Source: Agarophyton chilense (lineage: Eukaryota > Rhodophyta > Florideophyceae > Gracilariales > Gracilariaceae). From it: a stretch of 64,000 bases of DNA. The stretch spans positions 1,584,665 through 1,648,664 of the forward strand of contig JARGXX010000022.1 in the NCBI GenBank assembly GCA_030374765.1, written 5' to 3'. A program made the position numbers and the translations under genes. The notes beneath the pieces are model-generated. The model saw only the letters and a list, made by a program, of their open reading frames with translations. It did not search any database and had not been told where the DNA came from. This document shows, piece by piece, positions 1 through 64,000 of this stretch (the stretch's first letter is position 1; every line of letters begins with the position of its first letter).

Positions 1-2030
1 ACAACCGTCAAGAATATTACATCATCATTAACAAGCATCATGAAGCACCAGTTTTCATAGCGAGGTAGCACCTACCTACACTGAAGCTCTATACTATTCA
101 AATGCATCATGTGACTCTTTAGAGATACAAGTACGACTGGAACCACAACGTGACCAGTTTTATCATGGTCGGAGTCAGAATGGAGGTGACCCAAATCCAA
201 TCACTCCAATCAGATGCAGCTTGGAATCTCGTGATAAACGATGTAGATGGAAAACCAACTGTCCTTTTATTTGGTTTGGTTGAGGGATTACCTTCACTTA
301 TACTTAAATTAGACATCAAAAGATTTGCGAATACCGTTAATCGTACAAACCCTGTGTCATGCTTCTTGGGGCACGTCACCGCAAATAAAAAAAAAGAAAC
401 AATTCAAAACAAGGAAAGTGAAAACAATAAAAATGTTAGGCGTGTGGATCGCACTAGCAAAACTTGCGCCGCTTCGTGTATACTAATGTAAGCAACGCGC
501 GTCGGTCCTACAGTTGCACTCAAGTAATATAGTAATCAAGCTATTATTTGGACGTAGGCCAGTAGAAAGAATATTTATTTAGAGCCACCAATTCAGTACG
601 AAACGCAAAAGTGATCTGAGCCGAATAAGAGGCGCAATGAGCGACAGACTGGCCGGCGCCGGATCGAAAGCCGAACGAATTCTCGCGCCGGACTGCCTCG
701 AAATTGTTTATATAAGGTCAACCTCGGTAGGCTCCGACCAACTCTGGTCAAGTCTGCTCTACTGAAACTACTCAAACTTCTTTCTTTTGGCACCGAAATC
801 ATCTCTTAGCACAGTCTGTTCGTCTCTTGCCATCAACTATCCGCCTTTTTATTTCTTTACTTGGGGGTTCTGTTCGCTCTCTACTGCCACTGGGCCGCTC
901 TTTTCTGCGAGCCCTTCACTCTCGTGGCACTTTCTAGCATATTATGTTGTAAGAATAATTAAATGATACAGCGTAGGTTTCACAATCCCCGGCCATTTGG
1001 GATTCGTTCAGGTGTAAGTAACTTTCACTGCTCTTTTGATAGTGTGAAAAAGCATTATCTTTCGTCTATCTTGCATTTAGTGCCAACGTCTGCGATATCT
1101 TCCAGCGAATATTCCACTGTGGAAGGTTCCGATTCGAAGGTGGAAGCCGTCAGAATCACCAAGGAAACCACATTTCTCATCGACTCTTCAAGTTCTCCCG
1201 AACCGCTTAACAACCCACGTGCCCGTCATATTCTTCGAGTCTTTACTTAACATGGGAATCGTCACCACCGTCCTTCATTTTTTAACTCTCCCTGAAGCGC
1301 TGCACAGTTTACAGCATCAAAGGGCAGATCCAGTGCCAATTGGGGAGCACACCAAGGCGTTTAAAATATCCCAAACGCATTACGACGCACTTATTACGAT
1401 TATACAGACCTCTGGTGCGGTGTATGCGATACCAATTTTCTTGAATCTCACGATCTCCAAGTTCATTATAAAAGTCGTCTTCATCATGCTGGAGTCAAAA
1501 TAAAGAACAATACTATTTTCTAGAATGCTTTCCATATATACATCCAGTCTTAACATCGTTGAATAGGCCTTTACACATTTCATTTTACTAAATCACATCT
1601 TTATAAAATTGCCTTTGCCTGCCATTTATATATCGAGCGTTTTATCATTCGCACCCTGCACCCATTACACTCCATCTTTCTGTCGTATTTATTTGTCATC
1701 TTTTCTTGGCCTTATTCTGGGCTGGTACTCTCGAGAGCATATCTACTACTTGCGTCCCCTTGGGTTGAAACCACCCGCGATGTCTCCCCTAACTACTCTG
1801 AACGGATAAGACGTTTACATTACACTCTCAATTAGGCGCAAGCTCCTCTGATGGTGCTTTGTTTAATGTTTTCGACGGATCCAGTGTCCACATTCGCAAT
1901 TTTTTTTTTATTTCGAGAATTTTGCTACTCGTGGGTAGGATAATGAAGACCGTGGCTCTGGCTTTATTGGACTTCTAGAAGGTGTGGCGTTCGAATTCTA
2001 TTGTTATCAATATGCTTAGGAAGGTGACCT
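1..2030. other. No convincing gene; decayed left flank
   Basis: I see no supportable gene here. The open frames are short, lack recognisable motifs and overlap on both strands. The part nearest 2030 could include the 5' LTR or leader of the degenerate retroelement that follows, but I found no matching copy downstream of 7470 and so no LTR pair can be drawn. Confidence 0.5.
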
Positions 2031-2613
2031 GATGGAGGAAGCAAAAGATTACGCTATCGCGAAGCGGGCGTTCTTAGACCGGCTTGAATCAGCAGAGGAG
2101 CTCATGAAACACATCCGACGGGCAGTCATCGCTCATCTACAGTAAAATAATCTCTTGGGATCCATGAAAGATATGGAAGATACATTAAAGAGGGCTTGAT
2201 TGGACGAGAAAGGCAGGTTCGGTCTGCTCTGCAATGCAATCATGCAGTAGGCTGATCTAAAGCAATTTGTCGTATTTTGTGGGGCCCCGGACTACGGTTC
2301 ATTAGTAGTGTTGGTGAAAGAATTTGTCGCTGGGAAGAAGAATCTAGGAGATCACCATCCGTTCAACTTGAGTTCCTCGCACAAGAATGTCGTCGCCAGG
2401 TACAAGGCGAGCGTGGCTCCTCAGATGGAGGAAACGGTTGAGCAACTAGCTGAACAGCTCTCCAAACTACGGTTATTTGTAAAAAATTCACATACCCTTG
2501 GTGCTCTGCCTGGCAGAGAAGAAGCGCGACTCTGTACGTATTGTCAGAGGTCAGGCCAATACTCAACCCGCTTCCCTCTGAACTCTCACCTTGACTGGCG
2601 CTGCGGACGATGA
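2030..2613 (+). pseudogene. E0 gag remnant
   Basis: A plus-strand frame starting with ATG at about 2030 is interrupted by several stops and ends in a cysteine motif around 2530-2610 (CTYC then a second Cys pair) that looks like a damaged zinc knuckle. Placed directly upstream of the protease remnant, it is best read as the nucleocapsid end of gag. The His of a CCHC knuckle is replaced, so nucleic-acid binding would be lost. Confidence 0.5.
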
Positions 2614-3078
2614 GGTAAGAACAGCCACTCAATAAACAAACTGTTGGAACGGAGGCCCTAGATAAAAAATGATAGTCGCATTCCAAAATGTAAGGAGCGA
2701 GTCTCGTGAAGAAGATAGATAGAGAACCGTGACAGTCGGGCAGTGACAGCAGATCCTCCTAAACCTAGCCAGGTCCCAGTGGTCACTGCCAATGTTTAGA
2801 GTAAATACCAGCTAGTGGCAGCATCGAAGAAGACCACAGAAGGAGCCCCATTGGCAAAACAGACTAGTACCGAAGTCCAGATGGGCCTCAGATCGCTGTT
2901 GAACTCGAAACCACCTTCAAAGAGCTTTAAACCTTCGTTTCCCCCTTTTTCGAAAAGCAAGTGCTCAGAGAAGCCCAACAAGTTGACATCCGGAAACCAT
3001 TCGAGTAAACACATGCTAGAAGAACCCACAGAAAAGTACAACTTCATGTAAGAATAGCCTAACGCTTTATCAGAACTT

Positions 3079-3825
3079 GTGTTTGGGCAGCTCATCCGTG
3101 GGGAAGCCGAAATCGCGAAAAAGGACATCCGTCTTATACTATCCGTTAAATCCTCTCACCGGAGAGTCAACGCAGCTGGAAAAAATCGCGATGATCGAAG
3201 GTTAAAGGTGGATCCAATCAGAATTTATAGGACGAATCTGCAAGCACTACTGGACTCTAAAGCTATCTCTAACATCATTTCAACAGAAGGGGCAGAAGAA
3301 CTGTCGTTGGATCTAAAACCAATTCACCATCAGATCAAAGTAGCTCACAGGAATATAACCCTTGTGACTGCCTTAGGGACTAGTGTGCCCGTTAAATTTG
3401 AAGACAGAAGAGTTCCGCTAGAATTCCTCCTCAGTCAAAATCCAGCATTCTACGTAACCATAGGTTCGACGACATTGGAAAAGCTTCCGGCAAATATTGA
3501 ACTTGGCGCATTAGAAATCTCGATGAAGTACAAAAACAAATCGATTATTATTTGCCAAGAATTTGATCGATCTGTTCTTGAAACCTACACATCAATTTCG
3601 GACACTGACAGTTTGGAAATCACCTCTGATTCAGATGGCATCCTATCTGACGTGGGAGAAGAAGAGATCGTGAACCATATAAACTCAGCCATCGACCGCT
3701 CACCTATTCTCAACACAGATGTTACCGTGGTAGCTCTGAAAAAGGGTATAGAAATCGTCACGCAAGGAGGCCCCTCTCATTCCAGGGAAGAGTCGCATAC
3801 AAAAGGACCTGGACTAACAATTTAG
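3079..3825 (+). pseudogene. E0 retropepsin-like protease region
   Basis: A 248-codon open stretch contains LLDSKAISNIIS, which matches the retropepsin active-site pattern LLDSGA(x)SNxIS with Lys in place of the catalytic-loop Gly. The following beta-rich sequence fits a clan AA aspartic protease. The G-to-K change should inactivate it. The C-terminal third is acidic and Ser/Asp rich and probably belongs to the linker ahead of RT. It follows the gag remnant and precedes RT, as expected in Ty3/gypsy. Confidence 0.6.
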
Positions 3826-4899
3826 AGAAACATAGCTGAAGATCCACAACATGCCCCAGCTTCGAATGGTTTGACGTTCCACTCGAAAATTTTTACAGCC
3901 CACGATCCCGTTGATGATCACTATTGGGACACTGGAGTTAGCCGTCACCCGAACAATGTCCAATTTTCCGGTCCAGATGGCCCCATTATACCACCTTCAA
4001 TCGAGTTTGGTTCGTCGGGAATTCGACCGGTCACAACTCCCCCAGAACACCATTCACGTCCTGAAAACATCGCCATCGAATTGGCCGACCCTGACCCCCC
4101 AGTGTCAGAAACTGCAGAAAGTATTCCCAATTCTCCATCCTTCCAAATTGTTCCAACTGACACAAGTGTGCAGCTTCCGGAAGATAGGAATAAACATGAA
4201 CACAAGGATCATGCAAAACAGGAAGAAGAAAATGAAGAGGAAGATGAATAAAAAGCCGAGATCGAAACGAAAAACAATTCACCTTTCTCATGTGACCCAG
4301 TTTTCATTGTGCAGATAATCGACGAAATAGAACTGCTCCCTGCGGAAAATAGAGCCGTTTCAAACAAGTATTTCAACATTCGAGTAAAAATAAGGTAGCG
4401 TGACTACCATTCCCGTTTACATTTGTCTTGCTTACCATTTGGGCGCAATGGAGCCCTCAACCAAGATGATGATGGAGATTTATTCCTCGATTTCGAAGAA
4501 GATCTCACTCGCAAAGCGTATATAGCTCAGCCACCACCAGTTCTCATCGTTGAAACTTCACCTAAGGATTCCCAGCATCAAACTCATGACGAAAATAGAC
4601 TACATAATCAATGAGAACGAGAAGAAGGCATACCACAAGAACTAGCGAATCATCACGGGCACTCAAGAACGTATCAGGACTGTCTAGCTGTCCTCCTCTA
4701 CCCAGAAGACCGGCATATTACAATATGCCATCCTCTTACAACAATTACAGGACTCAAAAAGAACAGTGTCGATTCTCTGCTTAGCGTTGATTTTGTCTCC
4801 CAGGAATGGCAGAACACTGTTCTTTCAAGGCTAGACCAGCTCATCGAAATATGGCAAAAGAGATTTGCCGACATTATTGTTAGAGTACAAGATATTGCC

Positions 4900-5822
4900 T
4901 GGTCATTTCCCGATTTACATCCAGTCAATGTAACAGTCATAACTGAATTCGATTAGAAAGTAGACAAACTAATCAGGTCCCGAGTTCGAAGATTGCCACC
5001 AAAGTACAAGGAAGTATTTCGAAGAGAAGTAGACCGCATGTTAGAAGCCTGTATCATCCGCCCTTGTTCTTCGGCTGTGCTTTAAATATTTTCATGAATC
5101 CGGAACGTTTGTCACTACCGCACATGCATGATATATTTGATGAAATCAGTGGTTGTAGCTTTTTCAATACTATCGATCTCTTCTCCAGATATTTGCAGAT
5201 CCGAATGGCTGCCAGATGTACGAGAATGACCACCTTCGTCTGCCGCCAAAGACCTTTTACATTTGAGGTCATGTCTTTTGGACTGATGAGTGCTCCGGCT
5301 ACATTTCAGCGGATGATAGACTCTATTCTGTGAAAAACTCTCGTTCAAGCGCTTCTACACAGACGAAGTGGTCATTTTCTCAGAACGTCAATGAAAAAGC
5401 ACCTGAGACATGTAAAAGAAGTTTTCCAAATCATTTCCGACCATGGATTAAAAACCAAGATCTCGAATTGCGATTTTGCTAAACCCCGCGTTTCCCTGTT
5501 AGGCAGGATGATCGATTCTAGCGAAGTTTCCATTGACAGGAACGAAGTATCGCTGATCTAGGAAGCACCAATGCCCAAAACTACTAATAAGCTTCGTAGT
5601 GTTCTTGGGTTGGCAAGTTGTTGCCGTCGACTCATCAAACATTTCGCAAACAAGTCAGATCCTCTTCATGCAGCGACCTCTAGAAAACAAAGGATGACTT
5701 TCACACCGAAAATGATGACAGCTTTCCAAGCATTGAAAATAAAACTCGGAGCATCCCCGGTTTTCGCCTCTCCAGACTTCAGCTCCCCTTTTCGCGGTGA
5801 AACGAATGAATCTTCTTTTTAG
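4900..5822 (+). pseudogene. E0 reverse transcriptase remnant
   Basis: RT motifs are readable in pieces. FFNTIDLFSRYLQI (around 5160-5200) is motif A with its Asp, FGLMSAPATFQRMID (around 5280-5330) is motif B, and a short frame near 5355 reads FYTDEVVIFSE where YxDD is expected. A connection-like segment follows at 5571-5822 (LRSVLGLASCCRRLI). At least two in-frame stops and a frame change separate these pieces, so no enzyme can be made. Confidence 0.75.
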
Positions 5823-6170
5823 CCCTGGGAGCCTAGCCGTGATAGTACAGAAAAAGGAAGATGGTATGTTTCTCCCGGTTCAATTCGCCAGCCGGACTAT
5901 GAACGTATCAGAACATAACTACTCGGTGTTTGAGAAAGAAGCATTAGCAGTTGTGTCCGCACTAAAACATTTCCTTTATATTTGACAAGGGCGAAGCCAT
6001 TTTTGCTCGTGATAGACCACCAAGCTCTTAGATATGCCTTCACGAACAAAGATATTTATTTTTGGCTAGCTCGATGGCTCGACCTTAGTGTTGAGTATGA
6101 ATTCGAGATTGTCTCCAGGCCTGGGAAAGGAAAGGCGGAGGCGGACTACCTCTCTAAATTTGCGATCTAA
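5797..6170 (+). pseudogene. E0 RNase H remnant
   Basis: The segment contains YSVFEKEALAVVSALKHF, the RNase H Glu motif of Ty3/gypsy elements, then LLVIDHQALRYAF with the third catalytic Asp, and ends with KAEADYLSKF, which corresponds to the usual NxxADxLSR end of RNase H. A stop at about 5983 separates the two halves. Position directly after RT supports the call. Confidence 0.75.
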
Positions 6171-6185
6171 GCAGCCTCCAATCCC

Positions 6186-7470
6186 TTGGCCATCCACTAC
6201 GCTGAGGATGGTGTCGAGATGACACCGTTTGATCATAGAGGTTCTTTCTGTTCAAAATTAGGCCGCTACTTCAGTAATATGTCTTTTGGCGCTAATGACC
6301 ACAAGAACGGAGCTGCAATCAAGAGAAACGCCAAAAATTTCCTGGATTTAGAATCAAAGCTATTGCGACGCACAAAAGACGGCCTAACATGGATTCCACA
6401 CATAGAAACACGCCTGAAGGTTAATGATCTTTTCACGATGACGTGGAACACTGAGGCACTTAATCTACAAAGAATTCCGTACATCACAGGTTTGAGTGGG
6501 TACAGATGTTGACTGACATAGTTGCATACGTTCAGATTCGTCAAGGTTGCCAGCACATGATCCTTTTGATAGGCTACTGTTCCGACCAGCGCGCCCCTCT
6601 GAAAAACTTATTTAGCACCTTCTCAATGAAGTTTGCGGGTCCACTGCTTCGTACGAAGCAAATAAATCGTTTCACGCTAGTCCTAGTTGAGCGCCTAATA
6701 GGATGGCCGACCACTCTGGCTACTACGTCCAAGACCGCTGCAATCATGCTAAAATTTGCTAAATTCCAAATAGTTGACCCAATTCGGCCTCTTCTTACCT
6801 TAGTCTGGGACAATTGTATCTCTTTCAGAGCTGATACTGCCAATAATTTCATGGACCTGAAAGGAGTCTCTCTAAAACCAATGCTTGCATATGCACCAAT
6901 GTCCAATGGAAGGGCTGAACGAATGGTAGGAACATTAGAAAAGGGGATCGATAAGACAGTATTTGTTAAGGAGAAGAATTTGCATGAGGTTTTAGACAGT
7001 GTTATATATGGATACCAACGTCGCCTAGTGGCGGGAGAAAAGTCACCATTCGAGCTGCTATATGGCAAACCACCAAGAATGCATACACAGGACCCTCCTC
7101 CTCTCATTGAGCACTGTACACTGGATAATCGCCAACAAAAGATCATGGTGGGAATCATCAGTCGTGCCACTAGAACTGTCGGGGAGCCCCAACGTCAAGA
7201 TGATATGAAGTAAAACCATCTGTTCAAGGTTGGAGATAAAGTATCAGTGGTACAATGAGACGCTCTAAACCCGAACTTTAGGTGGCCCGCGTTCCAATCC
7301 AAGTTCTACGGTCCACATAGAGTAGTGAAAGAAATGCATCCGCGATGTGAGCTGGTCTCACCGCATCAGAGATACACTCGAAATGGTGTACGCGCCCGAC
7401 GAACTAGGGCTTATAAGAGAAGATGCGAACACCTGCTGCGCGACGTTCCCATAACTATGGACCGATAATG
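6186..7470 (+). pseudogene. E0 integrase remnant
   Basis: Open stretches at 6186-6512 and 6506-7213 correspond to the zinc-binding and catalytic parts of a retroviral-type integrase. LVWDNCISFRA carries the second catalytic Asp, and SNGRAERMVGTLEKGI carries the catalytic Glu with the usual NGxAER context. The position of the first Asp reads SMKFAGPL (expected xxDxxGPL), so that residue is lost. After a stop at 7211 the frame continues into a basic C-terminal region ending near 7470. Confidence 0.7.
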
Positions 7471-7479
7471 CTCAGAAAT

Positions 7480-8000
7480 TGTTCTATATGTGTAATCAAA
7501 GCGCAGAGATGCCATTCTACTCTCAGTACGCGTCAAATATGACAGAATTATGTCTATTTTTATACTAAGCGGCCACATTGTCGCTGGATCAAGTATCTCC
7601 TAGTAGATGGCTACTTTGAACTTTACACAACATCAATTGGAAAAAGTCTCGTGGAACCTTTTCATCTCTTCCTTGCTTTCTTCTTAATACATGGAGCATT
7701 TTTTGGCGGTCACTGTAGCCACTTGCGTGGGATGATGGCTAGTATTGTCTACCCAAGCGTCAAAATCATTGTGGGTACCCAACTCACAACTTCTCTCTAT
7801 CACCGCGTAGTAGGCCAGTATGGGCATCCCCAGGGTTCTGAGCTTTATGAGGAGAAAACAAACTCTTTCCTATAGCTTTACCCTGAAACTTCCAGAATCA
7901 GTCACCTCCCCAGAAAGAGTAGATCGTGAATGATGGAACAATATTTTTTATTGTGCAATCACCCACTATCTACTTGAAGGCTTTCCGTTTTTCAATGGGT
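7480..8000. other. Spacer without recognised gene
   Basis: No supportable coding sequence. From about 8000 rightwards the sequence becomes alignable by eye to the 56780 region. The 3' LTR of the E0 element would be expected here, but no repeat of this stretch was found to its left. Confidence 0.4.
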
Positions 8001-8327
8001 AGTGGGAGGCGTTATTTTTGCACGGTCGTCTTGAATAAAGGCTTCATGGGTTCATATGGTTCCATCAGCAGAGCCATTTTGGCATTTGCGCAATCGAGCA
8101 ATCCTGGGGTCTAGCTGGTGCGTTTACTTCGAAGCCGTTCTTCAATGTAGCTCGATACCCCAGCAGACGCAAGAAACAAAAATAAAAAAGACTGCTACAA
8201 CGACCATGATCATTAGAGAGGAAGAAGGGTGATGCAAAGCGCAATAAACGGCAAAAGAGCGATGGTAGACATCTCAAATACGGCCTGAGTCGGTTTACGT
8301 GAAGTTCAGTTGGGTGAGCACACGGAA

Positions 8328-8478
8328 TACTTCCTGCAGGCAGAACTTTTAAACTGCCAATTACGGTTCATAATTTGCACAGTCATTGTTGCTTTGCATT
8401 ATTTTTTGCCACTTTCGGGTTGAAAATTTTGAGCCTTATTTAGTTGTTTACATGATTTGCCTGCAGGCAATTCAAAAC
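8328..8478. repeat. Decayed third copy of the 147-bp palindromic repeat
   Basis: It begins with CCTGCAGGCA and ends with GCCTGCAGGCAATT, with the central parts AATTACGGTTCATAATTTGC and TTGCATTATT still readable. The right arm has lost most of its complementarity, so the 32-bp perfect stem of the copies at 57109 and 57881 is no longer formed. It lies at the equivalent place within the decayed copy of the subtelomeric segment. Confidence 0.75.
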
Positions 8479-8809
8479 ACACATCCACCGAACCTTTTGA
8501 AAATTTTTGTCTGCGCAGCGGTCTTTTTTGTAACGGACGGGGGCAACCGTGCGGCGTGTCACGCGTAGTCGTGGTTCAGGTTAACGCTGAGTGGCCACTA
8601 CAAGCCGTTTTCAGGGTTTGAGGGTAAGGACGAAGTCGAAGTACACCCGTTTATGGCTGCGTAAAATACCGTCACTTTCACAAACTCCAGCCGTTCTCTT
8701 GTTGGTTATAGGAATCGAGCGGGGACCGTCACACTTTTCTTTATGGTCTCTGTTTTCAGTGGTATTGTCGCACAATCACCTCTGGGGTATGCTACTGTCT
8801 TGTCTCCGG

Positions 8810-9465
8810 AGCGTAGTGACGCTCAACCGTAGGGAGCTTGTTGATGCTCAATCTTAGAAGGTAGACGTAGTAAATCTAGATGGTAGCAGGGGACCATGAA
8901 AACCCGCTGGGGCAAACGGCGGGGCGACTAGCCTATACCGTGTAGGTAAACGATGGTAGGCGTCGACGCGCGGGAAAGCCTGGGTGGTAATTGAGAAACA
9001 ATAAAACAAAAGGTATAGTCGTGACCCAAGTGATGCCTGCCTTTATCAGATAAGGATGGGGGAGGTGCAGTTCCCTATATGCAGTGGACTGCACTCTCCA
9101 GATCACCCGGGAGGTGCCAGCAAGGCACGGTCTCTGAGCTAGTGTCAGAGACCTGGCCAGCACTGGCTACAGTTCCAGGTGGCCACTCAACTACTTTACT
9201 AAAATACGCATAATTACAATTACTCTCACTAACAATTACTCAACCAGAAGGTATATGTCAACACTACACGTGGCTGACAACACCTAGATGGTAGCTCCCC
9301 CGGAGCTACGTGGCCGATGATTCCTCGCATCCATCACCTACAAAGTCAGCGTAGTGTATCGGACACCTCAAAGGTCAGCCCTTCCGCCACTATACGACAG
9401 GTATCATTTCTCCGCCACGCGGGTGAAACATCTTGCATACTCAGCGCGTTTGACAATGCCTAAGT
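8810..9465. other. About 650 bp of extra sequence of unknown type
   Basis: This stretch is absent at the corresponding position of the 58350 region, so it is probably an insertion. It includes a short perfect hairpin (GTAGCTCC / GGAGCTAC, arms 9291-9298 and 9302-9309). A solo LTR is possible, but I cannot define ends or a target duplication. Confidence 0.4.
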
Positions 9466-9638
9466 TTAATATCTGTGGCTTTCGGCTTCGTGGTCTGCTC
9501 TAATTCCTTTGTTTCCCTGTTTTAGTGTGCCGCTCCTTTGCGATGGTGTCCCCGTTTTTTATTGTTTGTTTTTAAATGGCATCCCTTGCGTGACAGGGAA
9601 AGTTGAAGGGAGCCGATGTCGTGATTTTATTGGCATAA

Positions 9639-10354
9639 TGTAGTATCCGCTTTAACGGAGAGAGCAGACACCTGTGACAGCGTTCGGACTGCCGATGGGT
9701 CGCTTGCGGCGAAGGAAAAGGGGTGGTAGAGCTACAACACTACCGAGCTGGAAGTGGGGTGTAAGGCCACTACTCGCCAGCGAGGGTGAACAGTGAAACG
9801 GTAAAACGTTGATGGAACGTAGGTACGAGACGGCTCGTGAAGTGGGTCGGGGCTGACTATCTTTTATAACTCGTCCGGATCTCCGGTTAAGGAATTCTAA
9901 GCGAGGAACAGAATAGTCATGATGCCCATGTTGTCTCCTTTTCTTGGAGTCGGCGCTCATCTCTGGTACACTATATACTGTGTACCAGGGTGAGTGCCCA
10001 AATAAATACATAAAAAATACCCAATGGTCAGCCACTTAGCCAAACCACTGTATGGGTATGGTCCCTAATGGACGTCTAGCTACAGAGGGTAGTAAAGCCC
10101 TCCACGTGGATCGCCACTACATGCGCCGTTGCCAATATGGCATTCCTCTAGGAAGGGTCGCAACTATGCGCGCGCCGTGGTAAACCACTTGACCCATGAC
10201 GCCACGTGTTCCACAAAGACATTCTGCCTCTAGGCATACAATGCGGGATGCCGCTTCATATCACAATGCTGATGATAACACTCACTTATGAGTTCCAACT
10301 GCGACTTCGCGACAAACCAACCTATCGGATTCCCCAACATAGTAGCATACTACA
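9639..10354 (-). repeat. E1 3' LTR (left copy)
   Basis: 716 bp, TG...CA ends, matched over its full length to 19676-20391. The sequence just inside (10355 onward, read on the minus strand) is a purine run ending GAGGGGGGTA, the polypurine tract. The 127-codon minus-strand open frame inside (9652-10035) is present in both LTRs but has no recognisable domain. Confidence 0.92.
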
Positions 10355-10378
10355 TACCCCCCTCGTTAAGCGCGAACC

Positions 10379-12212
10379 ATGGGGGACGCAAGAAGCGCTT
10401 GCACACAGTCGGGCCAGTGTTCCGGGTACTCATCTTCATCACGAATTCCTCGCCGCCCGACCAACTTTTACAGTTCTCAACAGCATTCTGTTCCTCACCG
10501 CTCTTCAGCTCGATCTCTCGCGATGGGTCCGAACGCCGGCTCCAACCCGTTTCAGCACTCCTCTGAGGATGTGCCTTCTGGGGCTCCGTCCAACACTGCT
10601 GGTTATGCGTCGCAGCCTACTGCTGAACTCGGTCCATACCGTTCGTTCCTTACACCGTACACCGTTTTCCGGTCGGTACCGTTCCCTCAGCCCACCGTGG
10701 CTCCGATGCCGAACGCGGCTTACGTCACCTCTGCGGGTGTGATTCGAGCTCCTTCCCGTCGTGCTCAGCGGAGCTACCCGCACCCTGTGGATTTCTATGG
10801 ACGAGATCCTCTCGACTCTCGACAACGTTGAACTTTTCGCGCAAGCGCCCTGGTTTGATCCAGTTTCTATCCGCAATGACGCGTTGATACAACAGTATGT
10901 ACACAGTGGGTACTTCCTTGACTGTATTCTGGAACAAGCGATTAATAGCGACGACTGGGCGAGCCATATTGCTTTGTCAGACAACGCGATTGCGCGATAT
11001 TCAACTGAAACCTTGTCCGAAGCCCGTACGCGGTTCACCAAGCTGATTTATCAGCGTCTTCACCGATTCATCAGTACGGTCCTCCTCCCGCCGGACTGGT
11101 AACTAGATACCTGGAAAGCCCGTACCGACGGTGAAGGTTACTCGTATATCGAGACACTCGTTGAAGTCGATGTTAGCGGTTGGCGCGGTGTGCGCAGTGT
11201 GCGTGATGCAGGTCTCTGCTTTCAGCAACCTATTCTCCGTGCGGAGTTCCGCTTCCTTCGAAAGCGTGACATTCCCTATTGGGATTATCCCCGTTGGGAA
11301 CGTCGTACTCGATCACGTTTGGGCTATTTGGTGCCGTATCAAGTGTTCGAGATTGGCCGCATCCGGCGGAACGTGCGCTTTGGGGGCAACATCGGTATTC
11401 TGGAGCAGTGGGCGGCGATCGAGAGTCCTCGTGGTTACCCTGTAAAGCTCCCACCGGCGATCTCCTACACCGGGTCCGCGTTGGTTAACGACCCGTTCTC
11501 GGGATATTGGAAGGTGGTTTATACAGAGTTTATCGCCAAGATGGCCGTCTTTTTCCTGTGGGATGCTTATGATACCTTTAGAGTTTGGTACATGTCGCCC
11601 ACAGCGCGAAAGTATGTAAGAGAACTCGATCGTTCCCTTGTCCTGGGATCCCGTGCGAACCATGCCAACTTCCTCCATCTTGTGGATTTGATCGACAGTG
11701 TCGATTGGTCTGGGGTGCCAGCTGATCAATCCGCTCGCAGAACCCGTGCGAGACACCACGACCATTCTCCGGGACGAAAAGCACGTGCTGGAGATTTCGT
11801 TTGGTACGACCCCTGGACGCGCCAGTTGATCACCTCCGAGCAGGCTCGCTCTCTTCGGGAGTACCCGCATGACATGCCACCGAACCAGCTTACTGGATAC
11901 GTGTACGATGCTACTCCATCCGAGAACAGAGAGGAACCGTATGAGGAAGCGCCGGGAGCTGAGGCTGAACTCGGTTACGAGGACGAGCCAGAGCTGGCAG
12001 GCGTAGCGACTTCCGTCGATAAATCCGCAGCGGCCGGAGTTGCTCAAGAGAACTGCCATTGGTTTACCCGACAACCGAGTGAAGTGCCCGTCGAAGATCC
12101 AGGCTTGGATCCGCTGAGACAGTTCCTCTTAGATGCGGGCTTTCTTGTGGACCAGGGTGAGGGTGATCGCGCACAGCTTCTTGCGAACCTGCGTGCTCGC
12201 ACGTCTCTTTGA
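10379..12212 (+). pseudogene. E1 antisense accessory gene (aORF), broken
   Basis: This plus-strand gene is opposite in direction to gag-pol and convergent with it. An N-terminal Ser/Pro-rich part (10379-10831) continues in another frame from 10761 to 12212. The frame has one stop, at 11100-11102, where E2 has GAA instead of TAA. The 340-codon remainder contains RPERRTRSRxGxLVP-like, FxGxWKVVYTEF-like and FLWDAYDTFRVWY segments, all of which are also found in the diverged E3 gene at 29931. No known domain was recognised, and there are no membrane segments or signal peptide. The two element families differ strongly elsewhere, so conservation of this protein suggests a function in the element's life cycle. 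Gag- or env-like roles are possible but unproven. Confidence 0.75.
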
Positions 12213-12513
12213 TGATCCTAGAAAAGACTTCTAGTCAACATCTTTGCAGTGGTATCTTGATACCAATAAAACTCCGGTGACTTCGTGTCTTCACGTTCCC
12301 TTCTTATCTTCTAGTCTTCATCTCTTCTCGCTTCTCCAGTTCTTAACTCCTTCTTCTCGCTTCTCGAGTTCTTCAATCCTTCTTCTCGCTTCTAGAGTTT
12401 GTCATAGGTGATAATCAGTAAATGTCCTTTGCTTGCGTGTCTTCACGTTTCCTCTTCATGATTTCTTGTTTTCTTCTCGCCTTTCGAGTTTTTACTACCT
12501 TTGTAGCCCATAC
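12213..12513. repeat. CT-rich spacer between convergent E1 genes
   Basis: The sequence is rich in CTTCTTCTCGCTTCT-like units, repeated three to four times between the plus-strand accessory gene and the minus-strand chromodomain end. E2 (39545-39845) carries the same spacer, and E3 has an analogous pyrimidine-rich tract at 31675-31830. It may hold the 3' ends of both transcripts; this is inference. Confidence 0.6.
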
Positions 12514-15500
12514 TTAGAAATGGGATGTGCCCATGAGCCCGACTATCGAGGAGTCGATCTCTCTGGGGAGTGGTAATCGCATGCGTCGATGATATCGCAC
12601 GAGTTGCGAACGGGGGACATGAGCTATAGGTTCCCACGTATCCGCTTCCGGAGGAAAACCGTACCAACGGACTCCATACAATAATTCTCTAGTATCTTCA
12701 TGCTCGCCATGTTCATATTTGCGATCCATAACATATTCTTGGGCGTTTCCCAATGCTTTCGCTGTTGGCGCAAGACTCCTGTTAACAGGTTTGAAATGCC
12801 TTAGGGCTGACCCAAGCGTCTCTGGGTTAGCAGTCTCAGCGTCGCTAAGCGTTCGCTCGTCGACTAATTGTCGTTCTGCCCGCAGGGGCAGTGTAATCAT
12901 TCCTTGAGAACCTTTCTCAGATAAAGAGCTATCCTGTTTTCCAGGTTCCATAGAAGCGTACTTCTCGCTACTTCTCAATTCCATTCGTGGATGACCTTCC
13001 TTCGGTTTATCCGATTCTGACCGCTGTTCGGTGGACGATGGTGCTTGCACCACGACAGGAGGCGATACCTCTTCTTCTTTCTGCCCACGAGGGATGGGAG
13101 CCGATATCGGCGGAACAGCGAGTGGCGCTTCACCTGACGGTTCAGCCTGAAGCGGTAACGGCGCGTTTTCGCGTGCACTCGTTTCCAAGTCCTTGGGGCC
13201 AAAGTCCAAAACATCTTTCCTGATTTCAGGTTCCATTTCTGTACTTACGGGTGTGCACGTTCCACGGGGCATATCCCGATACTTCGGAAGCTGTCTGTGA
13301 TTGGCGTACGCAACCGCCGTCGATGGGATATCAGGAGCTTTCTCCTCTGCTCGAGCCATTGGTGGCGGTTCAATTTCCCCAGAGTCACTTGGGCTTTTGC
13401 CTTGACATTCCGTCGCAATTCTCTCCTTAGTTCTACCAGATACCTGGACTTCCACTTGCGGGTCAGGCGCGACTTCAACGCGATCGCGCGATACACGTTC
13501 AACGTCCTCACCTGTCTTGATGACCACTGTGTCTTCATTAAGTTCCACCACTTTGAAGGGTCCAGCCGCTATCGGCAACAACTTATGACGAGATTCTTCC
13601 TGTTTGTCAGGTCTTTCGACTCGCACGAAGACGTGACCTCCTACTCGGATTGCCGGATTTCCTCTTCGCCTTCTGGCGTCATAGTTTCGCTTATAGCGAG
13701 CTTATGTCTTCGATATCTCTTTAGCGGCTTCTTCCGCTCTGGCCTTCAGGTCATTACTCCATTTCAGATGGTACTTAGCCGGGGGCGGCGCGTCCAATTC
13801 GGTCTCGTCGTCGAGCGCAACCGGTAAAGCCGGAGGGTTACGTGAGAGCACGAGTTCGAACGGTGCCGTCTTTGTAGAGGTATGAACTTGCGTGTTGCAC
13901 GCGTAGCACAGAGTATCTGTAAACATGTCCCATTCTTTCGGGTGGTCCGCGATGTAGTGTCGTAATGCTGTTATCATCGAGCCGTTGAAACGCTCCACCT
14001 GACCGTTGCATTGCGGATGATAGGTCATGGTAAACACGTTTCGAATGCCCAAAATGCGGCAAACATTCTGAAAGATCTTCGCAACGAATTGCTTCCCATT
14101 ATCTGATAACAGAACTTCTGGTGGTCCGTATATAAATAACCAGTGTTTGATAAACGCCTGTGCGATTACGGCTGCAGTTATCCGCTTCAGCGGCACAGTC
14201 CGCACTAGCTTCGAGAAGCGGTCGGTGATTACCAATAGGTAGCGATAACCTCGCCTTGAGCGAATCATTTCCCCTAGGGTGTCGATACTGACGTATTGTA
14301 AAGGCGCTTTCGCCTGGAATAACGTCATCGGTTTCCGCTTCCTGTAAAGCTTCACGCGATTCTTCGCACATGTTGTACACAACCTCACTGTAGCATTGCA
14401 GTCCATTGCCAAAGTAGGCCAGTAAAAATCTCTTCTTAGAGTCATGAACAACTTCGTTCCTCCTGGATGACCAGACAGCCTGCCGTAGTGTGCCAGATGG
14501 AGTACTCGACTCTTCAAGACGTGTGGAATCACGATATGATCATGCTTTTCGACATGTCTTAACAGTATTCCTCGTGAATCGAGTGAAAAGGGGAGCTCCT
14601 CCCCCCCGTTAAGACGAGAGCGTATCGACGCACAAAACGTATCGGCGTGTTGCTCATGGAGGAGCTCACTGCACGAGATTCGCTCGAGTTGAACTGAAGG
14701 GTCAGTGTCTGCTAATGCAAGGAACGGGTCTGCATCTGAATATTCATCAAGGGTCTCTTGTTCCTCTTCTTCAAAAGATGGTGAATGGGTCTCCATGGAG
14801 AAGCAAGGTATCTCTTCATCGATTTCGCCTTGGGTTTCGCCCAGTGTTTTTAGTCGCGATAGCGCGTCAGCTTGGACATTGGCCAATTCCTTCTTAAACT
14901 TCACTTCGAAATCGAATTCAGAAAGGCGTAAGCGCCATCGTGTGAAACGACCAGACGGGTCTGTAATGGACAGCAACCATCGTAGAGACGAATGATCCGT
15001 GTTGACGTTAAAACGTTCTCCTTGGAGATACGGTCGCAATGTGGTTAGAGCCCAAACGACTGCAAGGCATTTCTTTTCTGAAACTGAATATTTCTTCTCA
15101 GCTGCGTTCAGCAATCTTGACCAGTGACCAATGGGTTTGAGTTCACCATCAAAGTGTGTTTGAAAAAGGGCACACCCTACTTGGTACTCGCTAGAGTCGG
15201 TACCCACTGAGTATGGCAGGTTGGGGATGGGCAGCGCCAAGACTGGGGCTGTAATAATCTTTGTCTTCAGCTTGTCGAACGCTTCCGCTTCAGCTTGTCT
15301 GAATTGTTCCAGCTCTACTGGTTGTCCTTTATGCAGCTTTGCGTTGAGCGGTGCCGCTATATGCGAGTATCGCGGCACGAATCGTCGGTAGACGTTGCAC
15401 AAGCCGAGGAAAGAACGCAATTGCTTATGTGTCGACGGAAGTTGTACTTCGCGGAGAGCAGCTGTTTGTGCCTCTTGAATGGCAAACTGTCCCGGCTTGA

Positions 15501-17336
15501 TCACATGTCCTAAGTACCGGACGGTGCCAGCGAACCATTCGCATTTCTTGAACTTCAAGGTGATACCTGCGCTCTGTAGTGCTTTGAGGATCTCCTTGAG
15601 ATGCCGTAAATGGCTTTCCACATCCTGGGAAAATATGATCACATCGTTCAAATAGACTAAACAAGTCTTCCACTTGTATCTTGAGAGAAAGATGTCCAGA
15701 GTACACTGGAAAGTAGCCGGTGCATTCGTTAAGCCAAAGGGCATCCTTTTGAAATGGTAGAGACCGGCGTGACTCGCAAATGCGGTTTTGTCTTGGTCTT
15801 CTTCCGCTACAGGCACCTGACAATAGCCAGAGTTGGCTTCCAACGTGGTGAACACGTTCGCTTCTCCTAAGCTGTCAATACATTCGTCCATTCGAGGGAA
15901 CGGGTATGTATCTCGAAATGTAACTGCGTTCAGTTTTCGATAATCGATACAGAATCGTAAAGAGCCATCAGGTTTTGGAACCAGCACCACTGGTGAGGCC
16001 CAAGCAGATTGAGCTTCTTCGATTACTCCTTCTTCCAGCATTTTGCTGACATTCTCCTCCTCGATTTGGCGAGTCCGCGGTCCCGCTCTGTAGGGTGGTT
16101 GGGAGATGGGTCGTGACCCTGGGACCAAATCATTGTGGTGTTCTGTAGCGGAGATCTCTCCTAGTTTTCCACTCCACATGGATGTATACTTCTTCAGCAT
16201 AGACCTGATCTTCGTTCTGTAGTATTTCGACACATGTACTGAGTCGAACTCATCGACAAGGCTCTCTGGATCCTTTGCCGTTTGCAATTGATCTCCAGAC
16301 GGAGTTTGCAGTTCTTCGTCTGTGTCACCGACATGGGTTAATCCCAATACTTCTGCAGTAGAAATATGAGTATAGACCACCACTGTGGGATGAGGCAAAG
16401 CTGTTGCAACAATCTGATTCTTCGGTATCTGATAATCGTTATCGGTGAACTTACTCACTAGTATCCAAAAGGGGCTACCAGGATCAACCTGAAAAATGCC
16501 GTTAGCGACTAGCAATCCACGGGATTCGTACATCCGAGTATTCGGTTGAATTACCACGAGTCCGTGTCGTTCTGTTCTTACTTGAACCCAAGTTTGGGTT
16601 TGCGCCTTCAACATAGCACTCTTAGTTACTCGAATCCTCGGCGAGACACGTCCTCGGGATTTCCCGTATTCCATAGATGGTGGAAGTGGAGGTGCTTCGG
16701 GGCAACGACGCATTGGCTTGCGAACAATTGGTACCATTGATCCATCATCTAGTTCCACTAGTTTTCTTCGCGGGCGAATGGCTTCGACAAACTTGTCGCA
16801 ATAATCACATCCCAGTACCACTGGTGCAGCTAACTACTTACAGACGATGAAGTCGATTAGGACTACAAAGCGTCCCAAACGCACCACGAGTCGAACTGTT
16901 CCCAGTGTCTTCACAGCATTTTTGTTGGCATCCCGGATGTCCGGTAAAGGACCGTATCGAATACGTTCTAAGTCAGCAGGAGCGAGCTCCGATTCCCGTA
17001 TAAAGTTCGGACCAGCACCTGTGTCCAGGATAGTCAATCGACGGGATCACAGATTCCTGTCAGAGCCGATGTCGGCATAGACCTTATAGTTTCTTTTAGA
17101 CATTACCATGAGGTAACTTTCCCGTTTTGACGGACAAGTATAACGTCTCCAAGAACGATGTAACCCACAGTCAAACTGTACTCGCTTTCCGTTCGGCGGA
17201 TTGATTCCGTACGGCGGAAATTTGGGAGGCCTCAAGAGAATCTTGGGCTTCCAAGCGCGGGGGCAGGGAGGCGAGTTCTCCCTGGTCAGAACTACGGGAT
17301 CGACTAGTGCCGACCCCCTAGGGGCTCCCTCACTTA
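12514..17336 (-). pseudogene. pol: E1 pol: protease, RT, RNase H, integrase, chromodomain
   Basis: This is one minus-strand frame, open from the end of gag except for three stops: TGA at 17047-17049, TAG at 16831-16833 (AAG in E2) and TAA at 13702-13704. In order it carries a retropepsin (ILDTGAGPNFI), RT, RNase H, integrase with an HHCC zinc region (H, H, CTTC), D and D motifs and NGQVERFN, then a GPF-type C-terminus and a chromodomain near 12550-12720 (VRWYGFPPEADTWEP). RT is damaged at catalytic sites. Motif A reads TLEAN (15832-15843) instead of TLDAN, YLDD reads YLND (15643-15654), and the RNase H Glu motif reads SEKKC instead of SEKEC. The gene cannot be functional for reverse transcription as read. 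Expression would require a -1 shift at the gag end. Confidence 0.92.
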
Positions 17337-19544
17337 GTTTTCCGGTTGCACCGGCTTATTCGCATCAAAGGCGCCTTTTCCTACCGGGGTTTCGGGTTGT
17401 AACACTTCAGCATTCTGAGCAACCGGCTTGTCCGCCCGGCGCATTGATGTCTGAGAAAACCGACTTTTGGCTTTCCAATACATGCCCGCCAGTACGCGGC
17501 TCCTTTCATCTTCTGAGAGTGCTTCATAATTCGTCATGATACGACTCAGATCCTTTGCAGGAAGCGTGCATTCTGCACTCAAATGGTGTTTTCCAGAACA
17601 TGAATAACATATCAAACCGTCACGACGGTTGGTCAACATAGTTTGTGAACGGTATGCCGTGCGAGTATCCACCCATCCGGGTTTCCCGTTCTTAAAACCT
17701 CCTTGTGGAGGAAACGTGTAGCGACGATAAATAGGGCGACGGCCCTCCATAGTCATTGGGGCTTCCTCGTCCTGAGACTCCGAGTGTGGAAGATCCACTG
17801 TAGGTACAGAATAGTCCGTATATTCCATTAAATGGACCGCCTCCTCATGCGAGTCACTCCCTTTGGGTGCCAAGGACGAGTCCCGCGAGTCAACTGGAGA
17901 TTCCAGATATAGCATTTTGCTTCGCTGATTAACTCTGGCGGAGATCGTCTCTTTACCCATTGAGGTTCCAAAAGCCACTGAACGACGGGGGCTACCACGC
18001 ACTCTGGCCGCGTCTCCTTCAGCTTTCGCAAACTGAACTAACTCCAGAAAGGGGACTCTTCCATGCTTCTATCGATATCGAGCTACCAACGACTTGATGC
18101 TCGGGTCCAGCCCATCGATGTACAAGGTAATCTTCTCCTCCCTCGAGTGGACGTTTCCACAGCGGACTGAAGCTTTGTTAAGCCTTGAGCTGTACTCCGC
18201 TTCGCCCTCCTCAGGCTTTTGGGTCACATATCTTAGGTCCAGGATCGCCTGACGTATCGCGTTTGAAGTCGCGTAACTGCGCAGCAAATACTGCACCGCC
18301 TCTGGCCATGAGGTAACGCCGCCTTCATCGGCTGTCAATGATCCGCATATGGAACGATATTGCTCTAAAACAAAACCCTTCAGGAAGTTTGGTAAAGACA
18401 CAAATGCCTGTGGTTCACTCATCTTTAGAGTGTCTGTTTCGGCAACGAATCGAGTGAAAAACTCGATAACGAGAATGGGGGTTTTCCCATCAAATGTTAA
18501 ATCATTAAAGCCGATTTTCAATGTTTCGCGTCCTGAGCGCTTCTTGCTCTTCACCTTCAGACGGTAGTACCTGTAATTCAGGATTTTGCGAAAAAGCGGA
18601 TTCGTGCACGGGAGCACCTTCAATCCTCTGTAGGGTGAGCGTGTTTTTCTCAGTAACCACGAAGACGTGTTCTTCTTCCGAGACCGGGACCTTCGATGAC
18701 CATCATCACTGTCGTCGTCATCTGACGTATCTGAATCATCAGAATCATCAGTACTGGAACTGAAACCCTCCGTACTTGACGATTCATCACTCGAATCACG
18801 TGCGGACTTCCGCTTCTTACGTCGTGACTTCGACTTCTTCGAAAGAGCTCCCTTCAAAGAAGCTCCTTCCTCTTCCAGCACGACTGATTTAGCAGCAGTC
18901 TGCGCATGAACTGCCGCCTCCAGGCGTTCCAAACGAGGGTTAACTCTAGTGAGGACTTCCTCTACCTCTACGGTTAAGCCGGGTAGCGCATCGGGCGTAT
19001 TCCCGTACCTCTCCAGTAGATGGTTCAAATCTTCACGTAGTGTTTTCACTTATGCAGAGACCTGCTTCCCATCGACTGGACGAACGAGTGCTTGATGCGC
19101 ACTGCGTAATTGTTCGACATCAGCGATAAGAGCAGCGATCTGCGATTCCAACGCAACCATGCGCACACGCGAAGCGCTTGACTCAGACTTGAGACGAGGC
19201 ACTTCCCTGCGCAAATCATCCTCTTCTTGAGATCCGACGACCTCAGGGTCAACTACGGCTTCTGTGGTGGGCGTGACTGCCGCTGCCACAGGGGCCGGTA
19301 TATCCGAGAGATCTCGTTCATCATTCACCGAGCGTGAGCGCGATATCGCTTGATGATACAGCCGCTCTCCGGCTTCAACAGATGAGGCGAGCTTCGGTTT
19401 CGGGGGTGGTCTAGCAGGACCGGGGCGACCAGTACTCGACTGGCTTCGGGTCTTCGGCATCCTAGACAAAACCCGAGTCCAAGTGCGAACCAAATCGTGT
19501 CTTCGACTTCTCGACCACGTGTTCAACCACGATGAATTCCGCAA
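17334..19544 (-). pseudogene. gag: E1 gag with two in-frame stops
   Basis: A single minus-strand frame of about 736 codons has stops at 19050-19052 (TAA) and 18069-18071 (TAG). The middle part matches E3 gag (capsid-like segment with LLRSYATSNAI and LDPSIKSLVAR), preceded by a Ser/Asp/Glu-rich stretch. A CCHC zinc knuckle (CYSCSGKHHLSAEC) lies near 17560-17610. It ends with TAA at 17334 after the sequence CCG GAA AAC. The open -1 frame continues directly into pol, so a -1 frameshift is likely, although this heptamer (G GAA AAC) is not a standard slippery site. Confidence 0.85.
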
Positions 19545-19657
19545 TCTCCGGAGGTGGTTCGATAAACAATCACTGTAGTGATTCCACTTCTTCCAAGTAT
19601 CGATATCGATTCCACGTTCCAGGAACGAATTGTTCAGTGAAGCTGACCACAGTGGTT

Positions 19658-19675
19658 CTAAGTCGGGAGACCACT
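19658..19675 (-). promoter_or_regulatory. E1 primer binding site
   Basis: Read on the minus strand, the sequence immediately inside the 5' LTR is AGTGGTCTCCCGACTTAG. TGG two bases from the LTR end is the usual complement of a tRNA CCA end. Exactly the same 18 bases occur at the same place in E3 (38137-38154), although the LTRs differ, which supports the call. I did not assign the tRNA. Confidence 0.75.
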
Positions 19676-20391
19676 TGTAGTATCCGCTCTAACGGAGAGA
19701 GAAGACACCTGCGACAGCGTTCGGACTGCCGATGGGTCGCTTGCAGCGAAGGAAAAGGGGTGGTAGAGCTACAACACCAGCGAGCTGGAAGTGGGGTGTA
19801 AGGCCACTACTCGCCAGCGAGGGTGAACAGTGCAACTGTAAAACGTTGATGGAACGTAGGTACGAGACGGCTCGTGAAGTGGTTGGGGGCTGACTATCTA
19901 TTATAGCTCGTCCGGATCTCCGGTTAAGGAATCCTAAGCGAGGAACAGAATAGTCATGATGCCCATGTTGTCTCCTTTTCTTGGAGTCGGCGCTCACCTC
20001 TGGTACACTATATACTGTGTACCGGGGTGAGTGCCCAAATAAATATATAAATAATACCCAGTGGTCAACCACTTAGCCAAACCACTGTATGGGTATGGTC
20101 CCTAATGGACGTCTAGCTACAGAGGGTAGTAAAGCCCTCCACGTGGATCGCCACTACATGCGCCGTTGCCAATATGGCATTCCCCTAGGAAGGGTTGCAA
20201 CTATGCGTGCACCGTGGTAAGCCACTCGACCCATGACGCCACGTGTTCCACTAAGACATTCTGCCTCTAGGCATCCTATGCGGGATGCTGCTTCATATCA
20301 CAATGCTGATGATAACACTCACTTATGAGTTCCAACTGCGACTTCGCGAAAAACCAATCTATCGGATTCTTCGACATAGAAGAATACTACA
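19676..20391 (-). repeat. E1 5' LTR (right copy)
   Basis: 716 bp, same ends as the left copy and about 5% different from it. In element orientation transcription should start inside it and run leftwards. It abuts the second half of the decayed ParB-like gene copy at 20392. Confidence 0.92.
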
Positions 20392-21186
20392 ATTAAGTTG
20401 AAGGTTTCAACCACCAGCGCGTCAGAAAATCTTTGTTGATGCCTGGTGTTACGGAAAGAAAATTGTAGAGGCACATACATGGATCAGGCTTAAAATATAT
20501 GGAAAAGATGGGGAAGAATTGGTGAAAGTTCGCAGTGTTAAGATCTAACCGAGGTTTGATAACAATAGCTATCCTTACCGATTCGGCGGCGTCAGAGATC
20601 CGCCTGCCACACTGGGTGAGATTCTGGCGAAATAGTTTTATTTGTGGGACCTCAATATGATGGAAGCGGTTGAAACAACAGATGAAGTGGTTGGGGGTTG
20701 TTAGATGTTCCTGTTGCTACCGCCGGAAAGATGAGGTGAATTTTGCCATCCCTGCCGAGGAGAAATGCGAACGTCGAGGGGCGTTCAGCACAGGCGCGCC
20801 GATCAGGGAGTCGTAGCACGAGGTCACAGAGCCGCCAAAAGCGCGCAACGCAGCGCTCTAATGCATCACGTTCGGATTCAAATGATTCGGATGCTAGTGC
20901 TGCTGATGCTTCTGTTGCTCCTGCTTATCTCAGTACGGTTAGACGTACTGGGCGACCTCTTCTGAGCTCTAAACCAATTACCCGCCAGATCACATCTGTT
21001 TTAATTGCAGGGACGCCGCACCATCGTACCACACCGGACGGAACGAAAGAAGTTGGTTACTGGGCTGCCAGGGCAGTAGAGACGGATGAGGATTTAATTT
21101 TCACGGGTATGAGGTCGGGTCCATCGAACAGCCGTGCAGTGGAACAAGGGGTGGAGCCTTCGAAACAGGCTGTATCCGTTCACTAG
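20392..21186 (+). pseudogene. Decayed ParB-like gene copy, right half
   Basis: It continues the gene split by E1 and follows 58521-59295. Matching landmarks are GTTGATGCCTGGT near 20437 (58563), GTGAAAGTTCGCAGTGTTAAG near 20523 (58650), and an open stretch 20743-21186 that encodes the basic Ser/Arg-rich linker and the motif FTGMRSGPSN. Stops and shifts occur before 20740. Homology ends near 21186, before the ParB-like domain, which is therefore absent from this copy. Confidence 0.85.
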
Positions 21187-21189
21187 TTA

Positions 21190-21985
21190 TATCTTTTAGA
21201 AAAGACTTGTGGGTCAACCAGCCTTGATCTGAAATTTCACAACAAACTAGCTTCGTAACCCTACAAACATTGAAAAGCCACAGTTAGGCTTCATAACGCA
21301 AAGTCAAAAGAAAGTACAACCGGATGCGTTTGTACTAGATTGTGTGTCGGCTTTGAGTATTTACAGCAAAGAAGCAACGTTTTACTCACGTTTGGACGAT
21401 CAGCAGAGGCGCGTGCATTAGTCCATCTGTTGATAGAAAGAATGTTTTCGAAGAACTTCATCAATCTTGGTTTGTTCGGAAGCTCTTTCGAGAAGAATGG
21501 TATGGAAGATGGTCACGAAGAATGGTATGGACGACTATCACCCATCGGGGTGCGTTCGGAAGCTGTTATGGTTTGAATTGCGCGCCATTTTAGTGGGCAT
21601 GATTACATCGTTGACATACGGACGCAAATGCGTCAGAGATGTTGAGCCTCAAATTTCTACTGACGGAGGGCGAAACACGCCCGCAGGGGGTGTTTTGCCC
21701 TCCGCCTACGGGGATGTTTTAGTGGCTACCAGAAGTTGCGCCTCAAGATTTGATTGGTTGGTCTCTAAAGTCGGCCACGCCGTGTCGATTCGGCACTTGC
21801 CCGCAATTGGCGTCCGGACTTTTCTATGTAGAGGGAGTCGCTTCGCTCTGCCAATGCGGTTATCGTAGAGAGGGCGCGCCTCAGCAGCCGCCCGTCAATA
21901 GCTACAGACGCCTATTCAACGTCGTCGTCTCGCAGCGTCAGCGTCTCATGTCTCTGTCCGACTAGCTGTCCACGCTGCCGCTGCC
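21190..21985. other. No recognised gene
   Basis: Only short frames without motifs. An imperfect hairpin-like stretch near 21660-21710 (GGAGGGCGAAACACGC ... TTTTGCCCTCCG) is visible. The right boundary is the start of the peptidase-like gene. Confidence 0.4.
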
Positions 21986-21998
21986 GCTAGGATCGGGC

Positions 21999-22426
21999 GT
22001 GCCTGTCGAGCTCAACGTTTACAACCTTCAGCACCCGACGCTGTTTCGACTCTTAACGGCTATCTGTATGCCTTCGGTGTCGGTCTCTGTCACAGTGGCG
22101 TCTGCGTATACGGCGTCGAGTATGCATACGGAGGTCATCCTCACCCTCACATCGGCATCTTCACTACGCGCCCCAAGAAGGCACTCGACGCCCGTTTCCG
22201 ACACACTTTGCTCATCGGCTTCACTCGACTCTCCGCTGAGCAGGTGAAGGAGCTCGTTGACGCTTTGTCCACTGTATGGATGGGCAACACGTACAACCTA
22301 CTCACCAGAAACTGTAACCATTTTGCGAGCGACTTTTGTGAGATGCTCACTTGTTTCCAAACGGATTTGATACTCCTACCGCTGCTCCCGTCACTGCAGA
22401 ACGAGACCGGGAGGAGCAAAAAATAA
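21999..22426 (+). pseudogene. DeSI/PPPDE-type desumoylating isopeptidase-like gene, frame broken
   Basis: It begins VELNVYNL, the N-terminal signature of PPPDE (DeSI) cysteine peptidases, which remove SUMO or ubiquitin. It then changes frame at about 22030-22055 and continues as NGYLYAFGVGLCHSGVCVYG, with the catalytic His in the HSGV-x-VYG context, then EYAYGGHPHPHIGIF, and ends with NLLTRNCNHFASDFC, which contains the catalytic Cys. The length fits the ~150-residue domain. The frame change could be a short intron or an indel; I see no clear splice pair. It appears to be a host-type gene rather than part of the flanking elements. Confidence 0.75.
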
Positions 22427-22439
22427 GCGAAGTCAGGGG

Positions 22440-23240
22440 AGGCACACTTGCAGACGACGATGAATACGAAAATGACAAGCGCACAGACCCGAATCACGAC
22501 GAGTAACGCCGAACCGCCGTGCTTGAGCGCTACTCACTAACCCATGCCATCGACAGTCGAACACACCCATCACTGTCATCAAGCACTGTCAATCCGGCTT
22601 ACCCCATCCTCATTGTTCACTTTCTCAGCGATCTTCAAAACAAGCGCACAGCTTACTGTCAGTAATCTCACCTACCTTATCTTGAATCTGACGCATCGCG
22701 TCTCGTCTCACCACCAGTCTACGGCAAATATCTTCGCTACTACTCAGTTCACGGTTTTGTTCAAAATCTCGCCCCGCTGTTTGACGCAACTCTGATTCCA
22801 AGTTTTGCATCATTGCGTCGCTTTACCCGCGCGTGCTGGGCGAAGTATTTCACGGTAAAGCTGAAGAACTTTGTTTGGCAGATTGGAAGATGATGCCATT
22901 ATACAGCTGTCCGGCAATCAACGTCTGGCTTCCAATAGCATGTCAAGATACGTGCAGATCTTTTTCGTGGGTGCACCGGCGGCGTTTGACAATTGGGCCG
23001 TTACTCGACTTGTCCAAGGGACGAACGACAAAAATTCGACCAAAGACGTCGTTTAGCAGCAGCAGACTCTGTCACAGAGGTCGTGCTCTGCTTCTTACTT
23101 CACTTTTTTTAAGAGCACAGTTGCACTTCATCTTCAGCAAAGATTTCGGCCGACAATATGAAGTTCGGGGCAAAGAAACCCATATGGTTACCCAGGCCTC
23201 CTCCAAGCCATCTGCCTTGTATAATGCCATCTTTCGAAGC
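22440..23240. other. Unassigned stretch, possibly exons of an unknown gene
   Basis: Plus-strand frames of moderate length (22833-23243, 22871-23056) overlap but contain no recognised motif. A pyrimidine-rich leader at 22540-22800 could be a promoter or 5' UTR. I cannot assemble a product. Confidence 0.3.
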
Positions 23241-23242
23241 TA

Positions 23243-23548
23243 ATGTTTAAGAACGAAGGTGAATACGACAATCTTGTGAGCAAAAATTTCAGCCAGATAC
23301 CCAAGTTTCTCGTTCCCCTATCTTCAAGTTCACTTCCCCAAGCTGGTAATTTTATGCTTGACAGAGAGCTGTATCAGGCATTTTTGGGACTTTCTCTTGG
23401 AGTGACGGCGCTGTGCTTCTATATCCGATGGAGCCAGGCCCAGAGGTATATTCATAGCATGCTAGAGAAAGGGAGGACTTTGTTAGTTAAGTGCTACGGC
23501 ATTCAAATTCCTCGCATCTTTGCTCAGAGTAATAGCAGTTCTCTTTAA
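23243..23548 (+). CDS. Hypothetical small protein with one hydrophobic segment
   Basis: 101 codons beginning at ATG 23243. Residues about 45-65 (LYQAFLGLSLGVTALCFYI) form a likely membrane span, followed by a basic, amphipathic tail. I do not recognise the protein. It may be the last exon of a gene that begins upstream, since the region 22830-23240 reads open in other plus-strand frames. Confidence 0.35.
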   Translation: MFKNEGEYDNLVSKNFSQIPKFLVPLSSSSLPQAGNFMLDRELYQAFLGLSLGVTALCFYIRWSQAQRYIHSMLEKGRTLLVKCYGIQIPRIFAQSNSSSL

Positions 23549-23559
23549 CGAGCAGTTGT

Positions 23560-24758
23560 GAATGCCACCAGTAAGTATCTCAATCTCTGTCTTTTCTTCT
23601 CACGTCATCCCATGATCTTCCACTGTGAGTGGGAACTACAAAATCACCAAACTAAGGCCTGACGAACTCTTGATCAGATGCTGTTTGCATGGCTTCTCAA
23701 TTGACAAAGCTCGGAGATCATGCTCCGACGAAACTTTCTTGAAATCTTAACGATCGAACGGATCGGCTAATTCGCCTCACTGCGCCTGCGCTTGGATTTG
23801 CATTCGCAACTGGCGAAGTGGAAGCTTCAGCTCTTCTCTGGTAGGGCTCAGCCACATGGAGCAAGTATTCTTCCCCAGCCATATCTGTGGATGGTACAAG
23901 TCTCTTGTACCTCACATCCGAGTCGGGATTGAGAGCAGACGGATTGCCCACGCGTCCAAGTGCATTCCGGGGAACAAGGATAAGTTCTGGATTCACGGAA
24001 TCCCTTTCCTTTGCGATGTACTTCTATCGTTTCTGCGATGTCAAGGGACGGAATTTGTGAGCTTCCAGGTGGGGACCGCGGGAAACTATAGCCTGCGATG
24101 ATATGTGTATGGATCGCTTGGTTTCACGTTGCCTACATCACCGAGTAGAGGAAACATCGTGGTTACTAGGAGCGATGGCAGCGCAGCGGACCTTTCTTCG
24201 TTATTCGTCGACGACGATGACGCTTTCGTGGCTGGTGACCACTCAGAATGCCGTCAGGCGGGAACAGATATGGAGTAGTTCATCTTGTCCATTGGAGGCA
24301 GTTCATCGAATACGGACTCTTGAGGCGCCTGCTAAGTGGCAAGTGCAATGTACATGTGAGGGAGCTCTTAGAAATGGGCAGTTGTAATGAGCTTTTCTGG
24401 TTCATTGATTATCTGTCCTTTCGTATTAAAGGTACTTTTGCTACACAGTTCACTGATTCCGGAAACTTAGCAAAGAGAGGTAGAAACTTCATATTGGACT
24501 CTACAGGAGTATCGTTTCCTTACTCGAACACCACATAATGATCATTCAATTCGTTCCCGCGTCCTTCATCGGAGAAGTAGAATTCTGGCCTTCGGTATAC
24601 TGTTTATGCCTTTCATGTTCCTTCTCAATAGCTGCAAGCTCTGATTGTCCTCTGGAAGTTTTCCAGCTTTCGCTAGTTCATGCATATTCTTCTGTGAGGC
24701 AGATCGGTCACACATTGACCGGTTGTCTTTATCCTAGCAGTCTCTGCGTATTTTACCC
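23560..24758. other. No recognised gene; weak plus-strand frames
   Basis: Several overlapping frames (for example 24248-24538 plus, 23718-23996 minus) show no family motif. The plus frame at 24248-24538 has a fairly natural composition and could be an exon, but nothing supports a product. Confidence 0.3.
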
Positions 24759-25220
24759 TTATTTCTGCGCTTCTCCGATTCTGGCGATAGTTGTGTTTGG
24801 TTTTGATTCATTTTCGATCAGTTCTTGCTCCACATCGTCAAGATTAATAGAAAGAACTTTGTGGCAGTCCCTAAAGTTTCTCTTGTATCGCTTTTCAAGG
24901 TTCTGGAGAAAATACTCAAAGCCAATTCTCGCCTGACCTGCTTCTTCCGGTTTGAACTGATTATACAGAATAATGAAGGCTTCAATCGTTTCAAAGTCAG
25001 GCTTGGAAAGAGTGTCCTGTAGTTCGAGGAGAGTATCGGTTGCACACATAGCAACCAGTGTCGTCGAAAACTCCCAAACTTGCTTGCAAAAAGGCACCCT
25101 TCGTACCACAATACAAATAACCTGCACGCAAAAACCCAATAAGTCGCTGCTGGATTGATGAACAGAAGATGTAAAAGCCTTTCCGTTTTCTGGGGGGAGG
25201 AGATGGTGGGCTGTGCACAA
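24759..25220 (-). CDS. Hypothetical protein, possible gene fragment
   Basis: 153 codons on the minus strand. The C-terminal 80 residues look like real helical protein (ELQDTLSKPDFETIEAFII, then a basic segment and a Glu-rich end), while the first 70 look like spurious leader. I do not recognise the family. The natural-looking part would begin near 25040. It ends in a shadow-rich region, so it may be an exon or remnant. Confidence 0.35.
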   Translation of the reverse strand: MCTAHHLLPPENGKAFTSSVHQSSSDLLGFCVQVICIVVRRVPFCKQVWEFSTTLVAMCATDTLLELQDTLSKPDFETIEAFIILYNQFKPEEAGQARIGFEYFLQNLEKRYKRNFRDCHKVLSINLDDVEQELIENESKPNTTIARIGEAQK

Positions 25221-25299
25221 CGGTGGCTTGAAGCAGAGAAGGTGTTCTTAAAATACACGAAAAAACAAGGGTTACCTTTTACAACGGTACATGAAATGC

Positions 25300-25700
25300 C
25301 CAACTACAACTCGCGACTCTTTCAAAACTTATGAATCAAAAGACGAAACGTTTTCCGAATGTTACAGACAACACTGCGAAATACATACTTGGAGGCTGCA
25401 AGTTGGACCGCGGCTTTTGTTAACGAGCGTCGTCATACAGCGCGTGTGGTACATGTGCTGTAAGGAAGTTCAATGTCTGCGTTGGTGCAGCCACCTAAAC
25501 TGTCTCTGTAATGCTAGCCCTCATTCGGGCTTAATTTGGCGACGGGACTAATTTGGCCAAGCCAAATTTCCGTATCAACTCACACAAACGCTTTGACAAA
25601 CTACCGACCTGAACTTCTGCACCTTGTGTTCTGGTGCCCGCGGTAGCACTCGCGACCTCTATGAACAACCAACAGAGCAAGACGCACAATGCCTTTATCA
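25300..25700. other. Spacer without recognised gene
   Basis: No supportable coding sequence; AT content rises towards the transposon remnants on the right. Confidence 0.4.
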
Positions 25701-25729
25701 ATGAAGAGTCAAACGGCCTATTTGAAAGC

Positions 25730-27178
25730 GACACATAAAAAAGAGCAGATGTAGCATAAAGACGCAAACGCGCTGCAATTATGATCAAACATCACGAAAC
25801 AGTTGCAAATGTCGCCGCAGAAACCGATATTAGCGAACGCACAATCTAAACCATTCAAAAAGTCATTACAGACAAACAAACAATGATCTAAACAAACTAC
25901 TTCACCACAGCCAGAACAACACCAGTTAAAAGCCTGATCTCACGCTCACAGAATATAAAAATGATTGTTGAGCGCGCAGTCTTTGTAGCAGAGCGCAGGT
26001 TCTCTGTGGGTGATACACATCTTTAGTCTCGATGATTTCGTTTGAATCTGAATGATACTGGTAAGCATGTGACTGATATACTCAAAACATGCGCTACCGA
26101 CCCCATTTCTCCATTGTTCTTGATCGCTCAAGTCAGAGGCAAAACTTCGGTCAAAAACTGGTTTAAACCGACAACTGAGTTTGTGACAGAGAAAAGTCCG
26201 ACAGAATACCAGTGGCTGAGACATCCTGATTAGATTCTCAGTGAGACAAAATTTTACACTAGTCAAAAAGGTTCTATGACATCTGATCTTCTGGCTCTTA
26301 TTATAAATCACTTCAAGAGCTTAGCGCGTTATTTTTGATCCCTAAGGCGAGACTATTCTTCTAATTCTTGACCATCATAGTTCCGGCAACGACACGAAAA
26401 GGATAGAAGTTGCGAAAAAGTTAAACATTGAAGTAAAACAAGTACCAGTAAATACGTCGGATATACTTCAGACTTGTGACGATAGAATCAACAATGTCTT
26501 CAAATACAACGTGTTTCATACGCTAGCTTTGTTCTTTGACAGTGGCGCATACATGAATGCCAACATTGCCGTCAAGTAGAAACTACCAGCGAGTGCATTC
26601 CGAACCTTGAAGTCCACAAATGCAAAGGAGAGCTTCATAAATTGCTGTCTGTTTTCTGTGGATATTGAGAAGATAATGAACTTTTTACATACCAAGCAGA
26701 GGCACGACAAGGTGGAAGCGTGCTCCAAGTCCATCCCAGCATGAGCAGTCGCGTCGCAGATCACACAATGTATTGCGAGATTCGGAAGATCACTGATAAA
26801 GTTCATGATCCACCATTGTGTCTAAGACAAGTTTAAAACGTCCTCCAGCAAAACCTTCCACTAATTGTGTCATTTGGAAGCCCCATCCTGTATTCATTTC
26901 AATAGAGAAAAACTTGAAAAGAAATCCAGGAGGGAAATCAGAAAATTGGTTTACTGAGAAGGAAAATGCTGGATCTGGTAGCAGTGAAAGTGTTTCTGTA
27001 AACAGTGAACATGGGCACATTGATTGTTACTCATTACAACATAACGTAGACCGTGTTGCTGTCGTCGGGAGGCCAAATGCGTTGGAGAATTCAGATGATT
27101 TTAATGATTTCGATGATGTAAAGTTCTGTTTCAAAATCATATCCCTCGCCCAAAATTTCCAAAAATCGACGTTTTGGC
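25730..27178 (+). pseudogene. Pogo-like DDE transposase remnant
   Basis: Plus-strand pieces follow the order of a pogo/Tigger-type (DDE_1) transposase. Near 25770 an HTH-like stretch (ETVANVAAETDISERTI) is readable. Near 26260-26320 comes SQKGSMTSDLLALIINHF. Near 26365-26500 follows LDHHSSGNDTKRIEVAKKLN, then VPVNTSDILQTCDDRINNVF, which corresponds to the DxHxSH and PxxTSxxLQPxD region. Key His/Asp contexts are altered and many stops interrupt the frame. A further open stretch at 26818-27186 may be its C-terminal tail. Inverted terminal repeats were not found. Confidence 0.6.
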
Positions 27179-28017
27179 TACAGTAAAACTAACAAAATCA
27201 GTGTGAAAAAAGTTTGAAGTAAAAATACTGTTTCAAAAACATAACCTTTATTGCATCCTTTTTATTCTAACGCGAGTTCAGTAGTTTATTTTCGCTCCTT
27301 TAGCCTTTATAGAACTTTTACAACGCTTTGGAATTGGTTCAATAAAAAAAGATAGCATTACAGTCCATCTTATCCCAGCAATCTTTGATACAATTTTTTA
27401 AATCAAAAACTCTATCAAATTGCCTTCCTTGCCCATAAACCATTCGGGCCAACATTCTTCAAATGTTTTCGATAGGGTTAAGGTCAGGAGCGCGCGCAGG
27501 CAATCCCAAAACCGACATATTTAGACTATTGAACCACTATTTCATAGAAGTAGACCTATGCACAGGTGCATTATCTTGCTGAAAAAGGAATTCTTCTCCG
27601 TGTATACAGTATGCAAAAGATAGGAGATATTTTTCTAGAACCTAAGCATACTTCTCAGGATTACTGTTAGTTTTGAAAAAAGGCATAGCAGTTGCCCCAT
27701 TTGTGAAGATTCCAGCTCAAACTATTAATGATGCGCTTTGTGAATAACTGGTCAGAAATCTTTTCTTTTCTTTTCGAAGATCATGGCAATAAAACTTATA
27801 GCAATATGGACCATCAAGGTTATTATTTTCGTCGGAAAAGATAATATTATTCCAATTTGTTTTGCAATTAGCTTTTTAAGCACACCATTCAACACGATTG
27901 TTTTTGTGGTTATCTTTCGAAAAGAATCTTCCTCGTTTGTGTGTACATGAAAGCTTTTGACGGTTAACTTCACGCCATATAGTAGATCTTGATAAAGAAA
28001 AATTAAGTTTTTGCTTC
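27179..28017 (-). pseudogene. Tc1/mariner transposase remnant, truncated by E2
   Basis: Read on the minus strand, the sequence contains VIFSDENNFNLDGP (first Asp), QQDNAPVHRS (second Asp) and LPARAPDLNPIENI (third acidic residue region), the classic order of Tc1-family DD34E/D transposases. Stops and frame changes are frequent. The sequence TACAGTAAAACTAACAAAAT at 27179 is a plausible left terminal repeat with its TA. The N-terminal third of the gene is missing because E2 sequence begins at about 28019. Confidence 0.75.
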
Positions 28018-28018
28018 A

Positions 28019-28760
28019 ACGGAAACCTTGTCCGAAGCCCGTACGCGGTTCACCAAGCTGATTTACCATCGTCTTCTCCGATTCATCAGTACGGTCCTCC
28101 TCCCGCAGGACAGGGAACTAGATAGCTGGAAAGCCCGTATCGACGGTGAAGGTTACTCGTATATCGAGACACTCGTTGAAGTAGATGTTAGCGGTTGGCG
28201 CGGTGTGCGCAGTGTGCGTGATGCAGGTCTCTGCTTTGAGCAACCTATTCTCCGTGCGGAGTTCCGCTTCCTTCGAAAGCGTGACATTCCCTATTGGGAT
28301 TATCCCCGTTGGGAACGTCGTACTCGATCACGTTTGGGCTATTTGGTGCCGTATCAAATGTTCGAGATTGGCCGCATCCGGCGGAACGTGCGCTTCGGGG
28401 GCAACATCGGTATTCCGGAGCAGTGGGCGGCGATCGAGAGTCTTCGTGGTTACCCTGTAAAGCTCCCACCGGCGATCTCCTACACCGGGTCCGCGTTGGT
28501 TAACGACCCGTTCTCGGGATATTGGACGGTGGTTTATACAGAGTTTATCGCCAAGATGGCCGTCTTTTTCCTGTGGGATGCTTATGATACCTTTAGAGTT
28601 TGGTATATGTCGCCAACAGCGCGAAAGTATGTGAGAGAACTCGATCGTTCCCTTGTCCTGGGATCCCGTGCGAACCATGCCGACTTCCTCCATCTTGTGG
28701 ATTTGATCGACAGTGTCGATTGGTCTGGAGTGCCAGCTGATCAATTTGCTCGCGGAACCC
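28019..28760 (+). pseudogene. E2 antisense accessory gene, 5' piece
   Basis: Near-identical to E1 11007-11750 and, unlike E1, open through the position of the E1 stop at 11100. It begins abruptly at the Tc1 remnant and is cut at 28760 by the E3 insertion. The remaining 3' part of the same gene is at 39073-39544. No LTR precedes it, so E2 is truncated on this side. Confidence 0.85.
28756..28760. repeat. Target site duplication of E3, left copy (AACCC)
   Basis: AACCC directly precedes the TGTGGAGC start of the left LTR. An identical AACCC follows the right LTR at 39073-39077, and the flanking E2 reading frame continues across it. This is an unambiguous 5-bp duplication of the Ty3/gypsy type. 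Confidence 0.95.
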
Positions 28761-29675
28761 TGTGGAGCAAAACCCGGCGACGGGAAGTGCTCTCAAGGTG
28801 TTCGAAGCCTTGCTCCCTGGGGGAGGCAGACTCAGAGACAGAGCCCTCCGTTCCACCCGTAGTGTGGGGTGTAACTCCCACGGGGGATTCCGGCAGTACC
28901 GACGGAGGTGAGGGGTAGAAACCGTTGGATCGGGAATGGGTATGGGTATCCCAAAGAATGGGCGAAAATCCGGCGAAGAGGAAAAACGGGGCGAGGGTCG
29001 GGCACTAACAGGCACCGGATCCGAGAACCATAAAAGGGGCGAAACAACAAAAGAAACCCAATACAGGGGCGAAAACCTGTCCTCGAAAGGAAACAAGAAA
29101 AGCACGCAACAAGTAAGCAGAACCCCCACGGGGTATCGTGCACGCAGGTCGTCTGAGCGGTCCCAAGGGGGTGATTGCACGGAACCCAAACGTTGGCACT
29201 CTCCAAGTGGAGTCGTGTCCCTACGCAGGCGTTGCTAACCAGAGCCCGTTTCGGGTTGTAAGACCGAAACGATGGCGACGAAGAACCTCTAAAGGTATCG
29301 AAGACCAACCTTGGTTTCCATTTACTTTGAGCTTCGGACTGTCAGATCTCAACTCCCTAAGTAGGGCCCACTAACTAAACTCTACAGTAGTGCACACCTG
29401 CTCTGGGCCATACACGTGGAGATCCAACTGTCAGGGCCCAAAAATCCAACGTTCTAACAAATATCCGAAAATCGGTGCCATAATTAAGCCACGTGTATCA
29501 CGGGGCCAATCCAACCATGGGCCATCCGAGTTTTCCCTTATAGGCGAATTCTAACCAGAAAACAGTGCCACCTCAGCACACCTTAGAGGGGATCATAATC
29601 ATAACCCTCGGAGGGTTCAATCCTCATTCTATGAGTTGCATCTTCAAGTATCCCCTAACTGGGCGTTGCTCTACA
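28761..29675 (-). repeat. E3 3' LTR (left copy)
   Basis: 915 bp, starts TGTGGAGCAAAAC, ends GCTCTACA. The minus-strand polypurine tract AAGGAGGGGGAGA lies immediately inside (29676-29688). Matched along its length to 38155-39072. Confidence 0.93.
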
Positions 29676-29930
29676 TCTCCCCCTCCTTAAGACGAGGAAG
29701 AACATTTCGAGCCGCGGGTGTCTAGCTTTCCGATCACTATACATACTTCTTTCCCAATGGGGTCCTTCACCACTTCTGAGGATCGCCACAAAACCGGCAC
29801 ATCGGTACAACTTTCTTCTACTCCTCCGACTTTCGGCGATAAGCAACTTCTCGCAACAGCGGTCTCAACCAGCCCTCTCAAGGGAATGAACCCATAAGTC
29901 ATCAACCCACTCTCGGGGCCATCGGCCTCC

Positions 29931-31614
29931 GTGCCGGCGGAAAACGAAGCTCCCCAGCAGGGTGGATATTTCTCCGGTTTGGATGCGGCTCCGTCAGGTA
30001 CCGAACCTTCCGCCTCGGCGAGCAACCGACATCCTCAGGAGGATTTGGACATTAACGCGGTGGCGTGGAACTCCGCTCATGCGATGCCCTTGGTAGCAAA
30101 CTCCAGAGGTTGGATCTCAAACGAATCCTTTCGAAGGTGGAGTCCCCTTACCGATCCGGTGATATATTCTCGCGCTCCGTGGTTCCATCCGACAGCGGTT
30201 CGCGACGATGAGCTCATCGACTCCTACGTGGAGGACGGCTTATTGCCGGGTGGCCTACCTGTCGAGGTTGTACGTTCTCCCGATTGGAGGGCGCGGGTAG
30301 CCATAGAGCCTCAGTATCTATACTGCGGTCGCGGGGAGTCCCTGGACAAGGCGCGCGCAGCGATGGCGGCTCTGGCCTACCAGCGATTGGGGAGGTCACG
30401 CTTTGACCATCTGGTTCCCCCGGAGTACGGGTTCGATGTCGCCTATTACCGCACGTACGGTGAGATCTCCTACGGGGATAACCTGGCAGCCTTTCCCGAA
30501 GCCGATTTCCGTGGACCGGGTCTTCCTCTCCGAGAAGATATGCTCCAATGGAGTCGTCCCATCCTTCGGGCTGAATTCAGGTACCTTCAACGGCGGTTTA
30601 CCCAGTATGGGTTTGATCGATGCGTGCGCTTCGAGCGCCGCTCGCGCTCCCGTTTCGGGTTCCTTGTCCCGTCTCCTCACGTGGAACTGGAGCGTATCCG
30701 TAACACGGCGAAGGTTGGGCGATTCGTGCCCCTTCCAGCTTGGTGGAGTAAGGTCGAGGTTTCCCGAGGGTGCTTTGCTGAACTGCCCCCGTGCATCTAC
30801 TATATCGGGTCTCGTTTGATGCACGACCGGAACTCGGGATACTGGGCCCTCGTCGCAGCCGAGTGGGCAGCCCGCGTAGCGGTGCACCTCCTCTGGGATG
30901 CTCATGACCATTTCCGTATCTGGTATATCCCTCCGATGCTACGGACCAGCATGCGTCAGATCGACCTTGTCCCAGCGTTGGGTTCGGTCAGCAACGTGCA
31001 GGACCTGTGTCCAATCTTGGACGTGATCGACAACACCCAATGGGATCGAGTTCCAGTGGAAAATCAGCCCGCAGGGGAAGGCTCCGCGCGAGACAAGTCT
31101 CCTGGCCGCTACGATCCGGGCTCCGGTAACTGGGTCTATTACAGTCCCTTCGAAGGGGGTTCCCATCAGCGCGGCGGAAGCACGGGCGCTGATGGACTCG
31201 CCTCGACCGATGCCGGTGGGACACCCGACGGGGTTCATTTATACCGACGATTACGAGTACGAGCCTCCCGTAGACCTGGACGATCCAGCGTTGGATAACG
31301 ACACGCCAGCTCCTAGTGGAGTACACCCTGTGGAGCCATCTGCACCCTTCCAACCAGTGGGAACGACCTCAGCTGCGGCGGCGAATGCATCCGGTGGCGG
31401 TTCATCTGCTCCCCCCGGGTGGGGTGTGGACACCCTTGCGCAGGCGCCGGTTGCCACTCCGCAAGCGGATAGTGTGCGACAAGGCCTCGTGAACGCGGGC
31501 ATTCCTATTCCCCCGGGTATGACGGATGTAAGCCAGATGTTGGCTTTCGCCTCGGTGTACCATCAGGGTCAGAATCCCAACTGTGGGGCGGGTCCCTCCT
31601 CGGGCTTTCCGTAG
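29931..31614 (+). pseudogene. E3 antisense accessory gene (aORF), one frameshift
   Basis: 455 codons open from ATG at 29931 (to 31298), with the real C-terminus continuing in the +1 frame to 31614; the shift lies at about 31150-31170. It aligns by eye to the E1/E2 accessory protein along its length: SRAPWFHPTAVRDDELI with AQAPWFDPVSIRNDALI, RSRSRFGFLVPS with RTRSRLGYLVPY, GYWALVAAEWAARVAVHLLW with the E1 segment at 11500, and GHPTGFIYTDD with NQLTGYVYDAT. The function is not recognised. It is rich in Arg and Trp and mostly hydrophilic, with no membrane span. The preserved placement and strand in two diverged families is the main reason to treat it as a real gene. Confidence 0.8.
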
Positions 31615-31674
31615 TTCCGCCTTCGGACAATTGTAGAGTCCATAGCTTGGCGACAATAGTAAACTTCTGATATT

Positions 31675-31830
31675 TGCATAACTTCTTTTCTTCTTCCTTC
31701 CTAGGATCTTAACTTCTACTTCTTTTCTTCTTCCTTCCTAGGATCTTCTTCATCTTCGTCTTCATCTTCTTCCCTTCCTAGGGTCCAATCTTCTTCTTAA
31801 TCTTCTTCTCCACTTCGTGGGTCTTTCTTT
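31675..31830. repeat. CT-rich spacer of E3
   Basis: Pyrimidine-rich tract with repeated CTTCCTTCCTAGGATCTT units, in the same place as the CT-rich tract of E1 and E2, between the accessory gene and the chromodomain end. Confidence 0.6.
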
Positions 31831-32015
31831 CCTATTTTTTAATATAAACTGTCCCGATAACCGGTGCTTTGTTCCCCGGTTAACGGCGCTAGGCCGAGGG
31901 CCAGTAGACATTCCCTCTCAATACGTGTTCTTCGGGATACTCTCCTCAATTCCTCTTCAGAGGTCCAACATCTTCCTCACTTCGAGGTCGCATCCACACC
32001 AGTTCCCGTGGTGGC

Positions 32016-32288
32016 TTACCCGACTTGGGCACGATCCAGACTTGGAGGCAAGGTTACCCGAGCGCGTCGGTGATAGGATAAAACCTTAGACCTCGGAAGG
32101 TGCTCAATGGGTTCCACTGTATCCTCATCAGGCGAGAATCCGTACCATCGGACTTGGTAGCGAACTTCTCCCTCGGGGGTGTAGATGTGACACACGATGC
32201 GATCGATAACGAATTCCTGCGGGTACAATTTTCCCTGTTCGGGCTTCTCTTCCATCTTGGAACGCTCTAGTTCCCTTGAGGGTGTCAA
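32016..32288 (-). pseudogene. E3 chromodomain remnant of pol
   Basis: The 90-codon minus-strand frame carries VIDRIVCHIYTPEGEVRYQV and RWYGFSPDEDTVEPIEHLP, a chromodomain as found at the C-terminus of chromovirus integrases, where it directs integration to marked chromatin. Here it is separated from RNase H by about 900 bp that do not encode an integrase. Confidence 0.85.
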
Positions 32289-33212
32289 CGTAGGGTCTAG
32301 ACATACCCCGGTGGGTTTTTTTCCGTGTTGCGAGCTGGTCTCAGCACTTCGTCCAAACGGCGCTGAGTGGCCTGTGGGCTACGTTGTAACTTCCGTCTAC
32401 GGAGTCAAAACGGCTCATTTTTGGGTTCTTCCTAAAGCTGAGATCTTCCCGAAAACAAAAATGTTCTTAGATTCCGTGACGGTTGAGAAACCGCGACGCG
32501 GTAGCGTCCACAATCTCAGGGGGGTAAGACTTCAACGTCAACCCGAGGTACGGGAACGAAGGTTGCTCTTGTGCAATGCGACGTGCGACGGAGGCGGTTT
32601 GCGCGACGGATGGTCGTCAGAGCCTTTTGATTGGCTCGGTGAGGCGGTTTGCGCGACGGTTGGTCGTCAGAGCCTTTTGATTGGCTCGGTGACATTCGAC
32701 GTGTGCCACATAAATGCGCGGGCGCCGGTTGCCACTCCGCAAGCGGATGTGAGGTGGCGCTTTCGACACGCGCTAGCACTCTCCTGAGCTGTCCCCGACG
32801 GGTCTCACTCATTTCTTTTCCATTCCTAAGGGTTCCAGTGTCTCCATAGGAGTTCCTATTCCCATTCCATAACGGAGAGCCAAATTTGGTCAACCTCGTC
32901 GTCGAGATCTTCCCCGTGCGGGTCCGCTGACACAGCTCGTTCCCGAGAAAGCGGGGTTTGAGTGTGCGACACCTCAGTGTCTCTTCCGCGGCGGCGGGTG
33001 ATCGTCGGCTCTGTAGGCGTTCCGGGTGCGGAGTTCTCCACACGACTCTCCCTAGGCGGGTTTTCGTCATCCTTTCTGACGTCGTGCTCGGCTGGGTCGG
33101 CGTTGATGTCGCTACCCATACGCTGGGGTTGTGACTTCTCTGTCGCCGGCTCGGTCGGGCTCGCCGTCTCACTGTGAGAACTAGATTCCCTGTTAGGGCG
33201 ACCGGCTGACGC
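32289..33212. other. E3 rearranged segment in place of integrase
   Basis: Where E1 has about 1.5 kb of integrase, E3 has only an acidic linker (32856-33212 minus) and rearranged sequence. It includes two 50-bp tandem copies with one mismatch (32591-32640, 32641-32690) and a 28-bp exact copy (32721-32748) of a stretch of the E3 accessory gene (31443-31470), in the same direction. None of the HHCC or DDE integrase motifs is present on either strand. Confidence 0.75.
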
Positions 33213-35894
33213 CTAAACATCGTCCTGCGAAGGAACTAAGTCCTCCTCCCCCTCCTTAGGCGGAGAGCCAGGAGGCTTGATTACCTCCGGTGGGGGAGTA
33301 ACTCTGTAAGAGTTCGTTGACTGGGCCCTTGAGAGAGCGGGCCCAGGTTCGGGAGCATCCGAAGTTTCCGCTGTGGTTCCCAAGCGGGATAGTGCATCAG
33401 CCTTAGTGTTCAGCTTCCCTTTCTTGTACAGGATCTCAAAGTCGAATTCCGACAGTCGGAGACGCCAGCGCATAAGGCGGCCCGAGGGTTCGTAGATCTC
33501 CAGGAGCCAACGCAAGCATGCGTGGTCCGTATGGACTTTGAAACGAGTACCCATCAGATAGGGCCGAAGTGTAGCTAAGGCCCACACAACGGCTAAACAT
33601 TCTTTCTCGGAGACCGAGTAGTTCCTTTCATGGACATTCAGGGAACGTGACCAGTACCCAATAGGGTGACGTTCACCATCCTCAGAGGATTGGAACAGTG
33701 CACAACCTACTTGGTTTGCACTAGCATCGGTGTCCACTTCGTAAGGGAGCCCAGGATTGGGTAGAGCCAAGATTGGCGGTGATGTTACGGCATTCACCAG
33801 TGCCGTGAAGGCAGACGCTTCCGCGTCGCCAAAAGGTTCCAGTTCAACTGGTTGTTCCTTCGTCAGGAGCCAGTTGAGGGGGGTGGCAATATCCGCAAAG
33901 TTCGGGACGAATCGGCGATACACGTTACACAGACCTAAGAAGGATCGCAACTCCGTTTGAGTTTTCGGGTGTTTTGCTTCCTTCAAGGATTTCACTCGTA
34001 CTTCATCGATTGAAAGCTGTCCGGGACGGATGATATGACCCAGATACTTAACCGAATCGGTGAAAAACTCGCACTTCTTGAGTTTCAAGGTGATTCCCGC
34101 GTCGCGGAGTGTCTTCATTACGTCCCTGACGTGTTCGAGGTGGTCATCCAGGTTGTTGGAGAAGACAATAATGTCGTCTAAATACACTAGACACGTCCTC
34201 CACTGGAAGGGAGCCAACAGAATGTCTATCACCCGTTAAAACGTTGCGGGGGCATTTGTCAACCCAAAAGGCATCCTCCGAAATCGGAAAAGTCCTTGAT
34301 GACACACGAAAGCCGTTTTGTCTCGCTCTTCCTCCCTAATAGGAACTTGCCAGTAGCCCGAATTGGCGTCGAGGGTAGAGAAAACAGTAGCGCTCCCAAG
34401 GGAGTCGATGTATTCGTCCATCCGAGGGATCGGGTACACATCCTTAATGGTTACCTCGTTCAGGCGTCTGTAATCGATGCAGAAACGCCACGATCCATCC
34501 GGTTTTGGAACTAACACCACTGGTGAGGCCCAAGCGGACTGGGCAGGTCCAATTACGCCCGCTTTAAGCATCTTCTCCACCTGAGATTTCTCCTCTTCCC
34601 GAGCTTTCGGTCCAGCCCTGTAAGGGTGTTGGGCAATAGGCCGAGTGTTCGGTAACAAATCCATGCGGTGTTCTGTAATCCCAATAGTTCCAAGGGAACC
34701 ATCCGACATGGGGGTAAATTCACGAAGCATGTGCCTCAGCTTCTCCCGATGAGATGCGGGTACATGGTTGAGATCCCATTTCTCCAATTCCTGAATAGGA
34801 TCCGTCTGGTCTGCTCCAGTGATAGGGGCCGTAACCTTCTGAGGTTTAAAGTGTTCAGCGTGTAGAGCTGCAGTCGTATGCTCACCGTCTTCCGCGATTT
34901 CGGCAGTGTCCTCCCCCTCCTTAGGGTCCGCCACACCAAGGACCTCTGCGATAGAGATCTTTGTAGGTACGACCGCATGCGGGTGTGGAAGAACAGAACC
35001 CAGGATCTGGTGTTTGACCAAATGCTGCGTTGTCTTTCCAAAGTTGGCTACCAAAACCTTGAAAGGTTTATCCGGTTCCACGGAGACAACGCCATTTGCA
35101 AGGGCGAGTTGACGCCGCGTATACAGAGACGGGTTCGGTTGTACCACATGCACACCAATTTGCTTGGTAACAACTGTGACCCAAACCTGGGTTTCTGGCG
35201 GGATAGCCACTGACTTCGCAACCTTTACCCGTGTAGACACCGGGTCCTTCTTCACAGATTCCTGCGCGACAGGGAGAGGAACGCGTGTTCGCGCTGCTCC
35301 CTGTAAGGGTTTACGAACGATTGGGATCGTAGACCCGTCTTCGAGTTCCTCAGTTCTATTCCGAGGACGGATGGCTTCCACGAAGCGGTCGCAAAAGTCA
35401 CAACCCAGTATGACTGGTGCTGCAAGTGACTTGCATACAATAAACTCTAGCTGAACGAGATAGAAGCCTAACCTCACCATGAGGGAAATTGTACCCAGTG
35501 TCCGTAGCGGGTTGTTGTTCGCATCGGCGATATTCAAACGTGGACCGGTACGAACTTGGACCTGGAGCAGCGGGGGTAACAATTCAACATGAATTAAGTT
35601 AGGAGCGGCTCCTGTATCCAGGACAGATATTTGACGAACCATAAACTGGTTGGACAGGCCGAAGTCGGCGAATACTTTATAATTCCGCTTGGCCATTACC
35701 ATAACTCGATCCGGAATACGGAGATTTCGGGACCGTATCCACGGGCGACGGAGGACACTAAAGAATCCCGAGTTAACGTCGGTGTCAGCCGTTTTCCTTG
35801 AAAAGATAGTCACAGCTGGGGAGCGAAGCTGGAGCGCCTCGGGCGTCTTCAACTCCGGCTTAGAAGACGCCCCTCCCGCAGGGGAGACTCCCAA
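33213..35894 (-). pseudogene. pol: E3 pol: protease, RT and RNase H with one nonsense codon
   Basis: Minus-strand frame from the gag end, with ISVLDTGAAPNLI (retropepsin), RT motif A (FSTLDANSGYWQVP), LTNAPATF, CLVYLDDIIVF (YLDD intact), RNase H with SEKECLAVVWAL and TDHACLRWLL, ending near 33213 after DALSRL. One in-frame TAA at 34233-34235 lies just after ATF, where related proteins have Gln; the change is one C-to-T step. The frame opens in -1 relative to gag without a Met, consistent with frameshift expression. Confidence 0.92.
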
Positions 35895-35896
35895 GT

Positions 35897-37927
35897 TTAG
35901 TTTTTTGAAGCGGACCCCACCGAATTCGGTGCAGCTGCCTCGAAGGGGACCGGTTGTTCCCCGGTCGCAGGTACAACTTCTGTATCCCTGTCAGCAAGGT
36001 GAGCTCGGAGTATCCTTTGTTTCTCATAGGACCTACTCGGGACTCGAGCTTTCTCCTCAGGGGTCAGAGCCTCGTACTGAGCGATAATTCGTGAACCCTC
36101 TCGCAGGGGAAATGTGCAGTCTGGTGCTTTGTGACCACGGAGGTAACACAAATAGCAAATCAGCTCTGCCGGGTTCGGTTGTAGACGTGAATCCACGCGA
36201 CGTGGTGCTGTATCCCTCCATCCGGGGCGAGAGAACCGAGCAGCGGTATTCGCAAAAGGTAGCGATGCGGCTGGCACCCTCCGTCCTTGGGTATAGAGCG
36301 CAGGGTCTTCATCCGTAGTCGGAGCGGATGTCGACGGCAACTCAGACGTACCCATAGATTCGGGGTTACTTCCCATGAAGTGAATGTTATCATTGACCCC
36401 CACAGGGGCAGAGCCTCCTGCGAGTGACAAAGACGAGTTACCTCCATCGGCGAGGAGTGCCCGTGTCGGCCGACTCTTTCGGTTCTGCCGGGCACGGAGA
36501 GTATCCCCCTCAGCCTGAGCGTACTGAACCAGTTCCAAGTAGGTCAGCTTGCGCTTCTCTTCCCGATGTCGGGCAACCAATGCCCTTATCGAGGGGTCCA
36601 AAACATCCACAAACATGGAGCATCTCTCGTAGGCGGGGAATACATTCCCGCATCGGTGAAACGCTTTATTCAAGCGAGTTGAATACACCGTTTCGGTTTC
36701 CATCGGCTTCTGCCGCGTATCCCTTAATGCAAGGATTGCTTCCTGAATCGCATTTCCAGTACCATATGACCTCAAGAGGTACTGCACCGCTTCGGGCCAG
36801 CACGGGACTCCCCCTTCCGAGGCTCGGGATGATCCACGGACGGAGTTGAACTGGTCTTCAGCCATCCTTTTTAAGAAATAGGGTAATGCAAGATACGCTT
36901 GCGCTTCTCTCATACCGAGGATGTCAGCCTCCTGGACGAACCTCGCAAGGATATCGAGCACCAGAATTGGGTCTGTTCCTGTGAACTCCCTCTTCTGTAG
37001 GGTGATGCTCAGCCTTTTGATGTAGTCCTTGACCTTACCCGTTCCGCGGGATGTTCGATCTCCCGAAGGGTTATCCAACCGGTAATAGCGGTACGATAGC
37101 AGCTTCCGATAGAGAGAATTCGTCGGCTTCAGCTCCCTTAATCCAAGGTGTTTCCTACCCTTCTTCCGGGTACGGATTGCCCCTTGAGAGGTGTAAGTAG
37201 CCTTCGACCGAGTCGCCCGGGATGACCGGCGTTCATCTTCACTATCCGAAGATTCGGAGGACGAACTCGATGGCGAGCGATTGGGATCGGAATCCGATAA
37301 ATCCTCTTGGAGGTAAACCCTCTTCTTGGACTTGCGGCGGTCCCGTTTAGCGGAGCGGTGTTCTTCGTCTTCCGAAACGTCGGGTTTATCCTTCGAGGCT
37401 TCTGCGTCTCCGTCCATACGGATAATGGCCTCGAGGGTGTCCAGCCGAGCTCGGAAGCGTTCCGCTTGCACGCGGTGTTCCTCCACGAGGCTCCGGCACT
37501 CCTGGATAAAGACCCCAGGGGTACCAAAGCTTTCCAAAAGAGAGTTCACATCCCTCCTCAGGGTACGAAGGTCATCGGCGACTCCCCGCACCGGGGCGTC
37601 TTCCACCTTGCGGCGGAGGGTAGGAACCCCCTGAAGGAGCTCGACGTGAGCCGCGTTGACGATATCGATTCGAGTCTCCAGGCGCTGTAATTCAGGGTCG
37701 GCCCGACTTCGGGGTGCTGCTGAGGGGTTCTCCACCACTGGAGCTGGGCCCACAGCTACGACCTCTTGAGGACCTGAAACCACTGAGGGTGCTCTTCGAG
37801 TGTCCAGATCGATACCGGAATCGTTCCGATCTTCGGGAATTGAGCTCCTCGACTTAGGCGGGGCCGGGGGCACTGAATCCGCTTGACGGTTCGATCCAGT
37901 CTTGGAACCACGGGTAATCGGCGACAT
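35897..37927 (-). CDS. gag: E3 gag polyprotein
   Basis: Intact 676-codon frame starting MSPITRGS. The N-terminal half is charged and Ser-rich (SSSSSESSDSEDE). The central capsid-like part contains LLRSYGTGNAIQEAIL and LDPSIRALVARHREEK, and a CCHC zinc knuckle (CYLCYLRGHKAPDC) lies near 36110-36160. It packages the element RNA into virus-like particles in this family. It ends TCA AAA AAC TAA, giving a standard slippery heptamer directly before the stop. The gene is unbroken, while E1 gag has two stops, so E3 is the younger element. Confidence 0.92.
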   Translation of the reverse strand: MSPITRGSKTGSNRQADSVPPAPPKSRSSIPEDRNDSGIDLDTRRAPSVVSGPQEVVAVGPAPVVENPSAAPRSRADPELQRLETRIDIVNAAHVELLQGVPTLRRKVEDAPVRGVADDLRTLRRDVNSLLESFGTPGVFIQECRSLVEEHRVQAERFRARLDTLEAIIRMDGDAEASKDKPDVSEDEEHRSAKRDRRKSKKRVYLQEDLSDSDPNRSPSSSSSESSDSEDERRSSRATRSKATYTSQGAIRTRKKGRKHLGLRELKPTNSLYRKLLSYRYYRLDNPSGDRTSRGTGKVKDYIKRLSITLQKREFTGTDPILVLDILARFVQEADILGMREAQAYLALPYFLKRMAEDQFNSVRGSSRASEGGVPCWPEAVQYLLRSYGTGNAIQEAILALRDTRQKPMETETVYSTRLNKAFHRCGNVFPAYERCSMFVDVLDPSIRALVARHREEKRKLTYLELVQYAQAEGDTLRARQNRKSRPTRALLADGGNSSLSLAGGSAPVGVNDNIHFMGSNPESMGTSELPSTSAPTTDEDPALYTQGRRVPAASLPFANTAARFSRPGWRDTAPRRVDSRLQPNPAELICYLCYLRGHKAPDCTFPLREGSRIIAQYEALTPEEKARVPSRSYEKQRILRAHLADRDTEVVPATGEQPVPFEAAAPNSVGSASKN
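35900..35906 (-). promoter_or_regulatory. Programmed -1 frameshift site between E3 gag and pol
   Basis: On the minus strand the sequence A AAA AAC is in the correct phase of the gag frame (X XXY YYZ), with the gag TAA immediately following. The -1 frame is open from here through the whole of protease and RT up to the nonsense codon at 34233. This is the expected arrangement for -1 frameshifting; a downstream stimulatory structure was not evaluated. Confidence 0.75.
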
Positions 37928-38136
37928 GCTGCAGTCACGACACCGACGATTCGGGGTAATGATGAAATTCGATCACGAGATTCCCGGAGAACCGATGACG
38001 TAACACAAAACAAAAATAAAAACCAATTCCACCCTTTCCAAAGGAAACCCCTACAACAAATCTTCACGACGGTGCTTCCTCTTCCAAGAGATATTCAAAG
38101 ACGTGGATAACCAACCCAAAAGTCCGAGAACGGATT

Positions 38137-38154
38137 CTAAGTCGGGAGACCACT
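38137..38154 (-). promoter_or_regulatory. E3 primer binding site
   Basis: Minus-strand AGTGGTCTCCCGACTTAG adjoins the 5' LTR. It is identical to that of E1, so the two families use the same primer tRNA. The tRNA is not assigned. Confidence 0.75.
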
Positions 38155-39072
38155 TGTGGAGCAAAACCTGGCGACGGGAAGTGCTCTCAAGGTGTTCGAA
38201 GCCTTGCTCCCTGGGGGAGGCAGACTCAGAGACAGAGCCCTCCGTTCCACCCGTAGTGTGAGGTGTAACTCCCACGGGGTATTCCGGCAGTACCGACGGA
38301 GGTGAGGGGTAGAAACCGTTGGATCGGGAATGGGTATGGGTATCCCACAGAATGGGGGGAAATCCGGCGAAGAGGAAAAACGGGGCGAGGGTCGGGCACT
38401 AACAGGCACCGGACCCGAGAACCAGAAAAGGGGCGAAACAACAAAAGAAACCCAATACAAGGGCGAAAACCTGTCCTCGAAAGGAAACACAAAAAGCACG
38501 CAACAAGTAAGCAGAGCCCCCACGGGGTATCATGCAGGCAGGTCGTCTGAGCGGTCCCAAGGGGGTGGTTGCACGGAACCCAAACGTGGGCACTCTCCAA
38601 TTAGAGTCGTGTCCCTACGCAGGCGTTGCTAGCCAGAGCCCGTTCCGGGTTGTAAGGCCGAAACGATGGCGACGAAGAACCTCTAAAGGTATCGAAGACC
38701 AACCTTGGTTCCCCTTTACTCTGAGCTTCGGACTGTCAGATCTCGTCTCCCTAAGTAGGGCCCACTAAACTCTACTAATTACAGTAGTGCGCACCTGCTC
38801 AGGGCCATACACGTGGAGATCCCACTGTCAGGGCCCAAAAGTCCAACGTTCTAACAAATATCCGAAAATCGGTGCCAAAATTAAGCCACGTGTATCACGG
38901 GGCCAATCCAACCATGGGCCATCCGAATTTTCCCTTATAGGCGAATTCTAACCAGAAAACAGTGCCACCTCAGCACACCTTAGAGGGGATCATAATCATA
39001 ACCCTCGGAGGGTTCAATCCTCATTCTATGAGTTGCATCTTCAAGTATCCCCTAGCTGGGCGTTGCTCCACA
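38155..39072 (-). repeat. E3 5' LTR (right copy)
   Basis: 918 bp, starts TGTGGAGC, ends GCTCCACA, followed by the AACCC duplication at 39073. It differs from the left LTR by scattered substitutions and small indels. Confidence 0.93.
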
Positions 39073-39544
39073 AACCCGTGCGAGACACCACGACCATTCT
39101 CCGGGACGAAAAGCAAGTGCTGGAGATTTCGTTTGGTACGACCCCTGGACGCGCCAGTTGATCACCTCCGAGCAGGCTCGCTTTCTCCTGGAGGACCCGC
39201 GTGACATGCCACCGAACCAGCTTACTGGATACGTGTACGATGCTACTCCATCCGAGAACGGGGAGGAACCGTATGAGGAAGCGCCGGGAGCTGAGGCTGA
39301 ACTCGGTTACGAGGACGAGCCAGAGCTGGCAGGCGTAGCGACTTCCGTCGATAAATCCGCAGCGGCCGGAGTTGCTCAAGAGAACTGCCATTGGTTTACC
39401 CGACAACCGAGTGAAGTGCCCGTCGAAGATCCAGGCTTGGATCCGCTGAGGCAGTTCCTCTTAGATGCGGGCTTTCTTGTGGACCAGGGTGAGGGTGATC
39501 GCGCACAGCTTCTTGCGAACCTGCGTGCTCGCACGTCTCTTTGA
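39073..39544 (+). pseudogene. E2 antisense accessory gene, 3' piece
   Basis: It continues the reading frame cut at 28760. 39158-39544 is open to the same C-terminus (LRARTSL) as E1. Apart from the E3 insertion this copy shows no stop. It is followed by the same CT-rich spacer. Confidence 0.88.
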
Positions 39545-39845
39545 TGATCCTAGAAAAGACTTCTAGTCAACATCTTTGCAGTGGTATCTTGATACCAATA
39601 AAACTCCGGTGACTTCGTGTCTTCACGTTCCCTTCTTATCTTCTAGTCTTCATCTCTTCTCGCTTCTCCAGTTCTTAAATCCTTCTTCTCGCTTCTCGAG
39701 TTCTTCAATCCTTCTTCTCGCTTCTAGAGTTTGTCATAGGTGATAATCAGTAAATGTCCTTTGCTTGCGTGTCTTCACGTTTCCTCTTCATGATTTCTTG
39801 TTTTCTTCTCGCCTTTCGAGTTTTTACTACCTTTGTAGCCCATAC

Positions 39846-42800
39846 TTAGAAATGGGATGTGCCCATGAGCCCGACTATCGAGGAGTCGATCTCCCTGGGG
39901 AGTGGTAATCGCATGCGTCGATGATATCGCACGAGTTGCGAACGGGGGACATGAGCTATAGGTTCCCACGTATCCGCTTCCGGAGGAAAACCGTACCAAC
40001 GGACTCGATACAATAATTCTCTAGTATCTTCATGCTCGCCATGTTCATATTTGCGATCCATAACATATTCCTGGGCGTTTCCCAATGCTTTCGCTGTTGG
40101 CGCAAGACTCCTGTTAACTGGTTTGAAATGCCTTAGGGCTGACCCAAGTGTCTCTGTGTTAGCAGTCTCAGCGTCGCTAAGCGTTCGCTCGTCGACTAAT
40201 TGTCGTTCTGCCCGCAGGGGCAGTGTAATCATTCCTTGAGAACCTTTCTCAGATAAAGAGCTATCCTGTTTTCCAGGTTCCATAGAAGCGTACTTCTTGC
40301 TACCTCTCAATTCCATTCGTGGATGACCTTCCTTCGGTTTATCAGATTCTGACCGCTGTTCGGTGGACGATGGTGCTTGCACCACGACAGGAGGCGATAC
40401 CTCTTCTTCTTTCTGCCCACGAGGGATGGGAGCCGATATCGGCGGAACAGCGAGTGGCGCTTCACCTGACGGTTCAGCCTGAAGCGGTAACGGCGCGTTT
40501 TCGCGTGCACTCCTTTCCAAGTCCTTGGGGCCAAAGTCCAAAACATCTTTCCTGATTTCAGGTTCCATTTTTGTACTTACGGGTGTGCACGTTCCACGGG
40601 GCATATCCCGATACTTCGGAAGCTGTCTGTGATTGGCGTACGCAACCGCCGTCGATGGGATATCAGGAGCTTTCTCCTCTGCTCGAGCCATTGGTGGCGG
40701 TTCAATTTCCCCAGAGTCACTTGGGCTTTTGCCTTGACATTCCGTCGCAATTCTCTCCTTAGTTCTACCAGATACCTGGACTTCCACTTGCGGGTCAGGC
40801 GCGACTTCAACGCGATCGCACGATACACGTTCAACGTCCTCACCTGTCTTGATGACCACTGTGTCTTCATTAAGTTCCACCACTTTGAAGGGTCCAGCCG
40901 CTATCGGCAACAACTTATGACGAGATTCTTCCTGTTTGTCAGGTCTTTCGACTCGCACGAAGACGTGACCTCCTACTCGGATTGCCGGATTTCCTCTTCG
41001 CCTTCTGGCGTCATAGTTTCGCTTATAGCGAGCTTATGTCTTCGATATCTCTTTAGCGGCTTCTTCCGCTCTGGCCTTCAGGTCATTCCTCCATTTCAGA
41101 TGGTACTTAGCCGGGGGCGGCGCGTCCAATTCGGTCTCGTCGTCGAGCGCAACCGGTAAAGCCGGAGGGTTACGTGAGAGCACGAGTTCGAACGGTGCCG
41201 TCTTTGTAGAGGTATGCACTTGCGTGTTGCACGCGTAGCACAGAGTATCTGTAAACATGTCCCATTCTTTCGGGTGGTTCGCGATGTAGTGTCGTAATGC
41301 TGTTATCATCGAGCCGTTGAAACGCTCCACCTGACCGTTGCATTGCGGATGATAGGTCATGGTAAACACGTTTCGAATGCCCAAAAAGCGGCAAACATTC
41401 TGAAAGATCTTCGCAACGAATTGCTTCCCATTATCTGATAACAGAACTTCTGGTGGTCCGTATATAAATAACCAGTGTTTGATAAACGCCTGTGCGATTA
41501 CGGCTGCAGTTATCCGCTTCAGCGGCACAGTCCGCACTAGCTTCGAGAAGCGGTCGGTGATTACCAATAGGTAGCGATAACCTCGCCTTGAGCGAATCAT
41601 TTCCCCTAGGGTGTCGATACTGACGTATTGTAAAGGCGCTTTCGCCTGGAATAACGTCATCGGTTTCCGCTTCCTGTAAAGCTTCAGGCGATTCTTCGCA
41701 CATGTTGTACACAACCTCACTGTAGCATTGCAGTCCATTGCCAAAGTAGGCCAGTAAAAATCTCTTCTTAGAGTCATGAACAACTTCGTTCCTCCTGGAT
41801 GACCAGACAGCCTGCCGTAGTGTGCCAGATGGAGTACTCGACTCTTCAAGACGTGTGGAATCACGATATGATCATGCTTTTCGACATGTATTAACAGTAT
41901 TCCTCGTGAATCGAGTGAAAAGGGGAGCTCCTCCCCCCCGTTAAGACGAGAGCGTATCGACGCACAAAACGTATCGGCGTGTTGCTCATGGAGGAGCTCA
42001 CTGCACGAGATTCGCTCGAGTTGAACTGAAGGGTCAGTGTCTGCTAATGCAAAGAACGGGTCTGCATCCGAATATTCATCAAGGGTCTCTTGTTCCTCTT
42101 CTTCAAAAGATGGTGAATGGGTCTCCATGTAGAAGCAAGGTATCTCTTCATCGATTTCGCCTTGGGTTTCGCCCAGTGTTTTGAGTCGCGATAGCGCGTC
42201 CGCTTGGACATTGGCCAATTCCTTCTTAAACTTCACTTCGAAATCGAATTCAGAAAGGCGTAAGCGCCATCGTGTGAAACGACCAGACGGGTCTGTAATG
42301 GACAGCAACCATCGTAGAGACGAATGATCCGTGTTGACGTTAAAACGTTCTCCTTGGAGATACGGTCGCAATGTGGTTAGAGCCCAAACGACTGCAAGGC
42401 ATTTCTTTTCTGAAACTGAATATTTCTTCTCAGCTGCGTTCAGCAATCTTGACCAGTGACCAATGGGTTTGAGTTCACCATCAAAGTGTGTTTGAAAAAG
42501 GGCACACCCTACTTGGTACTCGCTAGAGTCGGTACCCACTGAGTATGGCAGGTTGGGGATGGGCAGCGCCAAGACTGGGGCTGTAATAATCTTTGTCTTC
42601 AGCGTGTCGAACGCTTCCGCTTCAGCTTGTCTGAATTGTTCCAGCTCTACTGGTTGTCCTTTACGCAGCTTTGCGTTGAGCGGTGCCGCTATATGCGAGT
42701 ATCGCGGCACGAATCGTCGGTAGACGTTGCACAAGCCGAGGAAAGAACGCAATTGCTTATGTGTCGACGGAAGTTGTACTTCGCGGAGAGCAGCTGTTTG

Positions 42801-44616
42801 TGCCTCTTGAATGGCAAACTGTCCCGGCTTGATCACATGTCCTAAGTACCGGACGGTGCCAGCGAACCATTCGCATTTCTTGAACTTCAAGGTGATACCT
42901 GCGCTCTGTAGTGCTTTGAGGATCTCCTTGAGATGCCGTAAATGGCTTTCCACATCCTGGGAAAATATGATCACATCGTTCAAATAGACTAAACAAGTCT
43001 TCCACTTGTATCTAGAGAGCAAGATGTCCAGAGTACACTGGAAAGTAGCCGGTGCATTCGTTAAGCCAAAGGGCATCCTTTTGAAACGGTAGAGACCGGC
43101 GTGACACGCAAATGCGGTTTTGTCTTGGTCTTCTTCCGCTACAGGCACCTGACAATAGCCAGAGTTGGCTTCCAACGTGGTGAACACGTTCGCTTCTCCT
43201 AAGCTGTCAATACATTCGTCCATTCGAGGGAACGGGTATGTATCTCGAAATGTAACTGCGTTCAGTTTTCGATAATCGATACAGAATCGTAAAGAGCCAT
43301 CAGGTTTTGGAACCAGCACCACTGGTGAGGCCCAAGCAGATTGAGCTTCTTCGATTACTCCTTCTTCCAGCATTTTGCTGACATTCTCCTCCTCGATTTG
43401 GCGAGTCCGCGGTCCCGCTCTGTAGGGTGGTTGGGAGATGGGTCGTGACCCTGGGACCAAATCATTGTGGTGTTCTGTAGCGGAGATCTCTCCTAGTTTT
43501 CCACTCCACATGGATGTATACTTCTTCAGCATAGACCTGATCTTCGTTCTGTAGTATTTCGACACATGTACTGAGTCGAACTCATCGACAAGGCTCTCTG
43601 GATCCTTTGCCGTTTGCAATTGATCTCCAGACGGAGTTTGCAGTTCTTCGTCTGTGTCACCGACATGGGTTAATCCCAATACTTCTGCAGTAGAAATATG
43701 AGTATAGACCACCACTGTGGGATGAGGCAAAGCTGTTGCAACAATCTGATTCTTCGGTATCTGATAATCGTTATCGGTGAACTTACTCACTAGTATCCAA
43801 AAGGGGCTACCAGGATCAACCTGAAAAATGCCGTTAGCGACTAGCAATCCACGGGATTCGTACATCCGAGTATTCGGTTGAATTACCACGAGTCCGTGTC
43901 GTTCTGTTCTTACTTGAACCCAAGTTTGGGTTTGCGCCTTCAACATAGCACTCTTAGTTACTCGAATCCTCGGCGAGACACGTCCTCGGGATTTCCCGTA
44001 TTCCATAGATGGTGGAAGTGGAGGTGCTTCGGGGCAACGACGCATTGGCTTGCGAACAATTGGTACCATTGATCCATCATCTAGTTCCACTAGTTTTCTT
44101 CGCGGGCGAATGGCTTCGACAAACTTGTCGCAATAATCACATCCCAGTACCACTGGTGCAGCTAACTTCTTACAGACGATGAAGTCGATTAGGACTACAA
44201 AGCGTCCCAAACGCACCAAGAGTCGAACTGTTCCCAGTGTCTTCACAGCATTTTTGTTGGCATCCCGGATGTCCGGTAAAGGACCGTATCGAATACGTTC
44301 TAAGTCAGCAGGAGCGAGCTCCGATTCCCGTATAAAGTTCGGACCAGCACCTGTGTCCAAGATAGTCAATCGACGGGATCACAGATTCCTGTCAGAGCCG
44401 ATGTCGGCATAGACCTTATAGTTTCTTTTAGACATTACCATGAGGTAACTTTCCCGTTTTGACGGACAAGTATAACGTCTCCAAGAACGATGTAACCCAC
44501 AGTCAAACTGTACTCGCTTTCCGTTCGGCGGATTGATTCCGTACGGCGGAAATTTGGGAGGCCTCAAGAGAATCTTGGGCTTCCAAGCGCGGGGGCAGGG
44601 AGGCGAGCTCTCCCTG
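39846..44616 (-). pseudogene. pol: E2 pol, truncated at its 5' end
   Basis: It carries a 1,111-codon open stretch (41034-44369) with protease, RT, RNase H and integrase, and the chromodomain frame 39846-40958. It shares with E1 the TGA upstream of the protease (44379-44381) and the TAA inside the integrase C-terminal region (41034-41036). It also shares the changed RT residues: TLEAN at 43164-43175, YLND at 42975-42986, and Lys for the RNase H Glu. It lacks the E1-specific TAG. Sequence beyond 44616, including gag, is missing. Confidence 0.92.
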
Positions 44617-45363
44617 AATATATTGGTGTTTTGGAATGCTGAAAAATCAATGAATTTTTTGATGTCTGTGTCTGAGTTGAAAACAGGGCCGGCCAGACAA
44701 AAAATTGTAAAAATTATGCTGTGGCGCAGGTCAAGCAGCCAGACATGTATTTGATTTAATCTACCGAATAGCAGGCCTCAGTATACCGCAAATGCAAGTC
44801 TGATCGAGACTAGAAAAACGCGATAGAAGGTGCCAAAAATGGAGGTTGTCCGAGACAAAACGTGTGTCTGAGACAAAACGGGTGTCTGAGACACCACGGG
44901 TGTGTATGAACTTGTGACAGTTGCCATACCAAATTCATCTCTGGGCACTGGACTACACGTTTCACGGGCCTGTAACGCGGCTAAACACGTAGAAAGACGT
45001 GTGAGGGAGGATCTTAGAGAAATCCAAAGTGTACAGTTGAACATAGTGGCCGCTAGATGATCTGATCTAATTTTCGAAAAGCTTCGGATTTGGGTGTGTT
45101 TGGGAGGGGTTTTACAATCTGAGAAAAGGTATTTGCCGTGTGTGCGGTAGACGGCAGATGACTAGCTCGTGATTCACCGAACTGTGGACACGCACAAGTG
45201 GGGCTGAGGAGAGTGTGTTGGATGTGAATGATGTGTAAGAGTGCTGAAGAGGGACCGAGCTGGACACAAAAACCGTGTGATGATTGGCGTTTTAGCATGC
45301 CGAAAAATGTTTGAATGACTTGCAGTCCCTCAAGAAAAGAGGTGGGTTTAGGGGAAGATGCAC
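44617..45363. other. Spacer between E2 and the subtelomeric element
   Basis: No supportable gene. It includes a run of three similar units near 44850-44900 (GTCTGAGACAAAACGGGT-like) and one telomere-like GGGTTTAGGGG at about 45347, immediately left of the first long repeat. Confidence 0.5.
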
Positions 45364-46943
45364 CTATATATATTACAGGTTGTAAGTGTGGGCTGGCGCT
45401 TGGTAAAACGCAGTTGTCAGTAGCGCTTGGTAATTACATACACCAAGCGCCACGCGCTGCATTCGACGTATGTGCGATTTTGACCCCCTGGATGGAAAAC
45501 GTTGTGCTGGAGAGCGCGTATGACACATTGGCACGCTCAAAAAATCGTGGCTAATTGCGCTCAGGCGCTTCGTTCGGGTAACGTAGCGCGCGACTTGCCA
45601 GATGTTGGGGCGCAGCACCCATTTTCGCAATATTGGCTTTGGAAAAAATCATAAATTTTAGGCGCGCTGGGCTTTCTGCCAAATCCTGCGTTTGCACATG
45701 CTTTATTGTAACATTTTTGCTACACAACGTGGAGGCGTGCGTCGAGTGTGGCACTCAAAGGCGCTTGGTTTCAGCCACATCTCCGCTGCACAGTCGAGCT
45801 GTGTTGTAAGCTGGATAATGTGCGAAAATTATATCAAAAGAAAGGGTTAGGGTATGCATTTGCGCTTGGTTCTGTGGCGATTTCGTGGAGGCAGTTGGCA
45901 CATTGTCAGGCGTTTTGTATGTGCGTTTTTGGGGTCGTAGACGCGGGTAAAAAAGGTGCGTTTGCGCTTGGTTCTAGGATGGTTTTCATATCCGGCAACA
46001 CGGGGGGTCGATATTCGTTGGTATTGTCAAGTTCAATGTAGGTTGAGTGTGGTGAGTAGTAGGTCAGGCGAGTGCTGGCGCCACACTCTCAGCTAAAGAA
46101 GACGCGTGCAGTGCGTTTAGTGAGGTAGGGATGACGTATGCTAAACGATGCCAGGTAGAGTCTTATGACGTTAAGGTTTGTCCAACAGTGGCATCGCCAC
46201 AAAGTAGCTATCGGTCAGGGCCTACGGGAGTTTACGTTTTCGTACAGGAAACCATTGTGTACGGGCTTTTACAGGTTTCAGGGGTTTAGGAGTTTAGGGG
46301 TTTTAGGGGAAGCTTTACCTTTATGGGATTTTGAATTTACGGAGAGGAAAACATTGTGTCGGGGTTTTAGGGGTTTTACAGGTTCAGGGGTTCAGGGGTT
46401 CAGGGGGTTTAGGGGAAACTTTACCTTTATGGGATTTTTTATTTACGGAGAGGAAAACATTGTTTAGGGGCTGGTGGGCTTTAGGGGTTTTAGGGGAAGC
46501 TTTGCGTTTATTGGATTTTAGGGGTTTTAGGGGTCTAGAGTCGAGACGTCAAGTTCCAGTATAGTACGAATGCGTGGTGAACAGATTGTTTGAGGATGTA
46601 CTCGATATCTGCGGTGGTTGGATAAAGTTCTGTTTTGAGCGACCTGCATTCGATAAGTATACTGGGCTTTATGTGTGGGACTGATATAGAGAGTAGGTTG
46701 TTTCGTTACACTGTATTTTTGAGGCGGAGTTGGGGTATTTAGGGGCTGAGGTTGAGCTGGAGATAGAGTCGTTTGAATAACGCTTGTTGCTGGATTGGGT
46801 GTAATGTAACGGTCGAATATGGGGTGTTTGGCGTTTTTCTTAAGTATAAAGAGGAGGAAATGTGGTTTTCTGTGGAAAGGAAGAGAGTTGAAAGCAAAAT
46901 GGAGAAAGAAGAATGGGTGTTTTTTGTACCGGGTTGGAATCTA
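45364..46943 (+). repeat. Long direct repeat, left copy (DR-L)
   Basis: About 1.58 kb, near-identical to 59973-61552 at a constant offset of 14,609 bp. It starts CTATATATATTACAGG and ends GGTTGGAATCTA. It contains five direct and one inverted GCGCTTGGT motif in its first 610 bp, and degenerate telomere-like G-rich runs at 46260-46530. Small open frames (for example 45748-46041) are shared with the right copy but have no recognisable product. The helicase stop codon lies about 10 bp to its right. Confidence 0.93.
45396..45972 (+). promoter_or_regulatory. Cluster of GCGCTTGGT motifs in DR-L
   Basis: Exact copies at 45396-45404, 45423-45431, 45761-45769, 45862-45870 and 45964-45972, and one inverted copy at 45442-45450. 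The second and the inverted copy form a 9-bp-arm hairpin with a 10-nt loop. DR-R has the same set at +14,609. A single copy (61582-61590) is the last element sequence before the telomere array. The spacing resembles binding-site iterons; the binder is unknown. Confidence 0.6.
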
Positions 46944-46952
46944 AAATCGTGC

Positions 46953-49325
46953 TTAAATGAGTGTTGTGGTTGACTTCCACCAAGCTGCAAGGCGTAGAAT
47001 GTTGGGTACGGCAAAGTGGTTGTTGTGTGTTAACCAATCATGAAACATGGTGTCTATTTCAAGGTGGGGGGGTGAGGAATCTTGGGAGGATTGGGAAATG
47101 GAGTTGAACTTGGAGTGCATGCGGCCGTCAAAGAGGTGGAGTGCAATTTCGGAGCGAGTTTTGGAGCATGTTCGCCACAAGACCCATGCCAGTTGATAGA
47201 GCGAAATGAAGATGCAGTGTCTTGTTCCAAAAGTGTGCGGTTGAGAATGAGTTTTGAGTCCCTTGCAGAATCCGAGATGGCAACGGTAGCAGGTTCCTTG
47301 AGGTGATTTATCGAACCTGCAGTTGCGCGATATATGGTGCGGCGAAAAGCATCTGAAGCATCGTTGACGGGAATGGGGGCATGCATGAGTGTCCGTCAAG
47401 TGCACTTGCGTTTTTTCGTGCAGCAAGCATGGCACACAGAGAGGGGCAAGTCGGCGGGAGAGCTCCTCGAAGTGTGACACGATTTGTTGCGGTGTTTTTC
47501 GTTCCAAGGTGTAAAAGAAGGTGGCAGAGTGCGACTGAGATTCAGAAGGAGCGACAGTGGGGAATTGGGTCGCAGCGGATGGATGCGTGGTTGTCAGCAA
47601 TGGCGATGGAGTGGAGGTGGGGGGTCGTGGTGGACGACTGGCGTGGGGTTTGGGGCTTTGTGTTGGGCCGCCGTTGGTGTTGGTGTTTTGGTTGTTTAAG
47701 GATGTTTTGTTTGATTGATTGGGACCGTTTTTTGGCGGCGTGGGCGTTTGTGGGGAAGCGCTGAGTGACGGTGAAATGGATTGGGCGTGCTGAGAGGCAG
47801 AAGGGGTAGCGGAAACAAAGCTTCGTTCCGGGGTGGGAGAGGGGGAGACAGCTGCGATGCTATTGCAAATATCGCAATTAAGAACCGAAGGAGAGAAGAG
47901 ACAGATGCCTGGTTCTTTTCCGTCCATGTGGAAATAGAGGGCGTTCCTTCGACAAACAGATTTGCATTCGACCCAATGCTGCGATTCCAACCAACGCTCC
48001 GTGGAAAGTGCTTGGTTGTACATGCGATTGGGCTCCTCAAACGCATTTTTGTTGGATGAGGACGAAGAAAGAGTTTCCGCGGCGAGTTTGAAGTAGGGCT
48101 GGAAATAAATGGTGACGCAAGTGGATGGGTTTCCATCGCGGCCGGCCCTGCCGGCCTGTTGCGCGAGGTCGCAAAGACTCGCTACTCCACCAAAGTTGAA
48201 AACCAGGCGAACGTTGGGAACGTCGATGCCCGTACCAAAAGAAGAGGTGCAAACCATGAAGAGAATGTGGTTGGTTGTGGGTGCGCTGGAAGAAGGCGGA
48301 GAGTTCCAAAGGGTGTGAGCCCGGCGTTTACGAACATCGGAGAGACCAGAATGGTACAGGAGAACCGTGACAGTAGTGGATTGTTTAAGGGCACCAAAAG
48401 AAGAACGCGAAGCGGCGAGAGCTTCATGGACAGCTTCGGCAGCCGGGCGTGTTAACGAGAATATAAGAACGCGAGATAGGGTTGTGTCAGCCGACGAGTG
48501 AAGCAATCGAGCCACATGCTCTTGCATGATTGAGACGCCCAGCTGAAGCAGGTATCCAAACACATCCTGAAAGTGGCCATGAGCGGCGCGAAAGCGTGTG
48601 GCGCGCGAAGTGCTGGGGGCTGAGCTTAGGTGATACACGACAAAGGAAATGTTGTTTCTTGCAGTCGAAGAAGCGTATACATGCGCGTTCGGGATGTGCA
48701 GCTGCGACAGAAGAAGAGGGCGGTCGCGCGGCGGCACTGTCGCGCTTAAAAGCACGCGAGGGATCTTTGTGGGAATGTGGCCGAAGCAGTTGTGGAGGTT
48801 GGCCAAGCACGGGTGAAAGTGTTGCCATAAAAGAAACAAGTGACATTCATCGATGGCAATGCGGGCGAGGCGGTCGGCGGCGATCAGTCGCGTGGTGAAC
48901 TCTGTAAAAGAAGGAAGAGAAAGTCTTTCAGCGGAAAAGATGTAAATGTCGGCAAAGGAGTGCGATCCGGGAGGGGTGGTTGTACGAGAAGCACGAAGGC
49001 CGAAGAGCTGAGCGCGCAGTTCGTATTCACTGAGCAAGGCTGTGAGAGGGGTGATGAGAACGGTGGAGTATTTGCCCTTTTCCATGAAGACGGGGAGCAG
49101 AAGAGATAGTGTTTTTCCAGATCCAGTCGGCTGGAGTAGTAGCATGTTGGAAAGCCTGTTGTACACGGCCGCTGTGTTCACAAATTGTTGGTGGGACTTG
49201 AATAAAGCGGAGTCGTTGGAAAGTGCCTGTCTTAGTGCTCGGAGCATTTCTGATGTAATATGTTCGTAGGTCACAAGCGGTTGTTGTAAGAGAGAAGCTC
49301 CACCGCGCGGTATGGCGGCTGCCAT
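46953..49325 (-). CDS. RecQ-family DNA helicase, subtelomeric type, with C-terminal zinc knuckles
   Basis: 790 codons. Walker A is QPTGSGKT (residues 65-72), motif II is DECH (159-162), motif III is SAT (194-196), and motifs V/VI are FGTGID and QQAGRAGRDG (363-398). A Cys cluster follows at 454-487 (CKSVC, C, CDIC) and resembles the RecQ zinc module. After a Pro/Ser-rich linker comes a CCHC knuckle (656-669) and a second Cys pair (679-687). The family unwinds DNA 3'->5' with ATP, and relatives (telomere-linked helicases) sit next to fungal telomeres. It overlaps the upstream OrsD-type gene by 55 bp in another frame. In many fungal homologues the two are fused, so an intron or frameshift may join them; TTTTATGGCAG at about 49320 could be a 3' splice site. 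The listed ATG is the first in frame and is uncertain. Confidence 0.9.
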   Translation of the reverse strand: MAAAIPRGGASLLQQPLVTYEHITSEMLRALRQALSNDSALFKSHQQFVNTAAVYNRLSNMLLLQPTGSGKTLSLLLPVFMEKGKYSTVLITPLTALLSEYELRAQLFGLRASRTTTPPGSHSFADIYIFSAERLSLPSFTEFTTRLIAADRLARIAIDECHLFLLWQHFHPCLANLHNCFGHIPTKIPRVLLSATVPPRDRPLLLSQLHIPNAHVYASSTARNNISFVVYHLSSAPSTSRATRFRAAHGHFQDVFGYLLQLGVSIMQEHVARLLHSSADTTLSRVLIFSLTRPAAEAVHEALAASRSSFGALKQSTTVTVLLYHSGLSDVRKRRAHTLWNSPPSSSAPTTNHILFMVCTSSFGTGIDVPNVRLVFNFGGVASLCDLAQQAGRAGRDGNPSTCVTIYFQPYFKLAAETLSSSSSNKNAFEEPNRMYNQALSTERWLESQHWVECKSVCRRNALYFHMDGKEPGICLFSPSVLNCDICNSIAAVSPSPTPERSFVSATPSASQHAQSISPSLSASPQTPTPPKNGPNQSNKTSLNNQNTNTNGGPTQSPKPHASRPPRPPTSTPSPLLTTTHPSAATQFPTVAPSESQSHSATFFYTLERKTPQQIVSHFEELSRRLAPLCVPCLLHEKTQVHLTDTHACPHSRQRCFRCFSPHHISRNCRFDKSPQGTCYRCHLGFCKGLKTHSQPHTFGTRHCIFISLYQLAWVLWRTCSKTRSEIALHLFDGRMHSKFNSISQSSQDSSPPHLEIDTMFHDWLTHNNHFAVPNILRLAAWWKSTTTLI

Positions 49326-52300
49326 AAAAGCAGGCGGATGTGGATTGAAAGGATGAGAGAGGCGGCCAGGTTTAGGTTGATTTGAGAATGGGGGATCGCA
49401 GAGCGGTCAGTGGGAGGGGACGGGGTTGGCTGCGATGTATGGATGGAGCGCTTTGGTTCAGGTGTAGGTAGAACTGTGTCAGTAACCGGACGTTTTCTGT
49501 GGTGTTGTTGTTGTTGTTGTTGTTGTTTGGTGAGGGGAGCATTAAGAAGAAGACCGAGATACTGGTGCCATTTGCTGGACCACTCGCGATATTTGGAAAG
49601 TTGAGAGTGCTGCAAACCGGATATGTCATGTGGTGTACGAGCGTAAAGAAAAGCGGCGGTGTGCGCAGAGTGGCCCGCCTGGCCATGGGCAGTGGTCAAT
49701 AGCTCTTCCAAGATGTGATCGGCTACAGAAGATGCGGTGACATTGGAAACTGTGTTGGTCATTCCCACGGTGAAGTTTCTATAGTCGTTGAAGGATATCG
49801 GGAAACCGCGTTTGCTCAAGTGAGAGCTGATTATCGAGCGGATGGTGTTTGCGGCATAAGGAATTCCGCAGTTGGCGAACAGCATTTTCCAATGCATCTG
49901 GAAATAGTTTTCCCCGTGTAGGCGGCGGACGATATATGCTTCAAACGGACGTATCAGAGTCAAGTACATGAGCAGAAGACGGGATGTTTGGGCATCGGGA
50001 AAGCGAGCAATCAAAGTGGCGGCCCCTTTGCTGTTTCGCGTTTTCATGTAACGGCAAATGAGGACAGGCGATTTGTCGATGAGCATGAGACAACGTTGAA
50101 AGTGTTGGTCGTTGTGGATACGGTATGTCTCAATCTCTGTGCCGCGCGCAGGAGAGCCCGACGAAAGGTGTAGCGCAACCAACAGGCGTTCTTGGATTTT
50201 CTGTGCACATGAGAGCCACCTCGACAACGCATGCGTGAACATATCGGTGCCCAAAATGTCGGTTGTGGGCAGTTGTGTGCGGGGAAAGGTACCGTTTTGC
50301 TTGCGTTGCGGAAGAAACGGAGTGTGGTCGGTGTTGGAGTTGTGGAGCATGGAAGACGTGAGACAAGTGAAAACGAAAGCCATGTTTTGTTCGATAAATG
50401 GGCGGTTGTTGAGGTTGGTAAGGAAAGAAAAGCCTGGGCTTTTGTTGAAGGAGTCGTCCTGAAGTGAGTGTAGCGCGTTTGTGAAACCGGTTGGCAGAGC
50501 GTGGCCAAGAAGCAGGTCGTTGTGAAGAGTATGTTGTATTTCTTTGTGTAGAGTTAAAACCAAAGAGCCGACTTCTGAGAGGGCGAGGTGAATGTCACGC
50601 ACTATGCCGCAGGACGGGTGAACATCACAATTGTGGAAAGAAACGAACATTTCCTCGCGAGAGGATATGGACATTGCAAGCGTGAGTGTCTTTCTGACAA
50701 ACGAAAGGGCGTTGTTGGAATCAGCGTCGATTGCCGCGTCGATGGTACGCATGCGTTCTTGAACGTGAACTGTGCGTTCGGAAGCAGGGGTGGCAGGTTG
50801 CAACAGGGGAGAAGATTTGGAGAGCACGTGCAGTTCGTGTATGGCGCAGGCACAGATACCATATTGAAGAGCGGCGAGGAGGTGCGTCACATCTGAGGCG
50901 GCTGCAAAACGAAAGGAGGTATTGTTGGGGTCGTGAGAAACGACCGTGTCGTAAGGCTCAGGCGTGCGGTCAGACGGCAAGGGGGCAGCGATAGGCGGGT
51001 TGGGGTCGGTGCTTATCACGCTTGTGCAAGCAATGAAATTGCGAACGGAGAGGAGATCTAAAGACTGGTATGGCGCTAAAGATTGAAGCAAGAAGGGCTT
51101 GAGCGCGCTATGGACCGCTGGGCCATGTTGGGTTGGAGGAAAGGGGGCGGGGAGCTCATCAGAGGAAGACATGCGAATGGCATCCAACACGGAAGTAGTG
51201 TAGCAGTACATGAGGTCTGAGTCGGGTACGAGATGGGGGAGGTTTGCCCTTGTCCTGTGAGTAAACACAAGCAAACGGGAAATGTGTGAAGCGTAACGCT
51301 TTAGGGTCTCAGTGGAGACAGTTTTAAAAGCTGTGTCGGTGCGCTTGTTGAGGCGGTCCAAGAAAGCCAGGAAGGTCTTACTAACCAAAATGTTCACCTG
51401 AGAGAGGTAGTCGAAGATGTGGTGGGTGATGGTGCTTTCAGCGGATGTGGGCGTTGTGCCAGTTCTGGATAGTTGAGCCGCCACATCCAGATGAACATGA
51501 AGCGAGTGAAGAGCGATGTCAAACTTGGAAAAGGTGATGAAAGAATTCTTCTCCGAGTGGTGACGAAGCAAAGGGTCTGATTGCAAACAAGGAGCGCCGG
51601 TGTTGAACTTTTGTAAAAAGTGGTGAATGTGTTGAAGCGGGGGCTCGATGTCTTTGGCGGTCGTTGCCACTGGACGATGAGGTGGTTGGAGACAAACAGG
51701 CTGCGCGAGGGGGGTTTCAGGCCGTTCCGCAGGCGCCTGTGAAACCTTGAAAGTTTTGGACAAGCAGCCTATGGGTTGAGCATTGGTAACGGGGAATAAA
51801 CGGCGACGAACGCCGCCGTACACTGTCTGCAAGGCAATACGGCCCGACGAGACGGTACGGTCAAGGTGCGGCTGGGCAACCGCAGGCGACATGTTGTGGC
51901 ATTCGATCAGATGCGCTTGCAGACGAACGGGGTCGAGGTAGCAGAATTTGCAGAGCGGGCACTGATAGCCATTGTGAATGGCAATGTGTGCCAGGGGCGT
52001 GAGGAACGTAGAGGGCCCGGACACAAATTGGGCGTTGTGTTGGGGGCGATACTTTTGCCACACGGGGGCAACGGTAGAGTTGTTGCGCAAGGTGTGCACC
52101 TCGTGCAGGATTGCAATTGACATGGGACGTGCAATTTCCAAAGGGATGGAGTGCTGTTTGCGCAGGTGATGTTGGATTGCGCGGGAAGACGGCAGCCCAG
52201 ACTGGCAGTTGACGCACAACCGAAAGAACCCAATAGAATGAATACCCATATTCACAATGGTACCGAGTGCCATGATAAAAGAGGAAGAATCGTCGGCATC

Positions 52301-52585
52301 ATTCGCGTCGGTAACGAATAAGTCAGAATGGGGTTGAGCATGGGCGTCACGCGCCATGGGCGGAGGCGGTGGGGGGAGCAGGGGATTAGGGGGAGTGGGC
52401 GGTGAGATGTTCACCGCAGCCCTCGGTGGGCTGTGCACCGAAGAGGGGATGAACACGGGCAAGCCATGTTCGCCGGCGGAGGATAAGCTGTTTTGCGACA
52501 TATCTGAACGTGTAAGAGAGAGAAGAAGACGCTTGGGAGGATTGTTTTTGAAGCCGCAAAGAAAGACAAACACAAACAAACACAA
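49271..52585 (-). CDS. OrsD-type double zinc-finger protein with tyrosine-recombinase-like domain
   Basis: 1,104 codons; Met29 (52501) is an equally good start. Two C2H2 fingers, each CX2CX12HX4H, lie at residues 124-145 and 209-230, spaced as in OrsD (PF12013, formerly DUF3505). The last quarter contains SSGSPARGTE with Arg814, a Lys near 853 in a basic turn, DYR with Arg936, and GHSAHTAAFLY with His972 and Tyr981. The nine-residue His-to-Tyr spacing matches tyrosine recombinases (GHxxxxxTxxxY). A short poly-Gln run (about 1021-1027) and a Pro-rich tail follow. The protein could cut and rejoin DNA at element ends. It lies upstream of the helicase and may be read as one product with it. Recombinase activity is inference from motif order only. 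Confidence 0.82.
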   Translation of the reverse strand: MCLFVFVFLCGFKNNPPKRLLLSLTRSDMSQNSLSSAGEHGLPVFIPSSVHSPPRAAVNISPPTPPNPLLPPPPPPMARDAHAQPHSDLFVTDANDADDSSSFIMALGTIVNMGIHSIGFFRLCVNCQSGLPSSRAIQHHLRKQHSIPLEIARPMSIAILHEVHTLRNNSTVAPVWQKYRPQHNAQFVSGPSTFLTPLAHIAIHNGYQCPLCKFCYLDPVRLQAHLIECHNMSPAVAQPHLDRTVSSGRIALQTVYGGVRRRLFPVTNAQPIGCLSKTFKVSQAPAERPETPLAQPVCLQPPHRPVATTAKDIEPPLQHIHHFLQKFNTGAPCLQSDPLLRHHSEKNSFITFSKFDIALHSLHVHLDVAAQLSRTGTTPTSAESTITHHIFDYLSQVNILVSKTFLAFLDRLNKRTDTAFKTVSTETLKRYASHISRLLVFTHRTRANLPHLVPDSDLMYCYTTSVLDAIRMSSSDELPAPFPPTQHGPAVHSALKPFLLQSLAPYQSLDLLSVRNFIACTSVISTDPNPPIAAPLPSDRTPEPYDTVVSHDPNNTSFRFAAASDVTHLLAALQYGICACAIHELHVLSKSSPLLQPATPASERTVHVQERMRTIDAAIDADSNNALSFVRKTLTLAMSISSREEMFVSFHNCDVHPSCGIVRDIHLALSEVGSLVLTLHKEIQHTLHNDLLLGHALPTGFTNALHSLQDDSFNKSPGFSFLTNLNNRPFIEQNMAFVFTCLTSSMLHNSNTDHTPFLPQRKQNGTFPRTQLPTTDILGTDMFTHALSRWLSCAQKIQERLLVALHLSSGSPARGTEIETYRIHNDQHFQRCLMLIDKSPVLICRYMKTRNSKGAATLIARFPDAQTSRLLLMYLTLIRPFEAYIVRRLHGENYFQMHWKMLFANCGIPYAANTIRSIISSHLSKRGFPISFNDYRNFTVGMTNTVSNVTASSVADHILEELLTTAHGQAGHSAHTAAFLYARTPHDISGLQHSQLSKYREWSSKWHQYLGLLLNAPLTKQQQQQQQHHRKRPVTDTVLPTPEPKRSIHTSQPTPSPPTDRSAIPHSQINLNLAASLILSIHIRLLLWQPPYRAVELLSYNNRL
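49504..49527. repeat. Trinucleotide microsatellite (poly-Gln coding)
   Basis: A run of TTG units on the plus strand, encoding Gln on the minus strand within the C-terminal tail of the OrsD-type protein. Likely length-variable. Confidence 0.7.
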
Positions 52586-53470
52586 ACGAGTTTGGGAGCA
52601 TCAGCAAAATGGACGGGTTCACTGCCGATATAGCAGTATAAGTAGTAAATAGGTGGGGCGAGGGTAATTCGAGAAAGGCGGTTTGGTGTTTTGGGGGAGG
52701 GCGCGTGTGGCTGGCTTGAGCAAACGGCATACTGTAAAAGGGAACCATCAGGATACTATTTGGTATTGCAGGTCATTCATTCCCGGTGTATGACTGTGGG
52801 TTTGTGGGGAGGAGTGTGTCACAATAAAGCTCATTGGCCTCCGCCCCATTGAGGAGAGTGATTTTGTGTAAGGGGCGTGGTTTCCGTGGAAGGGGGGAGC
52901 GGGAAGGGGAAAAAGGGCAGCGCAGAGAAGAGATGGGGCTGCGCGGTGGTGGAGTCGGGTTGGGGGAGGGCAGAAGTTTTCAGGGTGGGTTTGTATTTGT
53001 GTGTAAATGGACGGAGGTTTAGAACGAGCTGGCGCGCAATCGGGTGCGCCAGCGGATGTTGTGCGGCAATGTGGCAACTTGTTGTGAAGCATGACGTTTT
53101 CGGAACGGCTAACTAGTGGCGGTGGTGGCGTATCGTACACACGTATTAGTTTGAGCACAAGCAGTGCTGCACCGCGGTTGAGCTCATATATGCATATGCG
53201 ACATGTTTGACCGTTGATTTTGGAAAAATGGTGCTACATGTGACATGGGTAGGAGGGGTGCTATGTGTTACAGTATGCGCACTGTGTAACGTTATGATGG
53301 TGTTTGGCAAAAGAAGTGAGATGTTGCGGGGCGTGGCAGTGGGTGCCGAAGAAGAAGGTTATAGGTTTTCTGTTTTTAAAACGAATGAAGGAAGAGAGTT
53401 TGCGCGTGGTTGTTCTTAGGAGAGAAGGTTTAGTTTTTAGTTGTGTTTTACTGAGAAAGAAAAGAAACAA
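52586..53470. promoter_or_regulatory. Intergenic region between the SET gene and the OrsD-type gene
   Basis: About 885 bp with G-rich plus strand (pyrimidine-rich on the transcribed side) and no convincing gene. The minus-strand frame 52748-53158 is low in complexity. It probably holds the SET gene 3' end and the promoter of the OrsD-type gene, including a pyrimidine-rich tract at 52860-52970. No TATA box was assigned. Confidence 0.45.
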
Positions 53471-54466
53471 CTAATCTACAAGATTCACATGAAAGGTCTG
53501 TGTTTGTGGTTTTGGAACCCTGGGCCAATGAGCGTAGTCGTTTCCATAGTCTATTAGCACTTCTTCTTCTCGCTCGATGGTTCGGGTGGCCACTATTGTG
53601 ATAAGGTGGTAGTCCTGGATTCCTGACTTTGAGTTTTTCAAAGTAGGCGAAAGGCGCGCTACTACATTTGGTGTGCGAGGGTTTGGGAGTACCTTGTCCC
53701 GTAAGGCCTGAATGTCGAGGTCCTCTGGGCGGTATTGGGCATCATTGATGATTCCGCCAACACAGAAAGGGGCAGGCGTGATCCACATGGAGTGGGTTCC
53801 ACGGTCTCCCGGGGTGGGCAGTCTGACAAAGTCCGGACATGTCACTCGGATTTCCATGGAAGTGGATTTGAAGCGCTCCACGGTGACGGCGAGCAAACCG
53901 TTGGCATACGAAGACTGTGTGGCGGAGCGTTTGGAGGGGTCGTGGTAGACGAGGGTTCCATAAAAGTAGCACACGGTGTCGCCTTCATTAAACTGGCGTG
54001 CGGCAAAGACACCGTCTCCCGCCAAGGGGTGTCGGATGTCGGACTTTTTGGTATACACTCCATGGGCATACCCTTCTATGGCCAGTAACGTAGCCGGATC
54101 GATCTGAGTGAGAAGGCCCTGTTTCTCTCGCGGCCATTCATGCACCGGTTTAGTGCGGCAAACGGCTGCAAACTCACGGTCTTTCCACAAGTTGCAGAGA
54201 ATGGAAGCGAGCGGCGCAGGAAAAATTTGGTACTGTGGCAGACCGGGAGGCGCGGTCCAAAGGTATTTCGATCGCAGGTCCGTGTTCGGTATTGAGCGAA
54301 CTAGGCGATTGAACTTGGTGATGAGATGGTGCGGCACTTCAATGTCGGTGCTGTTCTGTAAAACGGTTTTGATAAAGTGAACGACAGCATTGTGTTTTGC
54401 GTAAGCGTAACACACTGCTCTTTCTCGCACCCCAAAAAGCGTCTGTGACCAAAGAGCTCCATGCAT
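53471..54466 (-). CDS. SET-domain protein (putative protein lysine methyltransferase)
   Basis: 331 codons. The C-terminal half shows SET-domain landmarks. LAGDGVFA (148-155) corresponds to the GxG/GWG segment, GGIINDA (237-243) to the NHxx region, and TIEREEEVLIDYGNDY (296-311) to the conserved R-x-I-x-x-x-EE-x-x-x-DYG-x-Y block. NDA instead of NHS is a departure from histone methyltransferases, so substrate and activity are open. The N-terminal 120 residues are unrecognised. The gene overlaps the end of the DNA methyltransferase by 166 bp in another frame, which suggests fusion by intron or frameshift, or very tight packing. The family uses S-adenosylmethionine; a chromatin role near telomeres is inference. 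Confidence 0.8.
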   Translation of the reverse strand: MHGALWSQTLFGVRERAVCYAYAKHNAVVHFIKTVLQNSTDIEVPHHLITKFNRLVRSIPNTDLRSKYLWTAPPGLPQYQIFPAPLASILCNLWKDREFAAVCRTKPVHEWPREKQGLLTQIDPATLLAIEGYAHGVYTKKSDIRHPLAGDGVFAARQFNEGDTVCYFYGTLVYHDPSKRSATQSSYANGLLAVTVERFKSTSMEIRVTCPDFVRLPTPGDRGTHSMWITPAPFCVGGIINDAQYRPEDLDIQALRDKVLPNPRTPNVVARLSPTLKNSKSGIQDYHLITIVATRTIEREEEVLIDYGNDYAHWPRVPKPQTQTFHVNLVD

Positions 54467-55854
54467 GCCAAAGCGGTGGAACCCGTTCCGGCAAATAAAT
54501 CCACCACCATGTCGCCAGGCTGAGAATAGCGGCTTATGAGTTCCTTGAGTAGAGCACGACTCTTCTGCTCCGGGCGTACTTTTTCAGTGACGGCGTTGTG
54601 ATTGTTGGTGACAGAATGCAGGCGATTCCAACGCAGGGTCTCGCCAGCGGCTAGTCCCGGCACGTTATCAATCACGTTCTTGTAAGCCGGGTAGCGAGAA
54701 GGAACGTAGTTGTAGTTGACGAGGTTAACGCGAGCCAGGTTTTCATCGTGAGTGAGCCCCGTTTTGATGCCGTGAATGGCGTACTCGGTGATGGGCAACG
54801 GCGACGTTCGCAGCCCGCGGTGGCTCCCAGTAGGATGGGAGGCGGCGCGGACGAAAACCAACAGCACAGGGTCCACCTTGAACAGCGCAGTTTGGGACTC
54901 GGAAATGCTCTTGAAGCACGACAACCACGGCCTGAACTGGCGAATGGAGCAAAAGAGAATAAAGTGGCCGCCAGGGCACAACAGCTCGCCAATAACCTGC
55001 GCCGTGCGCTTCATATCGTCTTGGGAAATGGCGTCGTGGTTGCTGTTGTGGCGGCCAGCTAAGGAACGAATGTTGTAAGACGGGTCGGTAAGGACCAGTC
55101 GCACTGCTCCGACTGGAGATGAGGCGGTAGTTCGTTTGATAATATCCACCTGTACGAATTCTTTGAAATCGACACCGTAGAGGCGAATATGCTTTTCCAT
55201 TTCGTCCTCCGCCTCTTGTAGAGCGTTGAGAGTGGTAGTTTGGGTGAAGGAGTGCGGCGGGAGGACGCGAGTTTCGTTGACGTTGTAGGGAAGATTTGGG
55301 GGCTAGGGAGGAGGTGAGGGACCATCGGCGTTGGCGCGTTCCGAGGACGACGGTAGGGGCGCTCCCGGATCAGGCGGAGGTTGCTGCTGTGACTCGTTCA
55401 TAATGATGTCCAACAACTCGGCTTCTTTTTTGGCTATCTCCACGACCGGGTTGAGGGGTTGGCCCGGAATAGGGCCGACCATGGCCATTCGAATCGGGGT
55501 CGAAAGTGGCAGACCGAACGTCGTGAAGCGGTGAGGGTACACGTCGACGGTCGAGTTATACTCGAACTGCGTCAAAGATTGCCAGCGAGCGGTTTCATCC
55601 ATTTCGTATAGGAAGTCGTTGAACAGCAGGCGGTGAAGGTCGTTCAAAAACTCGGAAGCTATCACGCGTAGATTGCGGTCAACCTCGTCGGTGTGGGACC
55701 AGGCGACGCCGTCCACTTCAGATTGGACTTTGGAAGGCTTTGCCTCCTTGGCAAATGTGGTAGTTTGCGATAAAGGGGTATAGCCTTCCCCGTGGCGTTC
55801 GAGAGCGTGGTAGGTTAGGGTGTTGCTTTCGAACAAAATGTACGGAGCGAGCAT
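54301..55854 (-). CDS. Beta-class DNA N6/N4 amino-methyltransferase, interrupted by one in-frame TAG
   Basis: The longest Met-initiated piece is 54301-55200 (299 codons). The same frame continues upstream to Met at 55854 through a single TAG at 55303-55305. Motif IV is DPSY (residues 39-42 from Met 55200). Motif I is DLFAGTGS (234-241), preceded by the EKxRPEQK motif X region. This order (IV, TRD, X, I) is class beta (PF01555, N6_N4_Mtase), otherwise common in bacteria and phages. It would methylate adenine N6 or cytosine N4 in DNA. The N-terminal 183 codons (to 55303) are unrecognised and end in a Pro-rich linker. Methylation could mark element DNA; this is inference. Confidence 0.82.
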
Positions 55855-55869
55855 GTGCTCTAGTGAGTC

Positions 55870-56808
55870 CTACCCAAGATGGCGGCAGAACACATTCCAA
55901 GAGGTCACAAGCTTGTGCACGACAAATGAAATTCGCTCGCACGTTTCGTGCTTAAAGTTTTGCAACGAAGGCAACAAAGAGGTCGGGGTTGCAACGCCGG
56001 TATTGAGGCGTTGTTTCTTGGTCTGGCGCGATTTGAGTTTCTCGCGTTTGAGAGTGTAGATCATCGACAGGTACAAAACCATTTCAAAACGCGATGCCTC
56101 AACGGTAGTGGAGAATCGTGAGCGACTGTCCTTGGAAGTTTGCGACTGCAGAGGCAGAATGCGCGATTTGAGGACGGACGACAAGAGAGCCGTTTTCGGA
56201 ATGAGCAAGTCGACCTGACGGCTGGGGCGGCGGCGATTTGTAGGCGCATTGGAAGAACGAGCACTTGCACGGGTGGTACCATTACCAGCAGCAGAAGACG
56301 GTTGCTGCTCAGAAGTATTGCTTGAAGCTTGGATTTGGAGGTAGAGCTGGTACAAGTCCCTGAGACGCCGGTCGTCGCTACCATCGTCGAGGTCCACACA
56401 TCTGGCCATGAGGTACACCTGAGAAAAGTAGTTGTTTTTGAGGAGGCTGTGTTGTATCTCCGTGTTGGTGTACTTGCCGTGCTTTTCAGATGGCACGACC
56501 AAGGAGCAAACTTCCTCTGCAGCTGTCACAGAGCCTCGGTTCTGAACTGCGAAGTAGACCAAGTCCAGGTACTGGAGCGCGCGGGCGTTGGGATCATCGG
56601 GGCGCATGCGGGCGTACGCGTCGCGCAGCGGCAAGAACAAACCAATGAGACCTTCGGTGGTGACCATCTTGTAAGACGGAACTTGGAGAGATATTCGAAG
56701 TGTCGGTGGAGAAGGCTGGGGGCGGAGATAGAGAGATAGAAGGGGATGTGATTGAACGAAGAGAGACTTGTTCTTTTGAAGGGGAAATCGGGGGCTGAAG
56801 TTGTGCAA
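55870..56808 (-). CDS. Unknown protein, in frame with the methyltransferase
   Basis: 312 codons with no recognised family. Met47 (56670), in the context YKMVTTEGLIG, is a better start than the first Met, because the preceding 46 residues are Pro/Ser-rich leader. The centre has a Ser/Asn-rich linker followed by a basic stretch (NRRRPSRQ). The stop is TAG at 55870-55872, after which the same frame reads DSLEHMLAPY into the methyltransferase frame. So unknown protein, methyltransferase N-terminus and methyltransferase core occupy one 835-codon frame with two TAGs. It is the first minus-strand gene left of the palindromic intergenic region. Confidence 0.6.
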   Translation of the reverse strand: MHNFSPRFPLQKNKSLFVQSHPLLSLYLRPQPSPPTLRISLQVPSYKMVTTEGLIGLFLPLRDAYARMRPDDPNARALQYLDLVYFAVQNRGSVTAAEEVCSLVVPSEKHGKYTNTEIQHSLLKNNYFSQVYLMARCVDLDDGSDDRRLRDLYQLYLQIQASSNTSEQQPSSAAGNGTTRASARSSNAPTNRRRPSRQVDLLIPKTALLSSVLKSRILPLQSQTSKDSRSRFSTTVEASRFEMVLYLSMIYTLKREKLKSRQTKKQRLNTGVATPTSLLPSLQNFKHETCERISFVVHKLVTSWNVFCRHLG

Positions 56809-57108
56809 GGGCGTCTTGATTGAAGGGGTCGTGGGGTTTAGGGGTTCAAAGAGCGGGGCCGTTTAGGGGTTTGCGCAATGGTGAGGTCTTGGGTTTTAGC
56901 GGGTGCGTGTACGTCAAAGCCGTTCTTGATCGCAACTCGATACCGCAGCGGGCGCAAGAATCCAAAACAAGAAACACCGCTGAAACAACGACAAAGTTTC
57001 GAAAGGAGAACGTTGCAAAGCGGAGAGGACTGCAGAAGAGCGATAGCCGACAGCTCAAATACGGTCGGGGTCGGTTAACGTGAGATGCAGTTTGAGGGAG
57101 CAAAAGGG

Positions 57109-57255
57109 GGATTGCCTGCAGGCAATAAATTTCAACTGCGAATTACGGCTCATAATTTGCACCCCGATTGTTGATTTGCATTATTATTTCGCACTTTCGG
57201 GGTGCAAATTATGAGCCGTAATTCGCAGTTGACCAAAAGTGCCCGCAGGCAATTT
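57109..57255. repeat. 147-bp palindromic repeat, copy A
   Basis: A perfect inverted repeat of 32 bp (arms 57134-57165 and 57199-57230; first arm starts AACTGCGAATTACGG, ends TTTGCACCCC) with a 33-nt loop. The outer parts are GCCTGCAGGC on the left and GCCCGCAGGC on the right. Copy B at 57881-58027 has the same length. Confidence 0.93.
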
Positions 57256-57880
57256 CACTCAATTTGAGCAAACTCGTTTCCCTCCTACCAGGCGCCGTAC
57301 CAAGGCCATAGCTGCTCTATAGAGCCGATTCCCATGCCTGTGTCTCCCTCTAACGGCTTTATACCGGCGGTAACGAAGGTTATCGAACCAGGTTGGGGCT
57401 GAACGCCTTTTCTAGCGGCGGCCAACCTTAGATTACCACAGGCGAATAATGTCGAATGTGAATGTTGAACGAGCTCACGTAAACGATGTCGACAGACATG
57501 TTTGTGGAAAGACATGTTTTGGTGCACTTCCGAGAATTAGTAGCATCTGTATAGAGAGGAGAGTGGTGAGAAAGTTTGGTTTTTTAGAGTACTTGGTAGA
57601 AATTGAAAAGTTGAACGTATATTAGTTGTGACACGGTGCAGTGGAGAAGAAGCGCTGTGCGCGAGTGAGGGGGTTTAGTGAAACATCATTAGGCTTTCGG
57701 TTTTGCAATGAAGCTGAAATGGGTCTAAACAGGCGTATGTGAGATATGAGGGGTGTGGTGAGAGTTTAGGAAGGTGGCGCAAATGTAGGGAGAGGCGTGT
57801 GGGCGAAGGCAAAAAACGGGAGTGGGGGGCCCAGGGGGGTGTTTTAGAATGTGGGCAGACGTAGTCAAAAAGGGGGATTA

Positions 57881-58027
57881 GGATTGCCTGCAGGCAATAA
57901 ATTTCAACTGCGAATTACGGCTCATAATTTGCACCCCGATTGTTGATTTGCATTATTATTTCGCACTTTCGGGGTGCAAATTATGAGCCGTAATTCGCAG
58001 TTGACCAAAAGTGCCCGCAGGCAATTT
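57881..58027. repeat. 147-bp palindromic repeat, copy B
   Basis: Same sequence and length as copy A, same orientation, arms at 57906-57937 and 57971-58002. It lies 430 bp upstream of the ParB-like start. Beyond its right end the sequence follows the decayed copy at 8480. Confidence 0.93.
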
Positions 58028-58460
58028 GCCACACACAACCCCCCTAAAAATTATAAAATTTGGTGTCTGTGCAGCGGTTTTTTTGGAACGGATGGCGATT
58101 GCTGTGGCGTGTGTCACGCGTCGTTGGGGTTCAGGTTGCCACTACGCAACCACTAGGAGCCCTTTTTAGTTTTTCGCGTAAAGGACGGAGTCGAAGTACA
58201 CCCGTTTACCCCCGTTTTCCCCGCCCTCACATTCCGTCCCTTTCCTGAACTGCAGCCTCTGTCTTGATTTGTAAACGGATCAAGCGGGCGCCATCAAACT
58301 TCGCATCAAATCCGCACTTCTACTTGAATCATCTCTCCGCGGGCCTGAGTTTGGGATCTGCCGTATTTGGCTTTGTGTTCCGCCTTCATTCGCCCGTCTC
58401 ATAGTTTTCTTGTCACGCTCTTTTGCGCGCATCTCCCCGGTTCATATTGTTTGTATCGCA

Positions 58461-60032
58461 ATGCCATCGCGTGGAAAACATCAAAAGATGAAAGCAGCCG
58501 ACGTCGTCTTTCTTTTGGCGAAAGGCGAAGGGGGAAACCGCCGGCGCATCGGAACGGCTGTGTTGATGCCTGGTAGGAAGAAGGGGGAATTGTCCAGGGA
58601 TATGCATGGATCTAGCTTAAAGAGCTTTGAGGTGGAAGGTGAGGATTTGGTGAAAGTTCGCAGTGTTAAGGTCCTGCCGGGGTTTGACGACATTAAGTAC
58701 CCGTACCGATTTGGTGGTGTGGAAGAACCGCCTGCAACACTGGGTGGGGTGTTACCGAATTCATTTTATTCGTGGGACCTCGGTATGATGGAGGCAATGG
58801 AAACAACAGGGGAAGTGGTTGAGGTGGATTCAGATGAATCCGCTGATGCAGTCGGAAAGAAGAGGAGAAAGGCCCCACCCCCGTCGAAAGGTACTCCCGA
58901 CGTACAACGGCGTCCACCAACGACGCCCCGAGCGGTAAGTCGTAGGACGAGGTCCCAGAGCCGCCAAGGGCGCGCATCGCAGCGCTCGAATGCATCTGGT
59001 TCGACTGCAACTGTTGCTGGGGCAACTGTTGCCACCGTTTCTCCCGGTACAATTCGACGCACTGGGCGACCTCGTCTGAGGTCTCAACCAACGCCGCGCA
59101 GGGGCACGTCCGTTTCACGCGCAGTAACGCCACGCCCTCGTACGCCACCGGGCGGAACGATTGAAGTGGGTACTTCGGCCGCCAAGGCAGTGGAGGTGGA
59201 TGAGGACGTCATTTTCACGGGTATGAGGTCGGGCCCGTCGAACACCCGGTCATTGTCACAAGCGGTGGAGCCTCCAAAACAGGCTGTTGCGATTCCCACC
59301 GATAGCAAGATTGAGCTGAACCACTATTGGCAGGTGAATGCTACGGTGGATATCGGCAGAATTCGCTACGGGGAGCATCAAGTGCGGGCATTGAATGGGC
59401 AGCACAGGGAGAATTTGAAGGTTATGATGGAGCAGCAAGTTGTTTTAGGAGCGGTTGGGCGGGTGAGTGTTGCGATCGTGCTCGGCGGCAGATCAGTGGA
59501 TGAGGTTCTTCAAGGCAAGTCAAATACCTGTGACTGTCTGTTGGTGGATGGGCTTCATCGTTTGGTGGTGTACCAAGACCTGAGGAACACGTCCGAGAGG
59601 TGGAAAAGCATGACCCAAGTGCTGGACGTCGTTCTGTGGTTGCGACCGGACGGGAAGGACCTCACAAGGAAGGAGCGGTTGAGCATCGGTTGTAAGCTGA
59701 ACATCATGGCAAGCAACGTGTTGGCGATGTCGTTTGCAGACCGCGTGCACACCACCGTGTCGTTCATAATGGCGTCAGTGTTGGATGACAAAGGGAAGGT
59801 CAAGTCACTGACGTCATATGCTGTGGCAGTAGCGATGCAAGAGTTTATGCTACTCGGCACATTGGAAACGACGCAACTTCGGCGCTACGCCGACATTGCC
59901 CTTGCTCTTGTAAGGAGCCCGGAGTTGCTGAGCAACTTTGAGAAGGTGTGCAAAGAGGCGCCGAAGCTGGGTCTATATATATTACAGGTTGTAAGTGTGG
60001 GCTGGCGCTTGGTAAAACGCAGTTGTCAGTAG
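58461..60032 (+). CDS. ParB-like protein, 3' end replaced by long direct repeat
   Basis: The frame is open from 58410, but ATG at 58461 is preferred because the decayed copy preserves an ATG there (9578). Counting from 58410, residues 20-120 are an unknown N-terminal region, 130-300 an acidic then Ser/Arg-rich linker, and 305-390 a ParB-like fold. The ParB evidence is a Val-rich strand, QVR (324-326), and LLVDGLHRL (377-385), matching the GxHR box of ParB/Srx proteins. Such proteins bind DNA and CTP, or act as nucleases. A helical C-terminal region follows. The last 19 codons, from 59973, are read from the direct repeat, so the native C-terminus is lost. It points towards the telomere, opposite to the other element genes. 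Confidence 0.72.
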   Translation: MPSRGKHQKMKAADVVFLLAKGEGGNRRRIGTAVLMPGRKKGELSRDMHGSSLKSFEVEGEDLVKVRSVKVLPGFDDIKYPYRFGGVEEPPATLGGVLPNSFYSWDLGMMEAMETTGEVVEVDSDESADAVGKKRRKAPPPSKGTPDVQRRPPTTPRAVSRRTRSQSRQGRASQRSNASGSTATVAGATVATVSPGTIRRTGRPRLRSQPTPRRGTSVSRAVTPRPRTPPGGTIEVGTSAAKAVEVDEDVIFTGMRSGPSNTRSLSQAVEPPKQAVAIPTDSKIELNHYWQVNATVDIGRIRYGEHQVRALNGQHRENLKVMMEQQVVLGAVGRVSVAIVLGGRSVDEVLQGKSNTCDCLLVDGLHRLVVYQDLRNTSERWKSMTQVLDVVLWLRPDGKDLTRKERLSIGCKLNIMASNVLAMSFADRVHTTVSFIMASVLDDKGKVKSLTSYAVAVAMQEFMLLGTLETTQLRRYADIALALVRSPELLSNFEKVCKEAPKLGLYILQVVSVGWRLVKRSCQ

Positions 60033-61552
60033 CGCTTGGTAATTACATACACCAAGCGCCACGCGCTGCATTCGACGTATGTGCGATTTTGACCCCCTGG
60101 ATGGAAAACGTTGTGCTGGAGAGCGCGTATGACACATTGGCACGCTCAAAAAATCGTGGCTAATTGCGCTCAGGCGCTTCGTTCGGGTAACGTAGCGCGC
60201 GACTTGCCAGATGTTGGGGCGCAGCACCCATTTTCGCAATTTTTGCTTTGGAAAAAATCATAAATTTTAGGCGCGCTGGGCTTTCTGCCAAATCCTGCGT
60301 TTGCACATGCTTTATTGTAACATTTTTGCTACACAACGTGGAGGCGTGCGTCGAGTGTGGCACTCAAAGGCGCTTGGTTTCAGCCACATCTCCGCTGCAC
60401 AGTCGAGCTGTGTTGTAAGCTGGATAATGTGCGAAATTTTTATCAAAAGAAAGGGTTAGGGTATGCGTTTGCGCTTGGTTCTGTGGCGATTTCGTGGAGG
60501 CAGTTGGCACATTGTCAGGCGTTTTGTATGTGCGTTTTTGGGGTCGTGGACGCGGCTAAAAAAGGTGCGTTTGCGCTTGGTTCTAGGATGGTTTTCATAT
60601 CCGGCAACACTGGGGGCCGATATTCGTTGGTATTGTCAAGTTCAATGTAGGTTGAGTGTGGTGAGTAGTAGGTCAGGCGAGTGCTGGCGCCACACTCTCA
60701 GCTAAAGAACACGCGTGCAGTGCGTTTAGTGAGGTAGGGATGACGTATGCTTAACGATGCCAGGTAGGGTCTTATGACGTTAAGGTTTGTCCAACAGTGC
60801 CATCGCCACAAAGTAGCTATTGGTCAGGGCCTACGGGAGTTTACGTTTTCGTACAGGAAACCATTGTGTACGGGCTTTTACAGGTTTCAGGGGTTTAGGA
60901 GTTTAGGGGTTTTAGGGGAAGCTTTACCTTTATGGGATTTTGAATTTACGGAGAGGAAAACATTGTGTAGGGGTTTTAGGGGTTTTACAGGTTCAGGGGT
61001 TCAGGGGTTCAGGGGGTTTAGGGGAAACTTTACCTTTATGGGATTTTTTATTTACGGAGAGGAAAACATTGTTTAGGGGCTGGTGGGCTTTAGGGGTTTT
61101 AGGGGAAGCTTTGCGTTTATTGGATTTTAGGGGTTTTAGGGGTCTAGAGTCGAGACGTCAAGTTCCAGTATAGTACGAATGCGTGGTGAACAGATTGTTT
61201 GAGGGTGTACTCGATATCTGCGGTGGTTGGATAAAGTTCTGTGTTGAGCGACCTGCATTCGATAAGTGTACTGGGCTTTATGTGTAGGACTGATATAGAT
61301 TGTAGGTTGTTTCGTTACACTGTATTTTTGAGGCGGAGTTGGGGTATTTAGGGGCTGAGGTTGAGCTGGAGATAGAGTCGTTTGAATAACGCTTGTTGCT
61401 GGTTTGGGTGTAATGTAACGGTCGAATATGGGGTGTTTGGCGTTATACTTAAGTAGAAAGAGGAGGAAATGTGGTTTTCTGTGGCAAGGAAGAGAGTTGA
61501 AAGCAAAATGGAGAAAGAAGAATGGGTGTTTATTGTACCGGGTTGGAATCTA
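59973..61552 (+). repeat. Long direct repeat, right copy (DR-R)
   Basis: Near-identical to DR-L. It begins inside the ParB-like reading frame and ends GGTTGGAATCTA at the start of a third, truncated copy. The same GCGCTTGGT motifs and telomere-like runs (60876-61140) are present. Shared short frames are not considered genes. Confidence 0.93.
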
Positions 61553-61591
61553 TATATATTACAGGTTGTAAGTGTGGGCTGGCGCTTGGTA
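61550..61591 (+). repeat. Third copy of the direct repeat, cut after 42 bp by telomere
   Basis: The first 42 bases of the long repeat recur here exactly (CTATATATATTACAGG ... GCGCTTGGTA). From 61592 the sequence is GGGGTTTAGGGG and the telomere array follows. The last element motif is GCGCTTGGT. Confidence 0.95.
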
Positions 61592-63479
61592 GGGGTTTAG
61601 GGGTTTAGGGGTTTAGGGGTTTTAGGGGTTTAGGGCTTTAGGGGTTTAGGGGTTTAGGGGTTTAGGGGTTTAGGGGTTTAGGGGTTTAGGGGTTTAGGGG
61701 TTTTAGGGGTTTTAGGGGTTTAGGGGTTTTAGGGCGGGGTTTAGGGGTTTAGGGTTTAGGGGTTTTAGGGGTTTAGGGGTTTAGGGGTTTTAGGGCGTTT
61801 AGGGGTTTAGGGGTTTTAGGGGTTTTAGGGCTTTAGGGGTTTAGGGGTTTTAGGGGTTTAGGGGTTTAGGGGTTTTAGGGGTTTAGGGGTTTTTAGGGGT
61901 TTAGGGGTTTAGGGGTTTTAGGGGTTTAGGGGTTTAGGGGTTTAGGGGTTTAGGGGTTTTAGGGGTTTTAGGGGTTTAGGGGTTTAGGGGTTTAGGGGTT
62001 TTAGGGGTTTAGGGGTTTAGGGGTTTAAGGGCGTTTAGGGGTTTTAGGGGTTTTAGGGGTTTAGGGGTTTTAGGGCTTTAGGGGTTTAGGGGTTTAGGGG
62101 TTTAGGGGTTTTAGGGGTTTTAGGGGTTTAGGGTTTAGGGGGTTTAGGGGTTTTAGGGGTTTAGGGCGTTTAGGGGTTTAGGGGTTTAGGGGTTTAGGGG
62201 TTTAGGGGTTTTAGGGGTTTAGGGGTTTAAGGGGTTTAGGGCTTTAGGGGTTTTAGGGGTTTAGGGCGTTTAGGGGTTTAGGGGTTTTAGGGGTTTAGGG
62301 GTTTAGGGGTTTAGGGGTTTAGGGGTTTTAGGGGTTTAGGGGTTTAGGGGTTTAGGGGTTTTAGGGGTTTTAGGGGTTTAGGGGTTTTAGGGGTTTTAGG
62401 GGTTTAAGGGGGTTTAGGGGTTTTAGGGGTTTAGGGGTTTTAGGGGTTTAGGGGTTTTAGGGGTTTTAGGGGTTTAGGGGTTTTAGGGGTTTAGGGGTTT
62501 AGGGGTTTAGGGGTTTAGGGGTTTAGGGGTTTAGGGGTTTAGGGGTTTTAGGGGTTTAGGGGTTTTTAGGGGTTTAGGGGTTTTAGGGGTTTAGGGGTTT
62601 AGGGCTTTAGGGGTTTAGGGCTTAGGGGTTTTAGGGGTTTAGGGGTTTAGGGGTTTAGGGGTTTTAGGGGTTTAGGGCGTTTTAGGGGTTTTAGGGGTTT
62701 TAGGGGTTTAGGGGTTTTAGGGGTTTAGGGGTTTTAGGGGTTTAGGGGTTTTAGGGGTTTTAGGGGTTTTAGGGGTTTAGGGGTTTTAGGGTTTAGGGGT
62801 TTTAGGGGTTTTAGGGGTTTAAGGGGTTTTAGGGGTTTAGGGGTTTAGGGTTTAGGGGTTTTAGGGGTTTAGGGGTTTTAGGGGTTTAGGGGTTTAGGGG
62901 TTTTAGGGGTTTAGGGGTTTAGGGGTTTAGGGGTTTAGGGGTTTAGGGGTTTAGGGGTTTAGGGGTTTTTAGGGGGTTTTAGGGGTTTAGGGGTTTAGGG
63001 GTTTTAGGGGTTTAGGGGTTTAGGGGTTTAGGGGTTTTAGGGGTTTTAGGGGTTTTAGGGGTTTAGGGGTTTTAGGGGTTTAGGGGTTTAGGGGTTTAGG
63101 GGTTTTAGGGGTTTAGGGGTTTAGGGGTTTTAGGGGTTTTAGGGGTTTAGGGGGGTTTTAGGGTTTAGGGGTTTAGGGGTTTAGGGGTTTAGGGGTTTAG
63201 GGGTTTTAGGGGTTTAGGGGTTTTAGGGGTTTAGGGTTTAGGGGTTTAGGGTTTAGGGGTTTAGGGTTTAGGGGGTTTAGGGGTTTAGGGGTTTAGGGGT
63301 TTAGGGGTTTAGGGGTTTAGGGGTTTAGGGGGTTTAGGGGTTTAGGGGTTTTAGGGGTTTAGGGTTTAGGGGTTTAGGGCGTTTAGGGGTTTAGGGGTTT
63401 TAGGGGTTTAGGGCTTTAGGGGTTTAGGGGTTTAGGGGTTTAGGGGTTTAGGGGTTTAGGGGTTTAGGGGTTTTAGGGA
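61592..63479 (+). repeat. Telomere repeat array, inner part
   Basis: Units are mainly TTTAGGGG and TTTTAGGGG in irregular order, with rare variants (TTTAGGG, TTTAGGGC, TTTAGGGGG). The G-rich strand reads to the right, so this is a right-hand chromosome end. The mixture suggests a telomerase RNA template that allows slippage at the T run. Confidence 0.97.
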
Positions 63480-63605
63480 TTGAGTAAGGTGGTTGAAAGT
63501 GTGCTGCGTCGCGCAGAATGTAAGGGGGGGGAGAGAGAGAGACTGCTTAAGGACTAGGACGCCCTTGAAGCCGGAAGGGGAGGGGGAAAGGGAAAGGGAG
63601 GGGAA
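63480..63605. other. Non-telomeric island inside the telomere array
   Basis: About 125 bp without telomere units, starting TTGAGTAAGGTGG-like, containing a GA microsatellite (63529-63541) and ending in a purine-rich run. It has no match that I can see elsewhere in the window and no open frame worth reporting. Confidence 0.85.
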
Positions 63606-64000
63606 GGGTTTAGGGGTTTTAGGGGTTTAGGGGTTTAGGGGTTTAGGGGTTTAGGGGTTTAGGGGTTTTAGGGGTTTTAGGGGTTTTAGGGGTTTTAGGG
63701 GTTTAGGGGTTTTAGGGGTTTAGGGGTTTTAGGGGTTTTAGGGGTTTTTAGGGGTTTTAGGGGTTTTAGGGGTTTAGGGGTTTAGGGGTTTTAGGGGTTT
63801 AGGGGTTTAGGGGTTTAGGGTTTAGGGGTTTAGGGGTTTAGGGGTTTAGGGTTTAGGGGTTTAGGGGTTTTAGGGGTTTAGGGGTTTTAGGGGTTTTAGG
63901 GGTTTAGGGGTTTAGGGGTTTTAGGGGTTTAGGGGTTTTAGGGGTTTTAGGGGTTTAGGGCGTTTAGGGGTTTTAGGGGTTTTTAGGGGTTTAGGGGTTT
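63606..64000 (+). repeat. Telomere repeat array, outer part
   Basis: The same two unit types continue to the end of the window, so the true terminus may lie beyond it. Confidence 0.97.

Follow-up and report, generated by a model that had tools for sequence, protein, structure and literature searches.

A family of chromosome-end elements in a genome assembly of the red alga Agarophyton chilense, with one fixed end apparently joined to truncated chromosome termini

The window analysed here (64,000 nt of A. chilense contig JARGXX010000022.1, C22 below) carries broken copies of what is probably a family of ~22-kb chromosome-end elements, each with one fixed end joined to a truncated chromosome terminus after 5′-YC; our confidence in this reading, including the enzymology suggested below, is moderate. 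The genome in which they lie is probably that of a fungus. The fixed end, the target preference, the polarity, the head-to-tail stacking, the variable truncation on the telomere side and the capping of cut leaders by telomere repeats can all be read from the junctions and copies themselves. Every element copy in the window is broken. Its features are:

45300..45364 (+): recipient subtelomeric sequence, with the element joined after ...GATGCACC (uninterrupted versions in C135 and C128/C129)
45365..46943 (+): leader of copy A, with constant end TATATATATTACAGG and six GCGCTTGG motifs (98% repeat; leader matches across the genome)
46263..46540 (+): degenerate telomere-like tract within leader A (tandem repeat and T3-4AGGGG cluster)
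46953..52618 (-): broken gene 1, with OrsD C2H2, recombinase-like region and RecQ helicase (Pfam, NCBIfam, PDB; comparison with L047)
53471..56895 (-): broken gene 2, with N-terminal region of unknown kind, beta-class N6_N4 DNA methyltransferase and SET (Pfam)
57109..58027 (no strand): repeat with 772-bp spacing and a palindrome of 57-bp arms, lying between genes 2 and 3, which are divergent
58404..59973 (+): truncated gene 3, ParB-like part, ~527 of 1316 residues, without the dioxygenase-like part (tblastn with L051)
59974..61550 (+): copy B, leader only, joined at GGGTC/T within gene 3 of copy A (C106 and C95 have GGGTC/TGTCGCA uninterrupted)
61551..61591 (+): copy C, first ~40 bp of the leader, joined at GGAATC/T
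61590..64000 (+): telomere repeats (T3-4AGGGG) up to the contig end, broken at ~63480-63608 (C22 ends with the window)

A reading made earlier from the sequence alone had noticed two ~1.58-kb direct repeats at an offset of 14,609 bp and a third repeat start running into telomere, and both observations hold: the repeats (45364-46943 and 59973-61552) are 98.3% identical, and the third start, at 61551, extends ~40 bp before passing directly into T3-4AGGGG repeats. The paired repeats are the constant first ~1.58 kb (the leader) of successive head-to-tail element copies on a chromosome end. TATATATATTACAGG occurs three times in the window, where 0.04 occurrences are expected, and 13 of the 16 window occurrences of GCGCTTGG are inside leaders (2.3 expected in the whole window). 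The same reading took the repeats to bound a unit, that is, a 13-kb cargo between terminal direct repeats that recombine. A repeat pair does exist, but just one end has the leader, and the distal end is truncated at varying points: copy A, which starts at 45365, is broken off within its third, ParB-like gene at 59973, where the right repeat starts, and the copy in C95 extends ~7 kb past the corresponding point. Because the right repeat interrupts gene 3, such a unit is rejected as very improbable.

Genome-wide, the leader was searched for without any constraint on where a match should start. Of 67 match rows, 48 start at query positions 62-66, 13 earlier (with the flank also similar) and six inside; the leader ends in the remaining 61 rows take 26 different values, with 24 at full length. 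From fetched loci, 36 distinct junctions were collected by a pattern for the element start. YC precedes the start in 31 of these, and TA number is also near constant (31/36). An uninterrupted version is known for 28 distinct positions, 26 of which end in YC (hand tally; p ~1e-20 against a 13.7% background); two mapped targets are not YC, and another has YC in just one relative. About two thirds of targets have a T directly after YC, so that 1-bp homology to the first T of the element is indistinguishable from a YC^T target. The recipient sequence of the window continues unbroken (CACC/ATTACGGGG) in C135 and C128/C129, where elements are joined 37 and 89 bp further out; in all, four attachment points (C28, C22, C135/C25/C90 and C128/C129) lie within ~126 bp of one ancestral subtelomere.

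The other end of the element is not fixed. Five distinct distal truncation points, in eight of 11 long distal matches, lead into a new start, and telomere repeats cap leaders cut at three different points (the window, C99 and C28). In C92, a 98-bp leader fragment is followed by non-element sequence. No copy shows a genuine distal end, so a missing gene could lie further out. On long contigs, 25 of 26 copies point in the same direction, all 25 at most 72 kb from a contig end; the exception, at 1.10 Mb on C4, is 660 kb from an end and in the opposite direction. Since the element is found at many contig ends and element-free sequence exists, a single copy at a single place is excluded within this genome, and the earlier suggestion of an element that is telomere-associated and amplifying, and has genes for transfer-like functions and for chromatin/DNA marking, is supported.

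The genes had been listed as separate; they belong to three fusion genes, which in the window are divided up by changes of frame, by stops and by truncation. The RecQ-type helicase, OrsD, SET and N6_N4_Mtase assignments stand, all above Pfam cut-offs, and the ParB-like one is weak. Gene 1 in its intact relatives is a single gene of 1876-1880 aa joining OrsD, a recombinase-like region and RecQ (whose kinship is also seen by sequence comparison); in the window its frame is split near 49358, as comparison with L047 shows. It has 43 match rows genome-wide, all at least 91% identical and 22 with an intact frame (hand count), and was found only in the telomeric family, lying near none of the 59 dispersed methyltransferase matches among the matches listed. 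Of the OrsD/tyrosine-recombinase-like gene proposed earlier, the OrsD part is borne out by Pfam. A tyrosine recombinase is possible by motif: R816, R938, H974 and Y983 of P0001 can be picked out by eye, with the box-II histidine replaced, and the region gave no match to profiles, PDB or other sequence libraries. An AlphaFold model of it from the single sequence was unusable (pLDDT 38). No gene 1 relatives were confirmed in viral contigs.

The intact relative of gene 2 is a beta-class DNA methyltransferase-SET fusion of 1141 aa (PF01555, E=2.2e-16). DPPY (motif IV) at residue 604 lies ahead of DLFAGT (motif I) at 799, the order of beta-class enzymes. In the window copy the frame changes once and is interrupted by two in-frame stops, and DPSY stands in place of DPPY; 21 of 126 rows have an intact frame, all of them telomeric (hand count). 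Gene 3 is intact elsewhere as a ParB-like and dioxygenase-like fusion with open frames of 1316 aa (9 of 119 rows intact; hand count). Its ParB-like part has a weak PHROG match (E=0.059), and a single-sequence structure prediction for that region was unusable (pLDDT 35). The dioxygenase-like part has HxD...H...R motif spacing and no significant Pfam or PDB sequence match; HTD, at 1107-1109, is kept in both the telomeric and the dispersed families (see below) and stands in place of the HxE motif of PE-type TET/JBP proteins, which is absent. No relatives of this part were confirmed in viral or prokaryotic contigs. Its spacing retains a glycine tied to 6mA use in CcTET. Two palindrome units lie between genes 2 and 3 in the window, and more in C106. 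dN/dS was 0.37, 0.42 and 0.53 in three comparisons and 0.89 for the C13 copy. Between telomeric and dispersed copies silent sites are saturated (ps 0.81 and 0.75) with lower pn (0.45 and 0.42), which suggests long constraint.

The dispersed family carries the same cargo module with a Plavaka transposase (PF18759, E=8.7e-22). Among the matches listed, this transposase lies within 15 kb of 38 of 59 dispersed methyltransferase matches, and together with the ParB-like gene near 27 of the 59; none of the 35 telomeric methyltransferase matches is within 20 kb of any of the Plavaka matches listed, which are close relatives. The transposase has no match in the window or inside the C95 element. A 50% identical Plavaka relic does lie upstream of the C95 junction. 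The right end of the dispersed element falls at the same position in 31 of 34 other rows; its left end is not fixed, and a search for its TIRs found none. One DNA/histone-marking cargo (methyltransferase-SET and ParB-like-dioxygenase), common to the telomeric element and a dispersed DNA transposon, is thus carried by two different and unrelated mobility engines in a single genome.

As a sequence of events, each copy would attach through its fixed end, TATATATATTACAGG..., immediately 3′ of 5′-YC (mostly YC^T) on a truncated chromosome terminus, the remainder of the copy lying outward with the chromosome end itself as its far end; this end would later erode to a random point, where telomere repeats or a further copy would form a new cap. 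The joint may be made by the element-specific recombinase-like/RecQ protein: RecQ would unwind or resect the chromosome end, and the recombinase-like part would cut at the fixed end and join this to YC. Together with the palindrome array between their genes, the methyltransferase-SET and ParB-like-dioxygenase proteins might set or remove marks on the chromatin of the element itself and so counter its silencing. More speculatively, it seems possible that this is a DNA-based, telomerase-independent end-capping transposon, whose recombinase-RecQ attaches the fixed end at YC^T of eroded termini; that the subtelomeric RecQ helicases known from many fungi are enzymes of such elements or their remnants; and that its writer (methyltransferase-SET) and its possible eraser (ParB-like-dioxygenase) make up a portable epigenetic module, exchanged between a terminal element and a cut-and-paste transposon.

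An RNA-templated route to the same anatomy seems unlikely. In a terminal element of the terminon or HeT-A type, an RNA ending in ...CCTGTAATATATATA would be copied onto the chromosome 3′ end, by a reverse transcriptase encoded distally or in trans. Terminons, in the available part of their description (PMC6431247), have a similar anatomy, with the 3′ end attached, the other end truncated, and head-to-tail arrays; genes 1 and 2 are in the sense orientation of such an RNA, and GR at its 3′ end could allow pairing with a YC end. However, gene 3 is antisense, TA number is near constant, neither the three large proteins nor the ApbA-like ORF matched a reverse transcriptase Pfam domain, and an Rfam scan of 45300-61700 gave no match to the hammerhead ribozyme. 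An ordinary subtelomeric repeat (Y′-like, with a telomere-linked RecQ), which passes from end to end solely through homologous recombination or break-induced replication, is hard to reconcile with the observed junctions and is, we think, quite improbable: homologous exchange would not put the same nucleotide beside 28 different targets, 26 of them at YC, or yield a single fixed start with many ends. Subtelomeric RecQ genes are nonetheless common in fungi, at least in the available portions of PMC7473861, PMC4522978 and PMC12857005, and six of the 36 junctions are common to different contigs, which makes homologous exchange (or allelic contigs) a further source of copies.

It is similarly doubtful, and perhaps a little more so, that a circular element was inserted by its recombinase at internal YC^T sites, with two junctions as in Cryptons or Starships, and later lost its telomere side by breakage. 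The recombinase-like motif set and the C4 copy far from an end would fit, but a second fixed end is not seen: there is one fixed start with 26 leader ends. Nor were the remainders of three interrupted sequences found further out in the window (up to 88, 2,295 and 1,456 bp tested), the 2,295 bp being the rest of copy A's gene 3, sought outward of copy B; of the fourth (copy C, 1,537 bp), only the telomere-like part was matched, to telomere repeats. A Helitron 5′ end (TCTATA) was also considered, and rejected since a final A is not a regular feature of the flanks; no Rep motif was seen by eye. A tRNA-derived SINE beside telomere tracts was rejected too (ARAGORN and Rfam negative in L034).

The element preferred here, with its fixed end joined at YC, behaves like rotifer terminons or HeT-A in end attachment and telomere-side erosion. 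It shares with them the fixed attached end, truncated telomere side, head-to-tail arrays, large size and several extra genes; it differs in that no reverse transcriptase was found in its three large proteins or ApbA-like ORF and no hammerhead ribozyme in the scanned 45300-61700, and in its target, YC^T in eroded DNA rather than telomere repeats. Its attached end is TATATATATTACAGG, not the hammerhead and reverse-complement telomere repeats of terminons. Fungi have been known to carry subtelomeric RecQ genes since at least 1998, and we know of no agreed role for these genes. A RecQ gene within an element with a precise attachment signature makes a role in capping worn ends testable; if it has one, this would be a chromosome-end element that works as HeT-A and terminons do but has no visible reverse transcriptase. 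Telomere-linked RecQ genes and yeast Y′ are alike in placing a RecQ-like helicase in multicopy chromosome-end repeats, but here RecQ is fused to OrsD and recombinase-like regions, the junctions are at a fixed nucleotide, and there is methyltransferase-SET and ParB-dioxygenase cargo; for Agaricus subtelomeric RecQ, the available text reports only the helicase core (PMC7473861).

In Mycosphaerella graminicola, a DNA methyltransferase gene is likewise amplified among telomeres; according to the part of the report available, this concerns a single-copy gene on whose loss cytosine methylation ended, with inactivation by RIP (PMC4522978). Here, by contrast, a beta-class N6/N4-type enzyme is fused to SET, with intact copies, within an element. 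The TET+ Plavaka transposons (Kojima, 2025; PMC12730594) resemble the dispersed sister family in combining a Plavaka transposase with a dioxygenase-like protein, and SET genes in transposons are already known there from HarbingerS/MuDR, in the portion of that paper available, which names no transposon-borne DNA methyltransferase-SET fusion; the word ParB is absent from its main text. The present cargo differs in its HxD rather than PE-type HxE motif, in the fusion of the dioxygenase-like part to a ParB-like one, and in the methyltransferase-SET fusion. Cryptons and Starships share a possible tyrosine recombinase, but here there is no profile match, a single fixed end, a RecQ fusion and concentration at chromosome ends. 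MoTeRs and FoTeRs are also chromosome-end elements, and FoTeRs adjoin telomere-linked helicases (PMC12857005, in its available part), but these are reverse-transcriptase elements inserted into telomere repeats.

The direct repeats that the sequence-only reading had taken to bound a ~13-kb unit are present in the window (45364-46943 and 59973-61552, 98.3% identical, at an offset of 14,609), as is the third repeat start it had seen running into telomere sequence: this begins at 61551 and continues for ~40 bp, followed by T3-4AGGGG repeats up to the window end, where the contig itself (C22) stops, at position 1,648,664. As bounds of a unit the repeats did not hold up: each is the leader of a telomeric element, with one start and 26 end values. 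When the genome (135 contigs, designated C; 79.8 Mb in total) was searched with a 1,651-bp query spanning the leader, 102 rows matched; 67 of them were counted as leader matches, the rest being telomere-tract, flank-only or very short. Forty-eight of the 67 begin at query 62-66 (the element start); 13 begin earlier because their flanks are alike too; and six begin internally, at query 922-938, where a telomere-like tract varies in length. The 26 end values come from the other 61 leader matches, 24 of them full length. Some contigs may be allelic, so that element copy numbers may include alleles twice. The presence of OrsD and Plavaka families suggests that the genome is fungal.

Junctions were collected from the loci fetched (designated L) by the start pattern, and their flanks told apart by the last 25 bases. 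Some of the 36 distinct upstream flanks lie within the element, in its leader, in gene 3 (ParB-like; in the window), or in gene 1 (OrsD-helicase; in C33); others include telomere-like tracts and further subtelomeric sequence. YC stands directly 5′ of TATATA in 31 of the 36, and the TA number is identical in 31 of the 36. Uninterrupted counterparts, tallied by hand, represent 28 distinct positions: 25 come from the 36 junctions, once seven that lack a counterpart and four that duplicate a position are set aside, and the remaining three are distal ones. The uninterrupted target ends in YC at 26 of these 28 (the exceptions are junctions j6, with TG, and j20, with AC); with YC at a frequency of 13.7%, such a result has a chance of ~1e-20. 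The 26 include j29, aligned by eye, and j33, with CC in L036 and AC in other copies; T comes next in 19. One ancestral subtelomere has attachments at four successive positions within ~126 bp, in the order C28, C22 (the window), C135/C25/C90, and C128/C129.

At three joints in the window the continuation of the interrupted sequence was not recovered on the distal side (up to 88, 2,295, and 1,456 bp tested); at the telomere joint, its telomere-like parts alone had matches there. The distal part of C92, used as a query, had 11 long matches (C92 included; weaker C98 rows, at 75%, excluded), of which eight are directly followed by a new start (in C76 after ~46 bp), with five truncation points (1945, ~2104, 3214 twice, 3833 twice, and 3990 twice); those in C117, C33, and C96 have no new start afterwards. 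Leaders cut at different points carry telomere-repeat caps in the window, C99, and C28. Other sequence lies past the telomere tract in C99 and C28, and past a further tract in C128/C129, so that these tracts are now internal. Of 42 gene-1 loci, 26 whose contigs have a known length >150 kb were used (16 excluded); 25 share one orientation relative to the nearest contig end, all ≤72 kb from it, the exception being a copy at C4:1.10 Mb.

Alone among the gene-1 copies, this one (C4:1093500-1110429; L053, L026) is distant from any contig end and opposite in orientation; it is possibly a chromosome-end fusion or an internal insertion. Its methyltransferase-SET gene is broken by a ~916-bp repeat (L053 4053-4969) also found in the window (28761-29676 and 38153-39072; 96-98%).

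The individual genes read earlier in this unit belong to three large genes that are broken in the window: genes 1 and 2 each contain a frame change (it splits gene 1), gene 2 also has two stops and reads DPSY, and gene 3 stops short at ~527 residues. The three occur in intact relatives on C106 and C95; gene 1 was read from C95 and genes 2 and 3 from C106, because C106 gene 1 and C95 gene 3 are broken. Gene 1 (1876 aa in L047, on C95) encodes, in order, OrsD (E=1.7e-7), a region with R816, R938, H974, and Y983, and C-terminal DEAD and Helicase_C domains (Pfam); the top PDB matches of the helicase are RecQ/BLM chains. By eye, the middle region resembles a tyrosine recombinase whose box-II histidine is replaced, although profile searches with this part gave no match. 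Gene 2 (1141 aa) matches N6_N4_Mtase (E=2.2e-16) and SET (E=1.3e-5) in Pfam, with DPPY at 604 upstream of DLFAGT at 799, the beta order of DNA methyltransferases.

Gene 3 (1316 aa), without a match in a Pfam scan, has a ParB-like DGLHR motif (residues 382-386); HTD (1107-1109), H1183, and R1199 lie close to the C-terminus. The latter residues are kept in a dispersed family, with the same cargo behind a Plavaka transposase, which has DGHHR in place of DGLHR. We read the C-terminal part as a putative 2OG-Fe(II) dioxygenase. In CcTET, Gly331 is linked to 6mA and Asp337 is needed for 5mC (PMC12730594, excerpt); aligned on HxD by spacing alone, gene 3 has a glycine (G1112) at the Gly331 position and R1118 at that of Asp337. 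The C95 copy continues for ~5 kb more past gene 3, including an ApbA-like ORF with a weak ApbA_C match (E=0.0021, under the Pfam cut-off). Elsewhere, C21:638388-667070 holds six ParB-like gene copies spaced 4.8-5.6 kb apart, apparently because part of the element was amplified in tandem there.

A methyltransferase search of the genome gave 126 rows, of which 94 were used (32 second pieces, short or broken rows excluded). Thirty-five of these are telomeric, at 89-100% identity except for one at 79%, and 59 are dispersed (~46-54%). Gene 1 lies ≤4 kb from at least 32 of the 35 telomeric matches and near none of the 59 dispersed ones, among the matches listed. At least 37 of the dispersed matches have a ParB-like gene ≤6 kb away on the opposite strand, at least 38 a Plavaka transposase ≤15 kb away, and at least 27 both. 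The dispersed copy on C12 contains, in order:

Plavaka transposase
gene 2
palindromic region
gene 3 (two stops)
ApbA-like gene

It is colinear with the telomeric copy starting at gene 2, and the ApbA-like proteins of the two are 39% identical. Between families, identity is 38% for gene 2 and 56% for the dioxygenase-like part, with saturation at silent sites and none at replacement sites. Because 31 of 34 other rows of the dispersed family stop at one place, it has a fixed right end. The telomeric family and the dispersed Plavaka family carry one cargo. On C95, a decayed Plavaka transposase (L047 7-1593; 50% identical to that of C12) adjoins the telomeric element start on its upstream side.

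Among the large genes, gene 1 alone is confined to the telomeric family (among the matches listed). Most likely, its protein would join the leader end to the YC of an eroded terminus; the RecQ part may resect or unwind this terminus, and cutting at TATATATA may be the work of the recombinase-like part. Candidate binding sites are the six GCGCTTGG motifs of each leader and the array of palindromes next to gene 3. That the attached end is instead made by an RNA-templated route seems to us rather unlikely; this alternative stands because the true distal end of the element was not seen in the copies examined.

SET genes occur in HarbingerS and MuDR transposons (PMC12730594), and a DNA methyltransferase gene is amplified at telomeres (PMC4522978), both according to excerpts; further literature for comparison, likewise in excerpt, is PMC7473861, PMC12857005, PMC6431247, and PMC3212892. 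In their titles and opening lines, the abstracts of the open-access papers listed describe no telomeric element with a recombinase-RecQ fusion and no transposon-borne DNA methyltransferase-SET fusion, which is weak evidence.

Non-telomeric sequence lies immediately past telomere tracts at L034 1-655 (on C99), L013/L014, L028, and window ~63480-63608. A GTGTGCKGCGTCGC-like stretch recurs among sequences beyond the tracts, and in C99 a ~350-bp unit occurs twice that contains a tRNA-like stretch (TTTAGCTCAGTGGTTAA...GGGTTCAATTCCC), in which ARAGORN and Rfam gave no tRNA. Perhaps the sequence beyond the tracts is a short telomere-inserting element.

Outside the element, the window contains a 5.5-kb repeat pair (11741-17284 and 39073-44616, 99.2% identical). 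It also has a decayed ParB-like N-terminus relic (48-68% identity, by piece) and a palindromic-repeat relic, at 20400-21180 (+) and 7989-8653, which are apparently an older related element.
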